Shown here piece after piece: positions 1-64,000 of a DNA stretch of 64,000 nt (position 1 is the stretch's first letter; each line of letters starts with the position of its first letter). The notes beneath the pieces are model-generated. The model saw nothing but the letters and a program-made list of their open reading frames with translations. It made no database searches and was not told where the DNA came from. The DNA is from Acidobacteriota bacterium. Lineage in GTDB: Bacteria > Acidobacteriota > Vicinamibacteria > Fen-336. Location: the NCBI GenBank assembly GCA_016199625.1, contig JACQGI010000015.1, positions 1 through 64,000 of the forward strand. The letters run 5' to 3'. Made by a program: the position numbers and the translations under genes.

Positions 1-75
1 CCGTCTCCTCATGCTCCCTCGCCGACAGCGGCGCGAGCGGCGGGATTCACTCCCGACGCGAGCGCGGGGGGGCGT

Positions 76-101
76 GGGGGGGTGCGACGCAGCACCCCCC
101 C
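76..101 (-). terminator. GC-rich stem-loop directly after the SPOR gene stop (10-bp stem GGGGGGGTGC/GCACCCCCCC, 6-nt loop), no U-tract
   Basis: Perfect inverted repeat read from sequence, adjacent to stop codon at 102-104. Confidence 0.5.
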
Positions 102-878
102 CTAATTCTTGACGATGAACGGCTTGAACTTCTCCTGGTCGCGGAGCTTCCCCTGGACGCGTTCGGCGTCGGTCCGCGCTGCGAAGGTCCCGACCCGCAC
201 GTTGAAGAGCCCCTCGGCGCCCTCGGGGATCACGACGAAGGCGGCGAAGCCCTTCGCCTCGAGCCGCGTCACGACGGACTCGGCGCTGGCCCTGTCCTTG
301 AAAGCGCCCACCTGGATGCTGAAGGTGCCGGCCGGGATCGGCCGGGACGCCGGCGTCGCCTTCGCGGCGGGAGGGGCCGTCGGCTTGACCGGCGTCGGCC
401 CGGGCGCCTCGCCGACGGCTGGACCACCGGTCGCCGCCGTCTCTGTTGCGCCCGCTTTGGGCGTCTGCTGGACCGGCGCGGGTATCGGCCTCGCCGCGGG
501 CTCCTTCACGGCCGGCGCCTTGACTCCCTTCGGCGCAGGCTCCCGGGCCGCGGGTCCCTTGGCGGGCGAAGCCGGCTCCTTGACCGCTGGTCGCGAGCGC
601 TCGAGGGACTCGTCCGAGCGGTCGGACTCCAGCCGCTGGGCGTAGGTCAGCTCCTCCACGGGTGTCGCCTCGGCGACCTTCGGAGGCTCCTCGGGGACGA
701 TGCGCTCCTCGCGGACCGGCCGCGCAGCCAGGACCTCGCCGCTCGCCGCGTCCACCCCGCGTCCCACCATGACCCCGGCCAGGAAGCTGAGGATCAGCCC
801 CGTGGCGCCGGCCATGAAGTAGAAGACGAGCTGCTTGTTTGTGAGCTGGATCTCGTAATAGTAGTCGTCCTGCGCCAA
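102..878 (-). CDS. SPOR domain-containing single-TM protein with Pro/Ala/Lys-rich linker
   Basis: N-terminal TM (LVFYFMAGATGLILSFLAGVMVG), C-terminal SPOR-like FSIQVGAFKDRASAESVVTRLEAKGF. Confidence 0.85.
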   Translation of the reverse strand: MAQDDYYYEIQLTNKQLVFYFMAGATGLILSFLAGVMVGRGVDAASGEVLAARPVREERIVPEEPPKVAEATPVEELTYAQRLESDRSDESLERSRPAVKEPASPAKGPAAREPAPKGVKAPAVKEPAARPIPAPVQQTPKAGATETAATGGPAVGEAPGPTPVKPTAPPAAKATPASRPIPAGTFSIQVGAFKDRASAESVVTRLEAKGFAAFVVIPEGAEGLFNVRVGTFAARTDAERVQGKLRDQEKFKPFIVKN

Positions 879-909
879 TGTCCCACCTCCGCCTCGCGGG
901 CGCGTCGCC

Positions 910-2064
910 TCAGGCCGCGCCCAGCCTCCTGAAGCCCTCCTTGATGATCCCCGAGATCACCGCCTCCTCCTGCTGGCCGCGCTTCGTACGGATGGCGAGC
1001 TGGATGATGAACACCAGCTCGTTCAGCCCGGCCACCATCAGGCTCTTCCGCTGGTCCGGGGGCAGGTCCGCCACGTTGGCCAGCATCTGCTCGAAGTCCG
1101 CGCGGCCGTAGTTCTTGAGGTCGACCCCGTCGAAGAGCGTCCCGTACTGCCGCGCGACCTCCTCCATGGCCTGGTCCATGAAGGCGTCCACCTCGTCGCC
1201 CAGGCGGCCGCGGAGGAAGGTGTAGATCCGGCCGAACATCTGGTTGAACTTCTCGACGATCTCCTCGAGGTCCCACTCCCTCTCGCGCTCGCGCGCCCCC
1301 TCCCCCGCCGTCGCCACCTCGCCCTCCTGGCCCCTCCGGACGACCCCCAGGAGCTGGAAGGCCCACAGGATGCGGCAGGTCTCGAAGTGCGTCAGGTACG
1401 ACATCTGACAGATCTGCTCGACGGTGGAGCGCCCGTTGACGTGGGAGAGGATCTCCTGCTCCTCCTCGGCCAGCTCGAGCTTGTAGAGCACGTCGGTCGA
1501 GCCCGTGGGGACGAGAACGGTCTCGATGTCCCCGAGGCCGCGGGAGATCTGGCTCCAGGACCGGCAGCGGCGAATCCCCTCGGCGATGAGGTTCTGGGTG
1601 GAGATGTTGAGGGTCACGAGGTTGGCGTCCGGCTCCTTCATGACCAGCTCGTAGTCTCCCGTCGTCCACGTGAAGAGGTCCATGAGGATCTCCTTCGCGT
1701 GGTTCTCCACGGCGGGGATGAGCTCCTCGGGCTCGAGAGCCCCCAGCTCGACGAGAATGGCGCCCAGGCGACGCCCCGGCCGGATGAGCTTGCTCGCCTC
1801 GACGTATTGTCGAGCGGTGATCTTGCCCTTCACCAGGAGGTTCTCGCCGAGACGCTCGTCGGGGTTGGTGCTCGAGGCGTACACGACCCGGCCGCCCTGG
1901 AGGAAGATCTTCTTGGTGACGTCGTCCTTCCGAAACGTGAGGATCCCGGTCTCGCCGCTGCCGAGGACGCTCCGCAGGAGCTCGGGGACGCTGGAGGTGG
2001 CGATCTCGCCCCGGATCGTGAGCTCTTCGCTCTCCTCCTGCGGAAGGGGATCCTGCTCGGTCAT
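910..2064 (-). CDS. DUF4388 (PATAN-like) domain-containing protein
   Basis: IRGEIATSSVPELLRSVLGSGETGILTFRKDDVTKKIFLQGGRVVYASS typical of DUF4388. Confidence 0.8.
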   Translation of the reverse strand: MTEQDPLPQEESEELTIRGEIATSSVPELLRSVLGSGETGILTFRKDDVTKKIFLQGGRVVYASSTNPDERLGENLLVKGKITARQYVEASKLIRPGRRLGAILVELGALEPEELIPAVENHAKEILMDLFTWTTGDYELVMKEPDANLVTLNISTQNLIAEGIRRCRSWSQISRGLGDIETVLVPTGSTDVLYKLELAEEEQEILSHVNGRSTVEQICQMSYLTHFETCRILWAFQLLGVVRRGQEGEVATAGEGAREREREWDLEEIVEKFNQMFGRIYTFLRGRLGDEVDAFMDQAMEEVARQYGTLFDGVDLKNYGRADFEQMLANVADLPPDQRKSLMVAGLNELVFIIQLAIRTKRGQQEEAVISGIIKEGFRRLGAA

Positions 2065-2067
2065 GCC

Positions 2068-2817
2068 CTACTTGCGTTCCTGCCCCATGAGGGCCTTCAA
2101 CCAGTCGATGGGCAGCGGGAAGACGATGGTGGAGTTCTTCTCGGCCGCGATCTCGACGAGGGTCTGCAGGTAGCGGAGGTGGAGGGAGACGGGCTCCCGC
2201 TGCAGGGCCTGCGCCGCCTCGGCGAGCTGCCGGCTCGCGTCCAGCTCCCCCGAGGCATGGATCACCTTGGCCCGCTTCTCCCGCTCGGACTCGGCCTGCT
2301 TGGCCATGGCCCGCTGCATCTCCTGGGGCAGGTCCACGGTCTTGATCGCGACCTGGGTGACCTTCACGCCCCACGGATCGGTGTGCTCGTCGATCACCTG
2401 CTGGAGCATGGCCCCCAGCCGCTCCCGCTCCGAGAGGATCTCGTCGAGCATGGCCTGGCCCAGGATGCTCCGCAGCGTCGTCTGGGCCTCCTGGCTCGTG
2501 GCGTAGAGGAAGTTCTCGACCTGGACCACGGCCTTGATCGGGTGCATCACACGGAAGTAGACCACGGCGTTCACGCGGACGCTGACGTTGTCCCTGGTGA
2601 TGACGTCCTGGGGAGGCACGTCGAGGACCACGGTCCGGAGGCTCACGCGCACCATGCGGTCGATGGGCCACGCGACGATGATCAGCCCCGGGCCCTTGGC
2701 CTCGGGCAGCAGCTTGCCCAGGCGGAAGATCACGCCCCGCTCGTACTCGTTCAGGACCTTGACCGAGAGGAGCAGCCAGAACAGAACGATCCCGATCACC
2801 ACCACAGCCGGCATCAC
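2068..2817 (-). CDS. Slipin / SPFH-Band 7 family protein
   Basis: [68 protein letters not shown]; paired with NfeD. Confidence 0.93.
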
Positions 2818-4097
2818 GCCCCCTTCCGGACCGTCAGCGTCAGCCCCTCGACGGACTTGACTGTCAACCTGCTTCCCGCCGGCGCGTAGCCGTCCTCGGC
2901 CACCGCCCTCCAGAGCTCACCCGCGACGCGCACCCAGCCTTCGGGGGAGAGGTCCGTGTCGGCGACGCCGACCTGGCCGACCATCCCGGCCTCGCCCGTC
3001 GTGGCCTTCCGCCGCTGGGCCTCGAAGACCAGCCGGACCAGGAGGATCGTGCCGGCGGCCATCGCGAGGGCCGCGGGCACGAGCGTCCACGGTGAGATCC
3101 GCATCTCGGGCACCTTCGCGTCCACGAGCATCATGGCCCCGAGGATCATGGCGGCGATCCCGCCCACGGTCAAGAGGCCGTACGACGTGACCTTCACCTC
3201 GGCCACGAACAGCCCGACGGCCAGGAGGATCAGCAGGACGCCGGCCCAGTTCACCGGGATGATCTGCGTCGCGAAGAGGAACAGGATCAGGCACACGGTC
3301 CCGACGATCCCGGGAAAGAGCAGCCCCGGGTGGCTGATCTCGGTGCCGAGGCCGGCGAGGGCGCCGAGGAGGAGCAGGAACAGGATCTCGGGACGGGCGA
3401 TGGTCGAGAGCACCGCCTGACGCCAGTTCATCCGGACGAGGGCGGTCTTCTCGCCGGCGAGGCGCAGCGTGACCTTCGTGCCGTCGAAGCGCGTGACCTC
3501 GCGTCCGTCGAGGGTGGCGATCAGCTCGTCCACGTCCTTCACCACGAGATCGATGAGCTTGCCGTCGAGGGCCTCCTTCTCGGTGAAGGACTGCCCCTTG
3601 AGGATCGCCCTCTCCGCCAGCTCGGCGTTGCGGCCCCGCCGCGCGGCCTTGCTGCGCAGGTACGCGGCGGCGTCCTGGTTCACCTTGCGCTGCATGACCT
3701 TGTCCATCTCGCCGCCCATCCCCGAGACCGGCGTCGCAGCCCCCGTGTTGGTGCCCGGGGCCATGGCCGCCACGTCCGCGGCGATCGTGATGAGGAATCC
3801 CGCCGAGGCGGCCCGCGCCCCCGACGGCCCGACGAACACGGCGATGGGCGTCTTGCAGTTGAGCATCTTGTCGATGATCTGCCGCATCGACGTGTCGAGC
3901 CCGCCGGGGGTGTCGAGACGGAGGACGAGCAGCGGAGCCCCGGCCGTGTCGGCCGCCTCGATCGCCGCGACCACGTGGCCTGCGGTGACCGCGTGGACGA
4001 CGCCGTCGAGCTCGACGACAGGGATCTCGGCCGTGGCGCGCGACCCCGCGAGCAGGGCCGCGACAGCCGCGAAGAGGGCTCGCGTGCGGAGGAACAC
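2814..4097 (-). CDS. NfeD family protein, ClpP-class membrane serine protease (start proposed at GTG 4097; ORF opens at TTG 4118)
   Basis: [38 protein letters not shown] protease motifs plus TMs and C-terminal NfeD OB domain. Confidence 0.9.
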
Positions 4098-4102
4098 GAG
4101 CA

Positions 4103-4132
4103 AGTGTAGTCGAATCAATGGCTTCCTGTCAA
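4103..4132 (-). promoter_or_regulatory. Sigma-70-like promoter TTGACA-N18-TACACT upstream of nfeD
   Basis: Reverse strand: TTGACA at 4132-4127, TACACT at 4108-4103. Confidence 0.5.
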
Positions 4133-4154
4133 TCGTTCGGTGCCGTGATAAGAT
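4126..4154 (+). promoter_or_regulatory. Sigma-70-like promoter CTGTCA-N17-(TGA)TAAGAT, 8 nt before tatA ATG
   Basis: -10 hexamer 4149-4154, extended TG, ATG at 4163; no Shine-Dalgarno visible. Confidence 0.45.
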
Positions 4155-4162
4155 GGCCGATC

Positions 4163-4504
4163 ATGTTCGGTACCCTGGGCGGCCCTGAGCTGCTCCTCAT
4201 CCTGGTGATCGCGCTCATCGTCTTCGGCCCGAGGAAGCTCCCGGAGATGGGCCGGAGCATGGGGAAGATGCTCGCCGAGTTCCGCAAGGCCTCGACGGAG
4301 TTCCGGCGCACGATCGAGGACGAAGTGGAGAGCGAGAAGGCCCGCGAGGCGCGCCTGGTTCCGCCGCCCGCGGCTCTCCCCACGATCGCCTCCGGCGCCC
4401 CACCGGCGACCGAGGGGGGACCGGCTGGGCCCGCGGCGCCGCGGCCCGAGCCGGCGCCCGACACGACGAGCCGGGAAGCCGCGCCTCCCGCGGACACCAA
4501 GTAA
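4163..4504 (+). CDS. tatA: Sec-independent protein translocase TatA/TatB family
   Basis: MFGTLGGPELLLILVIALIVFGPRKLPEMGRSMGKMLAEFRKASTEFRR. Confidence 0.92.
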   Translation: MFGTLGGPELLLILVIALIVFGPRKLPEMGRSMGKMLAEFRKASTEFRRTIEDEVESEKAREARLVPPPAALPTIASGAPPATEGGPAGPAAPRPEPAPDTTSREAAPPADTK

Positions 4505-4516
4505 GGCCGCCAGGAC

Positions 4517-5287
4517 GTGGCCCTGAAGGCGCTCCCCGGCCCCGACCGCATGTCGTTCCTCGAGCACCTCGAGGAGCTCCGCGGCCGCCTGGTCCGGAGC
4601 CTCCTGGCCCTCGTCGTCGGTTTCGCGGTGTGCTGGGGCTTCGCCGATCGGATCTTCCACTTCATCACGGAGCCGATGCGGCGCGCCGACTCCAAGGTGC
4701 AGTTCATCTACACGGCCCCCACGGAGGCGTTCTTCCTGTACATGAAGATGGCGTTCTTCGTGGGCATCTTCGTGGCCGCGCCGTACGTCCTGTACCAGGT
4801 CTGGGCCTTCATCGCCCCGGGCCTGTATCCCCACGAGCGGGCCTACGCCGTCCCCTTCATCCTCTTCGGCAGCGTCTTCTTCGTCCTTGGGGGCCTCTTC
4901 GGCCACTACGTCCTCTTCCCCATGACCTTCAAGTTCCTGGGCGAGTACGCGGGCACCGAGATGACGTTCATGCCGAAGGTGGACGAGTACTACTCCTTCT
5001 ACTCGTGGTTCCTGCTGGGCCTCGGCCTCGTCTTCCAGCTCCCCGTCGTGATCTTCGTCCTCGCGCGGATCGGCCTCGTGACCGCCGGCTTCCTGCTGCG
5101 CAGCTTCAAGTACGCGTTCCTGGCTTCGTTCGTCGTGTCGGCTGTGATCACCCCCTCGGGGGACATCGTGACGCAGTCGGTGCTGGCGGTTCCCATGATG
5201 GGACTCTACCTCCTGGGGGTGGTCGTGGCCTGGCTCTTCGGCAAGCCGCGGCGCGCGCCGGAGCCGGCGGTCAGCGCGGAAGGCTGA
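4517..5287 (+). CDS. tatC: Twin-arginine translocase subunit TatC
   Basis: MSFLEHLEELRGRLVRSLLALVVGFAVCW, six TM layout, downstream of tatA. Confidence 0.96.
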   Translation: MALKALPGPDRMSFLEHLEELRGRLVRSLLALVVGFAVCWGFADRIFHFITEPMRRADSKVQFIYTAPTEAFFLYMKMAFFVGIFVAAPYVLYQVWAFIAPGLYPHERAYAVPFILFGSVFFVLGGLFGHYVLFPMTFKFLGEYAGTEMTFMPKVDEYYSFYSWFLLGLGLVFQLPVVIFVLARIGLVTAGFLLRSFKYAFLASFVVSAVITPSGDIVTQSVLAVPMMGLYLLGVVVAWLFGKPRRAPEPAVSAEG

Positions 5288-5717
5288 AGGCGACGGTCGA
5301 GCCCACCGTGGCCTTCTCGCGGCGGGCCTGGCCCGAGTTGATCTCGACGACGTAGGAGGCCCGCCGGAGGGGCTGGTACACCGGGCACGGCTCGGCCCTG
5401 CACGGAGGAGCGCCCTGCTCGACGTGGACCACACGGCGCTCGTCGTCGAGCCAGAGGATGTCGATCGGGAACTTGCAGTTCTTCATCCAGATGCCGTGGA
5501 AGTCGGCCTCTTCGAAGACGAACAGCATTCCGCGGTCCTGGGACAGGGACGGGCGGAACATGAGGCCCATGGCGCGGTCCTCGTCGCGGACCATCACTTC
5601 GGCCTCGAGGACCTTCCCCGAAGGCAGCGTCAAGGGGATCACGGCGGGGCCGGCGGCGGACTGAGACGGGAGCGCCAGCAGGGGAACCGCGAGTAGCCGA
5701 AGGACCCGGAGCGACAT
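5271..5717 (-). CDS. DUF192 domain-containing secreted protein (ORF extends to 5735; start proposed at ATG 5717)
   Basis: LEAEVMVRDEDRAMGLMFRPSLSQDRGMLFVFEEADFHGIWMKNCKFPIDILWLD; signal peptide MSLRVLRLLAVPLLALPSQSAAG. Confidence 0.9.
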   Translation of the reverse strand: MSLRVLRLLAVPLLALPSQSAAGPAVIPLTLPSGKVLEAEVMVRDEDRAMGLMFRPSLSQDRGMLFVFEEADFHGIWMKNCKFPIDILWLDDERRVVHVEQGAPPCRAEPCPVYQPLRRASYVVEINSGQARREKATVGSTVAFSLPR

Positions 5718-5786
5718 CCATGCCGATCGTACCATCCCGCACGAGGGACACCCAGCCGATCCTCGCGTGGCCGGCGAGCGGGTCCC

Positions 5787-7856
5787 TCAGGACGACGGCT
5801 GGCGGATGACCCGGGCCGTGAGCAGGAGCAGCGCCACGACGGCCGCGAGGAGCGTTCCCCAGAGCAGCAGCGTGGGCGGGGCGTCGCTGAAGTAGTCGCC
5901 CGCGAACCGGCGGAAGGCGGGATTCGCCTCGGCGGGGGCCGCGGCGGCCGCCAGGGCCGAGTACGAGAGCACCTCCTGCCGCAGGCTCGCGAGGTCGTAA
6001 CGCGGCGCCCGTGCCTCGCGATTCCCGAGGAGGAGGCGGTACGCACCGGGGCCGGTCTTCAACGTCACGCGCGGGACGCGCACGACGGCCCGGGCGGCCG
6101 TCAGCGTCAGGGGCGCGTTGTCGCCCTCGTCCACCTCGAGGACGAGCTCCGAGAGGCGGGAGCCGTCGAGGGCGACGACGAGAGGCGGCGCCGGCACCGA
6201 GGCGCGCGCCTCCACCCTGCGTGAGAGGCGACCCGAGAAAAGGGACCGCTCGCCACGGCGCCCAGGGGCGTCCACGAGCACTCGCGCGGGCCGGTCGAAG
6301 AAGGCCTCCTGGACGTCGATCTCGACCGATGCGAGCGGCAGCGTCAGCGGCTTGCCCGACGCGGGGTCGCGGAGGAGCAGCCGGTATCGGCTCACGCTGC
6401 GCTCGCCGGTCCGCAGCGGCCGCGATGCCCGCTCGAAGGTGAGAGGCTCGCGGGCCTCGGCCGCCCCCGTCTCGAGGACGTAGGGCACCTGCCGGTCGGC
6501 CTCGTCCACGATGCGCAGGTCCCCCAGGTCGGGCCGCAGCGTCGCGAGGTCCCCGGCCGCCAGGGTGACGGCGTAGAGGTCCTCGCGCCCGCCCAGCGCC
6601 AGCGTCCGCACCGACCGCCACCGGTGGACTTCGACGGGGGCGCCGCGTGGCGGGGCGAACGGCAGCGGGGCCGCCTTGCGGTAGCGCGGGTTCTCCGCCT
6701 CGGGGCCCGCGCTCGCCGCCGCCAGGTCGCCGCTCGCGGCCAGCCGGCCGCGGACCGGCCCCAGGTCGTACAGGGGCGCCCGGGTGACCTCGTTGCCGTA
6801 GTACAGCGCGTGCGGTCCCGGGCCGCCGGCGAAGAGCAGCCGGACGGCCGCCCCCGCCAGCGACAGGCGCAGCCGACGGAGCGGCGGGCTGTCGCCGTCC
6901 TCCACTTCGAGGACGATCTCCCCCGCCTCCGCCCGGGTAGCGAAGGCCAGCGTCAGGCACTCCCCCGAGAGCGCCGCGTCGCGGAGCTGCACGCGGTACA
7001 GCAGCCCTTCGGCCAGCGGGCGCTCGTCCACGCGCCCCCCCCTCTCGCGCACCTCGAGAACCCGGACGCGGCGCGCGAAAGCGGCGTCGTCGGCCTCGAG
7101 GCGCAGGATCTCGAGGGGGAAGGTCGCCGGCAGGTCCAGGCGATACCGACTCGCCGACGCCTTCCTTCCGAGCGACGTCAGCGTCACGGGGCGCGTCCAC
7201 TCCTCGCCTTCGGCCCGGCGAGTGGCGGTGACCTCCACGCCGCTGACGTCCACGGCCGGGGACCGGCGGTCGTCCGCAACCGTGAGCCGGAGGTAGCGGG
7301 CCCGCTCGGGGCCGCCGAGGGCGATGGTCGTGTGGCGCACGCGCGGCGTCCATGGCGCCTCGAACACCCCTGCGTCGTCCCGTAGGAGGCGCCACGCCGC
7401 GAGGTCGGCCGACGCCTCGAGGCGCACGCGCTTGGCGAAGTCCCGTGCGTCGATGGCCAGGCGCACGGTGTCGAACGTCCGGTCCTCGCCCAGGTCCACG
7501 GTCCACACGCTGCGCCCGCGGCCCTCCTCGGCGGGGCCCATGGGCTCTCGCCGGGTGTCGAGGAGGCGCCCCGCCCAGCTTCGCGTCGTCTCCCGCTCCA
7601 CCACCCGGTCCACGACGTAGGGGACGTCGGCCCCGTCGGGCCCGACGAGGCGCACGTCGCGCAGGTCGGCCTGGCTCCGCGCGACGACCTCGGGCGCGAG
7701 CGTCAGTGCCGCGAAGCCGCCCTCGGTCCCGGCACCGGAGAGAACCACCGCGCGCCGATGGCGCCAGGCGGAACGCTCCTCGTCCCGGTCGGGACCCTGG
7801 GCCGCGACGGCGGATGGCAGAAGGACGACGAGCAGGATGACGACCGGTCGCTTCAC
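5787..7856 (-). CDS. DUF3999 domain-containing protein
   Basis: GTG start overlaps the upstream stop (GTGA); two repeated PxR-type modules, C-terminal TM; partner of DUF2339 gene. Confidence 0.75.
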   Translation of the reverse strand: MKRPVVILLVVLLPSAVAAQGPDRDEERSAWRHRRAVVLSGAGTEGGFAALTLAPEVVARSQADLRDVRLVGPDGADVPYVVDRVVERETTRSWAGRLLDTRREPMGPAEEGRGRSVWTVDLGEDRTFDTVRLAIDARDFAKRVRLEASADLAAWRLLRDDAGVFEAPWTPRVRHTTIALGGPERARYLRLTVADDRRSPAVDVSGVEVTATRRAEGEEWTRPVTLTSLGRKASASRYRLDLPATFPLEILRLEADDAAFARRVRVLEVRERGGRVDERPLAEGLLYRVQLRDAALSGECLTLAFATRAEAGEIVLEVEDGDSPPLRRLRLSLAGAAVRLLFAGGPGPHALYYGNEVTRAPLYDLGPVRGRLAASGDLAAASAGPEAENPRYRKAAPLPFAPPRGAPVEVHRWRSVRTLALGGREDLYAVTLAAGDLATLRPDLGDLRIVDEADRQVPYVLETGAAEAREPLTFERASRPLRTGERSVSRYRLLLRDPASGKPLTLPLASVEIDVQEAFFDRPARVLVDAPGRRGERSLFSGRLSRRVEARASVPAPPLVVALDGSRLSELVLEVDEGDNAPLTLTAARAVVRVPRVTLKTGPGAYRLLLGNREARAPRYDLASLRQEVLSYSALAAAAAPAEANPAFRRFAGDYFSDAPPTLLLWGTLLAAVVALLLLTARVIRQPSS

Positions 7857-10800
7857 TTCGCCTCCTCCCGCGCCGACACGAAGCGCTGGTAGAGCAGGGA
7901 CACCAGGATCAGCGACACCCCCAGGCCGAGGAACGAGAGGATGCGGTAGAGGCCCGTGAGGTTCGCGAGGTCGTAGAGGAACACCTTGGCCACGGTGAGG
8001 AGGAGGAAGCCCAGGGAGATCATCCGCAGCGCCCGCACCTCGCGCAGGAGGCCGATCACCAGCAGGACCATGGCGTAGAGCCCCCACGCCACCGACATGG
8101 TGAGGTCCCGCTCGAGCTGGCGCCTCATGGCGAACTCCGCGTACGGGCCCGTGGAGAAGAAGTCCACGATCTCGAGGTTGACGAGCCAGAAGACCAGCAG
8201 CAGGCCGAGGAAGGCGGCGGCGGGGCCCACCCGCGTCGTGTCGCCCGCACGCCTCAGGAACCACGCCCCCGCGAAACAGCAGAGAGCCGACACGCCGTAG
8301 GTGTACAGCAGCCAGTTGACGATCGGGAACCCACGCTCCTGGTAACGCAGCACCTCTGGGTTCAGCAGCAGCCGCGCGCCGACGAAGGCGTACAGCAGCG
8401 CGCCGAAGAGCTTGAGCCCGGGATGCGGCAGGCGGCTGAACAGCCAGAGGACCGCCGCGGCCTCGAGAGCCCAGCCGAGGGTGATCCACTGCCGGTCGAG
8501 CTGCAGTGGGATGGCGAGGGCCACGAAGCCGAGGGCGATGGCGGCGAACAGGGCCAGGTACCGCAGGCGCAGGTGCTGGCCTCCGGCGTCGGCCGGCGAC
8601 GCCGTGAAGCGCCGGGCCACCCCCGAGAGCGCCGCCACGGTGAGCCCCGCCTGGACGACCGGGAGCGCTCCGATCCACGCCTTCCCCCAGACGGCCACGA
8701 TGGCCTGGTGGAGGGCGAGGAAGAAGGCGGGGCCGGAGAGCGCCGACGTGAGCCAGGGGAGGGGCCTCCCCCGCCACAGGCTGCGGACGGGGGCGGGGAC
8801 GAGAAACGGCAGAGCCAGGAACGCCAGGAAGAAGGCTGCGTAGAGGGGCAACACGACGCCCACGTCCGTCGGGTGGAAGTAGCTCTCCTGCCAGACGACG
8901 GCGAAGAGCGCCGAGACCGCGAGCCCGACGGGCAGGAGCGGCGTCCAGTCCCTCCGCAGGACCGAGGCGACGAGGAGCACCATGGAGACGCCCAGGGCCG
9001 CGAAGAGCGGCCAGGGATCGCCTCCCCGCTCGGCGGACCCGAGGCACCCGAAGAGCCCCGCGAGGAAGACGAGGTTCGCCCCCACGACGGCCGCCTCGTC
9101 CTCGTCGGCGTTCACGGGCGCGCGGGAGCGGAGGGCCGCCACGAGGGAGAGTGCGAGGGTGAGGAGCAATCCGACGGCCAGGTTGCGCAGCAGCGTCTCG
9201 CCCGCCGCGTTGCGGAAGAACCAGATCTGGACGAGGACCGCGCAGGCGATGCCGCCGACGGCCGCGACGCCCGGGATCCGCTCCTCGCCCGTGCGCTCCA
9301 CGAGCAGGCCGAAGAGAGCGGCCAGGAGGACCACGAAGGCCCAGGGCGGCTCGCCGAAGCCGCGCGCCACCAGGACCAGGGCGAAGAGACCGAGGCCGCC
9401 CAGCCCCACGAGGCCGGCCGCCTCCAGAAGGCTCGAGGACTCGAGCGCCTCGGGGGCGACGCGGGCGGCGAGGCGCTTGGGCGCGTTGAGGAGCGCCACG
9501 AGGGCGATGGCCGCGAGGGTCGGTCCCCACAGCGTCTCGCGCGCCAGCCCCTGGCCCGCCCAGAGCGGCAGCGTCAGCGCGGTGGCCAGGGCGCCGCCGA
9601 GAAGGAGCGGCACGCGGCCCCGGAGCAGCGCCACGGCCACGAGCGCCGCGTCGAGGAGGCCCACGTATCCGAAGAGCAGCGGCCACTCGGCCGAGTACGC
9701 CCGGTTCCCGGCGATGAGGACGGCGAAGAGGAACGGCACCGTGCCACCGAGGGCCCCGGCCTGGAGCAGCGGCTGCGAGTCCTCGGCGTCCTTCGAGAGG
9801 ACCGGCAGCAGCAGGTACAGCAGCCCGAAGACCAGGAAGGCGGTGAGGCCCACGAGCATCTTCTCGGGCGCCATGAACTTCCCGAACCAGCCCAGCTCGA
9901 TGACGAACGTGCCGGCGAGAGCGAGCAGGACGAGGCCGTGCCAGCGCTTCTTGAGCGCCACGGCCAGGAGGCCGACGTTGAGCAGCAGGATGTACGAGAA
10001 GAGGCCCACCGGCCGATCGACGCCCGTCGAGAGCGCGAGCGGGGTCGCGAAGCCGCCGAGGAGGCCGAGGATCGCCGTGAAGTAGGCGTCGTAGCGCACC
10101 GCGAGGACACCCGCCAGGACCGTGACGAGGCTCATGAGGGCGAAGGTGAGGGCGAGCGGGAAGAGGTGGTAGAGGCTGTGGCCGGCGAAGAAGGCCACGT
10201 AGAGGATCGCGATCCCGGCGCCCGAGACCGCATTCGCCGTCGTGGAATAGCCGCGGCGCAGGCTCAGCTCCGCCCAGGCGAGGCTGCCGACGCCGGCCGC
10301 CACCAGGGCCGCGATCCGGAGCTGCGGCGTGATGAGGCCCTGGTCAATCGCCCACTTGGCGAAGAACAGGCTCGCGATGACGATGGTGATCCCGCCGAGC
10401 CAGGCGGCGCCCTTGAGCCCCAGGAGGCTCTCCCAGTCGAACGAGGGCGGAGGCGCCTGGGGCGGCTCGGGCCGCGGCGGTGCCGGCCGGGGAGGTTGCG
10501 TCGGCGGTGGCGTGGGCCGGGGCGTCTCGGCGCCCCGCGCCGGCGGCCCGGGGGCTCGCACGGCGCCCGCCGCGGGTGGCGGAGCGGCGGGGGGCGACGG
10601 AGGCGCAGCCGGGACCGGTGTCGGAGCAGGGGCCGGGGGGGAAACGGGCGCGGCCGCGGGAGCGGCCTCGCCGGCCTTTGCCGCGGGATGCACGGCCGCG
10701 GCCAGCCTCTTGGCCAGGGCCTCCACACGCGTCTCGAGCGCCCCGATCGTCGCCTGCGCGGAGCGCAGGTCCGTCTGGACGCGCGAGGACCGCACCAGCG

Positions 10801-10876
10801 CGACGATGGCCAGCACTGGCGCCACGAGAGCCGCCAGCAACAACCCCAGGCCGACCAGGACGAGAATCGCCTCCAC
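7853..10876 (-). CDS. DUF2339 domain-containing multi-TM protein (start at GTG 10876 preferred; ORF to 10915)
   Basis: Many TMs, Pro-rich linker then FDWESLLGLKGAAWLGGITIVIASLFFAKWAIDQGLI typical of DUF2339; AGGAGGG before GTG 10876. Confidence 0.87.
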   Translation of the reverse strand: MEAILVLVGLGLLLAALVAPVLAIVALVRSSRVQTDLRSAQATIGALETRVEALAKRLAAAVHPAAKAGEAAPAAAPVSPPAPAPTPVPAAPPSPPAAPPPAAGAVRAPGPPARGAETPRPTPPPTQPPRPAPPRPEPPQAPPPSFDWESLLGLKGAAWLGGITIVIASLFFAKWAIDQGLITPQLRIAALVAAGVGSLAWAELSLRRGYSTTANAVSGAGIAILYVAFFAGHSLYHLFPLALTFALMSLVTVLAGVLAVRYDAYFTAILGLLGGFATPLALSTGVDRPVGLFSYILLLNVGLLAVALKKRWHGLVLLALAGTFVIELGWFGKFMAPEKMLVGLTAFLVFGLLYLLLPVLSKDAEDSQPLLQAGALGGTVPFLFAVLIAGNRAYSAEWPLLFGYVGLLDAALVAVALLRGRVPLLLGGALATALTLPLWAGQGLARETLWGPTLAAIALVALLNAPKRLAARVAPEALESSSLLEAAGLVGLGGLGLFALVLVARGFGEPPWAFVVLLAALFGLLVERTGEERIPGVAAVGGIACAVLVQIWFFRNAAGETLLRNLAVGLLLTLALSLVAALRSRAPVNADEDEAAVVGANLVFLAGLFGCLGSAERGGDPWPLFAALGVSMVLLVASVLRRDWTPLLPVGLAVSALFAVVWQESYFHPTDVGVVLPLYAAFFLAFLALPFLVPAPVRSLWRGRPLPWLTSALSGPAFFLALHQAIVAVWGKAWIGALPVVQAGLTVAALSGVARRFTASPADAGGQHLRLRYLALFAAIALGFVALAIPLQLDRQWITLGWALEAAAVLWLFSRLPHPGLKLFGALLYAFVGARLLLNPEVLRYQERGFPIVNWLLYTYGVSALCCFAGAWFLRRAGDTTRVGPAAAFLGLLLVFWLVNLEIVDFFSTGPYAEFAMRRQLERDLTMSVAWGLYAMVLLVIGLLREVRALRMISLGFLLLTVAKVFLYDLANLTGLYRILSFLGLGVSLILVSLLYQRFVSAREEAK

Positions 10877-10985
10877 GGCCCACCCTCCTGCGGCCGAGAC
10901 CGCCGGCCGCTCCACCGCCTTCAGGAGTACGGTACGGGCCCGGGCCGGCCGGCGACCGGCGCCCTTGTGACGGTTGCGAAACCGT

Positions 10986-11687
10986 CTACTTCCGGATCTC
11001 CCCCGTCATCGGGACGAAGCGTACCGGGAGGACGCTGCGCTGCTCGAAGCGGGTGCCGCGCCGCGTCAGGACCACGAGCTCCTGGTACTCGTCCCCCACC
11101 GGGATGACCAGGCGTCCGCCGTCCGCGAGCTGTGCCTTGAGCGGCTCGGGGATCCGAGGGGCGGCCGCCGTGACCATGATGCCGGCGAACGGCGCGGCCT
11201 CGGGCCAGCCCTGGTAGCCGTCACCCGCCCGCACCTCGACGTTCCGGTAGCCCAGCCGCAGGAGGCGCTCCTTCGCTTCGAGGGCCAGGGGCTCCACGAT
11301 CTCGATGGTGAACACCCTGGCGGCGATTTCAGCCAGGACCGCCGCCTGATAGCCGGACCCGGTTCCGACCTCGAGAACGGTCTCGCCCCCCCTGAGGCCC
11401 AGCGCTTCGGTCATGAAGGCGACGATGTAGGGCTGGGAGATCGTCTGCCCGTGGCCGATAGGAAGCGGGTGGTCGTCGTACGACTCGGCGACGAGGCCCG
11501 GAGGAACGAACAGGTGTCGCGGCACCTTCCGCAGAGCCGCCAGCGCCTTCGCGTCGCGGACCTCCCGGGCCTCGATCTGATCCGCGACCATCCGCTCCCG
11601 CGCCTGCGCCAGCGCGGCCTCGTCGGTCGCGACGGAGGCCGGCGCGCAGGAGAGCGCCGAGAGCGCCAACAGGCGGGCCATGAGCAT
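10986..11687 (-). CDS. pcm: Protein-L-isoaspartate(D-aspartate) O-methyltransferase with N-terminal export-type signal
   Basis: VPRHLFVPPGLVAESYDDHPLPIGHGQTISQPYIVAFMTEAL and VLEVGTGSGYQAAVLAEI. Confidence 0.93.
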   Translation of the reverse strand: MLMARLLALSALSCAPASVATDEAALAQARERMVADQIEAREVRDAKALAALRKVPRHLFVPPGLVAESYDDHPLPIGHGQTISQPYIVAFMTEALGLRGGETVLEVGTGSGYQAAVLAEIAARVFTIEIVEPLALEAKERLLRLGYRNVEVRAGDGYQGWPEAAPFAGIMVTAAAPRIPEPLKAQLADGGRLVIPVGDEYQELVVLTRRGTRFEQRSVLPVRFVPMTGEIRK

Positions 11688-11783
11688 CGCCGGGGGGCTG
11701 CGAATACCCTAGTTCACCACAACTCCGCCGACCACGGCAACCGCCTGAGGGCGGGGTGCGCCGAGCGCGGTGCGTTTCAGCCG

Positions 11784-13235
11784 TCAGTACGCCTGCGCGA
11801 AGTAGACCTCGCGGGGCGACGGCTTCCCGCAGCGGACGCACGCGCCCGCCGCGGCCTCCCCCTCGGTGGGGATCACGCGGATCGTGGCTTTGGTCTCTTC
11901 CTTCACCTTGGCCTCGCAGGCGGCGTCGCCGCACCAGCCGGCGACGAGGAAGCCGCGCTTCGCCTCCATGACCTGCTCGAACTGGTCGTACGTCGTCACC
12001 CGAGTCGTGTCGTCGGCCATGAACTTCCGGGCACGTTCGAGGAGCTGGCGCTGCATCGCCCCGAGGCGCTGCGGGACCTCGACGGCGAGACCGGCCAGCG
12101 GGACGAAGGCCTTCTCCCGGCTGTCGCGGCGGACGAGCACGCACTGGTCCTTCTCGATGTCCTTGGGCCCGATCTCGAGGCGCAGCGGCACGCCGCGCAT
12201 CTCCCAGTCGGCGTACTTGAACCCGGGCTGCTGTGTGTCCCGGTCGTCGAGGTGGACGCGCACGCCGGCCGCTCGCAGCACGGCCGCCACCTCACGGGCC
12301 TTGGGCAGCACCTGCTCGTTCCAGTCCCCCTTCCGCGGCGGGATGGGCACGATGACGACCTGGTGAGGGGCGATCCGGGGCGGGAGGACGAGGCCCGAGT
12401 CGTCGCCGTGGGTCATGATCATCCCGCCCACCATGCGGGTGGAGGTGCCCCAGGACGTGGACCAGGGCTTCACACGCTGCTGGTTCCGGTCCAGGTACTC
12501 GATGCCGTAGGCCGTGGCGAAGTGCTGGCCGAGGTTGTGGGACGTCCCCGCCTGGAGCGCCTTCCCGTCGGACATCAGGGCCTCGATGGCATAGGTGCGC
12601 AGCGCGCCGGCGAACTTCTCGGTGTCGGACTTCCGGCCCCAGACCACGGGCATCGCGAGGATCTCCTCCGAGAAGCTCCGGTAGACGTGGAGCATCTTGA
12701 GGGTCTCCTCCTCGGCTTGGGCCTCGGTCTCGTGGAGCGTGTGCCCTTCCTGCCACAGGAACTCCGTCGTGCGCAGGAACGGCCGCGTGACCTTTTCCCA
12801 GCGCACGACGTTGGCCCACTGGTTGATGAGGATGGGCAGGTCGCGCCACGACTTCACCCACTTGGCGTACATCGAGCAGATGATCGCCTCGGAGGTCGGT
12901 CGCACCGCGAGCGGCTCCTCGAGCTCCTCCCCCCCGCCGACGGTCACCCAGGCGCACTCCGGGGAGAAGCCCTCGACGTGCTCCTTCTCCTTCTCGAGGT
13001 AGCTCTTCGGGATGAACAGCGGGAAGTACGCGTTGACGTGGCCGGTCTCCTTGATGCGCCGGTCCATGTCGGCCTGCATGTTCTCCCAGACCGCGTAGCC
13101 GTAAGGGCGGATGATCATGCAGCCCTTGACCGGCCCGTAGTCGGCCATCTCCGCCTTGAGGACCACGTCCAGGTACCACTGGGAGAAGTCCTGGCTCTTG
13201 GGCGTGATCTCCTTGAGGGTGCGCTCTTTTTCCAT
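11784..13235 (-). CDS. proS: Prolyl-tRNA synthetase, archaeal/eukaryal type (class 3)
   Basis: ITPKSQDFSQWYLDVVLKAEMADYGPVKGCMIIRPYGYAVWENMQ; Cys-rich C-terminal domain; no INS editing domain. Confidence 0.95.
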   Translation of the reverse strand: MEKERTLKEITPKSQDFSQWYLDVVLKAEMADYGPVKGCMIIRPYGYAVWENMQADMDRRIKETGHVNAYFPLFIPKSYLEKEKEHVEGFSPECAWVTVGGGEELEEPLAVRPTSEAIICSMYAKWVKSWRDLPILINQWANVVRWEKVTRPFLRTTEFLWQEGHTLHETEAQAEEETLKMLHVYRSFSEEILAMPVVWGRKSDTEKFAGALRTYAIEALMSDGKALQAGTSHNLGQHFATAYGIEYLDRNQQRVKPWSTSWGTSTRMVGGMIMTHGDDSGLVLPPRIAPHQVVIVPIPPRKGDWNEQVLPKAREVAAVLRAAGVRVHLDDRDTQQPGFKYADWEMRGVPLRLEIGPKDIEKDQCVLVRRDSREKAFVPLAGLAVEVPQRLGAMQRQLLERARKFMADDTTRVTTYDQFEQVMEAKRGFLVAGWCGDAACEAKVKEETKATIRVIPTEGEAAAGACVRCGKPSPREVYFAQAY

Positions 13236-13237
13236 GG

Positions 13238-14260
13238 TCAGCGGGGCCCCTCCTGGGCCTTGGGGAACACGAGGGAGAGGACGACGGACACGGCGATGAC
13301 GCCGATGATGACGCCCAGGGAGATGCCGATCGGGAAGTGGCCGCCCCACAGTCGGTTGAGAATCACCATCTTGAGGCCCACGAAGACGAGCACGATCCCG
13401 AGGCCGTACTTCAGCATGTGGAACAGGTCCATGGCCCCGGCGAGCATGAAGTACAGGTTCCGGAGACCGAGGATCGCGAAGATGTTCGACGTGAAGACGA
13501 CGAGAGGCTCCTTCGTCAGGGCGAAGATGGCCGGTACGGAGTCCACGGCGAAGAGGATGTCGGTCATCTCGAGGAACAGCAGCGCGATGAAGAGGGGCGT
13601 CGCGTGGAGGACGCCCCCCAGCTTCACGAAGAAGCGCTGCTCGTGGAATTCCGCCGTCACGGGGACGAAGCGGCGGAACAGCTTGATGACGGCGTTCTCT
13701 TCGGGAAGGACCTCCTTCTCGGGGGCGAACATCATCCGGCCGCCGGTCACCACGAGGAACGCCCCGAAGAGCCACACGACCCACTCGAACCGGAGCAGGA
13801 GCGCCCCAAGGGCGATGAAGATCGCCCGGAAGACGAGGGCCCCCATGATCCCGAAGAACAGGACCCTGTGCTGGTACTTCGCCGGGATCGCGAAGTAGTT
13901 GAGGACCACGACGAACACGAAGATGTTGTCCACCGAGAGCGAGTACTCGACGACGTAGCCGGCCAGGAACTCGAGGGCCGTCTGCTTCGCCGCTCTCGCC
14001 GCGTCGAACCCCGGAATGGCCGCGAGGCTCGGGTCCACGGGGAAGTGGTGGAGCATGTACCGGTAGAAGCCGTAGTTGAACGCCAGGGCCAGGCTCACCC
14101 ACACGACGCTCCAGGCCGCGGCCTCCTTGACCGACACCGTGTGCGCCTTGCGGTGGAACACCCCGAGGTCCAGCAGCAGCAGGAGGAGGACGAAGACCGT
14201 GAAGCCCGCGTAGAACCACCAGTGGTCCTCGAACGGGAAGAGCCGGACCTCGTTCAGCAT
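13238..14260 (-). CDS. TerC family integral membrane protein
   Basis: YSLSVDNIFVFVVVLNYFAIP, LEMTDILFAVDSVPAIFA motifs. Confidence 0.93.
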   Translation of the reverse strand: MLNEVRLFPFEDHWWFYAGFTVFVLLLLLLDLGVFHRKAHTVSVKEAAAWSVVWVSLALAFNYGFYRYMLHHFPVDPSLAAIPGFDAARAAKQTALEFLAGYVVEYSLSVDNIFVFVVVLNYFAIPAKYQHRVLFFGIMGALVFRAIFIALGALLLRFEWVVWLFGAFLVVTGGRMMFAPEKEVLPEENAVIKLFRRFVPVTAEFHEQRFFVKLGGVLHATPLFIALLFLEMTDILFAVDSVPAIFALTKEPLVVFTSNIFAILGLRNLYFMLAGAMDLFHMLKYGLGIVLVFVGLKMVILNRLWGGHFPIGISLGVIIGVIAVSVVLSLVFPKAQEGPR

Positions 14261-15819
14261 GGTGCTCTCTCGGGAACCGGCGCGCCCACGTCCCCGAGGC
14301 GCGGCCGGCCCCCTTCGAGAAGCGTGTGGCCCAGGAAGCGGTCGTCGGCCCGGGGGAAGTCGCCGCGGAAGTGCCCTCCCCGGCTCTCTTCGCGGAACAG
14401 CGCCGACACGGCCATGGACCACGCCACGTCGGCGAGGTTGCGCTCCTCCGCGGCCTCGCGGTCGGCGGGTGGCGAGGGGGCCGTCCGGCGGACCTCCTCG
14501 AGGAACGCGATCAGCCCCCGGAGCCCGCCGGCGTCCCGCTCGAGGCCGAGGCCGTCCCAGGCGCGCCGCTGGATCTCCTGGCGCCGGCCCGCGGCGGCTT
14601 GCGGCGTTCCGGACGCGGGCGGGACGTCGGGCCCGACCCGCGCTTCCGGGCCGTCGGCCACCATGGCCTCGGCGGCGCGGGCACCGAACACGAGCCCTTC
14701 GAGGAGCGAGTTGCTGGCCAGGCGGTTCGCGCCGTGGACCCCCGTGCCCGCCGCCTCGCCGGCGGCGTAGAGCCCGGGGAGCGTCGTCCGCCCGTGCAGG
14801 TCCGTGGCCACGCCTCCCATGACGTAGTGGGCGGCGGGCGTCACGGGGACGGGATCCCGGCTCACGTCCACCCCGTAGCGGAGGCACGTCGCGTGGATGC
14901 GCGGGAAGCGGCTCCGCACCCGCTCCGGGTCCAGGTGGCGCAGGTCGAGTGTGACCGGGCCGCGTCCCGCCCCGTTCTCGCGGAAGATCGCCCGCGCCAC
15001 CTGGTCACGGGGGGCCAGCTCCTCCGTGAAGCGCTCCCCCGCGCCGTTGCGCAGGTGGGCGCCCTCACCCCGCACCGCCTCCGAGACGAGGAACCGCGGG
15101 GCGCCCGCCACGGCGAGGGCCGTGGGATGGAACTGGACGAACTCCATGTCCAGGAGCACCGCGCCCGCCCTCAGGGCCATGGCGACCCCGTCGCCGGTGG
15201 CCACCGGCGGGTTGGTCGTCTCGGCGAAGACCTGTCCGGCGCCACCGGTCGCCAGCAGCGTGGCGCGGCCGAGGACGGTGGTCTCGGAGCCATCCTCCTC
15301 GAGGAACCGGCACCCGACGACGCGGCCGGCGTCGAGGACGAGGTCGCTCGAGCAGGCGAAGGAGCGCACGCTGACGTTCTCGGTGACCCGCGCCCTCTCG
15401 AGGAGCGACCGGACCATCTCCCAGCCCGTGGCGTCGCCGAGGGCGTGCAGGACCCGATTGCGCGAGTGAGCCCCTTCGCGGGTGAAGTGAAAGCGCCCCT
15501 CCTCGCGGTCGAAGCGCGTTCCCCAGGAGGCCAGCTCGCGGATCCGCTCGGGCCCTTCCTCCACCAGCACCCGGGCCGCGGCCTCGGAGACGAGGCCCGC
15601 CCCCGCCGCGAGCGTGTCCTGGAGGTGGAGCCCCGCGTCGTCGTCGGGCCCCAGGGCGACGGCGACACCGCCCTGGGCGTAGCCGGTGTTGCTCTCGGTG
15701 GGTTGGTCCTTGGTCACCACCAGGACGCGCCCGTGCCGCGCGAGGCCCAAGGCCGCCCGCAGCCCCGCGATCCCGGAGCCCAGGACCAGAAAGTCCGCCC
15801 GCAACGTGTCTCCCTTCAT
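14254..15819 (-). CDS. nadB: L-aspartate oxidase
   Basis: ADFLVLGSGIAGLRAALGLA FAD motif; HYVMGGVATDLHGRTTLPGLYAAGEAAGTGVHGANRLASNSLLEGLVFG. Confidence 0.94.
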   Translation of the reverse strand: MKGDTLRADFLVLGSGIAGLRAALGLARHGRVLVVTKDQPTESNTGYAQGGVAVALGPDDDAGLHLQDTLAAGAGLVSEAAARVLVEEGPERIRELASWGTRFDREEGRFHFTREGAHSRNRVLHALGDATGWEMVRSLLERARVTENVSVRSFACSSDLVLDAGRVVGCRFLEEDGSETTVLGRATLLATGGAGQVFAETTNPPVATGDGVAMALRAGAVLLDMEFVQFHPTALAVAGAPRFLVSEAVRGEGAHLRNGAGERFTEELAPRDQVARAIFRENGAGRGPVTLDLRHLDPERVRSRFPRIHATCLRYGVDVSRDPVPVTPAAHYVMGGVATDLHGRTTLPGLYAAGEAAGTGVHGANRLASNSLLEGLVFGARAAEAMVADGPEARVGPDVPPASGTPQAAAGRRQEIQRRAWDGLGLERDAGGLRGLIAFLEEVRRTAPSPPADREAAEERNLADVAWSMAVSALFREESRGGHFRGDFPRADDRFLGHTLLEGGRPRLGDVGAPVPERAPC

Positions 15820-15960
15820 CTCTTTCACCCGACGGCTCAAAGATTCGGATTCTATCAAAAGAGCCCTTGACCCGCCTTGGACCGCGGTGCTACCTTTTCT
15901 GGGCCTCTCGGAACGCGATCCCCTCGCCCTCCCTTCGTCTCTCCCAGAAAGACGACCGAA

Positions 15961-16407
15961 GTGAAGAGCATCGTCTGCATCGTCGTGCTCGCGACCGCCC
16001 CCGTCTCGGCCCGCGACGAGACCTACACGTACACCAACGAGGACCTCGAGCGGGTCGCGCCCTACCGCGACCAGATGGGAGCGTGGACCGTCGACGGCCC
16101 CGGCCCTGGAGCCGGCAAGGCCCCGACCCCCGACCGCCAGGCGACCGCGCAGGAGGCCACCGAGCGCCGCTGGAGGCGCGAGGCGCGGCGACTCCAGGAG
16201 CGTCTCGCCCCCCGGAAGAAGCGGGCGGACGAGCTCCGCCAGAGGATCGAGGAGCGCCGCCACGCGACCGGCGCGCCGTGGAAGGACCCGCAGCGCGAGC
16301 GTCTCGAGAGCGAGCTCGAGGCCGTCGAGTTCCTGATCCGGCAGGCCGAGGACGCGTTCGAAGAGCGGGCGCGGAAGGCCGGGGCGCTCCCGGGGTGGAT
16401 CAGGTAG
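15961..16407 (+). CDS. Small secreted coiled-coil protein, family of unknown function (paralog of 25668-26321)
   Basis: Signal peptide, ETYTYTNEDLERV near N-terminus, C-terminal ARKAGALPGWIR. Confidence 0.65.
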   Translation: MKSIVCIVVLATAPVSARDETYTYTNEDLERVAPYRDQMGAWTVDGPGPGAGKAPTPDRQATAQEATERRWRREARRLQERLAPRKKRADELRQRIEERRHATGAPWKDPQRERLESELEAVEFLIRQAEDAFEERARKAGALPGWIR

Positions 16408-16436
16408 CCGGGTCCCGTGTGCTATCCTGCCCGCCT

Positions 16437-17534
16437 GTGATCGAGATCCCCGTCGAGCTGGGCGCGCGGCGCTACGCGGTGAGCATCGGCCACGGCGTGT
16501 GCGGCCTCCTCCCGGAGATCCTGTCGTCGTTCCGCGGCCGGCGGATCGTCGTCGTGTCGAACAGCCGCGTGTGGTCGCTCCACGGCCCTCGCGTGGAGAA
16601 GCCCCTGCGAGCGCTGGGCCCGCTCTCGCGAGCCCTCGTCCCCGACGGAGAGCGTCACAAGTCCCGGGAGACCCTGAACGCGCTCCACGACGCGTTCCTC
16701 GACGCCCGTCTCTCCCGCGACGGCCTCGTCGTGGCCTTCGGAGGCGGCGTCGTCGGGGACCTGGCCGGCTTCGCCGCCGCCACGTACATGCGCGGCCTGG
16801 ACTGGATCGTGGTCCCCACGACCCTCCTCGCCATGGTGGACAGCGCCGTCGGCGGCAAGGTCGGGATCAACCATCCCCGGGCCAAGAACCTCATCGGGGC
16901 GTTCCACCAGCCCGGTGCAGTGGTGGCCGACCCGGCGCTCCTCGCCACGCTGCCGCCCCGCGAGCTGCGCAGCGGCGTCTACGAGGTCCTCAAGTGCGGG
17001 GTCCTCGGGGACCGGGCGCTCTTCAAGGCCCTGCAGCGCGCTCCGCAGGGGCTGGCCGGGTGGGAGCGCATCGACACGGAGAACGCCATCGCCTCGGCCT
17101 GCCGGATCAAGGCCGAGGTCGTGGAGAAGGACGAGCGCGAGGGGGGCCTGCGCCGCGTCCTGAACCTCGGCCACACCCTCGGCCACGCGCTGGAGGCGGT
17201 GACCCGCTACCGCCGGTTCACCCACGGCGAGGCGGTGGGCTGGGGGCTCGTGGGCGCCGGCTGGATCTCCCGCCGGCGCGGCCTGCTCAGCGAATCGGCC
17301 TTCGACGCCGTCGCGGGGGCGGTGGATCACCTGGGCCCCCGGCCCCGGGTTTCGGACCTCTCGCCCGAGCGGATCCTCAAGGCCGTGGGCCACGACAAGA
17401 AGGCGCGGGGCGGCCGCCTCACCTTCGTGCTGCCCACCGGCGTCGGGCGCGTCGTCGTGCGCGACGACGTCCAGCCGGCGGAGATCGAGCGCGCCCTCGA
17501 GGTGATGGCCGCCCGGGAGGCGCTCCTCGGCTGA
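16437..17534 (+). CDS. aroB: 3-dehydroquinate synthase
   Basis: VVAFGGGVVGDLAGFAAATYMRGLDWIVVPTTLLAMVDSAVGGKVGINHPRAKNLIGAFHQP. Confidence 0.97.
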   Translation: MIEIPVELGARRYAVSIGHGVCGLLPEILSSFRGRRIVVVSNSRVWSLHGPRVEKPLRALGPLSRALVPDGERHKSRETLNALHDAFLDARLSRDGLVVAFGGGVVGDLAGFAAATYMRGLDWIVVPTTLLAMVDSAVGGKVGINHPRAKNLIGAFHQPGAVVADPALLATLPPRELRSGVYEVLKCGVLGDRALFKALQRAPQGLAGWERIDTENAIASACRIKAEVVEKDEREGGLRRVLNLGHTLGHALEAVTRYRRFTHGEAVGWGLVGAGWISRRRGLLSESAFDAVAGAVDHLGPRPRVSDLSPERILKAVGHDKKARGGRLTFVLPTGVGRVVVRDDVQPAEIERALEVMAAREALLG

Positions 17535-17542
17535 CGTCGGGC

Positions 17543-18469
17543 CTACCGCTGGCCGAGGAGGAGCAGCAGGAGCGCCTTCTGGGTGTGGAGCCGGTTCTCC
17601 GCCTCGTCGAAGACCACGGACTGCGGCCCGTCGATGACGTCCGCGGCCACCTCTTCCCCGCGGTGGGCCGGCAGGCAGTGCATGAACACGGCCTCCTGGA
17701 CCGCCACGGCCATGAGCTCCGACGTCACCTGGTAGCCGTCGAAGGCCTGCCGCCGCGAGTCCGCCTCCGCCTCCTGTCCCATCGAGGCCCAGACGTCGGT
17801 GTAGACGAGGTCGGCGCCGGCCACGGCGGCCCTCGGGTCGCTGGTCACCACCGGGATGGGTGTCCGGGCCTTCTGGGCGTCGCGGGCGGAGCTCTTCACG
17901 ATGAGAGGATTGGGCTCGTAGCCGTTCGGGCAAGCCGCGGCGAACGACATGCCCAGCTTGACGGCGCCGATCATCAGCTCGTGGCACACGTTGTTGCCGT
18001 CCCCGACGTAGGCCACCTTGAGCCGCTCGATCTCCCCACGCCGCTCGCGCAGCGTGAAGTAGTCCGCCAGCGCCTGGCAGGGGTGCAGGAGGTCCGAGAG
18101 CCCGTTGATCACGGGGACCGTTCCGTACTTCGCCAGGTCGAGGATGTCCTGGTGGGTGAACACCCGCGCCATGATGCCGTCCACGTACCGCGAGAGCACC
18201 CGCGCCGTGTCGGCGATGGTCTCGCCTCGATGGAGCTGGATGTCGTTGGCACCCAGATAGAGGGACGTCCCTCCGAGCTGGAACATCCCCACCTCGAAGG
18301 ACACCCGGGTCCGGGTGGACGGCTTCTGGAAGATCATCGCGAGCGACTTGCCCTCGAGGGCCCGGGCGTAGGCCTTCGGGTCGGCCTTCATCCGGCCGGC
18401 CAGGTCGAAGACCTCCTCGATGTCTTCCCGGGAGTAGTCCTTGAGTGAGAGCAGGTGCTTCTGTTTCAT
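17543..18469 (-). CDS. argF: Ornithine carbamoyltransferase
   Basis: FQKPSTRTRVSFEVGMFQLGG, HPCQALADYFTLRE, HCLPAHRGEEV. Confidence 0.97.
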   Translation of the reverse strand: MKQKHLLSLKDYSREDIEEVFDLAGRMKADPKAYARALEGKSLAMIFQKPSTRTRVSFEVGMFQLGGTSLYLGANDIQLHRGETIADTARVLSRYVDGIMARVFTHQDILDLAKYGTVPVINGLSDLLHPCQALADYFTLRERRGEIERLKVAYVGDGNNVCHELMIGAVKLGMSFAAACPNGYEPNPLIVKSSARDAQKARTPIPVVTSDPRAAVAGADLVYTDVWASMGQEAEADSRRQAFDGYQVTSELMAVAVQEAVFMHCLPAHRGEEVAADVIDGPQSVVFDEAENRLHTQKALLLLLLGQR

Positions 18470-18474
18470 CCGCG

Positions 18475-19782
18475 TCAGAGGCTCCTCAGGACGTCGGTCA
18501 AGTCGGGCTTGCCGATCTCCTGGAGCTCGTAGCTGACGCGCAGGGCCGGCTTGGTGATCCGGATGATGCGGCGCAGGTCGATGGGCGTCGCGATGAGCAC
18601 GAGATCTGCGGGGGTACGCTCCACGGTCGCCTCGAGGTCGCGCATCTGCTCGTCGCCGTAGCCCATGGCGGGTAGGAGGGTCCCGATCTCCGGGTAGGTC
18701 TCGAAGGTCCGGGTGATGGAGCCGACCGTGTAGGGGCGCGGGTCCACGATGTCGGCGGCGCCGTGCTTCATCGCCGCCACGACGCCGGCCCCGTACTTCA
18801 TCTCGCCGTGGGTCAGCGTCGGGCCGTCCTCGATGGCGAGGACGCGCTTGCCGCGGATCGCCGACGGGTCGTCCACGAAGATGGGCGACGCCGCGTCCAC
18901 CACCGTGGCCCGCGGGTTGACCTCGTGGATCGAGCGTCGGACCTCGGCGACCCCCGCGGCGTCGGCGGTGTCGATCTTGTTGATCACGACGACGTGGGCC
19001 CGGCGCAAGTTCGCCTCGCCGGGGTGGTACGTCGTCTCGTGACCCGGGCGGTGGGGGTCGGCCACGACGATCTCGACGTCGGGGAGGTAGAACGGCAGGT
19101 CGTTGTTGCCGCCGTCCCACACGATGACGTCGGCCTCCTTCTCGGCCTCGGCCAGGATCGCCCCGTAGTCGACACCGGCGTAGATGACCCCGCCCGAGGC
19201 GATGTGGGGCTCGTACTCCTCGCGCTCCTCGATCGTGCAGCGGTGCAGGTCGAGGTCCTCCATCTTCGCGAAGCGCTGGACCCGCTGGCGCACGAGGTCC
19301 CCGTACGGCATGGGGTGCCGGATCGCGACGACGCGCCGCCCCTTCTCGCGCAGGATCCGGATGACGCGGCGGGTCGTCTGGCTCTTGCCGCTCCCCGTGC
19401 GCACGGCGCACACCGAGACGACGGGCACCCTGGCCTTCAGCATGCTGGCCCTGGGGCCGACGAGGCGGAAGTCGGCCCCCGCGGCGAGGACGATCGAGGC
19501 CTTGTGCATCACGGTCTCGTGGGAGACGTCGCTGTAGGAGAAGATCACCTCGTCGGCGCCCAGCTCCCCTACGAGGCGCGTCAGATCGGACTCGGGGTGG
19601 ATGGGAATCCCCTCGGGATAGCGGGGACCGGCCAGCTCGGGGGGATAGCGCCGCCCCTCGATGTTGGGGATCTGGGTGGCCGTGAAGGCCACGACCAGCG
19701 ACCCCGGCTCGTCCCGGAAGACGGTGTTGAAGTTGTGGAAGTCGCGTCCCGCGGCCCCCATGATGACGATGCGCCTCGGCAC
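18475..19782 (-). CDS. Cyclic 2,3-diphosphoglycerate synthetase-like GTPase
   Basis: MGAAGRDFHNFNTVFRDEPGSLVVAFTATQIPNIEGRRYPPELAG, P-loop RTGSGKSQTTR, VWDGGNNDLPFYLPDVEIVVADPHR; strong SD before GTG. Confidence 0.85.
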   Translation of the reverse strand: MPRRIVIMGAAGRDFHNFNTVFRDEPGSLVVAFTATQIPNIEGRRYPPELAGPRYPEGIPIHPESDLTRLVGELGADEVIFSYSDVSHETVMHKASIVLAAGADFRLVGPRASMLKARVPVVSVCAVRTGSGKSQTTRRVIRILREKGRRVVAIRHPMPYGDLVRQRVQRFAKMEDLDLHRCTIEEREEYEPHIASGGVIYAGVDYGAILAEAEKEADVIVWDGGNNDLPFYLPDVEIVVADPHRPGHETTYHPGEANLRRAHVVVINKIDTADAAGVAEVRRSIHEVNPRATVVDAASPIFVDDPSAIRGKRVLAIEDGPTLTHGEMKYGAGVVAAMKHGAADIVDPRPYTVGSITRTFETYPEIGTLLPAMGYGDEQMRDLEATVERTPADLVLIATPIDLRRIIRITKPALRVSYELQEIGKPDLTDVLRSL

Positions 19783-19809
19783 GTGACCCTCCTCCGTGGA
19801 CCGGCGGCC

Positions 19810-19839
19810 ATCATATCGGCCGCGTTCCCGGCGAGTCAA
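19810..19839 (-). promoter_or_regulatory. Sigma-70-like promoter TTGACT-N18-TATGAT for the GTPase-argF operon
   Basis: TTGACT at 19839-19834, TATGAT at 19815-19810. Confidence 0.6.
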
Positions 19840-19861
19840 ACAACGTGGTTCAATGGGTGCG

Positions 19862-20464
19862 ATGAAGATCGCCGCGGTGATCCTCGCCGCAGGCGAGGGG
19901 CGGAGGATCGGCGGGCCCAAGGCCCTCCTCCCCCTCGACGACGCCACCTTCCTGTCCCGCTGCGCGGCGCTCGTGGCCCGCCCCGGCGTCGACCTCGTGA
20001 TCGCCGTGCTCGGCCACGAAGCGGCGCGCGTCGCGGTGGAGGCGGGCGCGCCGGCGGGGGTGCGCCTGGTCGCGAACGCCCGCTACGGCGACGGCATGCT
20101 CTCCTCCGTGCTCCGGGGCCTGGACGCCGCCGAGGAGGCGGGCGCCGACGCCGTCCTGATCCACCCTGTGGATCATCCCCTCGTCTCACCCGAGACCGTG
20201 GATCGCGTCGTGTCGGCGCTCACCGCAGGCGCGGTCATCGCCGTGCCCACCCACGGCGGCCGGCGTGGGCATCCGGGGGGCTTTGCGCGGGTCGCGTGGC
20301 CGGCGCTCCGCGCCGCTCCGCCGGACCGAGGCGCCCGCGCCGTCCTCGCGGACCATCCCGACTGGATCGTCCACGTCACGGGCGACGCTGGCTGCGTGGC
20401 CGGCATCGACACCCCGGAGGACTACGAGCGCGTCCGCGGGTCCCGGCGCCGGCCCGCACGTTGA
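19862..20464 (+). CDS. MobA-like NTP transferase (molybdenum cofactor cytidylyltransferase-like); alternative ATG at 19853
   Basis: MKIAAVILAAGEGRRIGGPKALLPLDDATFLSR; IHPVDHPLVSPETV. Confidence 0.87.
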   Translation: MKIAAVILAAGEGRRIGGPKALLPLDDATFLSRCAALVARPGVDLVIAVLGHEAARVAVEAGAPAGVRLVANARYGDGMLSSVLRGLDAAEEAGADAVLIHPVDHPLVSPETVDRVVSALTAGAVIAVPTHGGRRGHPGGFARVAWPALRAAPPDRGARAVLADHPDWIVHVTGDAGCVAGIDTPEDYERVRGSRRRPAR

Positions 20465-20467
20465 GGG

Positions 20468-21493
20468 TCAATCCTTGAGGGCAGCCTCGCGGGCCGAGAG
20501 GCGGTGCTCCCGGAGGAGCCGGAGGAACGCGGTGTGGGACAGCCGGCGCAATCCGCACGCCCGCCGCCGCTCGCGGAGGGCCGAGGGCGCTCGCGCCGCG
20601 GCCGAAGCGTAGGCGCGGAGGACGACGACCACGAGGTGGGCGAACGAGCGCTCCTGCGCCAGCCGGCCCGCCGCGCCGCGTCCGGTCAGGGCACCCCACG
20701 CCTGCAGCGCCAGCCGCAGCGCCGTCCACCCCGGGCTGAGGACGACGAGGGGCCAGGGGAAGTGCTTCAACAGAACCAGCACGCGGTTGCGCTCCACGTG
20801 GAAGGCCTTCAGGCTCGAGTACGCGCCGGCGCTCCGCGAGTAGTGGTGATGCGCCACGGCCCGGGGCGCGAAGGCGCACTCCCAGCCCGCCAGCCTCCCC
20901 CGGAGGCCGAGGTCGGCGTCTTCGCCGTAGAGGAAGAAGGACTCGTCGAAGAGGCCGATCTCCTCGAGCATGGCCCTCCGGTAGAGCGCCGCGGCGCCGC
21001 TGGGGAACAGGGCCTCCGACTGGCCGTCGTACTGGCCGCGGTCGGGCTCGAGACGCCCCCGGCCACGGTTGAGGCCGTCGGGATACAACAGGTGCCCAGC
21101 CGTGTCGATCACGTCTCGGCGGGCGTAATCGAGGACCTTGGCGGCGACCATCCCGACCCTCGGATCGCGGTCCGCGGCCGCCACCATCTCCACGGCGAAG
21201 CCCTGGGCCGCGACCGCGTCGGCGTTGAGGAGGATGACGTGGCGCCCGCGGCTCTCGCGGATGCCCGCGTTGTTGCCGGCCCCGAAGCCGAGGTTCCGCC
21301 CCATCCGCAGCACGCGCACGCGCTCGCCGAACCGCCGCTCGATCTCCCCGTCGGAGCCGTCCCTCGACCCGTTGTCCACGACGAGGACGTCGAGCCCTTC
21401 GAGCGACTGGTCGAGGAGACTTGCCACGGCCTCCTCGACGAAGCCCCTGCCGTCGTAGTTCAGGACGATCGCCGTGGCCGCGCAAGAGGTCAC
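20468..21493 (-). CDS. Glycosyltransferase family 2
   Basis: AIVLNYDGRGFVEEAVASLLDQSLEGLDVLVVDNGSRDGS, NLGFGAGNNAGI. Confidence 0.93.
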   Translation of the reverse strand: MTSCAATAIVLNYDGRGFVEEAVASLLDQSLEGLDVLVVDNGSRDGSDGEIERRFGERVRVLRMGRNLGFGAGNNAGIRESRGRHVILLNADAVAAQGFAVEMVAAADRDPRVGMVAAKVLDYARRDVIDTAGHLLYPDGLNRGRGRLEPDRGQYDGQSEALFPSGAAALYRRAMLEEIGLFDESFFLYGEDADLGLRGRLAGWECAFAPRAVAHHHYSRSAGAYSSLKAFHVERNRVLVLLKHFPWPLVVLSPGWTALRLALQAWGALTGRGAAGRLAQERSFAHLVVVVLRAYASAAARAPSALRERRRACGLRRLSHTAFLRLLREHRLSAREAALKD

Positions 21494-23124
21494 GGCGGGC
21501 CGAGCTGCTGCTGCAGCCGGACGAGGGCCTCGGCGTCGGCGGGGTCGAGCTCGAGCCGCGAGGCTTCCTCGAGGAGGGCGCGGGCCCGGACGAGCTCGCC
21601 GCGGCGGACGAGCACCGCGCCCAGGTTGATGCGGGGCTGGGCGAGCGCGGGGTCGGCGGCGATCGCGGCCTCGAACTCGGCGATGGCCTCCTCCTCCCGA
21701 CCCAGCGCGGAGAGGATCATGCCGAGGTTGTCGCGGATCCGGCCGTCGTACGGCAGGGCCCGGACGGCCCCCCGCATCACGGCCTCCGCCTCGCGGAGCC
21801 GGCTGGTCCGGAGGTAGAAGACCCCGAGGTTCGTCCATGCCTGAGCGGCGTTGGGCTCGAGCGCCGCCGCCCGGGTGTAGGCCCACTCGGCGCGCCGGTC
21901 GCCGCGCGCGGCGTACGCGTTGCCGAGGGCCAGGTACGCCTCCCCCGCGAGCGGCGCCCGCGCCGCGGCGTCCTGCCAGGCCCGCACCGGATCCGCGAGG
22001 ACCCACTCGTACCTCACGGCCACTCCCGCCCAGACGAGCAGCAGCGCAAGCGCGAGGCCCCGCCGGCGCGGCCACAGAGCCCCGCCGAGGGCGTACGCGA
22101 CTCCCGCACCCCCGAGGTACGCGCGATGATCGGCGACCATCTCCTTGAGCGGAACGAGCGACGACGACGGCAGGAGGGCGATGCCCATCCAGAGCACGGC
22201 GAAGGACCAATCGGCCAGACGCCGGCGCAGGGCGAGCGCGCCGGCGGCCACGCCCAGGGCCGCCAGCCAGCCCAGCAGGGCCCAGCCCTGCGGCGGCCAG
22301 GCGGCCGGCTCCTGCCCCCGATAGAAGGCCGGATCGAGCGGCACGAGCGTGCGAAGCAAGTAGGCCGGGAAAACGGCGATCTGCGTCGCCAGGTAGGTGC
22401 CGCGATCCAGCGCCGGGGGCGGCAGCCACGAGCCCGTCGCCGCCGCGCGCGCCGCGAGGCCGAGGACCGGAAGGACGAGAAACGGAACGTGCCGGCGCGC
22501 ACGCCCGACCAGGCCGGCGGGATGCTGGTCGGCGACGAAGAAGAAATCCAGGAGCAGCAGCAGGAGCGGGAGGGCCGCCGCCTCCTCCTTGGTGCCGAGG
22601 GCCAGGAGGAAGAGGGCGAGGGCACCCGCCCGCCAGCGCACCGACGGCGACTCGAGATCCCGCACCGCGGCCCTCAGGGAGGCCAGCACGAAGAGGGCGG
22701 CCAGCCCCGACGAGCGGCTCGAGACGTAGGCCACGGTGTCGGCGGCCATCGGCGTCACGGCGAACAGGCTCGCCCCGAGCAGCGCCGAGCCCCCGGGCTC
22801 CCCGCGCCGCGCGCGGCGCCCCATCCACTCGAAGAGCGACGCGAGCAGCGCCGCGGTCGCGGCGTGGACGAGCACGTTGACGAGGTGGTAGGACCACGGT
22901 TCGCGGCCCGAGACGGCGAAGTTCAGCGCCCACGTCAGGCTCAGGACCGGTCGTGCCGGATCGGAGCGCAGCACCGTGCCCAGTCCCCCCTCCTGGATCG
23001 CGCGGTTGTCGAGGACCGTGTGCTGGTCGTCGTAGAGGAAGCCACCCCACAGCGACGGGAGATAGGCGAGAGCCGCGAGAAGGGCGGCGCCGAGGGGCGT
23101 GCGCCACGTGGCTCCCGCGGTCAC
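21490..23124 (-). CDS. Multi-TM protein with C-terminal TPRs (TMTC/GT-C-like)
   Basis: YLPSLWGGFLYDDQHTVLDN loop, many TMs, TPR repeats ALGNAYAARGDRRAEWAYTRAAALEPN. Confidence 0.8.
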   Translation of the reverse strand: MTAGATWRTPLGAALLAALAYLPSLWGGFLYDDQHTVLDNRAIQEGGLGTVLRSDPARPVLSLTWALNFAVSGREPWSYHLVNVLVHAATAALLASLFEWMGRRARRGEPGGSALLGASLFAVTPMAADTVAYVSSRSSGLAALFVLASLRAAVRDLESPSVRWRAGALALFLLALGTKEEAAALPLLLLLLDFFFVADQHPAGLVGRARRHVPFLVLPVLGLAARAAATGSWLPPPALDRGTYLATQIAVFPAYLLRTLVPLDPAFYRGQEPAAWPPQGWALLGWLAALGVAAGALALRRRLADWSFAVLWMGIALLPSSSLVPLKEMVADHRAYLGGAGVAYALGGALWPRRRGLALALLLVWAGVAVRYEWVLADPVRAWQDAAARAPLAGEAYLALGNAYAARGDRRAEWAYTRAAALEPNAAQAWTNLGVFYLRTSRLREAEAVMRGAVRALPYDGRIRDNLGMILSALGREEEAIAEFEAAIAADPALAQPRINLGAVLVRRGELVRARALLEEASRLELDPADAEALVRLQQQLGPP

Positions 23125-24248
23125 AGGGGCGCCGTCTCACCGCCGCGGCGATCGGCGAGGGTCGCGTAGAGAGCCTCGTGGGCCGCGGCCGCCTTCTCCC
23201 ACGTGAGCTGGCTGCGGGCGAAGCCGGCGACCGCGTGGGCCTCCGCCTCGGCGATCGCACGTCGCTCCAGGCGCTCGCTCACGGCTTCCGCCAGGGCGAC
23301 CCCGTCGTCGGGCGGCACCACGCAGCCCCCGGCCCGCCGGAACCACTCGCCGCACCCGTGGCCTCCGGCGACCACGGCGCCCGTCCCCAGGAGAGCCGCC
23401 TCGAAGGGCGACAGGCCGAAGGCCTCGCCCACCGCCGGGTGGACGAGGAGGTTCGCCGACGCATACGCCGCCGCCAGGGCGTCGCCGCCCAGGACCCCGC
23501 GCCAGCACACCCGCTCGTCGAGGTCGTGAAAGCGGCGGCGAAAGGCCTCGCCGAAGGGCCCCACCAGGTCGAGTTGGACGCGGGGCAAGGCCGCCAGCAG
23601 GTCTCGCAGCCGGTCGCCCCTCTTCTGGGGGCTGTCGTTCCCCACGAAGAGGAGCCACGCTCCCGGGCGGGAAGCTCCCGGAGCACCGCCGGGGGCCTCG
23701 ACGCCGTTGGGAACGACCACGGCGGAGCGCGGGAGGTCGCGCGCCTCGGCCTCGCTCACCGCGACGACCGCCGCCGCGCCGTGGAGGAGGCGGCGCCCCG
23801 CGCAGAGATCGAGGATGCGCTTGGCCACACGATGCCGGCCGTGGTCCGGGAACGTCCCGTGGGTGGTCAGGACGTAGGGGATGCGCGCCCGCCGCATCAC
23901 GGCCCCTGCCGTCAGCGCGAACCCGCTCCTGTGGCCGTGGACGTGGGCCACGTCGGCGGTCCTCGCCTCGTGGCGCAGCAGGGCGGCCAGCCGAGGGGCC
24001 CACGGCACGAGCCAGCGCACGAGGGCGCGCGGCGAGTCGAGCCTCAGCACGCGCACGCCGCCCAGACGCTCCTCGTCCGGCTGGCGGCCGTCCACGCGCG
24101 CCGTGACCACCGTGACCTCGTGACCTCCCCGGGCCAGGGCGCGGCACAAGCCGGCTGGTGCCCGCGCCATGCCGCCGAAGGCCCAGTCGGGCTCGTAGAA
24201 CGGCGTCACGTGGACCAGCCGCAAGGCTCGCCTCACGGGCGCGCTCAC
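23121..24248 (-). CDS. Glycosyltransferase family 4
   Basis: LVHVTPFYEPDWAFGGMARAPAGLCRALARGGHEVTVVTAR; GEAFGLSPFEAALLGTGAVVAGG. Confidence 0.92.
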   Translation of the reverse strand: MSAPVRRALRLVHVTPFYEPDWAFGGMARAPAGLCRALARGGHEVTVVTARVDGRQPDEERLGGVRVLRLDSPRALVRWLVPWAPRLAALLRHEARTADVAHVHGHRSGFALTAGAVMRRARIPYVLTTHGTFPDHGRHRVAKRILDLCAGRRLLHGAAAVVAVSEAEARDLPRSAVVVPNGVEAPGGAPGASRPGAWLLFVGNDSPQKRGDRLRDLLAALPRVQLDLVGPFGEAFRRRFHDLDERVCWRGVLGGDALAAAYASANLLVHPAVGEAFGLSPFEAALLGTGAVVAGGHGCGEWFRRAGGCVVPPDDGVALAEAVSERLERRAIAEAEAHAVAGFARSQLTWEKAAAAHEALYATLADRRGGETAPL

Positions 24249-25636
24249 CGGGGGCCGGCGGGACCGCCTTCGATCCCCAGGGCGCGCATGCGGCGCGAGA
24301 GCGTCGAGGCGCCGATGCCGAGCTTCTCGGCCGCACGCCCCCGGTCGCCGCCGGCCTCGCGGAGCGCCCGGCGGAGGGCTTCTCCCTCCGCCGCCTCGGC
24401 TGCCCTCCGGGTCACCTCGGCGAGGGTGCCGGACAGGTCCAGGACGTCCGCCAGGGTCGGTCCGTCCTCGCGGGCGCCTCCGAGGCGGAGGTGCTCCGGG
24501 AGGATCCGGTCGCCGTCGCACAGGATCACCGCACGCTCGATGCAGTTCTGGAGCTCCCGGACGTTGCCGGGCCACGAGTGGTCGAGGAGCGCCCGGCGGG
24601 CCTCCTCGGACAGCTCGAGCCCCCGCCGACCGACGTCCGACGCGAACCGCTGCAGGGACGCCTCGGCGAGGAGGGGGATGTCGCCGCGGCGCCGGCGCAG
24701 CGGCGGGATCGTCACCGGGAAGACGGAGAGGCGGAAGAACAGGTCGTCGCGGAACTCCTTCCGTGCCACCGCCTCCTTGAGATCGCGGTTCGTGGCCGCG
24801 ACGACGCGGAGGTCCACGGTGAGCGTCTGGACCCCGCCGACGCGCTCGAACTGCCTCTCTTGCACGAGGCGGAGGATCTTGGCCTGCAGGGAGAGCGGCA
24901 GGTCGCCGATCTCGTCGAGGAAGAGCGTGCCTCGGTGCGCCAGCTCCGCGCGGCCGGCCTTCCGGGCGTGGGCGCCGGTGAAGGCCCCCTTCTCGTGGCC
25001 GAACAGCTCGTTCTCGAGCAGGGCCTCGGGAATCGCGGCGCAGTTGATGGCCACGAAGGGCCCCTTGGAGCGCGCCGAGAGCTGGTGGAGCGTGCGCGCC
25101 ATGAGCTCCTTGCCCGTGCCGCTCTCGCCGAGGATGAGCACGGTGGCATCCGTGGCCGCGGCGCGCTGGATGGCGAGCAACGCCTCCTTGAACGCGGGAT
25201 CCTCCCCGAGGACCCTCGGCAGGCCGAACCTCCGCTGCTGCTCCTCCTTGAGCAGGACGTACTCCGTGAAGAGCCGGCGCCGCTCGACGGCCCTGTCGAG
25301 GAGAAGGAGGAGGTGGTCGGTGTCGACGGGCTTCGTCAGGAAGTCCGCGGCGCCCTCCTTCATGGCCCGGACGGCCTCGTCCACGGTCCCGTACGCCGTC
25401 ATGACGAGCACCGAGGCCTGGGGGTCGGCCTCGCGAGCGGCCTGCAGGACGTCGAAGCCGCTCCCCGCCGGCAGGCGAAGGTCGGTGAGGACCACGAGGT
25501 AGCGCGAGCCCTGCAGCCGCCGCCGCGCCTCGTAGGCGTCCGCCGCCTCCTCTACGGCGTAGCCCCGCGACTCCATCGTCGCGCGCAGCATGGCCCGAAG
25601 CGAGTCCTTGTCCTCGACGACCAGGATGTCGGCCAC
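24245..25636 (-). CDS. Sigma-54-dependent NtrC-family response regulator
   Basis: Receiver ILVVEDKDSLR/LTDLRLP; AAA+ GESGTGKELMAR, GHEKGAFTGAH; C-terminal Fis-type HTH. Confidence 0.95.
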   Translation of the reverse strand: MADILVVEDKDSLRAMLRATMESRGYAVEEAADAYEARRRLQGSRYLVVLTDLRLPAGSGFDVLQAAREADPQASVLVMTAYGTVDEAVRAMKEGAADFLTKPVDTDHLLLLLDRAVERRRLFTEYVLLKEEQQRRFGLPRVLGEDPAFKEALLAIQRAAATDATVLILGESGTGKELMARTLHQLSARSKGPFVAINCAAIPEALLENELFGHEKGAFTGAHARKAGRAELAHRGTLFLDEIGDLPLSLQAKILRLVQERQFERVGGVQTLTVDLRVVAATNRDLKEAVARKEFRDDLFFRLSVFPVTIPPLRRRRGDIPLLAEASLQRFASDVGRRGLELSEEARRALLDHSWPGNVRELQNCIERAVILCDGDRILPEHLRLGGAREDGPTLADVLDLSGTLAEVTRRAAEAAEGEALRRALREAGGDRGRAAEKLGIGASTLSRRMRALGIEGGPAGPR

Positions 25637-25667
25637 GGTCGGAGCGGGGAGACGCGCGCGAGGGCCC

Positions 25668-26321
25668 TCAGGGCTCTCGAAGCCAGCCGGGTGGGATGCC
25701 CTTCCTCCGGGCGTCCTCCTCGAGCTCCTCGAGCTCACCCCGGGCCTTCGCGACGGCCTCGCGGGCCTTGGCGAGGTCTTCCTCGAGAGCCTTCCGCTGG
25801 GTGTCGGCCGTGAGAAGGTGGTAGGGGTCCTGCTGCAAGGCGTCGCCGGGGGCGGGAGGACTCAAGGGCGAGCGCAGGCTCCGGATCTTCGCCTCGACCT
25901 CGGCCACCTTCGCTTCGGCCTCGCGGAGGGCCTGGCGCCGGCGGCCGACCGCCGACCGCCAGTAGTCCTCGGCATCCGGCAGCCCGGCGGACGGCGCCGC
26001 TCCCTGGGAGCCGGGGACCTCGCCCTCGGACGCCGCCTCCCCGGGCGGGCGATCGGCATCGGAGGCACGCCCCTCCTCCGCAGCCGGAGGGGCGGTGGAC
26101 CGCGCCGGAGGCCGCACAGGCCGTGGCTTGCCCCTGGCCGGGGCTGGAGCGGGTCCCTCCTTCTTCTCCCCGGCCTGCTCGAGGTCCTCGTCGGTGTAGG
26201 TCTTGGCCGCCGGATCTTTCTTCTTCTGGCGCTCCTTCTCGGCGATCTCGGCGAGGCTCTGGGCCGAGGCCGAGGGCGGCCCCGGGACCGCCAGGACGAG
26301 GAACAGGGCGAGGACCCGCAT
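25668..26321 (-). CDS. Secreted coiled-coil protein of unknown function (paralog of 15961-16407)
   Basis: Signal peptide, TYTDEDLEQ, C-terminal ARRKGIPPGWLREP. Confidence 0.7.
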   Translation of the reverse strand: MRVLALFLVLAVPGPPSASAQSLAEIAEKERQKKKDPAAKTYTDEDLEQAGEKKEGPAPAPARGKPRPVRPPARSTAPPAAEEGRASDADRPPGEAASEGEVPGSQGAAPSAGLPDAEDYWRSAVGRRRQALREAEAKVAEVEAKIRSLRSPLSPPAPGDALQQDPYHLLTADTQRKALEEDLAKAREAVAKARGELEELEEDARRKGIPPGWLREP

Positions 26322-26333
26322 CGAAGTCGAACC

Positions 26334-27437
26334 TCAGGAGGCCGAGGAGCGCTGCTCCTCGAGCGCCGCCGCGCGATCCACCAGCCTCTTGGAATCCGGC
26401 GCGTTCGGCGCGAGGCGGGCGTACTCGCGGTATTCCCGGGCCGCCTCCGCCAGCCGTCCGACCCGCTCGAGGAAGCTCGCCAGGTCGCGGTGGAGCCCGG
26501 GGACCTCCGGCTTGCGCTGGATGCCGGCCCGGATCAGGCCGATGGCCTCGTCGTGGCGGCCGTTGCGGACCAACAGCTCACCGAGCTGGCCGCGGCTGGC
26601 GGCGTTGTCCGGGTCCCGGTCGAGGACCCGCCGGTACGTCTCGAGGGCGGCGTCACGCTCTCCGGCGTTCGCGAGTGAGCCCGCCAGCTCCGAGAGGATC
26701 ACGGGGCTCCCCGAGACCTCGGCGGCGCGCGCGAGGAACGGCGCGGCACCCCTGTAGTTGCCCGCGTGGAAGTGGAGCCCCGCCAGCTCACGGAGAGCTT
26801 CCACGTGGTCGGGAGCCAGGGAGAGAGCGGCCTCGTAGCGGCTCACCGCCTCGAGCCGCCGGTTCGTCCGGGCGAGGGCCCGGGCCGCCTGGAGCTGGTA
26901 CCCGATCTCTCCGCGCGAGAGGTCGGCGGCCTGGACGTAGTGGCTGACGCCCTCCTCGATCGAGCCGGTCGTCCAGAGGGCGTGTGCGTAGTAGTAGTGG
27001 ACCGTGCCGTCGAGCGGGGCTTCGTCGAGCGCAATGCTCAACTCTTTCAGAGCCCCGGCGAAATCCCCGCGATCCATCATCCCGATCGCGTCAGCCAGGC
27101 GATCGCGGCCCGGCTTGCGAACCTCGAGCGACGGAGGCGGCATCTGCGCGAGGGTCGAGGGACCGGCGAAGATGGCCGGGTCGGGCCGTTCGGGGGGCTT
27201 CTCGGCCCAACGGGACGCGAAGACGGCGCCGGCTCCGAGGAAGCCGAGAACGGCCAGGGTGGCGAGCCACGAGCCGAGCCCGGGGCCCTCGACCGCCGGA
27301 GCTTCCGGAGCGACGGCGGCTTCCCCGCTGTCGACCTCCACGCCCTGGAGCGACTCGCCGCACCGGACGCAGAACTCCCACTTGGCCTTGTTCCGGGCCT
27401 GGCAGGCGGGGCAGATCCGGACGTCGCCGGCTCTCAT
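26334..27437 (-). CDS. Zinc-ribbon, single-TM, TPR-repeat protein
   Basis: ICPACQARNKAKWEFCVRCGES, TM, TPR repeats to C-terminus. Confidence 0.8.
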   Translation of the reverse strand: MRAGDVRICPACQARNKAKWEFCVRCGESLQGVEVDSGEAAVAPEAPAVEGPGLGSWLATLAVLGFLGAGAVFASRWAEKPPERPDPAIFAGPSTLAQMPPPSLEVRKPGRDRLADAIGMMDRGDFAGALKELSIALDEAPLDGTVHYYYAHALWTTGSIEEGVSHYVQAADLSRGEIGYQLQAARALARTNRRLEAVSRYEAALSLAPDHVEALRELAGLHFHAGNYRGAAPFLARAAEVSGSPVILSELAGSLANAGERDAALETYRRVLDRDPDNAASRGQLGELLVRNGRHDEAIGLIRAGIQRKPEVPGLHRDLASFLERVGRLAEAAREYREYARLAPNAPDSKRLVDRAAALEEQRSSAS

Positions 27438-27508
27438 GGCACCTTCAAGTGTACCACCGTGTCAAGGGCGCCTGAAGCTCTTTCTGAGGTGTCGCGCCTC
27501 AACAGCGC

Positions 27509-27539
27509 GCCCCCACCCCGTGTTGGCGGGGTGGGGGGC
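27509..27539 (-). terminator. GC-rich stem-loop after the pilY1-like gene (GCCCCCACCCCG / CGGGGTGGGGGGC)
   Basis: Inverted repeat with 6-nt loop in the gap after stop at 27556. Confidence 0.5.
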
Positions 27540-27555
27540 TCCGTTTTCCAGCGGA

Positions 27556-30500
27556 TCAGAAGTTGCGGCAGACCGGGCTTCCCGTGGCGATCTTCGTCGG
27601 CACCACGTTCGGTGGCGGCGGAGGGCCCGGAGGCGGCGTCGGAGGCGGGCCCGGGAACGACACGCCGGCTCCCCCGCCTGCAGGCGGCGGGCCGGATCGG
27701 CTGCCGCTCAGGCTGACGGTCACGCTGCCGCCCGTCGTCGAGACCCCGCCGGCCTTCTGGCCCTGGATGACGTACGAGAGGTCCGCGACGCCGTCGCCGC
27801 TGAAGTCGTAGCCCGCGGAATAGCCGCCGGCCGCCCCTGGGTCGGAGATCACGCCGAAGAGGATCGTGTCGAAGCTGCTCAGGCAGTCCGCCCCGGCAGG
27901 GACGAAGCGGCTTCCGACGTAGAGGACGAGGCCCTCTCCCGCGCTGGTGTACCCCGTGGCCGGCCTCGCGACGTTGCGGAAATCGGAGGGAGGGCCGGTC
28001 GGGTAGTCGATCGTGAACAGCTGGACCCCCGCGACACCGCCGTCGTCGCGATAGCCGTACATCCGGAACGGGGGGTTCAGGCCGTCGGGGACGCGGGTGT
28101 CGTTGCCGGACCCGAAGAACACGTGGGGCTTGTCGCCCAGCTTGAGCAGCGCCGGCCCGTCGGCGATGGGCTGTGTTGGCCCCACGTCCGCGAAGAGGGC
28201 GCCGCTCGTCGTGCTGAAAGCCCACACGCGGCCGTGGAGGTCCGGGATGAAGACGCGCGTGACCTGCCGGATCGTGGACCGCAGCGTCACTCCGGGCGGA
28301 TCCAGGGAGAACGGGTTGTAGGCCGCGGGGCCCGCGACCAGGGCGTTCTCGGGCACGAAGGTCCTCGTGCCGTCGCCGACGTCCTGGGCCAGGAGGGCGT
28401 CGCCGGTGATGGCGTCGAGCATGTAGAACGTCGCGCCTTCACCCGGCAGGTCGCCGTAGCCGGAGCCCGTGAACACGCGCCAGGCGTCGGACTTGCCCGA
28501 CACGTCCCCGACCGCGGGGACCGACCAGGTCTCGCCCATCCGGGCGAACTCCGCCGGCTGGGCCGCGTCCGGGTTGCCTCGGCTCCACATGACCCACGGC
28601 GGGTTCGTGTCCAGGGCGGCGTGGGTGTAGGGGCCCGGCGAGGTCACGTCGAGGGCGGTGTAGAACTTGCCGCCCTTCCCGCGCCCGAAGACGAGCATCC
28701 GCCGCCACCGGCCCGTGAACGAGAACGGGGACGCGCCGAAGGAGTACCCGTCGACGTCGGGCACGAACACCTCCGCGAAGCGGAGCGACGAGGCGACCAT
28801 GTAGACGTGCGGGTCCCGGAGCTGGCCCGGGTTGATCATGTCCTGGATCTTGCCGAGCTGGTCGTAGGGGACGAAAGACCACAGCTCTTCGCTGGTCAGG
28901 GCCTGGAACGCGTGGACCCCGTCGTTGGCCGCCTGGTAGACCACGGTCATCACGGGCTTCAGCTCGAGGTTCGTCCGCGCCTGGGCGACCGGGTCGTCCT
29001 TGTCGGGGTTGGCGAGCCCGAACCCGAGGTGGTTCTCTGCGATGCCGAGCCCCTCGGTATCGCGCCGGCCGTCGCGGTACAGGACGTACTCCGGCACGTG
29101 GCCCGATGGGTCCTCGCCCAGCGGCGGCCCGATGACCGCCGGCGTCGTGAACGTCGAGTCGAGGAGCAGCCAGCCGCGGTCCCGGTAGAGGATCGGGAGC
29201 CCGGGGACGTCCAGGGCGCGGACCGGCTTCCCGTCGCCGGAGCGGTTGTCCACTCGCGCCCCGGCGATCCAGGCCAGGAGGATCTGCCGCGCCTCCTTCC
29301 GAGCCGCGTCCAGGGCCAGGGTGGGGTTGGCCACGGCGTCGCACTCGGGCGGCAGGGGCGTGGCCGGAACGGCCGCCCCGGTGTCCGGATCGGTGAAGGG
29401 TCCCGCGGAGGTGCAGGCGAGGAGCTGCGTCTGCAGGTCCGTGAAGCTCAGGACGGGGTTGGACCCCGGCCCGATCCCCAGGGCGTCGTCGAGGGGACCG
29501 ACGGTCCCGATGGGCGGGTCGATCTCGGCGATCCCGGAGTCGAGCCCCGTCTGGTTCGGCGGCCAGAGGGCGACGACGTTCCGCCCCTGCGGGGACGAGG
29601 CGTCGAACTGGACGTCGGGGGACCCGCTCCTCGCGAAGGTCCCGTTGCCGTTCGACGTGAAGGCGCGCCGCTTGATGAGGGCGCCGTTCGCGGTCGGGTC
29701 CTCGTTCTGGATGCCATCCACGGTGGCCCCGTTGTGCAGCTCGAAGAAGGTGAACTGGTTCACCTGGCGGCCCGAGCCGCGCACGTTCTCCTCGAGGACC
29801 GACGAGACCTGCTCGAACAGCGTCTCGGCCGCGTCCCAGTTGCCCGAGAAGTTGACGTTGGGGACGGGCTGGAGCGTGCCGTCGTTGAGGAACGCGAAGA
29901 GGTGGCCCTGCCAGCCGGGCAGGCCGAAGGTGCTCTGGTAGATGATGTTCACCCTCTGGTTGTAGCGCGTCGTCGGATCGAGGGGATCCTCCAGCTCGGG
30001 CGTCACCGCCAGGTCCTGGATCAGCTCGAACACCGAGCCGACTACCTGGTTGGCGGCGGAGAAGGCGCCCGTGGAGATGGCGGTGTCGAGGACCGCCTGG
30101 AGGGCGGCGATCAGCTCGTCGGCGTTCGCCGCGGGGATGGCGTCCCGGGCCCCGCCCGATCCCGCCCGGGCGATCAGGTCGAGGGTGCCGGTGTTGATCG
30201 AGAGGCCGATGACGAAGGTGTAGACCGAGGGGTTGCCGTTCGTCGGGTTGAAGAGGCGGTCCGCGGCCGCCTCGGCGTTCCCGCCGCACGTCTCGACGCC
30301 GTCCGTGAGCAGGACGACGAAGTTCTGCTGCCCGGGGATGGTGCTGGGGAACACCGCCGCGAAGTTGTTGTAGACGTAGTCGAGGCTCGCCCCGAGCGGA
30401 GTCGAGCCCGCGGAGAGCACGCCCAGGACCGTGTTGGGGTCGAGGCCGGCCGTCGTGGCGGGGTTGGTGTTCGCGAGGGTCGGATAGGGCGCCGCCGACG

Positions 30501-31620
30501 TGGACGTGACGGGGGTGATCCCGCAGGGAATGCCCACGGGGTTGCCGCAGCTCCCGTCGATCGGCAGCTCGTCCTTGAAGCGCGACAGGATCGCCGGCGT
30601 GTTGTCGGCGGCGCAGGAGGCCACGCTCGCGAGCAACCGCGCGCCGGTGCAGTTGGAGACCGAGCTGTTCCAGGTCCCCGAGGTGTACCAGAACGTCGTG
30701 ACGCTGCCGGCGCTGTCCTCGTGCTGCATGCACGGGCGCGCGATGTCGGAGAAGCCGTCGGGGTCCCCGACGCCGTCACCGTCGGCGTCGGGCAGGTTCT
30801 TGTCCGGGTCGTCCGGGAACAGCGCGGCCGGCGGCAGCGGGCAACCCGCCGCGCCGGACACGGGGTCGGAGGCGCTGGTCGTGCCCAGCAGGACGGTGTC
30901 GCTCACGAACCCGCTGCTCAGCGGCGGGGGATTCGTCGTCGTGTTCCAGCGGAAGCGCACGTTGTTCCGGAGGAAGCGCGACCGCAGGACGCGGCGGCAG
31001 GGCTCGGCGGTGCAGGCGCCGCCGGCCGTGTCCTGCGTGAGGATCCGGTTGATGCTCTGCAGGCTCTCGTACACGTCCGCGCCGTTCGCGCCGTCGTAGT
31101 TGCTCGCCGTGGTGGAGCGCGTCGTGCGGAAGAAGTCCGGGGCGGCGCCGCCGGTCCACGTGTCGCCGCCCACCTGGTTCGTGACGTACGTGAGGACGCC
31201 GGAGCGGCCGTCGAAGGTCGAGTTCGGAAGGAACTTGTCGTCGTTCTCGGCGAAGTAGCTCCCGAGGCCGAAGTTCACCCGGGCCTTGTTGGCGGACACC
31301 ACGGTGTTCAGGGCCTTCTTGGCCTGGTGCATCTTGCCGCTGAAGTCGTCGCCGCCGAGAGGGAGGATGTTGGAGCCCGGCTCCATCATCGAGCCCGACG
31401 TGTCGAGGATGATGAACACGTTGGGCTTGATCTGCAGCTTCAGGATCTCCAGCGGGTCGATGCCGCCGGGGGCGGCCGTCAAGGCCCCCCGGTCCCCCGA
31501 GAGGACGAGGACGAGCGCGGCGGCGAGGCCGGCGAACCCGCCCCGCAGGAGGACCCGTCTTCCGAGGCTCATGGTCGTGCGACTCCCTTCACGAGTGCGC
31601 GCCGGGAACGTGATGCGCAT
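27556..31620 (-). CDS. PilY1-like type IV pilus assembly protein with VWA domain and C-terminal beta-propeller (alternative start 31572)
   Basis: NVFIILDTSGSMMEPGSN MIDAS motif; DADGDGVGDPDG Ca-binding-like loop; PilC/PilY-like region; last gene of minor-pilin operon. Confidence 0.87.
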   Translation of the reverse strand: MRITFPARTREGSRTTMSLGRRVLLRGGFAGLAAALVLVLSGDRGALTAAPGGIDPLEILKLQIKPNVFIILDTSGSMMEPGSNILPLGGDDFSGKMHQAKKALNTVVSANKARVNFGLGSYFAENDDKFLPNSTFDGRSGVLTYVTNQVGGDTWTGGAAPDFFRTTRSTTASNYDGANGADVYESLQSINRILTQDTAGGACTAEPCRRVLRSRFLRNNVRFRWNTTTNPPPLSSGFVSDTVLLGTTSASDPVSGAAGCPLPPAALFPDDPDKNLPDADGDGVGDPDGFSDIARPCMQHEDSAGSVTTFWYTSGTWNSSVSNCTGARLLASVASCAADNTPAILSRFKDELPIDGSCGNPVGIPCGITPVTSTSAAPYPTLANTNPATTAGLDPNTVLGVLSAGSTPLGASLDYVYNNFAAVFPSTIPGQQNFVVLLTDGVETCGGNAEAAADRLFNPTNGNPSVYTFVIGLSINTGTLDLIARAGSGGARDAIPAANADELIAALQAVLDTAISTGAFSAANQVVGSVFELIQDLAVTPELEDPLDPTTRYNQRVNIIYQSTFGLPGWQGHLFAFLNDGTLQPVPNVNFSGNWDAAETLFEQVSSVLEENVRGSGRQVNQFTFFELHNGATVDGIQNEDPTANGALIKRRAFTSNGNGTFARSGSPDVQFDASSPQGRNVVALWPPNQTGLDSGIAEIDPPIGTVGPLDDALGIGPGSNPVLSFTDLQTQLLACTSAGPFTDPDTGAAVPATPLPPECDAVANPTLALDAARKEARQILLAWIAGARVDNRSGDGKPVRALDVPGLPILYRDRGWLLLDSTFTTPAVIGPPLGEDPSGHVPEYVLYRDGRRDTEGLGIAENHLGFGLANPDKDDPVAQARTNLELKPVMTVVYQAANDGVHAFQALTSEELWSFVPYDQLGKIQDMINPGQLRDPHVYMVASSLRFAEVFVPDVDGYSFGASPFSFTGRWRRMLVFGRGKGGKFYTALDVTSPGPYTHAALDTNPPWVMWSRGNPDAAQPAEFARMGETWSVPAVGDVSGKSDAWRVFTGSGYGDLPGEGATFYMLDAITGDALLAQDVGDGTRTFVPENALVAGPAAYNPFSLDPPGVTLRSTIRQVTRVFIPDLHGRVWAFSTTSGALFADVGPTQPIADGPALLKLGDKPHVFFGSGNDTRVPDGLNPPFRMYGYRDDGGVAGVQLFTIDYPTGPPSDFRNVARPATGYTSAGEGLVLYVGSRFVPAGADCLSSFDTILFGVISDPGAAGGYSAGYDFSGDGVADLSYVIQGQKAGGVSTTGGSVTVSLSGSRSGPPPAGGGAGVSFPGPPPTPPPGPPPPPNVVPTKIATGSPVCRNF

Positions 31621-31636
31621 GACTCTTCCTCTCCGC

Positions 31637-32371
31637 TCAGTTGTTGGTCACGGTGCAGCGCCAGTTGCCCGAGCCCTCCGACCCCCCGCTCTCCTGCCCC
31701 CCCTGGTCGCACTTGTTGGAGTTGAGGGCCATCTTGGCCTCGAGGATGCGCACGGCCCGGTTGCGGTGATAGGTCTGCTCGAAGGCGCCGCCCCAGGCCG
31801 CAGTCACCAGCGGAGCCGTTCCCTCGACGGTCATGACGAGCGCTTCGTTCGACGGGTCGTCCACGGGGTTCCCGGCCGCGTCGAACATCGTGTCGCGGCG
31901 GATCCAGATCGTGAAGTTCCCCGAGACGCTCGTCCCGTGGAACGTGCTCACGTTCTGGAACGGGTAGGCGAAGTTGAACGAGTCGAAGACGACGCCGTAG
32001 CCCTGCTTTCCAATGGTGTCGCAGGTCTCGTTCTCCCAGCTCCGGGTGGGCTCGTCCAACAGTCCGTTGCGGGTCCCCAGACCAGGGACGGGAACGCCGG
32101 GCCGCTGCGGCGGAGGGCCCGCCGGGATCGGGTTCCGGGGTGTTGGCAGGAGCGCCTCCCACGACGTGAACGAGCGCAACTGCCCCTTTCCGACCTCGAG
32201 GCCCGCCTCGGCGATGTACTGGGCCTGCTGGCCCAAGCGGTAGTTGCTGGAGATCTGCAGCTCCGTGGTCGTCGTGACCGAGAGCGTGATGCCGAGGAAC
32301 GTCAGGAGCAGCAACGCCAGCATGGCCAGGATCAGGGCGAAACCGGCTTCCGGCCGTCGGTCATCGGTCAT
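31637..32371 (-). CDS. PilX-like minor pilin
   Basis: EAGFALILAMLALLLLTFLGITLSVTTTTELQISSNYRLGQQAQYIAEAGLE (PilX_N-type); alternative GTG 32383 overlaps the upstream stop. Confidence 0.85.
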   Translation of the reverse strand: MTDDRRPEAGFALILAMLALLLLTFLGITLSVTTTTELQISSNYRLGQQAQYIAEAGLEVGKGQLRSFTSWEALLPTPRNPIPAGPPPQRPGVPVPGLGTRNGLLDEPTRSWENETCDTIGKQGYGVVFDSFNFAYPFQNVSTFHGTSVSGNFTIWIRRDTMFDAAGNPVDDPSNEALVMTVEGTAPLVTAAWGGAFEQTYHRNRAVRILEAKMALNSNKCDQGGQESGGSEGSGNWRCTVTNN

Positions 32372-32379
32372 GAACCACC

Positions 32380-33462
32380 TCACTGCCACTGGGGCGGGTC
32401 CGCGAGGCCCATGTAGTTGAGCGCGGCGCGAGGCGAGCTGACGCTCGTGAGCCGGGCGCGCAGGGCGGCCGGCCCCGTTGCCGTCGCCGCTCCGCGTTCG
32501 TTCACCGTCCGTGCGACGAGGGACACGCGGACGTCGCGCGTGAGCGTCGCGTAATTCGGCTCCGCGACGGCGCCGGGAGTGTCTGCCCAGCCAGGGAGCG
32601 GTCCTCCCGCCGGGCCAGTCGCTCGGTACTGGACCTGCAAGTCCTCGATGCCGCGGGCCAGGAGCTGCCAGATGTCGGGATTGCCCGGCCCCGCAGGGAC
32701 GTAGGCGGCGTCGTTGGTGCTGCGTCCGCCCAAGGGGCTCCTCCAAAGACTGGGGATCCCTTCGTCATCGAGGGCAATCTCATACCGGAGGATCTGGACA
32801 GTCGTCATGCGGTTGGGCCTTTTTTCCGGCGGGCAATCTTGGATCTTAGTGGGCGGATTGGTGTTGTTGGGCTCGTAACACTGCAGGTTCGCCACGCTGT
32901 TGATGTCGCAGAAGTTGGCGTCGTTGCAGAGGCCTGGGGGGAAGTTCACTTTCTCACCGGTGCCTCCGTGGATCCTGTGAGCGAGTCCCATCTTCGCACC
33001 CGCATCCCCGTAGCCCACCAAGACGAAGGAGTCGTTGCTGTAGCAAGTCGGAATCGAGACGGCCATGTTGAGGTTGCCGCCGCTATACGCGCAGTCGGGT
33101 CCGGGGCACGGCCCAGCCTTCGTCTGGACATCCGGGCACTCCCCCGTGTTCCCGAAGATCTCCAGGTGGTCCGTGTTCACAGCGTCGGGCCCCGCCGGGC
33201 CCACGCCGTTCAGGTTGTCCCCGAACGCCTGAAAGAAGGCGCCCATGCCCACGCCCGCGGTGGCGATGTCGCGTTGCATGACGTCCATCGCCACGCGGAC
33301 GGCCTGCTGCATTTCGGTGATCTCGGGCGTGCGCCGGAAGGCGGTCTGCCCCGAGGACATGAGCCCGAAGATGGCGCCGCTCACCACGAGGGTCACGACC
33401 ATCGCCACCATCAGCTCCACGAGGCTGAACCCCGCCTGCGATCTCGATCTCGTCGGCATCAT
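32380..33462 (-). CDS. PilW-like minor pilin
   Basis: QAGFSLVELMVAMVVTLVVSGAIFGLMSSGQTAFRRTPEITEMQQAVRVAMDVMQRDIATAGVGM. Confidence 0.87.
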   Translation of the reverse strand: MMPTRSRSQAGFSLVELMVAMVVTLVVSGAIFGLMSSGQTAFRRTPEITEMQQAVRVAMDVMQRDIATAGVGMGAFFQAFGDNLNGVGPAGPDAVNTDHLEIFGNTGECPDVQTKAGPCPGPDCAYSGGNLNMAVSIPTCYSNDSFVLVGYGDAGAKMGLAHRIHGGTGEKVNFPPGLCNDANFCDINSVANLQCYEPNNTNPPTKIQDCPPEKRPNRMTTVQILRYEIALDDEGIPSLWRSPLGGRSTNDAAYVPAGPGNPDIWQLLARGIEDLQVQYRATGPAGGPLPGWADTPGAVAEPNYATLTRDVRVSLVARTVNERGAATATGPAALRARLTSVSSPRAALNYMGLADPPQWQ

Positions 33463-33515
33463 GCCTTCCTCCGCGCGAGTGCTCCGACGCCACCCTAACG
33501 TCGCCGCGTGCATCT

Positions 33516-34064
33516 CTAGGCCCCGGGGTTCGGGCACCCCGTGAGGGTGCACGTGCGCCACGCGGAGAAGACGGAGCTGGACCGGGGGTCGGGGCCTTCC
33601 CGAACCGTTCCGACGTTCAGCATCAGGTCGGACTGCACGGTGACGTGGACCGTGTCCGGAATGGGCCGGGTGATCACCCAGCGCGTCCGGATGGTCCCCA
33701 TGTTGGGGATGTCCCGGTAGAGGTTGAAGGTGGTCGCCTGGCCCGTGTTCGGGTCCACCACGCAGTTGTCGCCGGGGTTGACCTCCCGGCACGCCGCCAC
33801 GCCCTGGTCCGCCGTGAGGCTCCCGACGGTTCCGCCCGTCCCGACGCCGAGGTTCAGGAACGGGATCGTCTTGATGCGCTCCATCACCTCGGTGGCCTGC
33901 GCGACCGTCCCGGTGGTCCGGTGGGCGACGGTGTTCGAAGTGCCTGCGACCAGGAACAGGTTCGCGATGGCCGCGAGGCCGAAAACCAGGATCAGCACGG
34001 CGATCAGGGCCTCGATCAGCGTGAAGCCCGCCTCCGCGTGACGCCGCTGCACTGCCGGTCTCAT
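33516..34064 (-). CDS. PilV-like minor pilin
   Basis: EAGFTLIEALIAVLILVFGLAAIANLFLVA; ATGA overlap with upstream gene. Confidence 0.86.
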   Translation of the reverse strand: MRPAVQRRHAEAGFTLIEALIAVLILVFGLAAIANLFLVAGTSNTVAHRTTGTVAQATEVMERIKTIPFLNLGVGTGGTVGSLTADQGVAACREVNPGDNCVVDPNTGQATTFNLYRDIPNMGTIRTRWVITRPIPDTVHVTVQSDLMLNVGTVREGPDPRSSSVFSAWRTCTLTGCPNPGA

Positions 34065-34693
34065 TGCCACCCCCGCTCGATGCGAACACGACCGCCCTGC
34101 GCCACGGTGATGAACATCCGCAGCCCCGTGCGCGTCTGCAGGACCGAGATCTGCCCGTCCCCGTTGGCGTCGCCGGACACGTAGTTGGTGCCCGCATCCA
34201 GCTCCGGACAGGGCTCGTTGGCGGTGTCAGGGACGCACATCGCACCCAGGCGGGTGAAGCGGAATCCCCGGTCGGTCGCGCCCGCCGTGACGTCGAAAAC
34301 GACGCCCACGGGCAGCCGGCGCAGCGGTCCCACCTGGTCGGGATCGTTGAGGAGGTTCGTCGTCGTCTGTCGGACCCCGGCCCCGGCCGCCTCGACGATG
34401 TCCTCCATGACCCACCGGTAGGCGACCTCGTTCGTGGGATTGCCGTCGGTGTTGGGGGCGAGGACGATGAACAGGACGCCCTTGTTCACGTTCTTCATGA
34501 TGGCCCGCGTGCGCGCGGCCTGGATCTCGGACGCCACCCCCTGCGCTGCGCCCTGGATGGTGTAGACCTTGATGTAGTTGGCGACCGGAGGACCGGCGAC
34601 CGCCGCCAGGGTCGCGATGATGGCCACGACCACCAGCAGCTCCACCATGCTGAAGCCGGCCTGCCACCGCTGCGAGCGTTCAGCGAGTTTCAT
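34061..34693 (-). CDS. FimT/GspH-like pseudopilin
   Basis: QAGFSMVELLVVVAIIATLAAVAGPPVANYI. Confidence 0.87.
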   Translation of the reverse strand: MKLAERSQRWQAGFSMVELLVVVAIIATLAAVAGPPVANYIKVYTIQGAAQGVASEIQAARTRAIMKNVNKGVLFIVLAPNTDGNPTNEVAYRWVMEDIVEAAGAGVRQTTTNLLNDPDQVGPLRRLPVGVVFDVTAGATDRGFRFTRLGAMCVPDTANEPCPELDAGTNYVSGDANGDGQISVLQTRTGLRMFITVAQGGRVRIERGWQ

Positions 34694-34766
34694 AGCAGCC
34701 TCCCCTTAAGCAAGGCGCGTACCCCTGCGGCGTTGCCTCCGCAATTGACTGATGAGAGGAATGTTA

Positions 34767-36185
34767 TCACGAACCGCCCCGTTGGGATGGTGACTCCGGC
34801 GGAGCAGCGTCGTTACGGCACGTAACGTCTCGGGCCGGTCCCCGGCATGGGAGCCTCACCTCGACCCGGAGGCCGTGGGGGGAGACCGGCGCGAACGTCA
34901 GATCGCCCCCGTGAAGGCGGACGATCTTCAGGGTGAGTGGAAGGCCGAGTCCCAGGCCTCCGGGCTTGGTCGTGAAGAACGGCTGGGGTGAAGCGGGGCT
35001 GTCGGGCGGGAGCCCCGGGCCGTCGTCGGTCACCGCGACGAGCAGCGTCTCGTCGGTCGTGCGCGCCGACGCCGTCACGTGACCGCCCGCGCCGGCGGCC
35101 TCGCGGGCGTTCCGCAGCAGGTTCTCGAAGGCTCGCTCGAGCAGGTCCTCGTCCCCCACGAGGTCGCCCCAGGCGCCGGAAGGGTCGAGGGCCACCTCGG
35201 CTCCGGGCTTCCGGCATTCCCGGGCCGCAATCCGCGCGAACAGCCGGCCCGGATCGAAGGTCGAGAGGGACAGGCGCTCCTGCTTGACGAAGTCCAGGAA
35301 GCGCCGGACCACGGTCTCCAGCGCCTGGCACTCCTCGCGGATGCGGCCCGCCGCCTCCGCGGCCTCGGCCGGCGACGGGGCGGCCTCGACGAGCTTCGCG
35401 TAACCCAGGATGGTGCCGAGGCCGTTGCGCACCTCGTGGGCGATCCCCGCCGTCAGCTCCCCCGCCCGCGCCATCGTCTCCAGGTCCTCGAGGGCGTCCT
35501 CCATGCGCCGGCGCTCGGCCTGGTGCTCGCGGGTCCGCGCGGCGTCGTGGGCCCGGAGGCGCTCCATCGCCTCCTCGTAGGCCTCGAGCGCCCGCGGCGG
35601 CGCCGCCTCCTCGCGGCTCGGGAAGAGGACCGCCGCTGCGGCGAGCAGGAGCACGAGCAGCGCGACGCCATGGCCGACGAGGATCTGGCGCCGCTCGCGC
35701 AGGTCGTCGAGGAGATCGGGGGCGCGGGTCGCCAGCCGCAGGACCAGCGTCGCGTCGCCCGACCGGAGCGCCAGGTAGGTGAAGAGGCGGGCCTCGCCCT
35801 GGACGATCGGTCCCACGGTCACGACGGCGCCGTTCCGGACGAGCTGCAGGTCGCCGGCGCCGGGCCAGTGGCCGATCGGTGCGGGCCGAGGCTCGGAGAA
35901 GACGGCGCGGCCCGAGAGGTCGAACAGCTCGAGCTCGGAGGCGAGCGCTCCGACGAGGACCTCGTCGGCGGCGCGGCGCCAGGCCACTGGACCGCCGGGC
36001 TCGAGGGTCGCCGCCAGGTGCCCCCGAGCCAGGAGGATCGATTCCCGGAGGTTGCGCACGACGCGCTCCCTGAGGCGGCTCTGCGAGCGCAGGGTGTGGA
36101 CGAGCCCCTGGATCTCGAGGAGCCCGAGGACGACCACGGCGAAGCCGAGGGCCAGGCGGGTCCAGAACGTGCGCCGATCAGCCAC
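34767..36185 (-). CDS. Membrane sensor histidine kinase (PilS/NtrB-like layout)
   Basis: H-box AGIAHEVRNGLGTILGYA, N-box LLRNAREAAG, G-box DDGPGLP and GLGLGLPL. Confidence 0.92.
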   Translation of the reverse strand: MADRRTFWTRLALGFAVVVLGLLEIQGLVHTLRSQSRLRERVVRNLRESILLARGHLAATLEPGGPVAWRRAADEVLVGALASELELFDLSGRAVFSEPRPAPIGHWPGAGDLQLVRNGAVVTVGPIVQGEARLFTYLALRSGDATLVLRLATRAPDLLDDLRERRQILVGHGVALLVLLLAAAAVLFPSREEAAPPRALEAYEEAMERLRAHDAARTREHQAERRRMEDALEDLETMARAGELTAGIAHEVRNGLGTILGYAKLVEAAPSPAEAAEAAGRIREECQALETVVRRFLDFVKQERLSLSTFDPGRLFARIAARECRKPGAEVALDPSGAWGDLVGDEDLLERAFENLLRNAREAAGAGGHVTASARTTDETLLVAVTDDGPGLPPDSPASPQPFFTTKPGGLGLGLPLTLKIVRLHGGDLTFAPVSPHGLRVEVRLPCRGPARDVTCRNDAAPPESPSQRGGS

Positions 36186-36993
36186 GGAGGACGCCCTTGT
36201 ACCACGCGACGACGGGATCGCCCCACAGGAGCACGAAGAGGCCCGCGACGCCCAGGAACGTGCCGAGGGGAAGGGCGTGGCGGAGCCCGCGTCCCTTGGC
36301 GGCCATGAGCCCCAGCCCCACGAGGGTGCCGGAGAGGGTCGCGACGAAGACGGTCAGCAGCAGCCGCTCCCAGCCCAGGAACGCACCGAGCATGGCGGCC
36401 ATCTTCCAGTCCCCCTGCCCCAGGCCTTCGATCCCCCGGGTCGTCAGGTACGCTTCGGCCACGAGGGCGAAGGCGGCGTATCCACCCGCCGCGGCGGCCA
36501 GCGCGCCGAGGGGCCTCGGCCCGTGCGGCGGCCCCGAGAGGAAGCTGCCGACGAGCCCGAGGGCGATGCCCGGCAGGGTCACGCGGTCGGGCAGGATGTG
36601 GTGCTCGAGGTCGACGAGGGCGAGCACGAGGAGCGCGGTGGCGAACGCCATGGCCAGGACGGCCCGCGGCGTGACGCCCCAGGCCGCGGCGATCGCCAGG
36701 TAGATGAGGCCGTTGAGCGCCTCGACCGCCGGGTAACGCGCCGAGATGGGGGCGCGGCAGGAGCGGCAGCGCCCCCGGAGCAGCGCGTAGCTCAGCAGGG
36801 GAACGTTGTCGAGCGCCCGGATCGGCGCGCCGCAGGCCGGGCAGCGCGAGCGCGGCGTGACCACCGACTGCCGCAGGGGAAGCCGGTGGATGCAGACGTT
36901 CGCGAAGCTGCCGACCACGAGGCCGAGGGCCAGCGCCGCCCACGGCCAAAGGACGCCCAGGGTGAGCGCCAGCGCGGAAGCCGACTCGGTCAT
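36178..36993 (-). CDS. pilD: Prepilin peptidase (A24 family, leader peptidase/N-methyltransferase)
   Basis: GSFANVCIHRLP, two CxxC pairs (CPAC/CRSC), DLEHHILPD and GQGDWKM catalytic Asp motifs. Confidence 0.95.
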   Translation of the reverse strand: MTESASALALTLGVLWPWAALALGLVVGSFANVCIHRLPLRQSVVTPRSRCPACGAPIRALDNVPLLSYALLRGRCRSCRAPISARYPAVEALNGLIYLAIAAAWGVTPRAVLAMAFATALLVLALVDLEHHILPDRVTLPGIALGLVGSFLSGPPHGPRPLGALAAAAGGYAAFALVAEAYLTTRGIEGLGQGDWKMAAMLGAFLGWERLLLTVFVATLSGTLVGLGLMAAKGRGLRHALPLGTFLGVAGLFVLLWGDPVVAWYKGVLRG

Positions 36994-37001
36994 GTGCCCC
37001 G

Positions 37002-37007
37002 ATCATA
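37002..37007 (-). promoter_or_regulatory. -10 hexamer TATGAT 8 nt before the prepilin peptidase ATG
   Basis: Reverse strand TATGAT-N8-ATG. Confidence 0.45.
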
Positions 37008-37047
37008 GTGCAACGACGCCCGCCGCGGCGACGCGCGAGCCGCGTAG

Positions 37048-37053
37048 TATCAT
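37048..37053 (+). promoter_or_regulatory. -10 hexamer TATCAT 7 nt before GTG 37061
   Basis: TATCAT-N7-GTG, no Shine-Dalgarno visible. Confidence 0.4.
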
Positions 37054-37060
37054 CCCCGCG

Positions 37061-41592
<4,532 letters not shown>

Positions 41593-41596
<4 letters not shown>

Positions 41597-42351
41597 GCGC
41601 GTTGGGCTCGCGCGAGGGATCGTCGCCGGACCGCTGGCGGAGGGAGCTCGCGCACGACCGGAGGATCGCGTCGCGGGCGGAGGCGATCTGGGACTGGGAC
41701 ACGCCCGCGGGACGGCGGAGGGCCGACCGGCGCGCGGCGTTCTTCGTCGAGCACGGTGCCTTGGGTCCGGGCCGCCGGGCCCTCGAGCTGGGTTGCGGCA
41801 CGGGCGTCTTCCTCGAGCGCGTGGCCCGGTCCGGGGCCGACCTGCACGGGCTCGATCTCTCCCCCGACCTCCTGGCTCGGGCCCGCGAGCGCGTGGCCGG
41901 CACGGCCAACGTGCGACTCGTGCAGGGGAACGCCGAGGCCATGCCCTTCCCCGACGGGTCCTTCGACGCCGTCTACGGCAGCTCGGTCCTGCACCACCTG
42001 GGCCTCGAGGCCGCGCTCCGCGAGGTCCACCGCGTCCTCCGACCGGGAGGACGCACGGTCTTCACCGAGCCGAACCTCCTCAACCCGCAGATCGCCGTGA
42101 CGTTCCTCGTCGCGCCGAGGAGGACCCTCGGGCTCTCGCCCGACGAGATGGCCTTCACCAGGTTCCGCGCCCGCGCCCTCCTCGACCGCGTCGGCTTCAC
42201 AGAGCCTTCCGTGCGCCCCTTCGACTTCCTCCATCCGCTGGTCCCGCCCTCGTGGATCGACGGCGTGGCCCGGCTCGGCTCGGCCCTCGAAGCCGTCCCG
42301 GGGCTGCGGGAGATCGCCGGCTCCCTGCTCATCCGTGGAACGAGACCGTAG
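41593..42351 (+). CDS. Class I SAM-dependent methyltransferase
   Basis: RALELGCGTGVFLERVARSGADLHGLDLSPDLL, SSVLHHLGLEAALREVHRVLRPGG; GTGA overlap. Confidence 0.9.
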
Positions 42352-42366
42352 GCCAGGGAGGCGGCC

Positions 42367-43113
42367 GTGAGCCGCGAGCGTCTGGAGGAGCACCGCCGCA
42401 TCTGGAAGCGGAAGCCGGTCCTCGCGGACGTCTACGCCGTGTGGTTCGATGCCCTGCTCGGCGTCCTCCCTTCGCGCGGGCGGATCCTCGAGGTGGGGGC
42501 CGGGCCCGGCTTCCTCTCGGCCTACGCGCGCCGGCGGCGGCCGGAAGTGCTGTGGGTCGCCACCGACCTCGTGGAGGCGCCGTGGAACGACCTGGTGGCG
42601 GACGGCCTCGGCCTGCCGGTGCGCGAGGGGAGCGTGCACGCCATCGCAGCCCTCGACCTCGTCCACCACCTCGCCCGACCGGAGCGGTTCTTCCGCGAGG
42701 CCCGGCGGGTCCTCGTCCCGGGCGGAGTGCTGGCCGTGATCGAGCCGTGGCTCACGCCGTTCTCGTACCCGATCTACAGGTGGCTGCACCAAGAAGGCTG
42801 CCGCCCGGGCATCGATCCCTGGAACCCCTTCGGAGCAGCCGGCCGGAAGGAACCCTTCGAGGGCGACAGCGGCGTCTTCACGCGACTGCTCCGCCAGCCC
42901 CCCCCGGTCCGCTGGCGGGACCTCGGCCTGGGGCCGCCCCGCCTCACGCTCCTCAACGGCTTCGCGTACCTGCTGAGCCTCGGGTTCCGCGAGGCGTCGC
43001 TGCTGCCCCGCTGGCTCGCTGCGCCGCTGCTGCGCCTCGACGGACGTGCCTCCTCCCTGGCCCGTTACGTCGGCTTGCGCGCCCTGGTGGTGTGGGAGCG
43101 CCTCCCCAGCTAG
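42367..43113 (+). CDS. Class I SAM-dependent methyltransferase
   Basis: RILEVGAGPGFLSAYARRR, ALDLVHHLARPERFFREARRVLVPGG. Confidence 0.88.
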   Translation: MSRERLEEHRRIWKRKPVLADVYAVWFDALLGVLPSRGRILEVGAGPGFLSAYARRRRPEVLWVATDLVEAPWNDLVADGLGLPVREGSVHAIAALDLVHHLARPERFFREARRVLVPGGVLAVIEPWLTPFSYPIYRWLHQEGCRPGIDPWNPFGAAGRKEPFEGDSGVFTRLLRQPPPVRWRDLGLGPPRLTLLNGFAYLLSLGFREASLLPRWLAAPLLRLDGRASSLARYVGLRALVVWERLPS

Positions 43114-45221
43114 GGCGATCCCGCCGCTTCCGGTGCCGCCCCGACGACCGGGACGGCGCCCGCGCGCCGGAGCCGGACGAGGACGGCCAGCAGGTAGGCG
43201 GCGAGGGCGACGAGGAGCAGCGCCTTGAGGCCGATCGCCATCGAGGCGAACTCGAGGAGGCCCCCCGTCACGGCGCCCAGGAGGTTCCACCCGAAGGCCG
43301 CGGCCGCCTGCTCGCGGTCGCGGAACAGCGCCGCGAACGAGAGGGCTGCGAAGAAGATCGGCGAGCCGACGAAGAGGATCGAGAGGGCCAGCTTCCCTGC
43401 AACGTCCGCTCCCACCAGGACGCGGGCCGGCACGGCGTAGGCCGTCAGCAGGGACACCACGAGGCCCCCCATCCCCCAGTGGAACGGCAGAGGCCGCGCC
43501 CGCGTGAGCAAGGTGCCGAGGAGGATGACGCCGAGGATCGAGCCGAAGACCACGGCGTTCGTCAGCCACGTGCCGCCCCAGGCCAGGTTCATCTCCGTCA
43601 CCGACCGGGTCTCGAGGAGGAGGAATGCCAGGCCGAACAGGAACATCTCCCAGTCTGCCTGCCGTAGAGAACCCAGGCCGCGGCGCATCTCCCCCGAGGC
43701 CAGCGCGACGCCGAGCACCGTGAGGGCGCCGAAGGCTGCCATCAGCTTCAGGTAGAAGCCGTGGATGCCGCGCTGCCTGAGATAGAGAAACGGCCAGTCG
43801 TCGCCGGGCAGCTCGACGCGGGCCGTGATCCTCTCGAGGACACGGGGAGCGTCCGCGCGTCGTTCCGCACCGCCGTGGGGGGCGAAGGCCGGGCCGGCCA
43901 TGAGGATCCTGTTGAAGAACCTGTAGTGGCGCGCCACGCCCAGAGGCGCCTCCCCGAAGACCTCCGTCAGCATTCCGACGAGGCGCAGGTCGATGTATTC
44001 GACCCCCACCATGTAGTACAGAACCAACCCGCCGTCTGGGGTCAGCCGATCTCGAGCGGCGCGCACGCAGTCGGTCGTATAAACGAAGTTGTCGAGACGC
44101 ACATTGGACAACGCCGACAGCCGTGTCATGGAATCGAGAGTCCCGAAGACGATGAGGTCGTACTTCTCCGACGTCCGGTCGAGGTAGGAACGCGCGTCGG
44201 TGTTGATGACGCGGACGCGGGGCGACGCGTACGGCCGGTTCGGGTGCCGCAGCCCCATATCGAGGATCACCGGGTCGATCTCGACGGCATCCACCCGCTC
44301 GGCGCCCTCGTCCAGGAGCACCGCGACGTCGTTGCCCGTTCCCGCGCCCACGACGAGAGCGTTGCGCACACGTCGCCCTAGGAGGCCATAGGGAAGGTGG
44401 TAGCCGTCCCGCGTCGTCTGTTGCCCGCGTGTCAGCCCCTCGTCGCTCCTCCTGACCGGAGACGCCCACTGGTGCAGCGACCCGTTGGCCAGGACCGCGA
44501 ACCCAGCCAGCTCCGGCTCCTGGTCGATCCTCAGGGCGTAATAGGGGCTGTAACGGTCGGCGCGCTCCGAGCGGCCGACGATCATCACGACCAGCGCCGC
44601 GACGAGAAGGTGAAACGCCTTGCGCCACGCCGGCCCGTTGACGAAGAACAGGCCGAACGCAAGGAAGACCGAGAACCACGTCACCGGGAATGAGCCGCTG
44701 AAGGACACGACGGCGAAGGACATCACACCAAGAAGAGACCCGAGGATGTCCCACGAGTAGCCGAGCAACGCGCTGGCCCGCGCCCGGAAGGCGTTCAGCC
44801 TGTCGGCGATCACCTGGCCGAGCGGCACGAAACTGAGCGTGCTGAGAACGAAAGTGACGACGAGGGGCAGCGCAACGTCCTGCACCACGGGTGAGCCCTG
44901 CGGGAGGTCGTAGTACAGCAGGAACAGGTGCTCGGAAGACGATGCCTGGGTGAAGGCGATCCGGCTCATGCCGGCTCCGCCCAGCACGACGGCGGCGAGC
45001 GAAAGCGGCCAGGCCAGAACCAACGATCGCCGGCGCGCCAGCAGGCATCCGAGTCCAAGGCCCAGGAACGCGCTCAGCAGGACCAGGTTTGGGAAGTAGG
45101 CGAGCACGCGAACCTGCCCCGGCAGCCAGCGGATGAGGGCGAGCTCCTGGAACAACGCAACGAAGGACGCTGCAGTCAGCTCCAGGGCCAGGCGCGCGGG
45201 GCGCTTGTCTCCCCAACCCAT
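43110..45221 (-). CDS. Multi-TM protein with embedded spermidine-synthase-like (Rossmann) domain
   Basis: NALVVGAGTGNDVAVLLDEGAERVDAVEIDPVILDMG between N- and C-terminal TM blocks. Confidence 0.82.
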   Translation of the reverse strand: MGWGDKRPARLALELTAASFVALFQELALIRWLPGQVRVLAYFPNLVLLSAFLGLGLGCLLARRRSLVLAWPLSLAAVVLGGAGMSRIAFTQASSSEHLFLLYYDLPQGSPVVQDVALPLVVTFVLSTLSFVPLGQVIADRLNAFRARASALLGYSWDILGSLLGVMSFAVVSFSGSFPVTWFSVFLAFGLFFVNGPAWRKAFHLLVAALVVMIVGRSERADRYSPYYALRIDQEPELAGFAVLANGSLHQWASPVRRSDEGLTRGQQTTRDGYHLPYGLLGRRVRNALVVGAGTGNDVAVLLDEGAERVDAVEIDPVILDMGLRHPNRPYASPRVRVINTDARSYLDRTSEKYDLIVFGTLDSMTRLSALSNVRLDNFVYTTDCVRAARDRLTPDGGLVLYYMVGVEYIDLRLVGMLTEVFGEAPLGVARHYRFFNRILMAGPAFAPHGGAERRADAPRVLERITARVELPGDDWPFLYLRQRGIHGFYLKLMAAFGALTVLGVALASGEMRRGLGSLRQADWEMFLFGLAFLLLETRSVTEMNLAWGGTWLTNAVVFGSILGVILLGTLLTRARPLPFHWGMGGLVVSLLTAYAVPARVLVGADVAGKLALSILFVGSPIFFAALSFAALFRDREQAAAAFGWNLLGAVTGGLLEFASMAIGLKALLLVALAAYLLAVLVRLRRAGAVPVVGAAPEAAGSP

Positions 45222-45229
45222 GAGGGCGG

Positions 45230-45258
45230 ATCCTGCACAACCCGCTCCGCGAAGTCAA
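45230..45258 (-). promoter_or_regulatory. Sigma-70-like promoter TTGACT-N17-CAGGAT, 8 nt before ATG 45221
   Basis: -35 5/6 match, optimal spacing, weak -10. Confidence 0.4.
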
Positions 45259-45336
45259 ACGCCGGCGGCGACGTCGACCGGCGGTAAAGACGTGCACGGC
45301 GATCGAGGCCGGCTCGCGTGCCTCGAGCCGAGAGCG

Positions 45337-45364
45337 TTGACACGACCCGCCGTTCGCCTATGAT
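45337..45364 (+). promoter_or_regulatory. Sigma-70-like promoter TTGACA-N16-TATGAT upstream of the 45.4-57.1 kb operon
   Basis: TTGACA 45337-45342, TATGAT 45359-45364. Confidence 0.65.
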
Positions 45365-45371
45365 GCGGCCC

Positions 45372-45390
45372 GGGGCTCCGCCGGAGCCCC
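45372..45390 (+). other. Perfect hairpin GGGGCTCC-GCC-GGAGCCCC at the predicted transcript 5' end
   Basis: 8-bp stem, 3-nt loop, begins about 8 nt after the -10 hexamer. Confidence 0.6.
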
Positions 45391-45403
45391 GATTGGAGCG
45401 TGC

Positions 45404-47866
45404 ATGCGACTCGGTCCTGTGGCCCGCGCCTGCGGCCTCGCGTTCCTGACGGCGGCTTGCACCCTCTGCATCCAGATCCTCGTTCACCGGGCGATCTCGG
45501 CGAAGCTGCTCAACAACTTCGCCTTCCTGGTGATCTCCCTCACGATGCTGGGCTTCGCCCTGTCCGGAGTGCTGCTGACCCGCCTCTTGCCGCGGTTCCT
45601 CTCGCGCCTTCCCGACGCGGTCACGACCTGCGCGGCCCTGCTCGTGCTCACCCTGCTGGGAGCCACGATCCTCTTCTACGACGCCGACATCTTCCAGGCC
45701 GCCCGCAACCGCCCCCACTTCGTCGTCCTCTTCCTCAAGACCATCCCCTACGCGCTCGTCTTCGCCGTTCCCTTCACGTTCTGCGGCCTGATCCTGGGCG
45801 CCCTGCTGTCCTCCCCCGAGCTCCCGACGCGCCGCGTCTACTTCTACGACCTCCTGGGCTCGGCGGTAGGCGCCTTCGCTGTGATCCAAGTGATCAGCGC
45901 CCTCGGCGTCGAGAACGGTCTCCTTCTCTCTTGCGCGGTGATGCTCACCGGCGCGGTGCTCCTCGCGCCACCGCACGGGCCGGTGGCCCGCAGCCTGGCG
46001 GCGGCAGCCGCGGTGGCGATCGCCTCGTGCGTCGCCTTCGAGGATCGCGCCTTCGTGATGCGGTATCCGAAGGGAACTGTCCTGGACGGGATCACGGCGA
46101 ACGCGCGTGGCGAGTACGGGATCGAGACCGTCGTCTGGGACCCCGTGGCCCGGATCGAGGTGTCTCGGATCCGCCCCGTGGACCCCGAAAGGATGTTCTA
46201 TCGGAGCCTCGTCGGGACCAACCAGGCGTTCCACGCGCGGTTCAAGCGGATGCTGACGCAGAACAACAACGCCTGGACGTACGCCGTGGAGTACGACGGG
46301 ACCCGGGAGTCCCTCACGGGGATCGAGGAGACGATCTACGCCGCCGCCTACCAGGCCGCCTCGGTCCGGGCTCCGAGGGTCGGCGTCGTCGGCGTGGGCG
46401 GGGGCTTCGACATCCTGAACGCCCTGTACTTCGGCGCCTCCCGGGTCACGGCCGTGGAGGTGAACGCGGCCACGGTGTCCCTCCTGAGAAACCGGTACCG
46501 CGACTACTTCAGGCACTGGGTCGACGACCCGCGCGTGAACCTGGTCCTCGGCGAGGGGCGGCACTACCTGTGGAGCACCGACGAGACGTACGACGTCCTC
46601 CAGCTCTCCGGGGTGGACTCCTTCGCGGGGACGGCCGCGGCGGCCCACGTGTTCTCGGAGAACTACCTCTACACCGCCGAGGCCTTCGACCTCTACCTCT
46701 CCCGCCTCACCGACCAGGGCATCCTGAACATGATGCGCCTCGAGTACTGGCCTCCGCGGGAGATGCTGAGGGCCCTCGTGACGGCGGTCGAGGCCCTGCG
46801 CCGCGCCGGCGTCGCGCACCCAGCCGACCACATCCTGATGCTCACCGACACCCCGTCCCCTGTCTTCACGGCCCTCCTCGTCAAGAAGACGCCCTTCACG
46901 GCCGAGGAGCGAGGGCGGATCGTCGAGTGGGCGGACCGGAGCGCTCAGTTCGAGGTCTCGGCGGCGCCCGGCATGAGCCCCGAGGCGACCACGTACCAGC
47001 TGTTCCTGAGCCTCGACGACCCGAAGCGAGAGCGTGCCTTCGTGGCCGGCTATCCCTGGAACGTGGCACCGGCGGGAGACGACCGCCCCTTCTTCTTCAA
47101 TTACTCCTTCTGGTGGCATCTCTTCCCCGCGGACTCCACGGTCTGGGCCAACACGCCGGTCATGGAGTACTCCATCCTGATCCTGGGTGGGGTCGTGGCC
47201 CTGGCGACCCTCGCCTGCATCTACGTGCCCCTCCGGCTCCTGGCCGGGCGCGCCGCGACGACCCCCGCCAGGAAGAGGTACGGCGTCTACTTCGCCGGGG
47301 CGGGGGTCGGCTACATGGCCGTCGAGATCGCCCTGCTGCAGAAGTTCGGCCTGTTCCTGGGGCACCCCAACTACTCGCTCTCGGTCGTCCTCGCGGCGCT
47401 GCTCCTGACGAGCGGCTTGGGCTCCCTTTTCTCGGCCCGGATCCTCTCGACGCTGAGGGAGATCCGCTTCGTCAGCTACGTCCTGGCGGGCCTGATCCTC
47501 GCCGAGTACGCCCTGATCTTCCCGCGCCTGTCGGGGCTCATCGGCCTTCCCTTCGCCGCCCGCGTCCTGATCGTGTTCGCCCTCGTCGCGCCCCTCGGCG
47601 TGTGCCTGGGCACGTTCGTCCCCACCGCACTCGACCGCCTGAAGCCCGAGGCCCCTTCGTACGTGCCCTGGGCGTGGGGCCTGAACGGGATCTTCTCGGT
47701 GTTGTCTCCCGTCCTGAGCATCGCCTTCTCCATGACGTCGGGGATCAACGCTCTGCTGCTCGGGTCCATCCCGGTCTACCTCGTCACGGGCTTCGCTCTT
47801 CCCTCCCTCGCCGAGGGAGCCGAGGCCGTGGCGCTCTCGAGGCGCGCCGCAACCAAGCCGGCATGA
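45404..47866 (+). CDS. Multi-TM protein with spermidine-synthase-like domain
   Basis: RVGVVGVGGGFDILNALYFGASRVTAVEVNAATVSLL; TM blocks at both ends. Confidence 0.82.
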   Translation: MRLGPVARACGLAFLTAACTLCIQILVHRAISAKLLNNFAFLVISLTMLGFALSGVLLTRLLPRFLSRLPDAVTTCAALLVLTLLGATILFYDADIFQAARNRPHFVVLFLKTIPYALVFAVPFTFCGLILGALLSSPELPTRRVYFYDLLGSAVGAFAVIQVISALGVENGLLLSCAVMLTGAVLLAPPHGPVARSLAAAAAVAIASCVAFEDRAFVMRYPKGTVLDGITANARGEYGIETVVWDPVARIEVSRIRPVDPERMFYRSLVGTNQAFHARFKRMLTQNNNAWTYAVEYDGTRESLTGIEETIYAAAYQAASVRAPRVGVVGVGGGFDILNALYFGASRVTAVEVNAATVSLLRNRYRDYFRHWVDDPRVNLVLGEGRHYLWSTDETYDVLQLSGVDSFAGTAAAAHVFSENYLYTAEAFDLYLSRLTDQGILNMMRLEYWPPREMLRALVTAVEALRRAGVAHPADHILMLTDTPSPVFTALLVKKTPFTAEERGRIVEWADRSAQFEVSAAPGMSPEATTYQLFLSLDDPKRERAFVAGYPWNVAPAGDDRPFFFNYSFWWHLFPADSTVWANTPVMEYSILILGGVVALATLACIYVPLRLLAGRAATTPARKRYGVYFAGAGVGYMAVEIALLQKFGLFLGHPNYSLSVVLAALLLTSGLGSLFSARILSTLREIRFVSYVLAGLILAEYALIFPRLSGLIGLPFAARVLIVFALVAPLGVCLGTFVPTALDRLKPEAPSYVPWAWGLNGIFSVLSPVLSIAFSMTSGINALLLGSIPVYLVTGFALPSLAEGAEAVALSRRAATKPA

Positions 47867-47870
47867 GGGC

Positions 47871-50336
47871 GTGAGCGGGCCGGGGGCCGTGCTCCGCGCC
47901 CTCCTGCGCCCGATCGCGTGGCCCCGCCCCGGCCGGGAGCACGTCCTCGCCCTGTTCGGCCTGGCCGCGCTCGTCGCCTTCCTGTTCCGGGGAGCGATCT
48001 TCGGAGGCGGGGTCCTCTTCCGCCGGGACATCAACATGGTGTGGCTGCCGCAGGTGGAGACCTTCGTCCACTGCGTGGCCGCGGGATCGTGGCCCTTGTG
48101 GGATCCCTTCTCGGGCTTCGGCCGGCCGCTCCTCGCCGATCCCCGGGCGGAGATCCTCTACCCGCCGACGTGGCTGAATCTCCTGATGTCTCCCGGCACC
48201 TACTACACGCTCTTCACGGCGATCCACCTCGTGGGCTCGGGCTTGGGCCTGTACGGCCTCGCTCGGCGTTTTGGGGTCTCGCGCCTCGGCTCCCTCTTGG
48301 CCGGCGCTGTCTGGATCACCTCGGGTCCCCTGCTGTCCCTGGTCTCCATGTGGCACCACCTCGCGGGCGCCGCCTGGATCCCGTGGCTTTTCCTCGCCGG
48401 GGACCTGGCCCTCGATACTGGCCGCTGGCGGCACGTGCTCCTCTGGGGCGCGTGTCTCGCAGCACAGATCCTCGCGGGCTCCCCCGACTTCACTGCCCTG
48501 GCCCTTCCTTGTGTGGCGCTCTACGTCGTCGTGCGCCGGCCGTCCTGGCGCGCGTCGGCGTCTCCGCCCCGCCGTGGGCCCTTGGCGATCGCCGCCCTGG
48601 CCGGGGCCTTCGGCCTCGCCCTGTCGGCCGCCCAGTGGCTCCCGACCCTCGAGTGGGCCCTGGCGACGGCCCGGCCGGTCCTGCGATACGAGGACCGCAC
48701 GACGTGGTCGCTGCACCCCCTGGCCCTCCTCGAGCTGCTGACGCCCCAGACCTGGGCGAGCCTCCCGCTGCAGCCGTCGCTCGCGACCACCCTCCTCGGG
48801 TTCAAGGAGCCCTGGCTCCATTCGATCTTCTTCGGAGTTCCGGCTCTCGCGCTGGTGCTGGCGGGCGCGATCTCACGGCAGCCCCGAAGCCTTTTCCTGG
48901 CGGCCGTGGCCGTGGGATCCCTCCTCGTGGCCCTCGGTCGCTACGGCTGGGCCTATGACGCGGCGGTGTTCCTCATGCCACCCCTCAAGATGCTGCGTTA
49001 CCCGGTGAAGGCGATGGTGCTGTCCGCCTTTGCCTGGTCCCTGCTGGCGGGCTTTGGCACGGACCTCTGGCGCAGAACGCAGGAGCGGCCCCGGCGCGTT
49101 TGGCTGCTGTCCGTGGTCGCGCCTCTGGGTCTCGTCCTGGGTCTCGCCCTCGCCGCCACCGCGGCCGCCGCTCACCGAGCCGAGGCCTGGGGGGCCAGCT
49201 TCCTGTCGGCCCCCACGGCCCTGCGAGGCGGGCTCCTCGCCCCCGTGGCGGCCGGCTTCGCCTCCACGGCGGCGGTCACGGGAGTCGTTCTCGTCCTCGC
49301 GCTCGCGGGGCTCCGGCGGCGGCCTCCGGGGGGCTGGCCGGCGGCCGCCCTGGCCGCCTTGGCTGTCGGCCAGCTCGTCGTGGCGCACCGCGACCTCCAC
49401 GTGGTCGGCCACCGCGACCTGTTCCGCCTGCGGCCGCCCGTGCTGGCCTACCTCGAGGGCGAGGGCTTTCCCCGGCTCTACGTGTACGACTACTCCATCC
49501 TGACCGAGCCGCAGCCCCGATCCAACCCGCAGGCTCTCGAGGCCTACCGTGTGGCGAGAGTGCCTCTGGGCTGGACCTTCCCGGAGGCCCTCGTGCTCGG
49601 TGTCCACTTCTACCTGAACCCGCCGACCGCGGCCCGCTGGCGCCTCCCGGGCAGCTTCGACCACGACATCCTCGGATTCGAGCCCGTGCCGCTGGCGCGG
49701 CTCGTCGAATTCCTGCGAAAGGTCGAGGACACGCCGGGCCACGAGCGTCTCCTCCGCATCGGCGGCGTGCGCTACGTCCTGGCCCTCGTGCCTGGCGCCT
49801 GGTGGCGCGATCTCGTGCCGACGGCCACCGTGGAGGGCATACTCGAGCGTCCGATCCAGGTGCTCCGCGTCCGTGACCCGTTGCCGCGAACCTACGTCGT
49901 CGACGGTGTCCGTTTGGCCGACGGGGAGGAGGCGCAGGCCATGCTCGTCGATCCGGAGTTCGATCCGACGCGGGAGGTCGTCCTGCCCGCAGGCGCTCCC
50001 CGGACCGCCGGACCGTCGCCGCCCGGCACGAGTCGGATCCTCGCGCTAAGGCCGGACCACGTGACCCTCGAGGCCGATCTCGTCCGCCCGGGCCTGGCCG
50101 TCCTTCTCGACGCCTACGATCCCGGCTGGCGGGCCACGGTGGACGGCTCGCCCGCCGAGGTGCTGCGCGCCAACGTGGCCTTCCGGGCCGTGGAGGTCCC
50201 CCCGGGCCGTCACCGCATCGAGTACGTATACCGGCCGCGGGGCGTGAGAGCCGGCGGCGCCCTCTCCGTGGCTGCGCTCTTCGCAGGATTGCTCTCTGCG
50301 GCGATGGGCGCCAGGAGACCTCCGGAGGCCCCGTGA
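47871..50336 (+). CDS. YfhO-family membrane protein (GT-C-like), paralog 1
   Basis: FGGGVLFRRDINMVWLPQVETFVHCVAAGSWPLWDPFSGFGRPLLADPRAEILYPPTWLNLLM. Confidence 0.87.
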   Translation: MSGPGAVLRALLRPIAWPRPGREHVLALFGLAALVAFLFRGAIFGGGVLFRRDINMVWLPQVETFVHCVAAGSWPLWDPFSGFGRPLLADPRAEILYPPTWLNLLMSPGTYYTLFTAIHLVGSGLGLYGLARRFGVSRLGSLLAGAVWITSGPLLSLVSMWHHLAGAAWIPWLFLAGDLALDTGRWRHVLLWGACLAAQILAGSPDFTALALPCVALYVVVRRPSWRASASPPRRGPLAIAALAGAFGLALSAAQWLPTLEWALATARPVLRYEDRTTWSLHPLALLELLTPQTWASLPLQPSLATTLLGFKEPWLHSIFFGVPALALVLAGAISRQPRSLFLAAVAVGSLLVALGRYGWAYDAAVFLMPPLKMLRYPVKAMVLSAFAWSLLAGFGTDLWRRTQERPRRVWLLSVVAPLGLVLGLALAATAAAAHRAEAWGASFLSAPTALRGGLLAPVAAGFASTAAVTGVVLVLALAGLRRRPPGGWPAAALAALAVGQLVVAHRDLHVVGHRDLFRLRPPVLAYLEGEGFPRLYVYDYSILTEPQPRSNPQALEAYRVARVPLGWTFPEALVLGVHFYLNPPTAARWRLPGSFDHDILGFEPVPLARLVEFLRKVEDTPGHERLLRIGGVRYVLALVPGAWWRDLVPTATVEGILERPIQVLRVRDPLPRTYVVDGVRLADGEEAQAMLVDPEFDPTREVVLPAGAPRTAGPSPPGTSRILALRPDHVTLEADLVRPGLAVLLDAYDPGWRATVDGSPAEVLRANVAFRAVEVPPGRHRIEYVYRPRGVRAGGALSVAALFAGLLSAAMGARRPPEAP

Positions 50337-52822
50337 GCCTGTTGAGGCGGGCGGTTCGGATCCCCCGCGCCCCGCGGGAATACGTGGCGGCCGTCCTGGG
50401 GCTCCTCGTCCTCGTCCTCTTCCTGTTCCGCGACGTGGTCTTCGGCGGCCGCGTCCTGTTCTTGCGCGACGTTCATCTGCAGTGGTACGGGCAGGTGGAG
50501 AGCCTGGTCCACGCCGTGACGTCGGGTTCGTGGCCCCTCTGGGACCCCTACGTGTCCTTCGGCCAGCCCCTCCTCGCGAACGCCAACGCGCAGGTCCTCT
50601 ACCCGCCGACTTGGCTCAACCTTCTGATGCGTCCGTGGACCTACTACACGGTGTTCGTGCTGGCGCATCTCCTCATCGCCGGAACGGGCCTCTACGCCCT
50701 GGGACGGCGCTTCGGACTTTCCCCGCCGGGCGCCTTCGCCGCCGCAGCCGCGTGGACGGCCTCGGGGCCGGTTCTCTCCTTGGGAAACCTCTGGAACCAC
50801 CTCGGCGCCGCAGCCTGGCTTCCCTGGGCGCTCCTGGCAGCCGACGTTGCCGTGAAGTCGGGGCGGCCGCGCGATGTCGTCCTGTCCGGCTCCGCCCTCG
50901 CCCTCCAGGTTCTGGCGGGATCTCCCGACGTACTCGCGATGACGGCTGCGTTGGCCGCAGCCAATGCCCTCCGTCACGTGGATCGACGACACATCGCCGG
51001 AGCGGTCAACCGCCGGGTCGCGGCGGTGCTGCTGGGGACTTTCGTCTTCGCCGCGGCTCTTTCCGCTGGCCAGGCCCTCCCCTCGGCCGAGCTGGCGTCC
51101 CGTGCGGGGCGCTTCGGCCTGACGGCGCAGGAGCGCGGCTATTGGTCGATGCACCCACTCTCCATGCTCCAGACGGCCGTCCGGGTCTCCTGGACCGAGA
51201 TCCCCCTGCGGGAGGGCTACCGTGAAGTCGTCTTCGAGTCGCGGGAGCCTCTTCTCCTCTCTGTCTACCTGGGCCTCCCCGTCCTTGGACTCGGACTAGC
51301 GGCCTTTGCGGGACCGGCGCTTCCGGGCCGAGCGCTGTTCGCCTGGGGTGCCGTGACCGCAGTCCTCCTCGCCCTGGGACGCCACGCGCCGTTCTACGGC
51401 CTCGCGGCGGCGGTCCTGCCTCCGCTGCAGGTCCTCCGCTTCCCGTCCAAGGCGATGATCGCCGCGGCGCTCTGCCTCGGGTTGCTCGCGGGCATGGGTG
51501 TGGACGTCTGGCGGCAGAACGATGCCGTCCGAGGGCGGCGATGGATCCTCCGGGTGACTCTACCTCTCGCGACGGGGATGCTCTTCCTCGGTCTTGCGGC
51601 TCAACTGGCCTCGAGCCGGGCCGCAGAGTGGGGACCGGAGGTTCTCCACGCGCCGGCGGCGGGCTCCACCTACGCCACGGTGGCGGCTCCGATCACGCGC
51701 GCCCTGGCCGAGGCGTCGGTCCTCAGCGGTACCCTGGCCTTGGCGAGCCTCCTGCGCGGCCGAGGGGCACGGGCCGGGCGGGCGGCGGGGGCCGCGGCGA
51801 CAGTCCTCGCGGTGGCTGACCTGCTCGGCGCCCACGCCGATCTGAACGCCACGGCTCCCAGACAGCTCTACACCTTGCGCCCGGACGTCCTCGACCATGT
51901 GGCGCCGCAATCCGACCATCGACGACTCTACGTCGTGGACTACCAGGACGACCCCAGGTTCAGCCAAAGGTGGTTGAAACGCGCGGTCCCGTACGTGGTC
52001 CAGACGCCCGACGGGCAGGCACCCCTCTTGTGGCGAGCGGCGTTGGCGGCCAGGATCTACCCGGCGCCGCCCGTGGCGGGCGCCTGGCGGGTCCACGGGA
52101 GCTATGCCAGGGACTTGCTTCGGATTCAGCCTCCCGAGTTGAGGGTTCTCCATGGGCTGCTGGTGCGTGGCCACGCGACCCCGCTCTTCCTTCGACTCCT
52201 GCGCCTGGGCGCCGTCAGCCAGGTTGCAGCGCTTCACGACCCCCCCGTCGGTCTCGAGCCCGAGGTGACCCTGCCCGGCCCCTATTTCGAGCCCATACGC
52301 CTCTTCCGAGTTCCCGATCCGCTGCCGCGCGCCTACGCGGTGGGCGGCGTCCGCGTGGCGAATACGTCCGGCGAGGCCGTGGACGTGCTCTTGGATCCGA
52401 CCTTCGACCCCGCGCGAGAGGTGATCCTGCCGTCGGGAAGGTCGCAGCCACCACCGGCGAGCTTCAGGGGTGCGGTGCGCCTGCTCGCGCTCAAGCCCGA
52501 TCGCGTCACCCTCGAGGCCGACCTGGAGAGCGACGGGCTCGTCGTCCTCGCCGACGCCTTCGACCCGGGCTGGCGTGCCTCGGTCGACGGCCGCGATGTT
52601 CCCCTGCTGCGTGCGAATCTGGCGTTCCGCGCCGTCGCCGTGTCCGCCGGCCGGCACGTCGTGGAGATGGCCTATCGCCCCCGTTCGGTAGCGGCGGGGC
52701 TGCTGCTCTCGGCTGCCGCGATCGTGGGCGGCGCCACGCTTCTCCTGCGGCCGACTCGTGCCAGGCCACGTCCATCGGGGACGGATTCGGCTCCATTTGA
52801 CCGGGTTGCGGGGCGAGCGTAG
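50333..52822 (+). CDS. YfhO-family membrane protein, paralog 2
   Basis: FGGRVLFLRDVHLQWYGQVESLVHAVTSGSWPLWDPYVSFGQPLLANANAQVLYPPTWLNLLM; GTGA overlap with paralog 1. Confidence 0.87.
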   Translation: MSLLRRAVRIPRAPREYVAAVLGLLVLVLFLFRDVVFGGRVLFLRDVHLQWYGQVESLVHAVTSGSWPLWDPYVSFGQPLLANANAQVLYPPTWLNLLMRPWTYYTVFVLAHLLIAGTGLYALGRRFGLSPPGAFAAAAAWTASGPVLSLGNLWNHLGAAAWLPWALLAADVAVKSGRPRDVVLSGSALALQVLAGSPDVLAMTAALAAANALRHVDRRHIAGAVNRRVAAVLLGTFVFAAALSAGQALPSAELASRAGRFGLTAQERGYWSMHPLSMLQTAVRVSWTEIPLREGYREVVFESREPLLLSVYLGLPVLGLGLAAFAGPALPGRALFAWGAVTAVLLALGRHAPFYGLAAAVLPPLQVLRFPSKAMIAAALCLGLLAGMGVDVWRQNDAVRGRRWILRVTLPLATGMLFLGLAAQLASSRAAEWGPEVLHAPAAGSTYATVAAPITRALAEASVLSGTLALASLLRGRGARAGRAAGAAATVLAVADLLGAHADLNATAPRQLYTLRPDVLDHVAPQSDHRRLYVVDYQDDPRFSQRWLKRAVPYVVQTPDGQAPLLWRAALAARIYPAPPVAGAWRVHGSYARDLLRIQPPELRVLHGLLVRGHATPLFLRLLRLGAVSQVAALHDPPVGLEPEVTLPGPYFEPIRLFRVPDPLPRAYAVGGVRVANTSGEAVDVLLDPTFDPAREVILPSGRSQPPPASFRGAVRLLALKPDRVTLEADLESDGLVVLADAFDPGWRASVDGRDVPLLRANLAFRAVAVSAGRHVVEMAYRPRSVAAGLLLSAAAIVGGATLLLRPTRARPRPSGTDSAPFDRVAGRA

Positions 52823-52825
52823 CCT
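52797..52825 (+). promoter_or_regulatory. Sigma-70-like promoter TTGACC-N17-TAGCCT, 7 nt before ATG 52833
   Basis: TTGACC 52797-52802, TAGCCT 52820-52825; no Shine-Dalgarno. Confidence 0.5.
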
Positions 52826-52832
52826 GTGCGCC

Positions 52833-54659
52833 ATGACCGCGGGCCCTCCCGGCACAGAGCCAACTGCTGCCGGGATGGCGTCTCCCTGGTCTTTGCCCGG
52901 GGGGCTCGGCATCGTTCACGTCGTGGCGCTGGGCCTCGTCCTGCGGCTCACCCACCTCGCCTTCGTCGCGCCGACGCCGATGTTCGACTACCACCGGACC
53001 TTCGTCGACTCCGACATGTACATCTTCGACCAGTGGGCGCGGCGCATCGTCGGGGGAGATCCCCTCGGCCGGCAGCCGTTCCACTACGTCGCGCAGTGGG
53101 AACGCCATCATGCCCCTGAGGAGAAGTGGGCGACATGGTTCGGGCGGACGCCGGTCTTCTACAAAGCACCGGCCTATGCGTATCTAGTGGCTCTCCTCTA
53201 TTGGGTCTTCGGGGACCCCATGCTCCCCCTGGCGGCGCTGCAGATCCTGGCTTCGGTCCTGGCCATCGTGCTGCTCCTGCGCGTCACGGAACAGCTCGTG
53301 GGCCGGCCAGCCGGCCTTGCGGCGGCCCTCTTCCTGGCCGTCTACGCGCCGGCGATCCATTTCGACGTGACCATGCTCCGAGGCACCTGGATCGCCGTCA
53401 CGTCCCTGGCCGTCACCTGGCGCTCGCTGGCGGTCCGCTCCCAACCCAGCGGGTCAAACGCCCTCTTCCTGGGACTGTCGGTGGGAGCGGCCCTGCTCTT
53501 CAACGAGGCCTTCGCACCGGCCGTCTTCCTGGTGGCGGGACTCTTCTTCGTCTCGGCTCGCCAGCGGCTCTTCGTGCTGCTCGCCGGCTACGCGGCAGGT
53601 CTGGCTCTGGCCCTCTTGCCGGTCGTCGTGCGAAACCATCTCGTGGGTGCGCCGTTGTTCCAGTGGGCCGTCCTCGGGGGAGTGGCGTTCGCCATCTGCA
53701 ACACCGCCGGGGCGAGCCCATACTTCTTCGAGCCGCGCCCGGACAAGTACGTCCCCGTGATCGAGGCCAGCGGAGGGAGCCTTCTGGCGACGGCCCTGGG
53801 TTGCCTGCGGTCGTTCGATGGCCCGCTCGACGTGATGTTGTTCTACTTGAAGCGGACCGCCGGCCTCATCGTGCCGTACGAGAATCCGGACAACGTCAAC
53901 TTCTATTACGCCGCGCTGCACAGCCCGATCCTGGGGGCGCTCCCCGGGTGGGCCGTGCTCTTCCCGGCGGTCGTGGTCGGCCTGGGTCTCGCGGTCCGTC
54001 GCCTCCGCGACCTCGCCCCGCTGCTCCCGGCGGGGCTCCCGCTCCTGGGCGCGCTCCTGCTCACCCTGCCCATGTCGCGGTACCGCACCGTCCTCGCCGT
54101 GTTCCTGATGCCGGCGGCAGGCCTCGCCCTCGCGCGCGCTGCGGTGTGGGTCCGCGAACGGAAGCCGGTCCCGGCGTTGGCCGTGGCCTTCGTCGCGATG
54201 GCAATCGCGGTGGGAACGCAGCTCCTGCAGACGAAACTGGTCTTCGGCGGACAGCCCGAAGGAGGGTTCCTCTACCGTCCTGTCGAGTTCTTGTTGAGCG
54301 CTCAGGTCTACGAGAGTCGCGGGCGGCTCGCCGACGCCGCACGCGAGGCTCTGGACGTCGCACGCCTCAACCCCGATCGCCGGCTGAAGGCGTCCGCCCT
54401 TGCGGTGCTCGGGCGCCTCCAGGGCCGGCAGGGCAACGCCGTCGCCGCGAAGGAGGCGCTGGCAGGGGCACGCCTCCTCGGTGCCGGCGACCCCTACCTG
54501 TTGGTGGAAGTCGCCGGGATCCAGGCGGACGTGCTCGCCGACAAGGCCGAGGCCCGTGCCACCTACGGCCTGGCCGTCCAGTCGGCCGACAGCGAGGCCC
54601 ATCGCGCCTCGATCCGCGAGCGGCTGCGGCGCCTCGAAGCCGCACCAGGGGCGCAGTAG
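52833..54659 (+). CDS. GT39-like (GT-C) multi-TM protein with C-terminal TPR-like region
   Basis: HRTFVDSDMYIFDQWARRIVGGDPLGRQPFHY loop, ~10 TMs, C-terminal helical repeats. Confidence 0.78.
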   Translation: MTAGPPGTEPTAAGMASPWSLPGGLGIVHVVALGLVLRLTHLAFVAPTPMFDYHRTFVDSDMYIFDQWARRIVGGDPLGRQPFHYVAQWERHHAPEEKWATWFGRTPVFYKAPAYAYLVALLYWVFGDPMLPLAALQILASVLAIVLLLRVTEQLVGRPAGLAAALFLAVYAPAIHFDVTMLRGTWIAVTSLAVTWRSLAVRSQPSGSNALFLGLSVGAALLFNEAFAPAVFLVAGLFFVSARQRLFVLLAGYAAGLALALLPVVVRNHLVGAPLFQWAVLGGVAFAICNTAGASPYFFEPRPDKYVPVIEASGGSLLATALGCLRSFDGPLDVMLFYLKRTAGLIVPYENPDNVNFYYAALHSPILGALPGWAVLFPAVVVGLGLAVRRLRDLAPLLPAGLPLLGALLLTLPMSRYRTVLAVFLMPAAGLALARAAVWVRERKPVPALAVAFVAMAIAVGTQLLQTKLVFGGQPEGGFLYRPVEFLLSAQVYESRGRLADAAREALDVARLNPDRRLKASALAVLGRLQGRQGNAVAAKEALAGARLLGAGDPYLLVEVAGIQADVLADKAEARATYGLAVQSADSEAHRASIRERLRRLEAAPGAQ

Positions 54660-54666
54660 ACCGCCG

Positions 54667-57111
54667 ATGATCGACGGTTCCGGGACTCCCTGGTGGCGCC
54701 GCCGCATTCCGACTCCGTCAGTCCCTCCGGCCGACGTGGCGGCATCCTTGGCGCTCCTGGCCCTGGTCCTCTTCCTCTTTCGAGACGCGGTCTTCGGCGG
54801 GCAGGTCTTCTACTACCGCGACATCCACTTGCAGTGGCAGCCCCAGGTGGAGGCTTTCGTTCGGGCGGTGACCAGCGGTTCCTGGCCATTGTGGAACCCT
54901 GATCGCTCCTTCGGCCAGCCCTTGCTCGCGAACCCGAATGCTCAGGTTCTCTACCCTCCCACGTGGCTCAACCTCCTCATGAGGCCGTGGACGTACTACA
55001 CCCTGTACGTAGCCGGCCACGCGTTCGTCTGCGGCTTGGGGGTCTACCTCCTTGCCTTGCGCCTCGGGACGTCACGTCCGGGCGCCCTGCTCGCGGCGTC
55101 GGTTGCCGTCTCGTCGGGGCCCTTCCTGTCCCTCGCGAGCCTCTGGAACCACCTGGCGGGCGCGGCGTGGGTCCCGTGGATCGTCCTGGCGGCCGATCTC
55201 GCGCTGGCGGCGGGAGGCGCCGCCCGGACGGTCGTGTGGGGGCTCGCCCTGGCGGCGCCCGTCCTTGCCGGGTCGGTGGAGTCCGGGCTGATCGCGGCCG
55301 TGCTGACGGTCGCCTGCTGCTGGCCGCGCCTCGACCGCACGCCTCTCCTGGGATCGCACAATCGCCGCCTCGCGTGGACCGCGGTCGGCGCGGTGGCGCT
55401 GGCGATGGGATTCTCCGCAGCGCAGTGGCTCCCGTCGCTGGAGCTGGCGCGGCGCTCGGCGCGCGCAGGTCTTCCGGCCGCCGTGACCGGGTACTGGTCC
55501 GTCCACCCCTTCGACCTCGTCGAGACCGCGATGCCCCTGTTGCTCGTCGACCTGCCCCTGCGCACGGAGGTGCGCGCCGCCCTGTTCGAGTCGCGCGAGC
55601 CGTTCATGCTCTCGCTGTACCTCGGCCTCACGTCGGTCGGCCTGGGTGTCGCGGCCATCGGCTCGGGTCCGAGCGGGAGGGTCGCTCGCGGCCTCGCCCT
55701 GACCGCCCTCGTTGGAGTCGCCTTGGCCCTTGGCCGGCACGCTCCCCTCCTCGAAGGCCTGCAGGCCATCTTCCCCCCGCTCCGGAGCCTCCGCTATCCG
55801 GCGAAGGCCATGATCTTGACGGGATTCGCATGGGCGCTGCTCGTAGGGCTGGGCTTCGACGAGATCGCCCGTGGGGTCGGAAGGGCGCGGCGGCTCCTCG
55901 TGCCGATCGTCGAGGCGACGGCCGCCGCCTCTCTCGCGGTCTCAGGCGTGGCGCTGTGGGTGCTGCGCCATCGCGGCCAAGAGCTGGGCGAGGCCATCCT
56001 GGCTCGGGAGTTCACCCGACGCCCGTTCTCCGCCGTGTTCGAGCCGGCAGCCGACCGCGTTCTGGTACTGACGACGCTCCTCGTGGCGCTCCTCGGAATC
56101 CACATGATCCGCCGGCTTCTGGGAAGTGCCTATGCCCCCGCGATCGGGCTGGTGGTCGCGTTCGATCTCTCTGGAACCCACAGCCGCCTGACTCCGATGG
56201 CGGAAAGGGACCTCTTCACCTTCGTGCCGCCGGCACTCGCGAGCGTCAAGGGCATGGAGAGATCGCGGCTGTACGTCAGCGATTACTTCGAGCGTGGCAA
56301 GGGGGAGAGATACCTGGGGCATCCACGGTTCGTGCCCGCTCGCCTCAAGGAGGACTGGCCATTCCCCTGGGCCGAGGCGGTCGCCGTGCGGGCATACCTC
56401 CATCCGGCCGTGCTCGGGAACTGGGGGCTGGAAGCCGCCTATGCGACCGACTCGCTGGGTCTGTTTCCGCGAGACCTCGAACTCCTCGTCCGGCTCCTCC
56501 GGGCAGTGGAGGGCACGCCGGCCCATCTGCGGCTCCTGCAGGTCGCCGGAGTGGAACGGGTCGTGACCCTGCACTCCGAAGGCTTCGAAAGCCTTCCGCT
56601 CGTGGCCACGCACCCCACGTTCTTCCTCGAGCCCATGCACGTCTTCCGGGTCCCGGAACCCTTCCCCCGCACCTACGCGGTGAGCGGCGTACGCGTGGCC
56701 CGTGGAGCAGCGGCGGCGGCTGTGCTTCGGGATCCGCTCTTCGATCCCAGGCGCGAGGTGATCCTGCCCGAGGGCCCGCCCACCAGCGGCTCGCCGGCCT
56801 TCTCCGCTTCCAGCCGCATCCTGGCCTGGAGGCCAGACTTTGTGCGACTCGAAGCCGAGGCCTCGGGACCGGGCCACCTCGTCCTCCTCGAGGGCTACGA
56901 CCCGGGCTGGCACGCCACGGTGGATGGCCGGCCGGTGCCGGTGCTGCAGGCCAACCTCGGGTTCCGCGCGGTGGCGCTCTCCGCGGGACGGCACGTCGTC
57001 GAATACGTCTACAGGCCGGCGGCGGTCATCATGGGGCTTGCTCTCTCCGCGGCCGCCATGGCGGTGGCGCTGGCGGCAATCGTTCTCGCGGGGGCAGGGA
57101 GCGCGTCCTGA
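54667..57111 (+). CDS. YfhO-family membrane protein, paralog 3
   Basis: FGGQVFYYRDIHLQWQPQVEAFVRAVTSGSWPLWNPDRSFGQPLLANPNAQVLYPPTWLNLLM. Confidence 0.87.
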   Translation: MIDGSGTPWWRRRIPTPSVPPADVAASLALLALVLFLFRDAVFGGQVFYYRDIHLQWQPQVEAFVRAVTSGSWPLWNPDRSFGQPLLANPNAQVLYPPTWLNLLMRPWTYYTLYVAGHAFVCGLGVYLLALRLGTSRPGALLAASVAVSSGPFLSLASLWNHLAGAAWVPWIVLAADLALAAGGAARTVVWGLALAAPVLAGSVESGLIAAVLTVACCWPRLDRTPLLGSHNRRLAWTAVGAVALAMGFSAAQWLPSLELARRSARAGLPAAVTGYWSVHPFDLVETAMPLLLVDLPLRTEVRAALFESREPFMLSLYLGLTSVGLGVAAIGSGPSGRVARGLALTALVGVALALGRHAPLLEGLQAIFPPLRSLRYPAKAMILTGFAWALLVGLGFDEIARGVGRARRLLVPIVEATAAASLAVSGVALWVLRHRGQELGEAILAREFTRRPFSAVFEPAADRVLVLTTLLVALLGIHMIRRLLGSAYAPAIGLVVAFDLSGTHSRLTPMAERDLFTFVPPALASVKGMERSRLYVSDYFERGKGERYLGHPRFVPARLKEDWPFPWAEAVAVRAYLHPAVLGNWGLEAAYATDSLGLFPRDLELLVRLLRAVEGTPAHLRLLQVAGVERVVTLHSEGFESLPLVATHPTFFLEPMHVFRVPEPFPRTYAVSGVRVARGAAAAAVLRDPLFDPRREVILPEGPPTSGSPAFSASSRILAWRPDFVRLEAEASGPGHLVLLEGYDPGWHATVDGRPVPVLQANLGFRAVALSAGRHVVEYVYRPAAVIMGLALSAAAMAVALAAIVLAGAGSAS

Positions 57112-57151
57112 GCGAAGACTCCGCGATCCGAGGAGCATCACCGACTGGGGT

Positions 57152-57700
57152 TCAGGGCCGGAAGATCTCTCCCAGGCGGATGAGGTCCACCTGACCCAGG
57201 GCCACGTCTTCGACCTTGCCCCCTGGGCCCACTCTCAGCGTGACAGGGACCCTGTGGACCTTGAAGGTGCCCGAGAAGGCCCGCTTCTCCGAAGCTGTCG
57301 CTCCAGGCGCCCGCACGACCGGGAAAGAGATCGGCGTCGCCATGAAGAAGCCCGGCGGCTCCTGGTCGAGCAACACACCGACCACCTGCAGGTTTCGGGG
57401 ACGGCGCTCGTAGGCCTGGTTCCACATGGGGATCATTCGGTGGCAGGTGGGACAGCTGCTCAGGAAGAAGAGCAGTACCGTCGCGGATCCCGGCTCGAAG
57501 TCGACCCGCCGGATCGCGCCGTCGATCCCCTCGGCCGCGAAGGACGGCACCCGGTCGCCGCGTGAAAGGCCGGCCACCGAGGGCGAAGCAGAAGGCGTGG
57601 CCGTCTGCGCCGCTGCGTCTCCCGAAGCACCAGCGACGATCGCCACGGCGAGGGCTCTCACGAGGAACGCCCTGGCCCGCCTCCTCGTCGGCCGCATCAC
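57152..57700 (-). CDS. TlpA/peroxiredoxin-like thiol-disulfide protein, secreted
   Basis: Signal peptide, LLFFLSSCPTCHRMIPMWNQAYE (CPTC). Confidence 0.88.
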   Translation of the reverse strand: MMRPTRRRARAFLVRALAVAIVAGASGDAAAQTATPSASPSVAGLSRGDRVPSFAAEGIDGAIRRVDFEPGSATVLLFFLSSCPTCHRMIPMWNQAYERRPRNLQVVGVLLDQEPPGFFMATPISFPVVRAPGATASEKRAFSGTFKVHRVPVTLRVGPGGKVEDVALGQVDLIRLGEIFRP

Positions 57701-58560
57701 TTCCCCCCCCTCCAGAGCCTGGACTCACGCGCGATGGCGAATCTGCCCTCCTGCGGATCGTATGCGAACGGCACGCCGGTGGGATCCGCGAGGCGGCCCC
57801 CCTCCGGGGGGTCAGCCGCAAGCTCTCGCGAATCCCGCGGCGGACGCCCCTGTCTCTTCCGAAAGCGCTCCACGGCGGCGTTCAGGGATTCCACGGCGTC
57901 GAGGGCATCCAGCCGCCGAAGATTGTCGAGGGCGTTGTCCTTCAGGAAGCCCTCTTCCTCCTGCTCGTAGGTTCGCCTCCAGATCTCCCGAGCGGTCCCG
58001 CGGTCCGCGCTCTTGTCGAGCATCGTCTCGGCCAAGCTCGCGAGCCAGAAAGCCGCGCCGGGAAGCCTCGCGGCTTCGAGGAGCACGGCCGCGCCGCCTT
58101 TCGCATCGCCCAGGAAAAGGTACCGGAAGTAGCCGAGGTCCTGTCGCAGCCGCCAGTCTCGAGGCAGGTTCCGCACGCCCTTCTCGAGGATGCGGATCCC
58201 TGCTTCGGGATCCCCCTTCCCCACCGGCCTGCGCTCACACAGGAAGATGGCGCCGTACTTGTAGGCGATCCTGAGGCGCGGGTCCAGATCCGTGGTGATT
58301 TCGATGAGCGGATGGAGCAGCTCGTACCGCTGGTCCTTCGAGAAGAGCCTCTCGCGGCCGAAGTACTGCACGGTCCGAAGCCAGTAGACGTCAGCCAGCA
58401 GGTATTCGAACCCCGGAACGAGACGCTTCAGCTGTCGTCCCGTTCGGAGATAGAGAATCTCGTCGCGGGGCTCCGGCCGCTCCAGGAGGCCGTCCACCCG
58501 GATCTGGACGAGCGGGACGAGCGGGATCAGGAAGACCCAGAGCGGGCGCGAGGCTCTCAC
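57697..58560 (-). CDS. Helical-repeat (TPR-like) membrane-anchored protein of unknown function in the ABC operon
   Basis: N-terminal TM, LLADVYWLRTVQYFG; ATGA-type overlaps with both neighbours. Confidence 0.65.
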   Translation of the reverse strand: MRASRPLWVFLIPLVPLVQIRVDGLLERPEPRDEILYLRTGRQLKRLVPGFEYLLADVYWLRTVQYFGRERLFSKDQRYELLHPLIEITTDLDPRLRIAYKYGAIFLCERRPVGKGDPEAGIRILEKGVRNLPRDWRLRQDLGYFRYLFLGDAKGGAAVLLEAARLPGAAFWLASLAETMLDKSADRGTAREIWRRTYEQEEEGFLKDNALDNLRRLDALDAVESLNAAVERFRKRQGRPPRDSRELAADPPEGGRLADPTGVPFAYDPQEGRFAIARESRLWRGGK

Positions 58561-59336
58561 GGGAGGTCCTTGTGCCGGAGAGCCGCTTCTGCCAGGCTCA
58601 GGGCCACAGCGCCGTACGCGGCTGCATAGAGGGTTACCCAGGCCAGTCCGGCCCAGGGCACCGGGTCACCGTAGACGACCTGCGCCTTGAAGTCGAAGTT
58701 GCGAAAGTTCGGGACCGCGAAGTAGAGGAGGCGCACGAGCCAGGTCGGCGCGCCAGGAATCACGTCCTGCATGCCGCGAATGACGTCGGAGAACCGGCCC
58801 GCCACCACGAGGCTGAACGTGCACACGGCAGCGAGGACGGAAGACGTCAGCGTGGAGAACAGGAGGGCGAGGGCGACGACGAGCAAGAGGCCGAGGTAGA
58901 GGCCGTAGACGGCCTTGAGCAGCTGGGGTTCCGGGCCACGACCCGTCGCGAACAGCGTGAGGTACAGGCCCGCGGTCATCGCGCCAAGGTTCACGAGGAG
59001 GGTGAACCCCAGCCCGGCGAACTTTCCGAGGAGGAGCTCCCGACGCCGAAGGGGCCTGGAGAGCAGCGGGTGGAGGGATCGGCGATCGATCTCCTTGCTG
59101 ACCAGGCCTACGCCGATGAAGAGGGCGATCAGCGTTCCGAAGATGTCCATGGCCGCGAGGCCGACGTCCTTGACGATCTTCTCGTCCTCCCGGATCGAGA
59201 GCTCCGACAGGAGCAGCCCGGAGAGGGTCATCAAGAACGCGAAGACGACCAGGTTGTAGAGGACGCGCTCGCGGACCGTCTCCCGGTACGTGTTCGAGGC
59301 AACGGCGAGGATGCGGGTCAGTCCTGAAGCTCCCAT
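58557..59336 (-). CDS. ABC-2 type transporter permease
   Basis: Six TMs, LVSKEIDRRSLHPLLSRPLRRRELLLGKFAGL. Confidence 0.88.
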   Translation of the reverse strand: MGASGLTRILAVASNTYRETVRERVLYNLVVFAFLMTLSGLLLSELSIREDEKIVKDVGLAAMDIFGTLIALFIGVGLVSKEIDRRSLHPLLSRPLRRRELLLGKFAGLGFTLLVNLGAMTAGLYLTLFATGRGPEPQLLKAVYGLYLGLLLVVALALLFSTLTSSVLAAVCTFSLVVAGRFSDVIRGMQDVIPGAPTWLVRLLYFAVPNFRNFDFKAQVVYGDPVPWAGLAWVTLYAAAYGAVALSLAEAALRHKDLP

Positions 59337-60283
59337 GCCCCCTCCCGCGGCGCCACCTCCGCGAGGAAGAAATCCTCGAGCGACTGGCGGATGGGGTTGA
59401 CGGACAGGACCCGCCCCCGCCGGTCCCGGAGGTGCTCGAGAGCCGGCAGCAGGGCCTCCTCGGCGACCTCTAGACGCACGCGCTCCCCGAGCACTTCGTG
59501 TCCCCTGACGCCGGGGGGCCAGCCCCCCAGCGGGTCGAGGTCCCCGCCGGTCGCGAGGACCTCGTAGTGGGAAACGTCCAGGTTCAAGATCTCCGAGAGA
59601 TGGCCGGTCGCCACGAGGCTCCCGGCGCGCAGCACAGCGACGCGGTCACAAAGCGTCTCGGCATCGGAGAGGATGTGAGTCGAGAAGAACACCGTCTTCG
59701 CCTGTCTCCGGAGATCGAGGATGATGTCGCGGACCAGCCGACGGCCAAGCGGGTCCAGGCCCGACATCGGCTCGTCGAGGATGACGAGATCCGGATCGTT
59801 GACGAGTGCCTGCGCGAGCCCGACTCGCTGCAACATCCCCTTGGAGAAGCGGCGCAGGGGAACGTCCGTCGAGTGACCGAGTCCGACCAGCTCGAGGAGC
59901 CTCGCGCAGCGCTCCCTCCGCACCGAAACAGGCAGCCCGCAGAGGCGCCCCACGTAATCGAGGTACTCGCGCGCCGTCAGGTAGTCGTAGAAGTACGGCT
60001 GTTCGGGGAGATAGCCGGCCCGGTACTTCCAGGAGAGATCCTCCAGTGGCGCTCCCAGAATCGTGGCTGACCCACTGTCGGGAAAGACGAGACCCATGAG
60101 GATCTTCAAAGTCGTCGTCTTGCCTGAACCGTTGGGTCCGAGGTACCCGAAGATCTCCCCGCGCCGGACGGTGAGGCTGAGGTCCTTGAGGGCCGGCCGC
60201 AAGCGCGCGCGCAAGTGGCCGGCGCGGTAGGACTTGCTCAGGTTGCGGACTTCGAGGACGACTTCCGCCGGGGTGCCTGACAT
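59318..60283 (-). CDS. ABC transporter ATP-binding protein
   Basis: LGPNGSGKTTTLKIL Walker A, RFSKGMLQRVGLAQAL signature, LVILDEPMSGLDP Walker B. Confidence 0.96.
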   Translation of the reverse strand: MSGTPAEVVLEVRNLSKSYRAGHLRARLRPALKDLSLTVRRGEIFGYLGPNGSGKTTTLKILMGLVFPDSGSATILGAPLEDLSWKYRAGYLPEQPYFYDYLTAREYLDYVGRLCGLPVSVRRERCARLLELVGLGHSTDVPLRRFSKGMLQRVGLAQALVNDPDLVILDEPMSGLDPLGRRLVRDIILDLRRQAKTVFFSTHILSDAETLCDRVAVLRAGSLVATGHLSEILNLDVSHYEVLATGGDLDPLGGWPPGVRGHEVLGERVRLEVAEEALLPALEHLRDRRGRVLSVNPIRQSLEDFFLAEVAPREGAWELQD

Positions 60284-60290
60284 CGAGAAA

Positions 60291-60296
60291 AATATA
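60291..60296 (-). promoter_or_regulatory. Extended -10 TGC-TATATT 7 nt before ABC ATPase ATG
   Basis: Reverse strand TGCTATATT-N7-ATG, no Shine-Dalgarno. Confidence 0.45.
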
Positions 60297-60312
60297 GCAC
60301 ACCCCGGCGGGT

Positions 60313-62202
60313 TCACGGGGAAGCGCCGCCTGCCGCGGGCGCGTCCTCCAGGCAGATCGAGGTCAGGAAGTGTCCGAGGGAACGGTGATCCGGCGTGGCG
60401 TCCCTGCGACCGTGGATGGCCCCACGAAAGCCAGGCACGAACGCCGGCGCTCTCTCGATCCGGACGCGGGCGACTGAACCGATCGGACGACCCGCCGTCG
60501 AGCCGGAGAAGGAGAAAGGTCCGCCTGGGACGCTCTCGTCGATGAGCCGCTCCTCGCCGAGGGAGACGACGAGGCGGGCGCTGGCTGCGTCCCTCTTCGT
60601 GCCGGTCACCCGCAGCGCGACCCGCCGGCCACCGCGCGGCGGCACCAGGAGCGCCGTGGCCGAAGGGCCGGACCAGCGACCCCCTTCGTCGGCGGGGTAC
60701 CAACCCTCGAGGAGCTGCTGACCCGCGGCCGGGGAGGCTAGGTCGAGGCACGTCTTGAAGCTCCGCGGCTCCTCCCAGCCCAGCAGCCCGCCGGGCTCGG
60801 CGTCGGGCGGCGGCCCGATCCGCACGGGAATGCCCCGCGCCTCGGACGCACCGGCGTCCACGTAACCGAGGGCCGCGATCGCTTCCCGGTCCACTCCCTC
60901 TGGGCTCACGGCCCGCGGCAGGGCGTGCGCCACGAGCTCGTTGTGGAGGGCGGCCAGCCGCGCCGAGAGGGCCTCGAAAGACGATGGGGTCACGAGAGGG
61001 AGGCGATTGCGCACCTGGGCCGGATCCTCCACCAGGTCGAACAGCTCCTTCAGATGGGGGTATCTTCCGAGGACGACCATCTCGCCGCCCCGCCGCAGCC
61101 CGAGGAAATGGCATCCGCCCACGTCCAGGTGGAGAACGAACTCCCTCTGCCCCGGCTCGTGACGGCGCCCCGTCCACAGGAAGTCCGCGATGCTCCTCCC
61201 GTCCACCGCCGGCGCGGCCCCGCCGGCACCGAGGAGATCCAACACCGTGGGAACGACGTCCATCAGGCTTGCGAGGCCGTGGCGCGTGCCGGCCGGGACC
61301 CCACGCGGGTAGTGGAAGATCAGGGGGACGCGAAGGACCTCGTCGTAGAGCGTCTGTCCGTGCCCCATGCGCCCGTGCTCCTCGAACTCCTCGCCGTGGT
61401 CGGACACCACGACCGTCAGCGTCGACTCCATGAGCCCCTTGGCTTCGAGCGCCGCCAGCAGCCTTCCGATGCTTCGATCGACACGGACGATCTCTCCGTC
61501 GTACAGATCCGCGGCGTCCTCCAGGAAGTCCCTCGGGCGCGTCATCAAGGTGGGCATCTCGAGGTCCTGGATCGCGATCGGGGCTCGTGGACGTGTCAGG
61601 AGCGAGGCACCCCAGGCAGGGGGCTCGTACGGGGCATGGGGATCCAGATAGTGCACGAACAGAAAGAAGGGGATCCGCAGACTCCCCAGGCGGCTCAAGG
61701 CCTCGCGCTCGACGTGCTCGGCCGAGGCGAACGGGCCGTAGCCGAGGTCCTGCATGTACGCGGACTCGTCGAAACCCTGCGTCATGCCGTACCCGTTCGC
61801 AGAGAACCCGTTCGCAGTGACCGCGATGGAAACGTATCCCTTCTCCTTCAAGATCTCTGCGAGGGTGCGGGCCTTCTCGGGCAGGCGGTCACGCATCCCT
61901 ACGGTCTGATGGCGCAGCGGATGCAGGCCGGTGAGGAGCGTTGCCACGGCGGGCTTGGTCCACGACGTCGGAGACAGGCCGTCGACGGCCGCACCCTCCG
62001 AAGCGAGGCGGGTCAGCGTGGGAGCCGTCTCACGGCGATAACCATAGGCCGCGAGGTGGTCCTGGCGAAGCGTGTCGATCAGGATGAGGACGAGGTTGCG
62101 GGCCGGACCTGGCGAACGCGGGGAGGAGCGTGCGCGCCACCCCTCACAGCCTGCGAGGGCCAGCAGGAGAAGAGCGGTGCCCCGGACGCTGTTACGGGCC
62201 AA
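60313..62202 (-). CDS. Alkaline-phosphatase-superfamily (sulfatase-like) lipoprotein with C-terminal beta domain (TTG start proposed; ORF to 62283)
   Basis: Lipobox LLALAGC; LILIDTLRQDHLAAYGYRRETAPTL; VVSDHGEEFEEHGRMGHG; canonical CxPxR replaced by TKPAV. Confidence 0.85.
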   Translation of the reverse strand: MARNSVRGTALLLLALAGCEGWRARSSPRSPGPARNLVLILIDTLRQDHLAAYGYRRETAPTLTRLASEGAAVDGLSPTSWTKPAVATLLTGLHPLRHQTVGMRDRLPEKARTLAEILKEKGYVSIAVTANGFSANGYGMTQGFDESAYMQDLGYGPFASAEHVEREALSRLGSLRIPFFLFVHYLDPHAPYEPPAWGASLLTRPRAPIAIQDLEMPTLMTRPRDFLEDAADLYDGEIVRVDRSIGRLLAALEAKGLMESTLTVVVSDHGEEFEEHGRMGHGQTLYDEVLRVPLIFHYPRGVPAGTRHGLASLMDVVPTVLDLLGAGGAAPAVDGRSIADFLWTGRRHEPGQREFVLHLDVGGCHFLGLRRGGEMVVLGRYPHLKELFDLVEDPAQVRNRLPLVTPSSFEALSARLAALHNELVAHALPRAVSPEGVDREAIAALGYVDAGASEARGIPVRIGPPPDAEPGGLLGWEEPRSFKTCLDLASPAAGQQLLEGWYPADEGGRWSGPSATALLVPPRGGRRVALRVTGTKRDAASARLVVSLGEERLIDESVPGGPFSFSGSTAGRPIGSVARVRIERAPAFVPGFRGAIHGRRDATPDHRSLGHFLTSICLEDAPAAGGASP

Positions 62203-62206
62203 AGGG

Positions 62207-62731
62207 CTAGCGCATCGCGGGGCAGGTCCCCGGCACGCGTACACCCGCGGGGTTGCAGCAGTCCACGTTACCGATCGTCTCACCGATCACGCCGCCAGCG
62301 TCCCCCCCGAAGCTCCGCACCCCCGTGCGGTTGGGGATCGTGGGCTTGGCCTGGTAGCAGAACTCGTCCCGATCGCCCGCCTGCGCCCCACCCGGCACGG
62401 GTCCGTACAGGGAGGTCCGGTCGTAGCCCGACTTGCTGGCCGCGCTGGCGATCAGCACGTCCAGGAACGGGGGTGCCGTCGCACTGTAACCCGGGATGCA
62501 GTTCGCGTCGGCTGGGGTCGATAGGCACGTCAACACGCCGTAGTGTCCGGCGTTCGAGTGATGATACGTGTACTGGGCGGAGATGACCGTACGGATGTCG
62601 CCGATCGTGGCGGACTCGTTGGCCGAGACCCGCGCACGCAGCAAGCCCGGGATCGCGATCGCCGCGATGATCCCGATGATCGCGACGACGATCAGCAACT
62701 CGATGAGCGTGAAACCCTTCGGCGCCCTCAA
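62207..62731 (-). CDS. Type IV pilin-like protein, six Cys (TTG start)
   Basis: KGFTLIELLIVVAIIGIIAAIAIPGLLRARVSANESATIGDIRTV. Confidence 0.9.
   Translation of the reverse strand: MRAPKGFTLIELLIVVAIIGIIAAIAIPGLLRARVSANESATIGDIRTVISAQYTYHHSNAGHYGVLTCLSTPADANCIPGYSATAPPFLDVLIASAASKSGYDRTSLYGPVPGGAQAGDRDEFCYQAKPTIPNRTGVRSFGGDAGGVIGETIGNVDCCNPAGVRVPGTCPAMR
62658..62719. repeat. 62-bp repeat copy A (pilin N-terminus)
   Basis: 60/62 identical to 63337-63398 by eye. Confidence 0.85.
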
Positions 62732-62849
62732 GGCTCCCCCCCGATCGAGAACCCACGGCTGCTTGCGGTTGGCAATCGAAGCCAGGCGAGACGCCGAGAG
62801 AGGGGCTGAGTCGCCCCCCCCCCGGCCACGCGAACGAACGGGCGCGAAG

Positions 62850-63413
62850 CTACTGCATCGCCGGGCAGACCGGCTGGATCCCCACAGGCGCTACGCCACC
62901 CGCACAGCAGTCAACCCCACCAGCCGTCGAGTCACCGATGATCCCGTTGGCATCTCCGCCCATGCTGCGGACGCCGGTGCGGTTCTGGATGATGGCCGTC
63001 GTCGCGAAGCAGAAGCTGTCCACCTCACCGGCGGCTGGCGCCGGCAGTACCGCGCCCGGATAGTACGCGCGATTGTACCCGGACTTGGGGGCGCCGAAGC
63101 CTCCTCCGGGCGTCGAGCCGAGGCTGGCATCGATGAACGTCGGGGCTGTCGCGGCGTAGTTGGGGATGCAACCAGCGCCGGACGGGGTGGAGAGGCAAGT
63201 CATGCCCGGTGCGTAGCCTTGCCTGCTCGGTGTCGACGATTGGTAGGTCGCCTGGGACGACAGCACTGTGCGGATGTCGCCCACGGTGGCCGCCTCGTTG
63301 GCGGAGACCCGAGCGCGCAGCAGGCTCGGGATGGCAATCGCCGCGATGATTCCGATGATCGCGACGACGATCAGCAACTCGATCAGCGTGAAACCCTTTT
63401 GCTTGTCAGTCAT
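62850..63413 (-). CDS. pilA: Type IV pilin-like protein (candidate major pilin), six Cys
   Basis: KGFTLIELLIVVAIIGIIAAIAIPSLLRARVSANEAATVGDIRTV; AGGAGG before ATG; sigma-54 promoter. Confidence 0.9.
   Translation of the reverse strand: MTDKQKGFTLIELLIVVAIIGIIAAIAIPSLLRARVSANEAATVGDIRTVLSSQATYQSSTPSRQGYAPGMTCLSTPSGAGCIPNYAATAPTFIDASLGSTPGGGFGAPKSGYNRAYYPGAVLPAPAAGEVDSFCFATTAIIQNRTGVRSMGGDANGIIGDSTAGGVDCCAGGVAPVGIQPVCPAMQ
63337..63398. repeat. 62-bp repeat copy B (pilin N-terminus)
   Basis: 60/62 identical to 62658-62719 by eye. Confidence 0.85.
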
Positions 63414-63466
63414 CGAGACTCCTCCTGGCCAGTTTGCGCAAATGGCTTGAGCCGATCCCCTGAGCC

Positions 63467-63482
63467 TGCAAAGCCGGTGCCG
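63467..63482 (-). promoter_or_regulatory. Sigma-54 promoter CGGCACCGGCTTTGCA (-24 GG / -12 GC) for pilA
   Basis: Matches TGGCACGNNNNTTGCW with correct 12-nt GG-to-GC phase; 5' UTR about 43 nt with AGGAGG. Confidence 0.75.
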
Positions 63483-63497
63483 ATCAGCAACGCGATG

Positions 63498-63510
63498 TAA
63501 CACATTCATT
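63498..63510 (-). promoter_or_regulatory. IHF-like site AATGAATGTGTTA in AT-rich segment
   Basis: One mismatch to WATCAANNNNTTR. Confidence 0.4.
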
Positions 63511-63547
63511 ATAAAGTCCTTATGCTACAGCCTTCGGGGATGGCTCG

Positions 63548-63582
63548 GTGACACTCCGTGACACTTGTGACATTTTTTGTCA
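63548..63582 (-). promoter_or_regulatory. Candidate enhancer: three TGTCAC direct repeats (9-10 bp phasing) plus inverted TGACA
   Basis: Plus-strand GTGACA at 63548, 63558, 63567 and TGTCA at 63578; about 90-125 bp upstream of predicted TSS. Confidence 0.55.
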
Positions 63583-64000
63583 GCCCTCGCCCTGTAGCCG
63601 ATGCTTATGAATGAGGTAGCGCAGGGATCGGGGGGTCACGCCGAGCAGCCGGCACGCCCTGCCCCGGTCCCCGGCCGCCAGGCCAAGGGCCCGCCGCACG
63701 AGGCCGCCCTCGTGAGTCCGGAGGTGATCGTCGAGGCTGAAGCCCTCACGCAGCTCGTCTGCCGAAGGGTGACGGGCGTCGGTCAAGAGGGCTTCCGGCA
63801 GCCGCTCCACGAGGACCGTGGGGGTGATCTCGAGGGCGACCGCGCGCTCCACGACGTTCTCGAGCTCGCGAACGTTCCCCGGCCACGAATAGGCCTGCAG
63901 CTTCCCCATCGCCTCGCTCGAGATCCTCGTGACGCTCTTGCCCATCTCCTCGGAGAACCGCCCCAGGAAGTGCTCGGTCAGGAGCGGGATGTCCTCGCGG
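63580..64000 (-). CDS. Sigma-54-dependent transcriptional regulator (PilR-like), C-terminal part only, truncated by window end
   Basis: REDIPLLTEHFLGRFSEEMGKSVTRISSEAMGKLQAYSWPGNVRELENVVERAV plus Fis-type HTH; ORF open to 64000. Confidence 0.9.
   Translation of the reverse strand, partial: REDIPLLTEHFLGRFSEEMGKSVTRISSEAMGKLQAYSWPGNVRELENVVERAVALEITPTVLVERLPEALLTDARHPSADELREGFSLDDHLRTHEGGLVRRALGLAAGDRGRACRLLGVTPRSLRYLIHKHRLQGEG

Follow-up and report, generated by a model that had tools for sequence, protein, structure and literature searches.

Two membrane proteins with spermidine synthase-like domains point to an uncharacterized family of probable SAM-dependent membrane enzymes

Two divergently encoded membrane proteins, termed A and B, in the window (the whole 64,000-nucleotide stretch of DNA that was analyzed) point to an uncharacterized family of S-adenosylmethionine (SAM)-dependent membrane enzymes. 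Computation established the spermidine synthase fold, the loss of both hallmark residues, the retention of the adenosyl-binding acids, the strong conservation of a set of substitute polar residues and the absence of SpeD from most carrier genomes. Our favored explanation, in which we have about even confidence, is that A and B are membrane-embedded enzymes that bind intact SAM, likely for methyl transfer to a membrane-associated or exported substrate, and that they are probably not aminopropyltransferases. They would have separated long ago within a single, widespread family of bacterial membrane enzymes. In this family, a spermidine synthase-type (class I, seven-stranded) SAM domain would sit between two MFS-like seven-helix blocks and transfer the methyl group of SAM, or possibly a different group derived from it, to a substrate such as a lipid-linked sugar produced by the glycosylation genes nearby or an exported protein. 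No description of this bacterial family of membrane spermidine synthase-like proteins was found in the open-access literature that was searched. Because they score as members of the spermidine synthase family, hundreds of A/B-type proteins, spread over many phyla, risk being mis-assigned to polyamine metabolism.

Architecture and relationship of A and B

The initial annotation had described a divergent pair of proteins in which TM blocks flank a SpeE-like domain. The coordinates and strands of the pair were correct (Table 1), and the architecture was borne out for A by an AlphaFold2 (AF2) model and, in the case of B, by the hydropathy profile. The model, built with 80 aligned sequences, had a pLDDT of 92.9 and a pTM of 0.93 and placed TM helices 1 to 7 at residues 8 to 218, the soluble domain at residues 222 to 480 and a further seven helices at residues 488 to 688. 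Hydropathy of B gave the same arrangement of seven helices, domain and seven helices after setting aside residues 326 to 342, a predicted hydrophobic stretch within the soluble domain that corresponds to the motif-I strand.

The structure prediction that had been proposed as a check returned solved spermidine synthases as fold matches to the AF2 soluble domain of A, with an E value of 1.4e-8 and 19% identity to 1uir in a Foldseek search, and the AF2 and Foldseek results included the N-terminal beta-hairpin subdomain of the spermidine synthase fold. Sequence matches to the solved spermidine synthases 1uir and 3anx were detected for both proteins (E values of 7.6e-7 for A and 4.4e-5 for B). With the Pfam family PF01564 (Spermine_synth), A scored 25.5 bits, above the cut-off of 22.9, and B scored 18.2 bits, just under it. 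As profile comparison showed homology between A and B along their whole length (probability 100, E value of 6e-46, 655 columns), the two are best regarded as old paralogues and not as separate inventions.

Table 1. Positions of the divergent gene pair, its parts and adjoining genes in the window
Feature	Position	Strand	Description
Gene A	43110..45221	-	703 aa; 7TM, SpeE-like domain (residues 222-480), 7TM; motifs GAGTGND, AVEIDP, DAR, FGTLDS, DDWPFLY
C-terminal 7TM block of A	43146..43772	-	AF2
SpeE-like soluble domain of A	43782..44558	-	About residues 222-480; AF2, fold search
N-terminal 7TM block of A	44559..45221	-	Fold matches weak, MFS-like only
Intergenic region	45222..45403	.	182 bp between the divergent start codons of A and B
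Gene B	45404..47866	+	820 aa; architecture as in A; motifs GVGGGFD, AVEVN, GEGR, LSGVDS, DDRPFFF
YfhO-family membrane protein	47871..50336	+	PF09586, E 3.5e-9; starts 4 bp after B
Second YfhO-family protein	50333..52822	+	PF09586, E 1.6e-10; overlaps the first by 4 bp

Loss and retention of catalytic and cofactor residues

The motifs VFGTLDS of A and QLSGVDS of B, to which the initial annotation had drawn attention, were present and aligned with the D-x-x-D-P motif of SpeE. At the position of the catalytic Asp, 80 A homologues carried Gly (53), Ala (26) or Ser (1) and 23 B homologues carried Ser, Thr or Gly, with Asp in 0/80 and 0/23, respectively. Both this first Asp and the Pro were gone in all of the aligned A and B members, while the second Asp (D363) was invariant in 80/80 A proteins. 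The replacement of the catalytic Asp with retention of the second one, as claimed for this pair, hence holds family-wide. The SAM-site glycines were also said to remain, and do so, but the loss of the acidic residue of GGG[DE]G had gone unnoticed. This dcSAM-binding acid was absent from all 80 A proteins (T in 51, S in 20, A in 5, G in 3 and L in 1), although the A counts at residues 292 to 297 are partly selected by one of the two search patterns used to find these loci, [VA]L[VI][LVI]GAG[TS]G[NT], which prescribes some of the glycine-loop residues (neither the second pattern nor position 360 is affected). The 23 B proteins had G or A at this position; the residue is T in A and G in B of the window, and the loop without the acid reads GAG[TS]G in A and GxGGG in B.

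Controls from the same phylum, consisting of 12 soluble SpeE and 11 membrane PRK03612 proteins, had the catalytic Asp in 23/23 cases and D or E at the dcSAM position in 23/23 cases; PRK03612, a membrane spermidine synthase and hence the matched control, retains every catalytic residue. Soluble SpeE proteins (1uir and 3anx) share with A and B the fold, the beta-hairpin N-subdomain, the adenosyl-binding acids and the second Asp, whereas in A and B the catalytic Asp, the dcSAM acid and the Pro have been lost and the domain is embedded between TM blocks.

The adenosyl-binding acids of A were conserved, with E314 being E in 78/80 and D in 2/80 proteins and D342 being present in 80/80, and E or D was found at both positions in B. 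Both proteins thus carry the signature of class I SAM methyltransferases, namely an acid-free GxGxG loop, an acid at the end of beta2 and an adenine acid. A further acid, D298, located three residues past the lost dcSAM acid (GxGxGxD), was unchanged throughout A and all 23 B proteins, and R344, R375, N246, Y227 and D474 were invariant or nearly so in the soluble domain of the 80 A proteins. Together with D363, these family-specific residues argue for an active site over decay. Decay of A and B from membrane spermidine synthases into functionless remnants would fit the absence of the catalytic Asp from both, but has a negligible chance of being correct given the intact reading frames, more than 500 related loci and invariant residues across many phyla, and this invariance refutes a status as degenerate pseudogenes.

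In a tree of 85 domains, A and B formed one clade (support of 100/99) separate from soluble SpeE, PRK03612 and a class of MFS-SpeE-TPR proteins, with the deep order unsure as the tree was midpoint-rooted and carried a long-branch warning. SpeD makes dcSAM. It was detected in 20/21 PRK03612 genomes (16/17 further genomes plus G005, G035, G083 and G108), counts that are not independent because many of these genomes are close kin; in 9 genomes, it was encoded no more than about 5 kb from PRK03612. In contrast, SpeD was present in just 7/36 genomes with A or B; the MAG of the window is 63% complete and is uninformative on this point by itself. As SpeD was not detected in the other 29 of these 36 carriers, dcSAM is probably missing from them. 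The seven carriers with SpeD count against our favored explanation, as does the fact that D298 could replace the lost dcSAM-binding acid. An aminopropyltransferase with rearranged residues, in which the invariant D298 would serve as the dcSAM-binding acid and the invariant D363 as the base, is nevertheless improbable: besides the 29 carriers probably without dcSAM, SpeD was never near A or B in the seven that have it, and the first Asp and Pro of DxxDP are lost in all members. The view of the initial annotation that these proteins are unlikely to make spermidine was strengthened. Because both hallmark acids are lost family-wide, the separate clade is deep and, unlike for PRK03612, SpeD is mostly absent, A and B are probably SAM-dependent transferases of a methyltransferase-like kind.

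The role of the pair had been considered undescribed. No account of these bacterial proteins turned up in the literature searched, but the fold without its catalytic residues has a characterized fungal precedent. NHMT (Aspergillus AN4663) consists of a 7TM block (residues 1 to 215), reported to be unique to fungi, followed by a spermidine synthase-like domain, and is a proven SAM methyltransferase for the N-terminal histidine of secreted LPMOs; it is without the acid of GxG(D/E)G and has kept the SAM-binding Glu (PMC10349129). Shared with A are seven TM helices before the domain (residues 8 to 218 in A), the missing dcSAM acid and the retained Glu. NHMT differs from A and B in being fungal and in lacking a C-terminal TM block, and the likeness is drawn from the published description and not from sequence. 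As relative or analogue, NHMT would be a comparable precedent for a methyltransferase reading of A and B.

Other proteins of the same phylum, with MFS-SpeE-TPR or PAP2-TM-SpeE arrangements (PF01564 plus MFS_1 or PF14378), also combine a TM scaffold with a SpeE-like domain, have lost the dcSAM acid and have a DD motif after the domain, which is homologous to that of A (probability 99.4). They differ in having both 6TM halves before the domain, SEPSNPW instead of LDS, no GxGxGxD and their own branch in the tree. The MFS-SpeE-TPR proteins (L205-L219) form a large third class, several per genome, with GLGSG and SEPSNPW and without the dcSAM acid; their 6TM halves are clearly homologous to each other (probability 100, E value of 3e-42) and resemble the 7TM block of PRK03612 (probability 97). 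PAP2 lipid-phosphatase domains fused to TM and SpeE-like domains were seen at L107:3137-7195, where the fusion gene comes after a family A gene, and at L212:1064-4714, and hint at lipid substrates. These fused cousins lend some weight to a slim chance that A and B instead catalyze SAM-dependent transfer of a 3-amino-3-carboxypropyl (or other non-methyl) group to a membrane lipid or glycan. The aminopropyl chemistry of the fold attacks the same carbon, and T, S or G in place of the dcSAM acid could admit the SAM carboxylate, but the genes beside A and B included none of the betaine-lipid or nicotianamine type.

Transmembrane blocks and predicted topology

When the N-terminal TM block of A was folded alone and subjected to a PDB fold search, nearly all of the top 50 matches were MFS transporters, none of them significant (E values of 0.14 to 3). 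The two halves of A aligned weakly with each other (probability 46, E value of 2e-4). The MFS resemblance raises the possibility that A and B are MFS-type transporters in which the SpeE-like domain would act as a pseudoenzyme, sensing a ligand or forming a lid without catalysis, and would gate the passage of a polyamine, a lipid or a sugar. We consider this unlikely. Near-invariant charged or polar residues in the TM helices of the 80 A proteins (E26/Q, R31, E537, N646 and E657) and the scoring of a sister family as Pfam MFS_1 speak for transport, while the conserved polar pocket, including R344, R375, D363 and N246, goes beyond the needs of adenosine binding, and a transporter-like gene context was not found.

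Like A and B, the membrane polyamine aminopropyltransferases of PRK03612 (NF002956) begin with a 7TM block that leads into a SpeE domain. They differ in keeping GGGDG and D[FL]PDP, in being SpeD-associated and in lacking a C-terminal TM block, and homology between the TM blocks of A and PRK03612 was not detected by profile comparison (probability 1.4).

Lys and Arg residues gathered on alternating loops of A in 80/80 proteins (mean of 14.1 versus 5.0); because of this concentration, the charge pattern predicts an inside N-terminus and a SAM domain on the outer side. The C-terminal half of A was consistent with the same pattern, and B agreed once the motif-I strand was set aside. Three PRK03612 homologues with seven resolved helices (among L175-L194) exhibited the same positive-inside pattern, placing their domain on the same side as that of A, even though these SpeD-associated enzymes should need cytosolic dcSAM. 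The predicted location counts against a SAM-dependent enzyme, as SAM is, to our knowledge, not available outside the membrane. Either helices 7 and 8 do not cross the membrane or enzymes of this class act on the outer face with a route for SAM supply, an option that the MFS-like scaffold makes conceivable. In a transmembrane group transfer of this kind, which we regard as quite unlikely, an MFS-like bundle would admit cytosolic SAM or a reactive group to the SAM domain on the outer face, and surface glycans or exported proteins would be methylated after export; it would be the methylation counterpart of membrane acyltransferases that move acyl groups across the membrane. If the outside location holds, how a SAM enzyme works beyond the cytoplasm becomes a testable question.

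Distribution and gene neighborhood

Family A was confirmed at at least 515 loci, in Acidobacteriota, Verrucomicrobiota, Gemmatimonadota, Chloroflexota, Actinomycetota, Planctomycetota, Nitrospinota and other phyla, and was present in 28/297 genomes of the phylum of the window. No conserved neighbor indicating a substrate was observed among 121 flanking genes of A (best, PMT_2 with 4), which counts against the enzyme explanation.

B is the first gene of an apparent operon, being followed by three YfhO-family proteins and one PMT_2 protein, and the first YfhO gene is likely to be co-transcribed with B. The PMT_2 protein sits between the second and third YfhO paralogues (positions 47871 to 57111). 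A survey of YfhO neighborhoods, as had been proposed, detected YfhO beside the close B subfamily in 4/9 loci (the window, L247, L248 and L250), with some contigs ending at B, but near family A in just 3/80 loci, ruling out an association of A in general with YfhO. A and B were found together in 0/80 A loci (flanks of up to 10 kb) and in no other examined locus, and were rejected as a conserved gene pair. The cell-surface role that had been read from the placement beside YfhO thus found weak support, as the placement is suggestive in the case of B alone.

Several further observations were made on these neighborhoods. A paralogue of B with 63% identity in the same genome (contig C30, L249:8791-13476) ends a 1562-residue open frame, the upstream part of which has no Pfam match and reflects either fusion or read-through. 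The B homologue with YfhO at L248 also adjoins T2SSE and T2SSF genes. In the window, three class I methyltransferase domains and a family 2 glycosyltransferase lie directly before A (positions 39485 to 43113), in what is likely a glycan cluster, and this region is adjoined by minor-pilin-like genes (PilX_N and two N_methyl motifs), a histidine kinase and a prepilin peptidase (positions 31637 to 36993).
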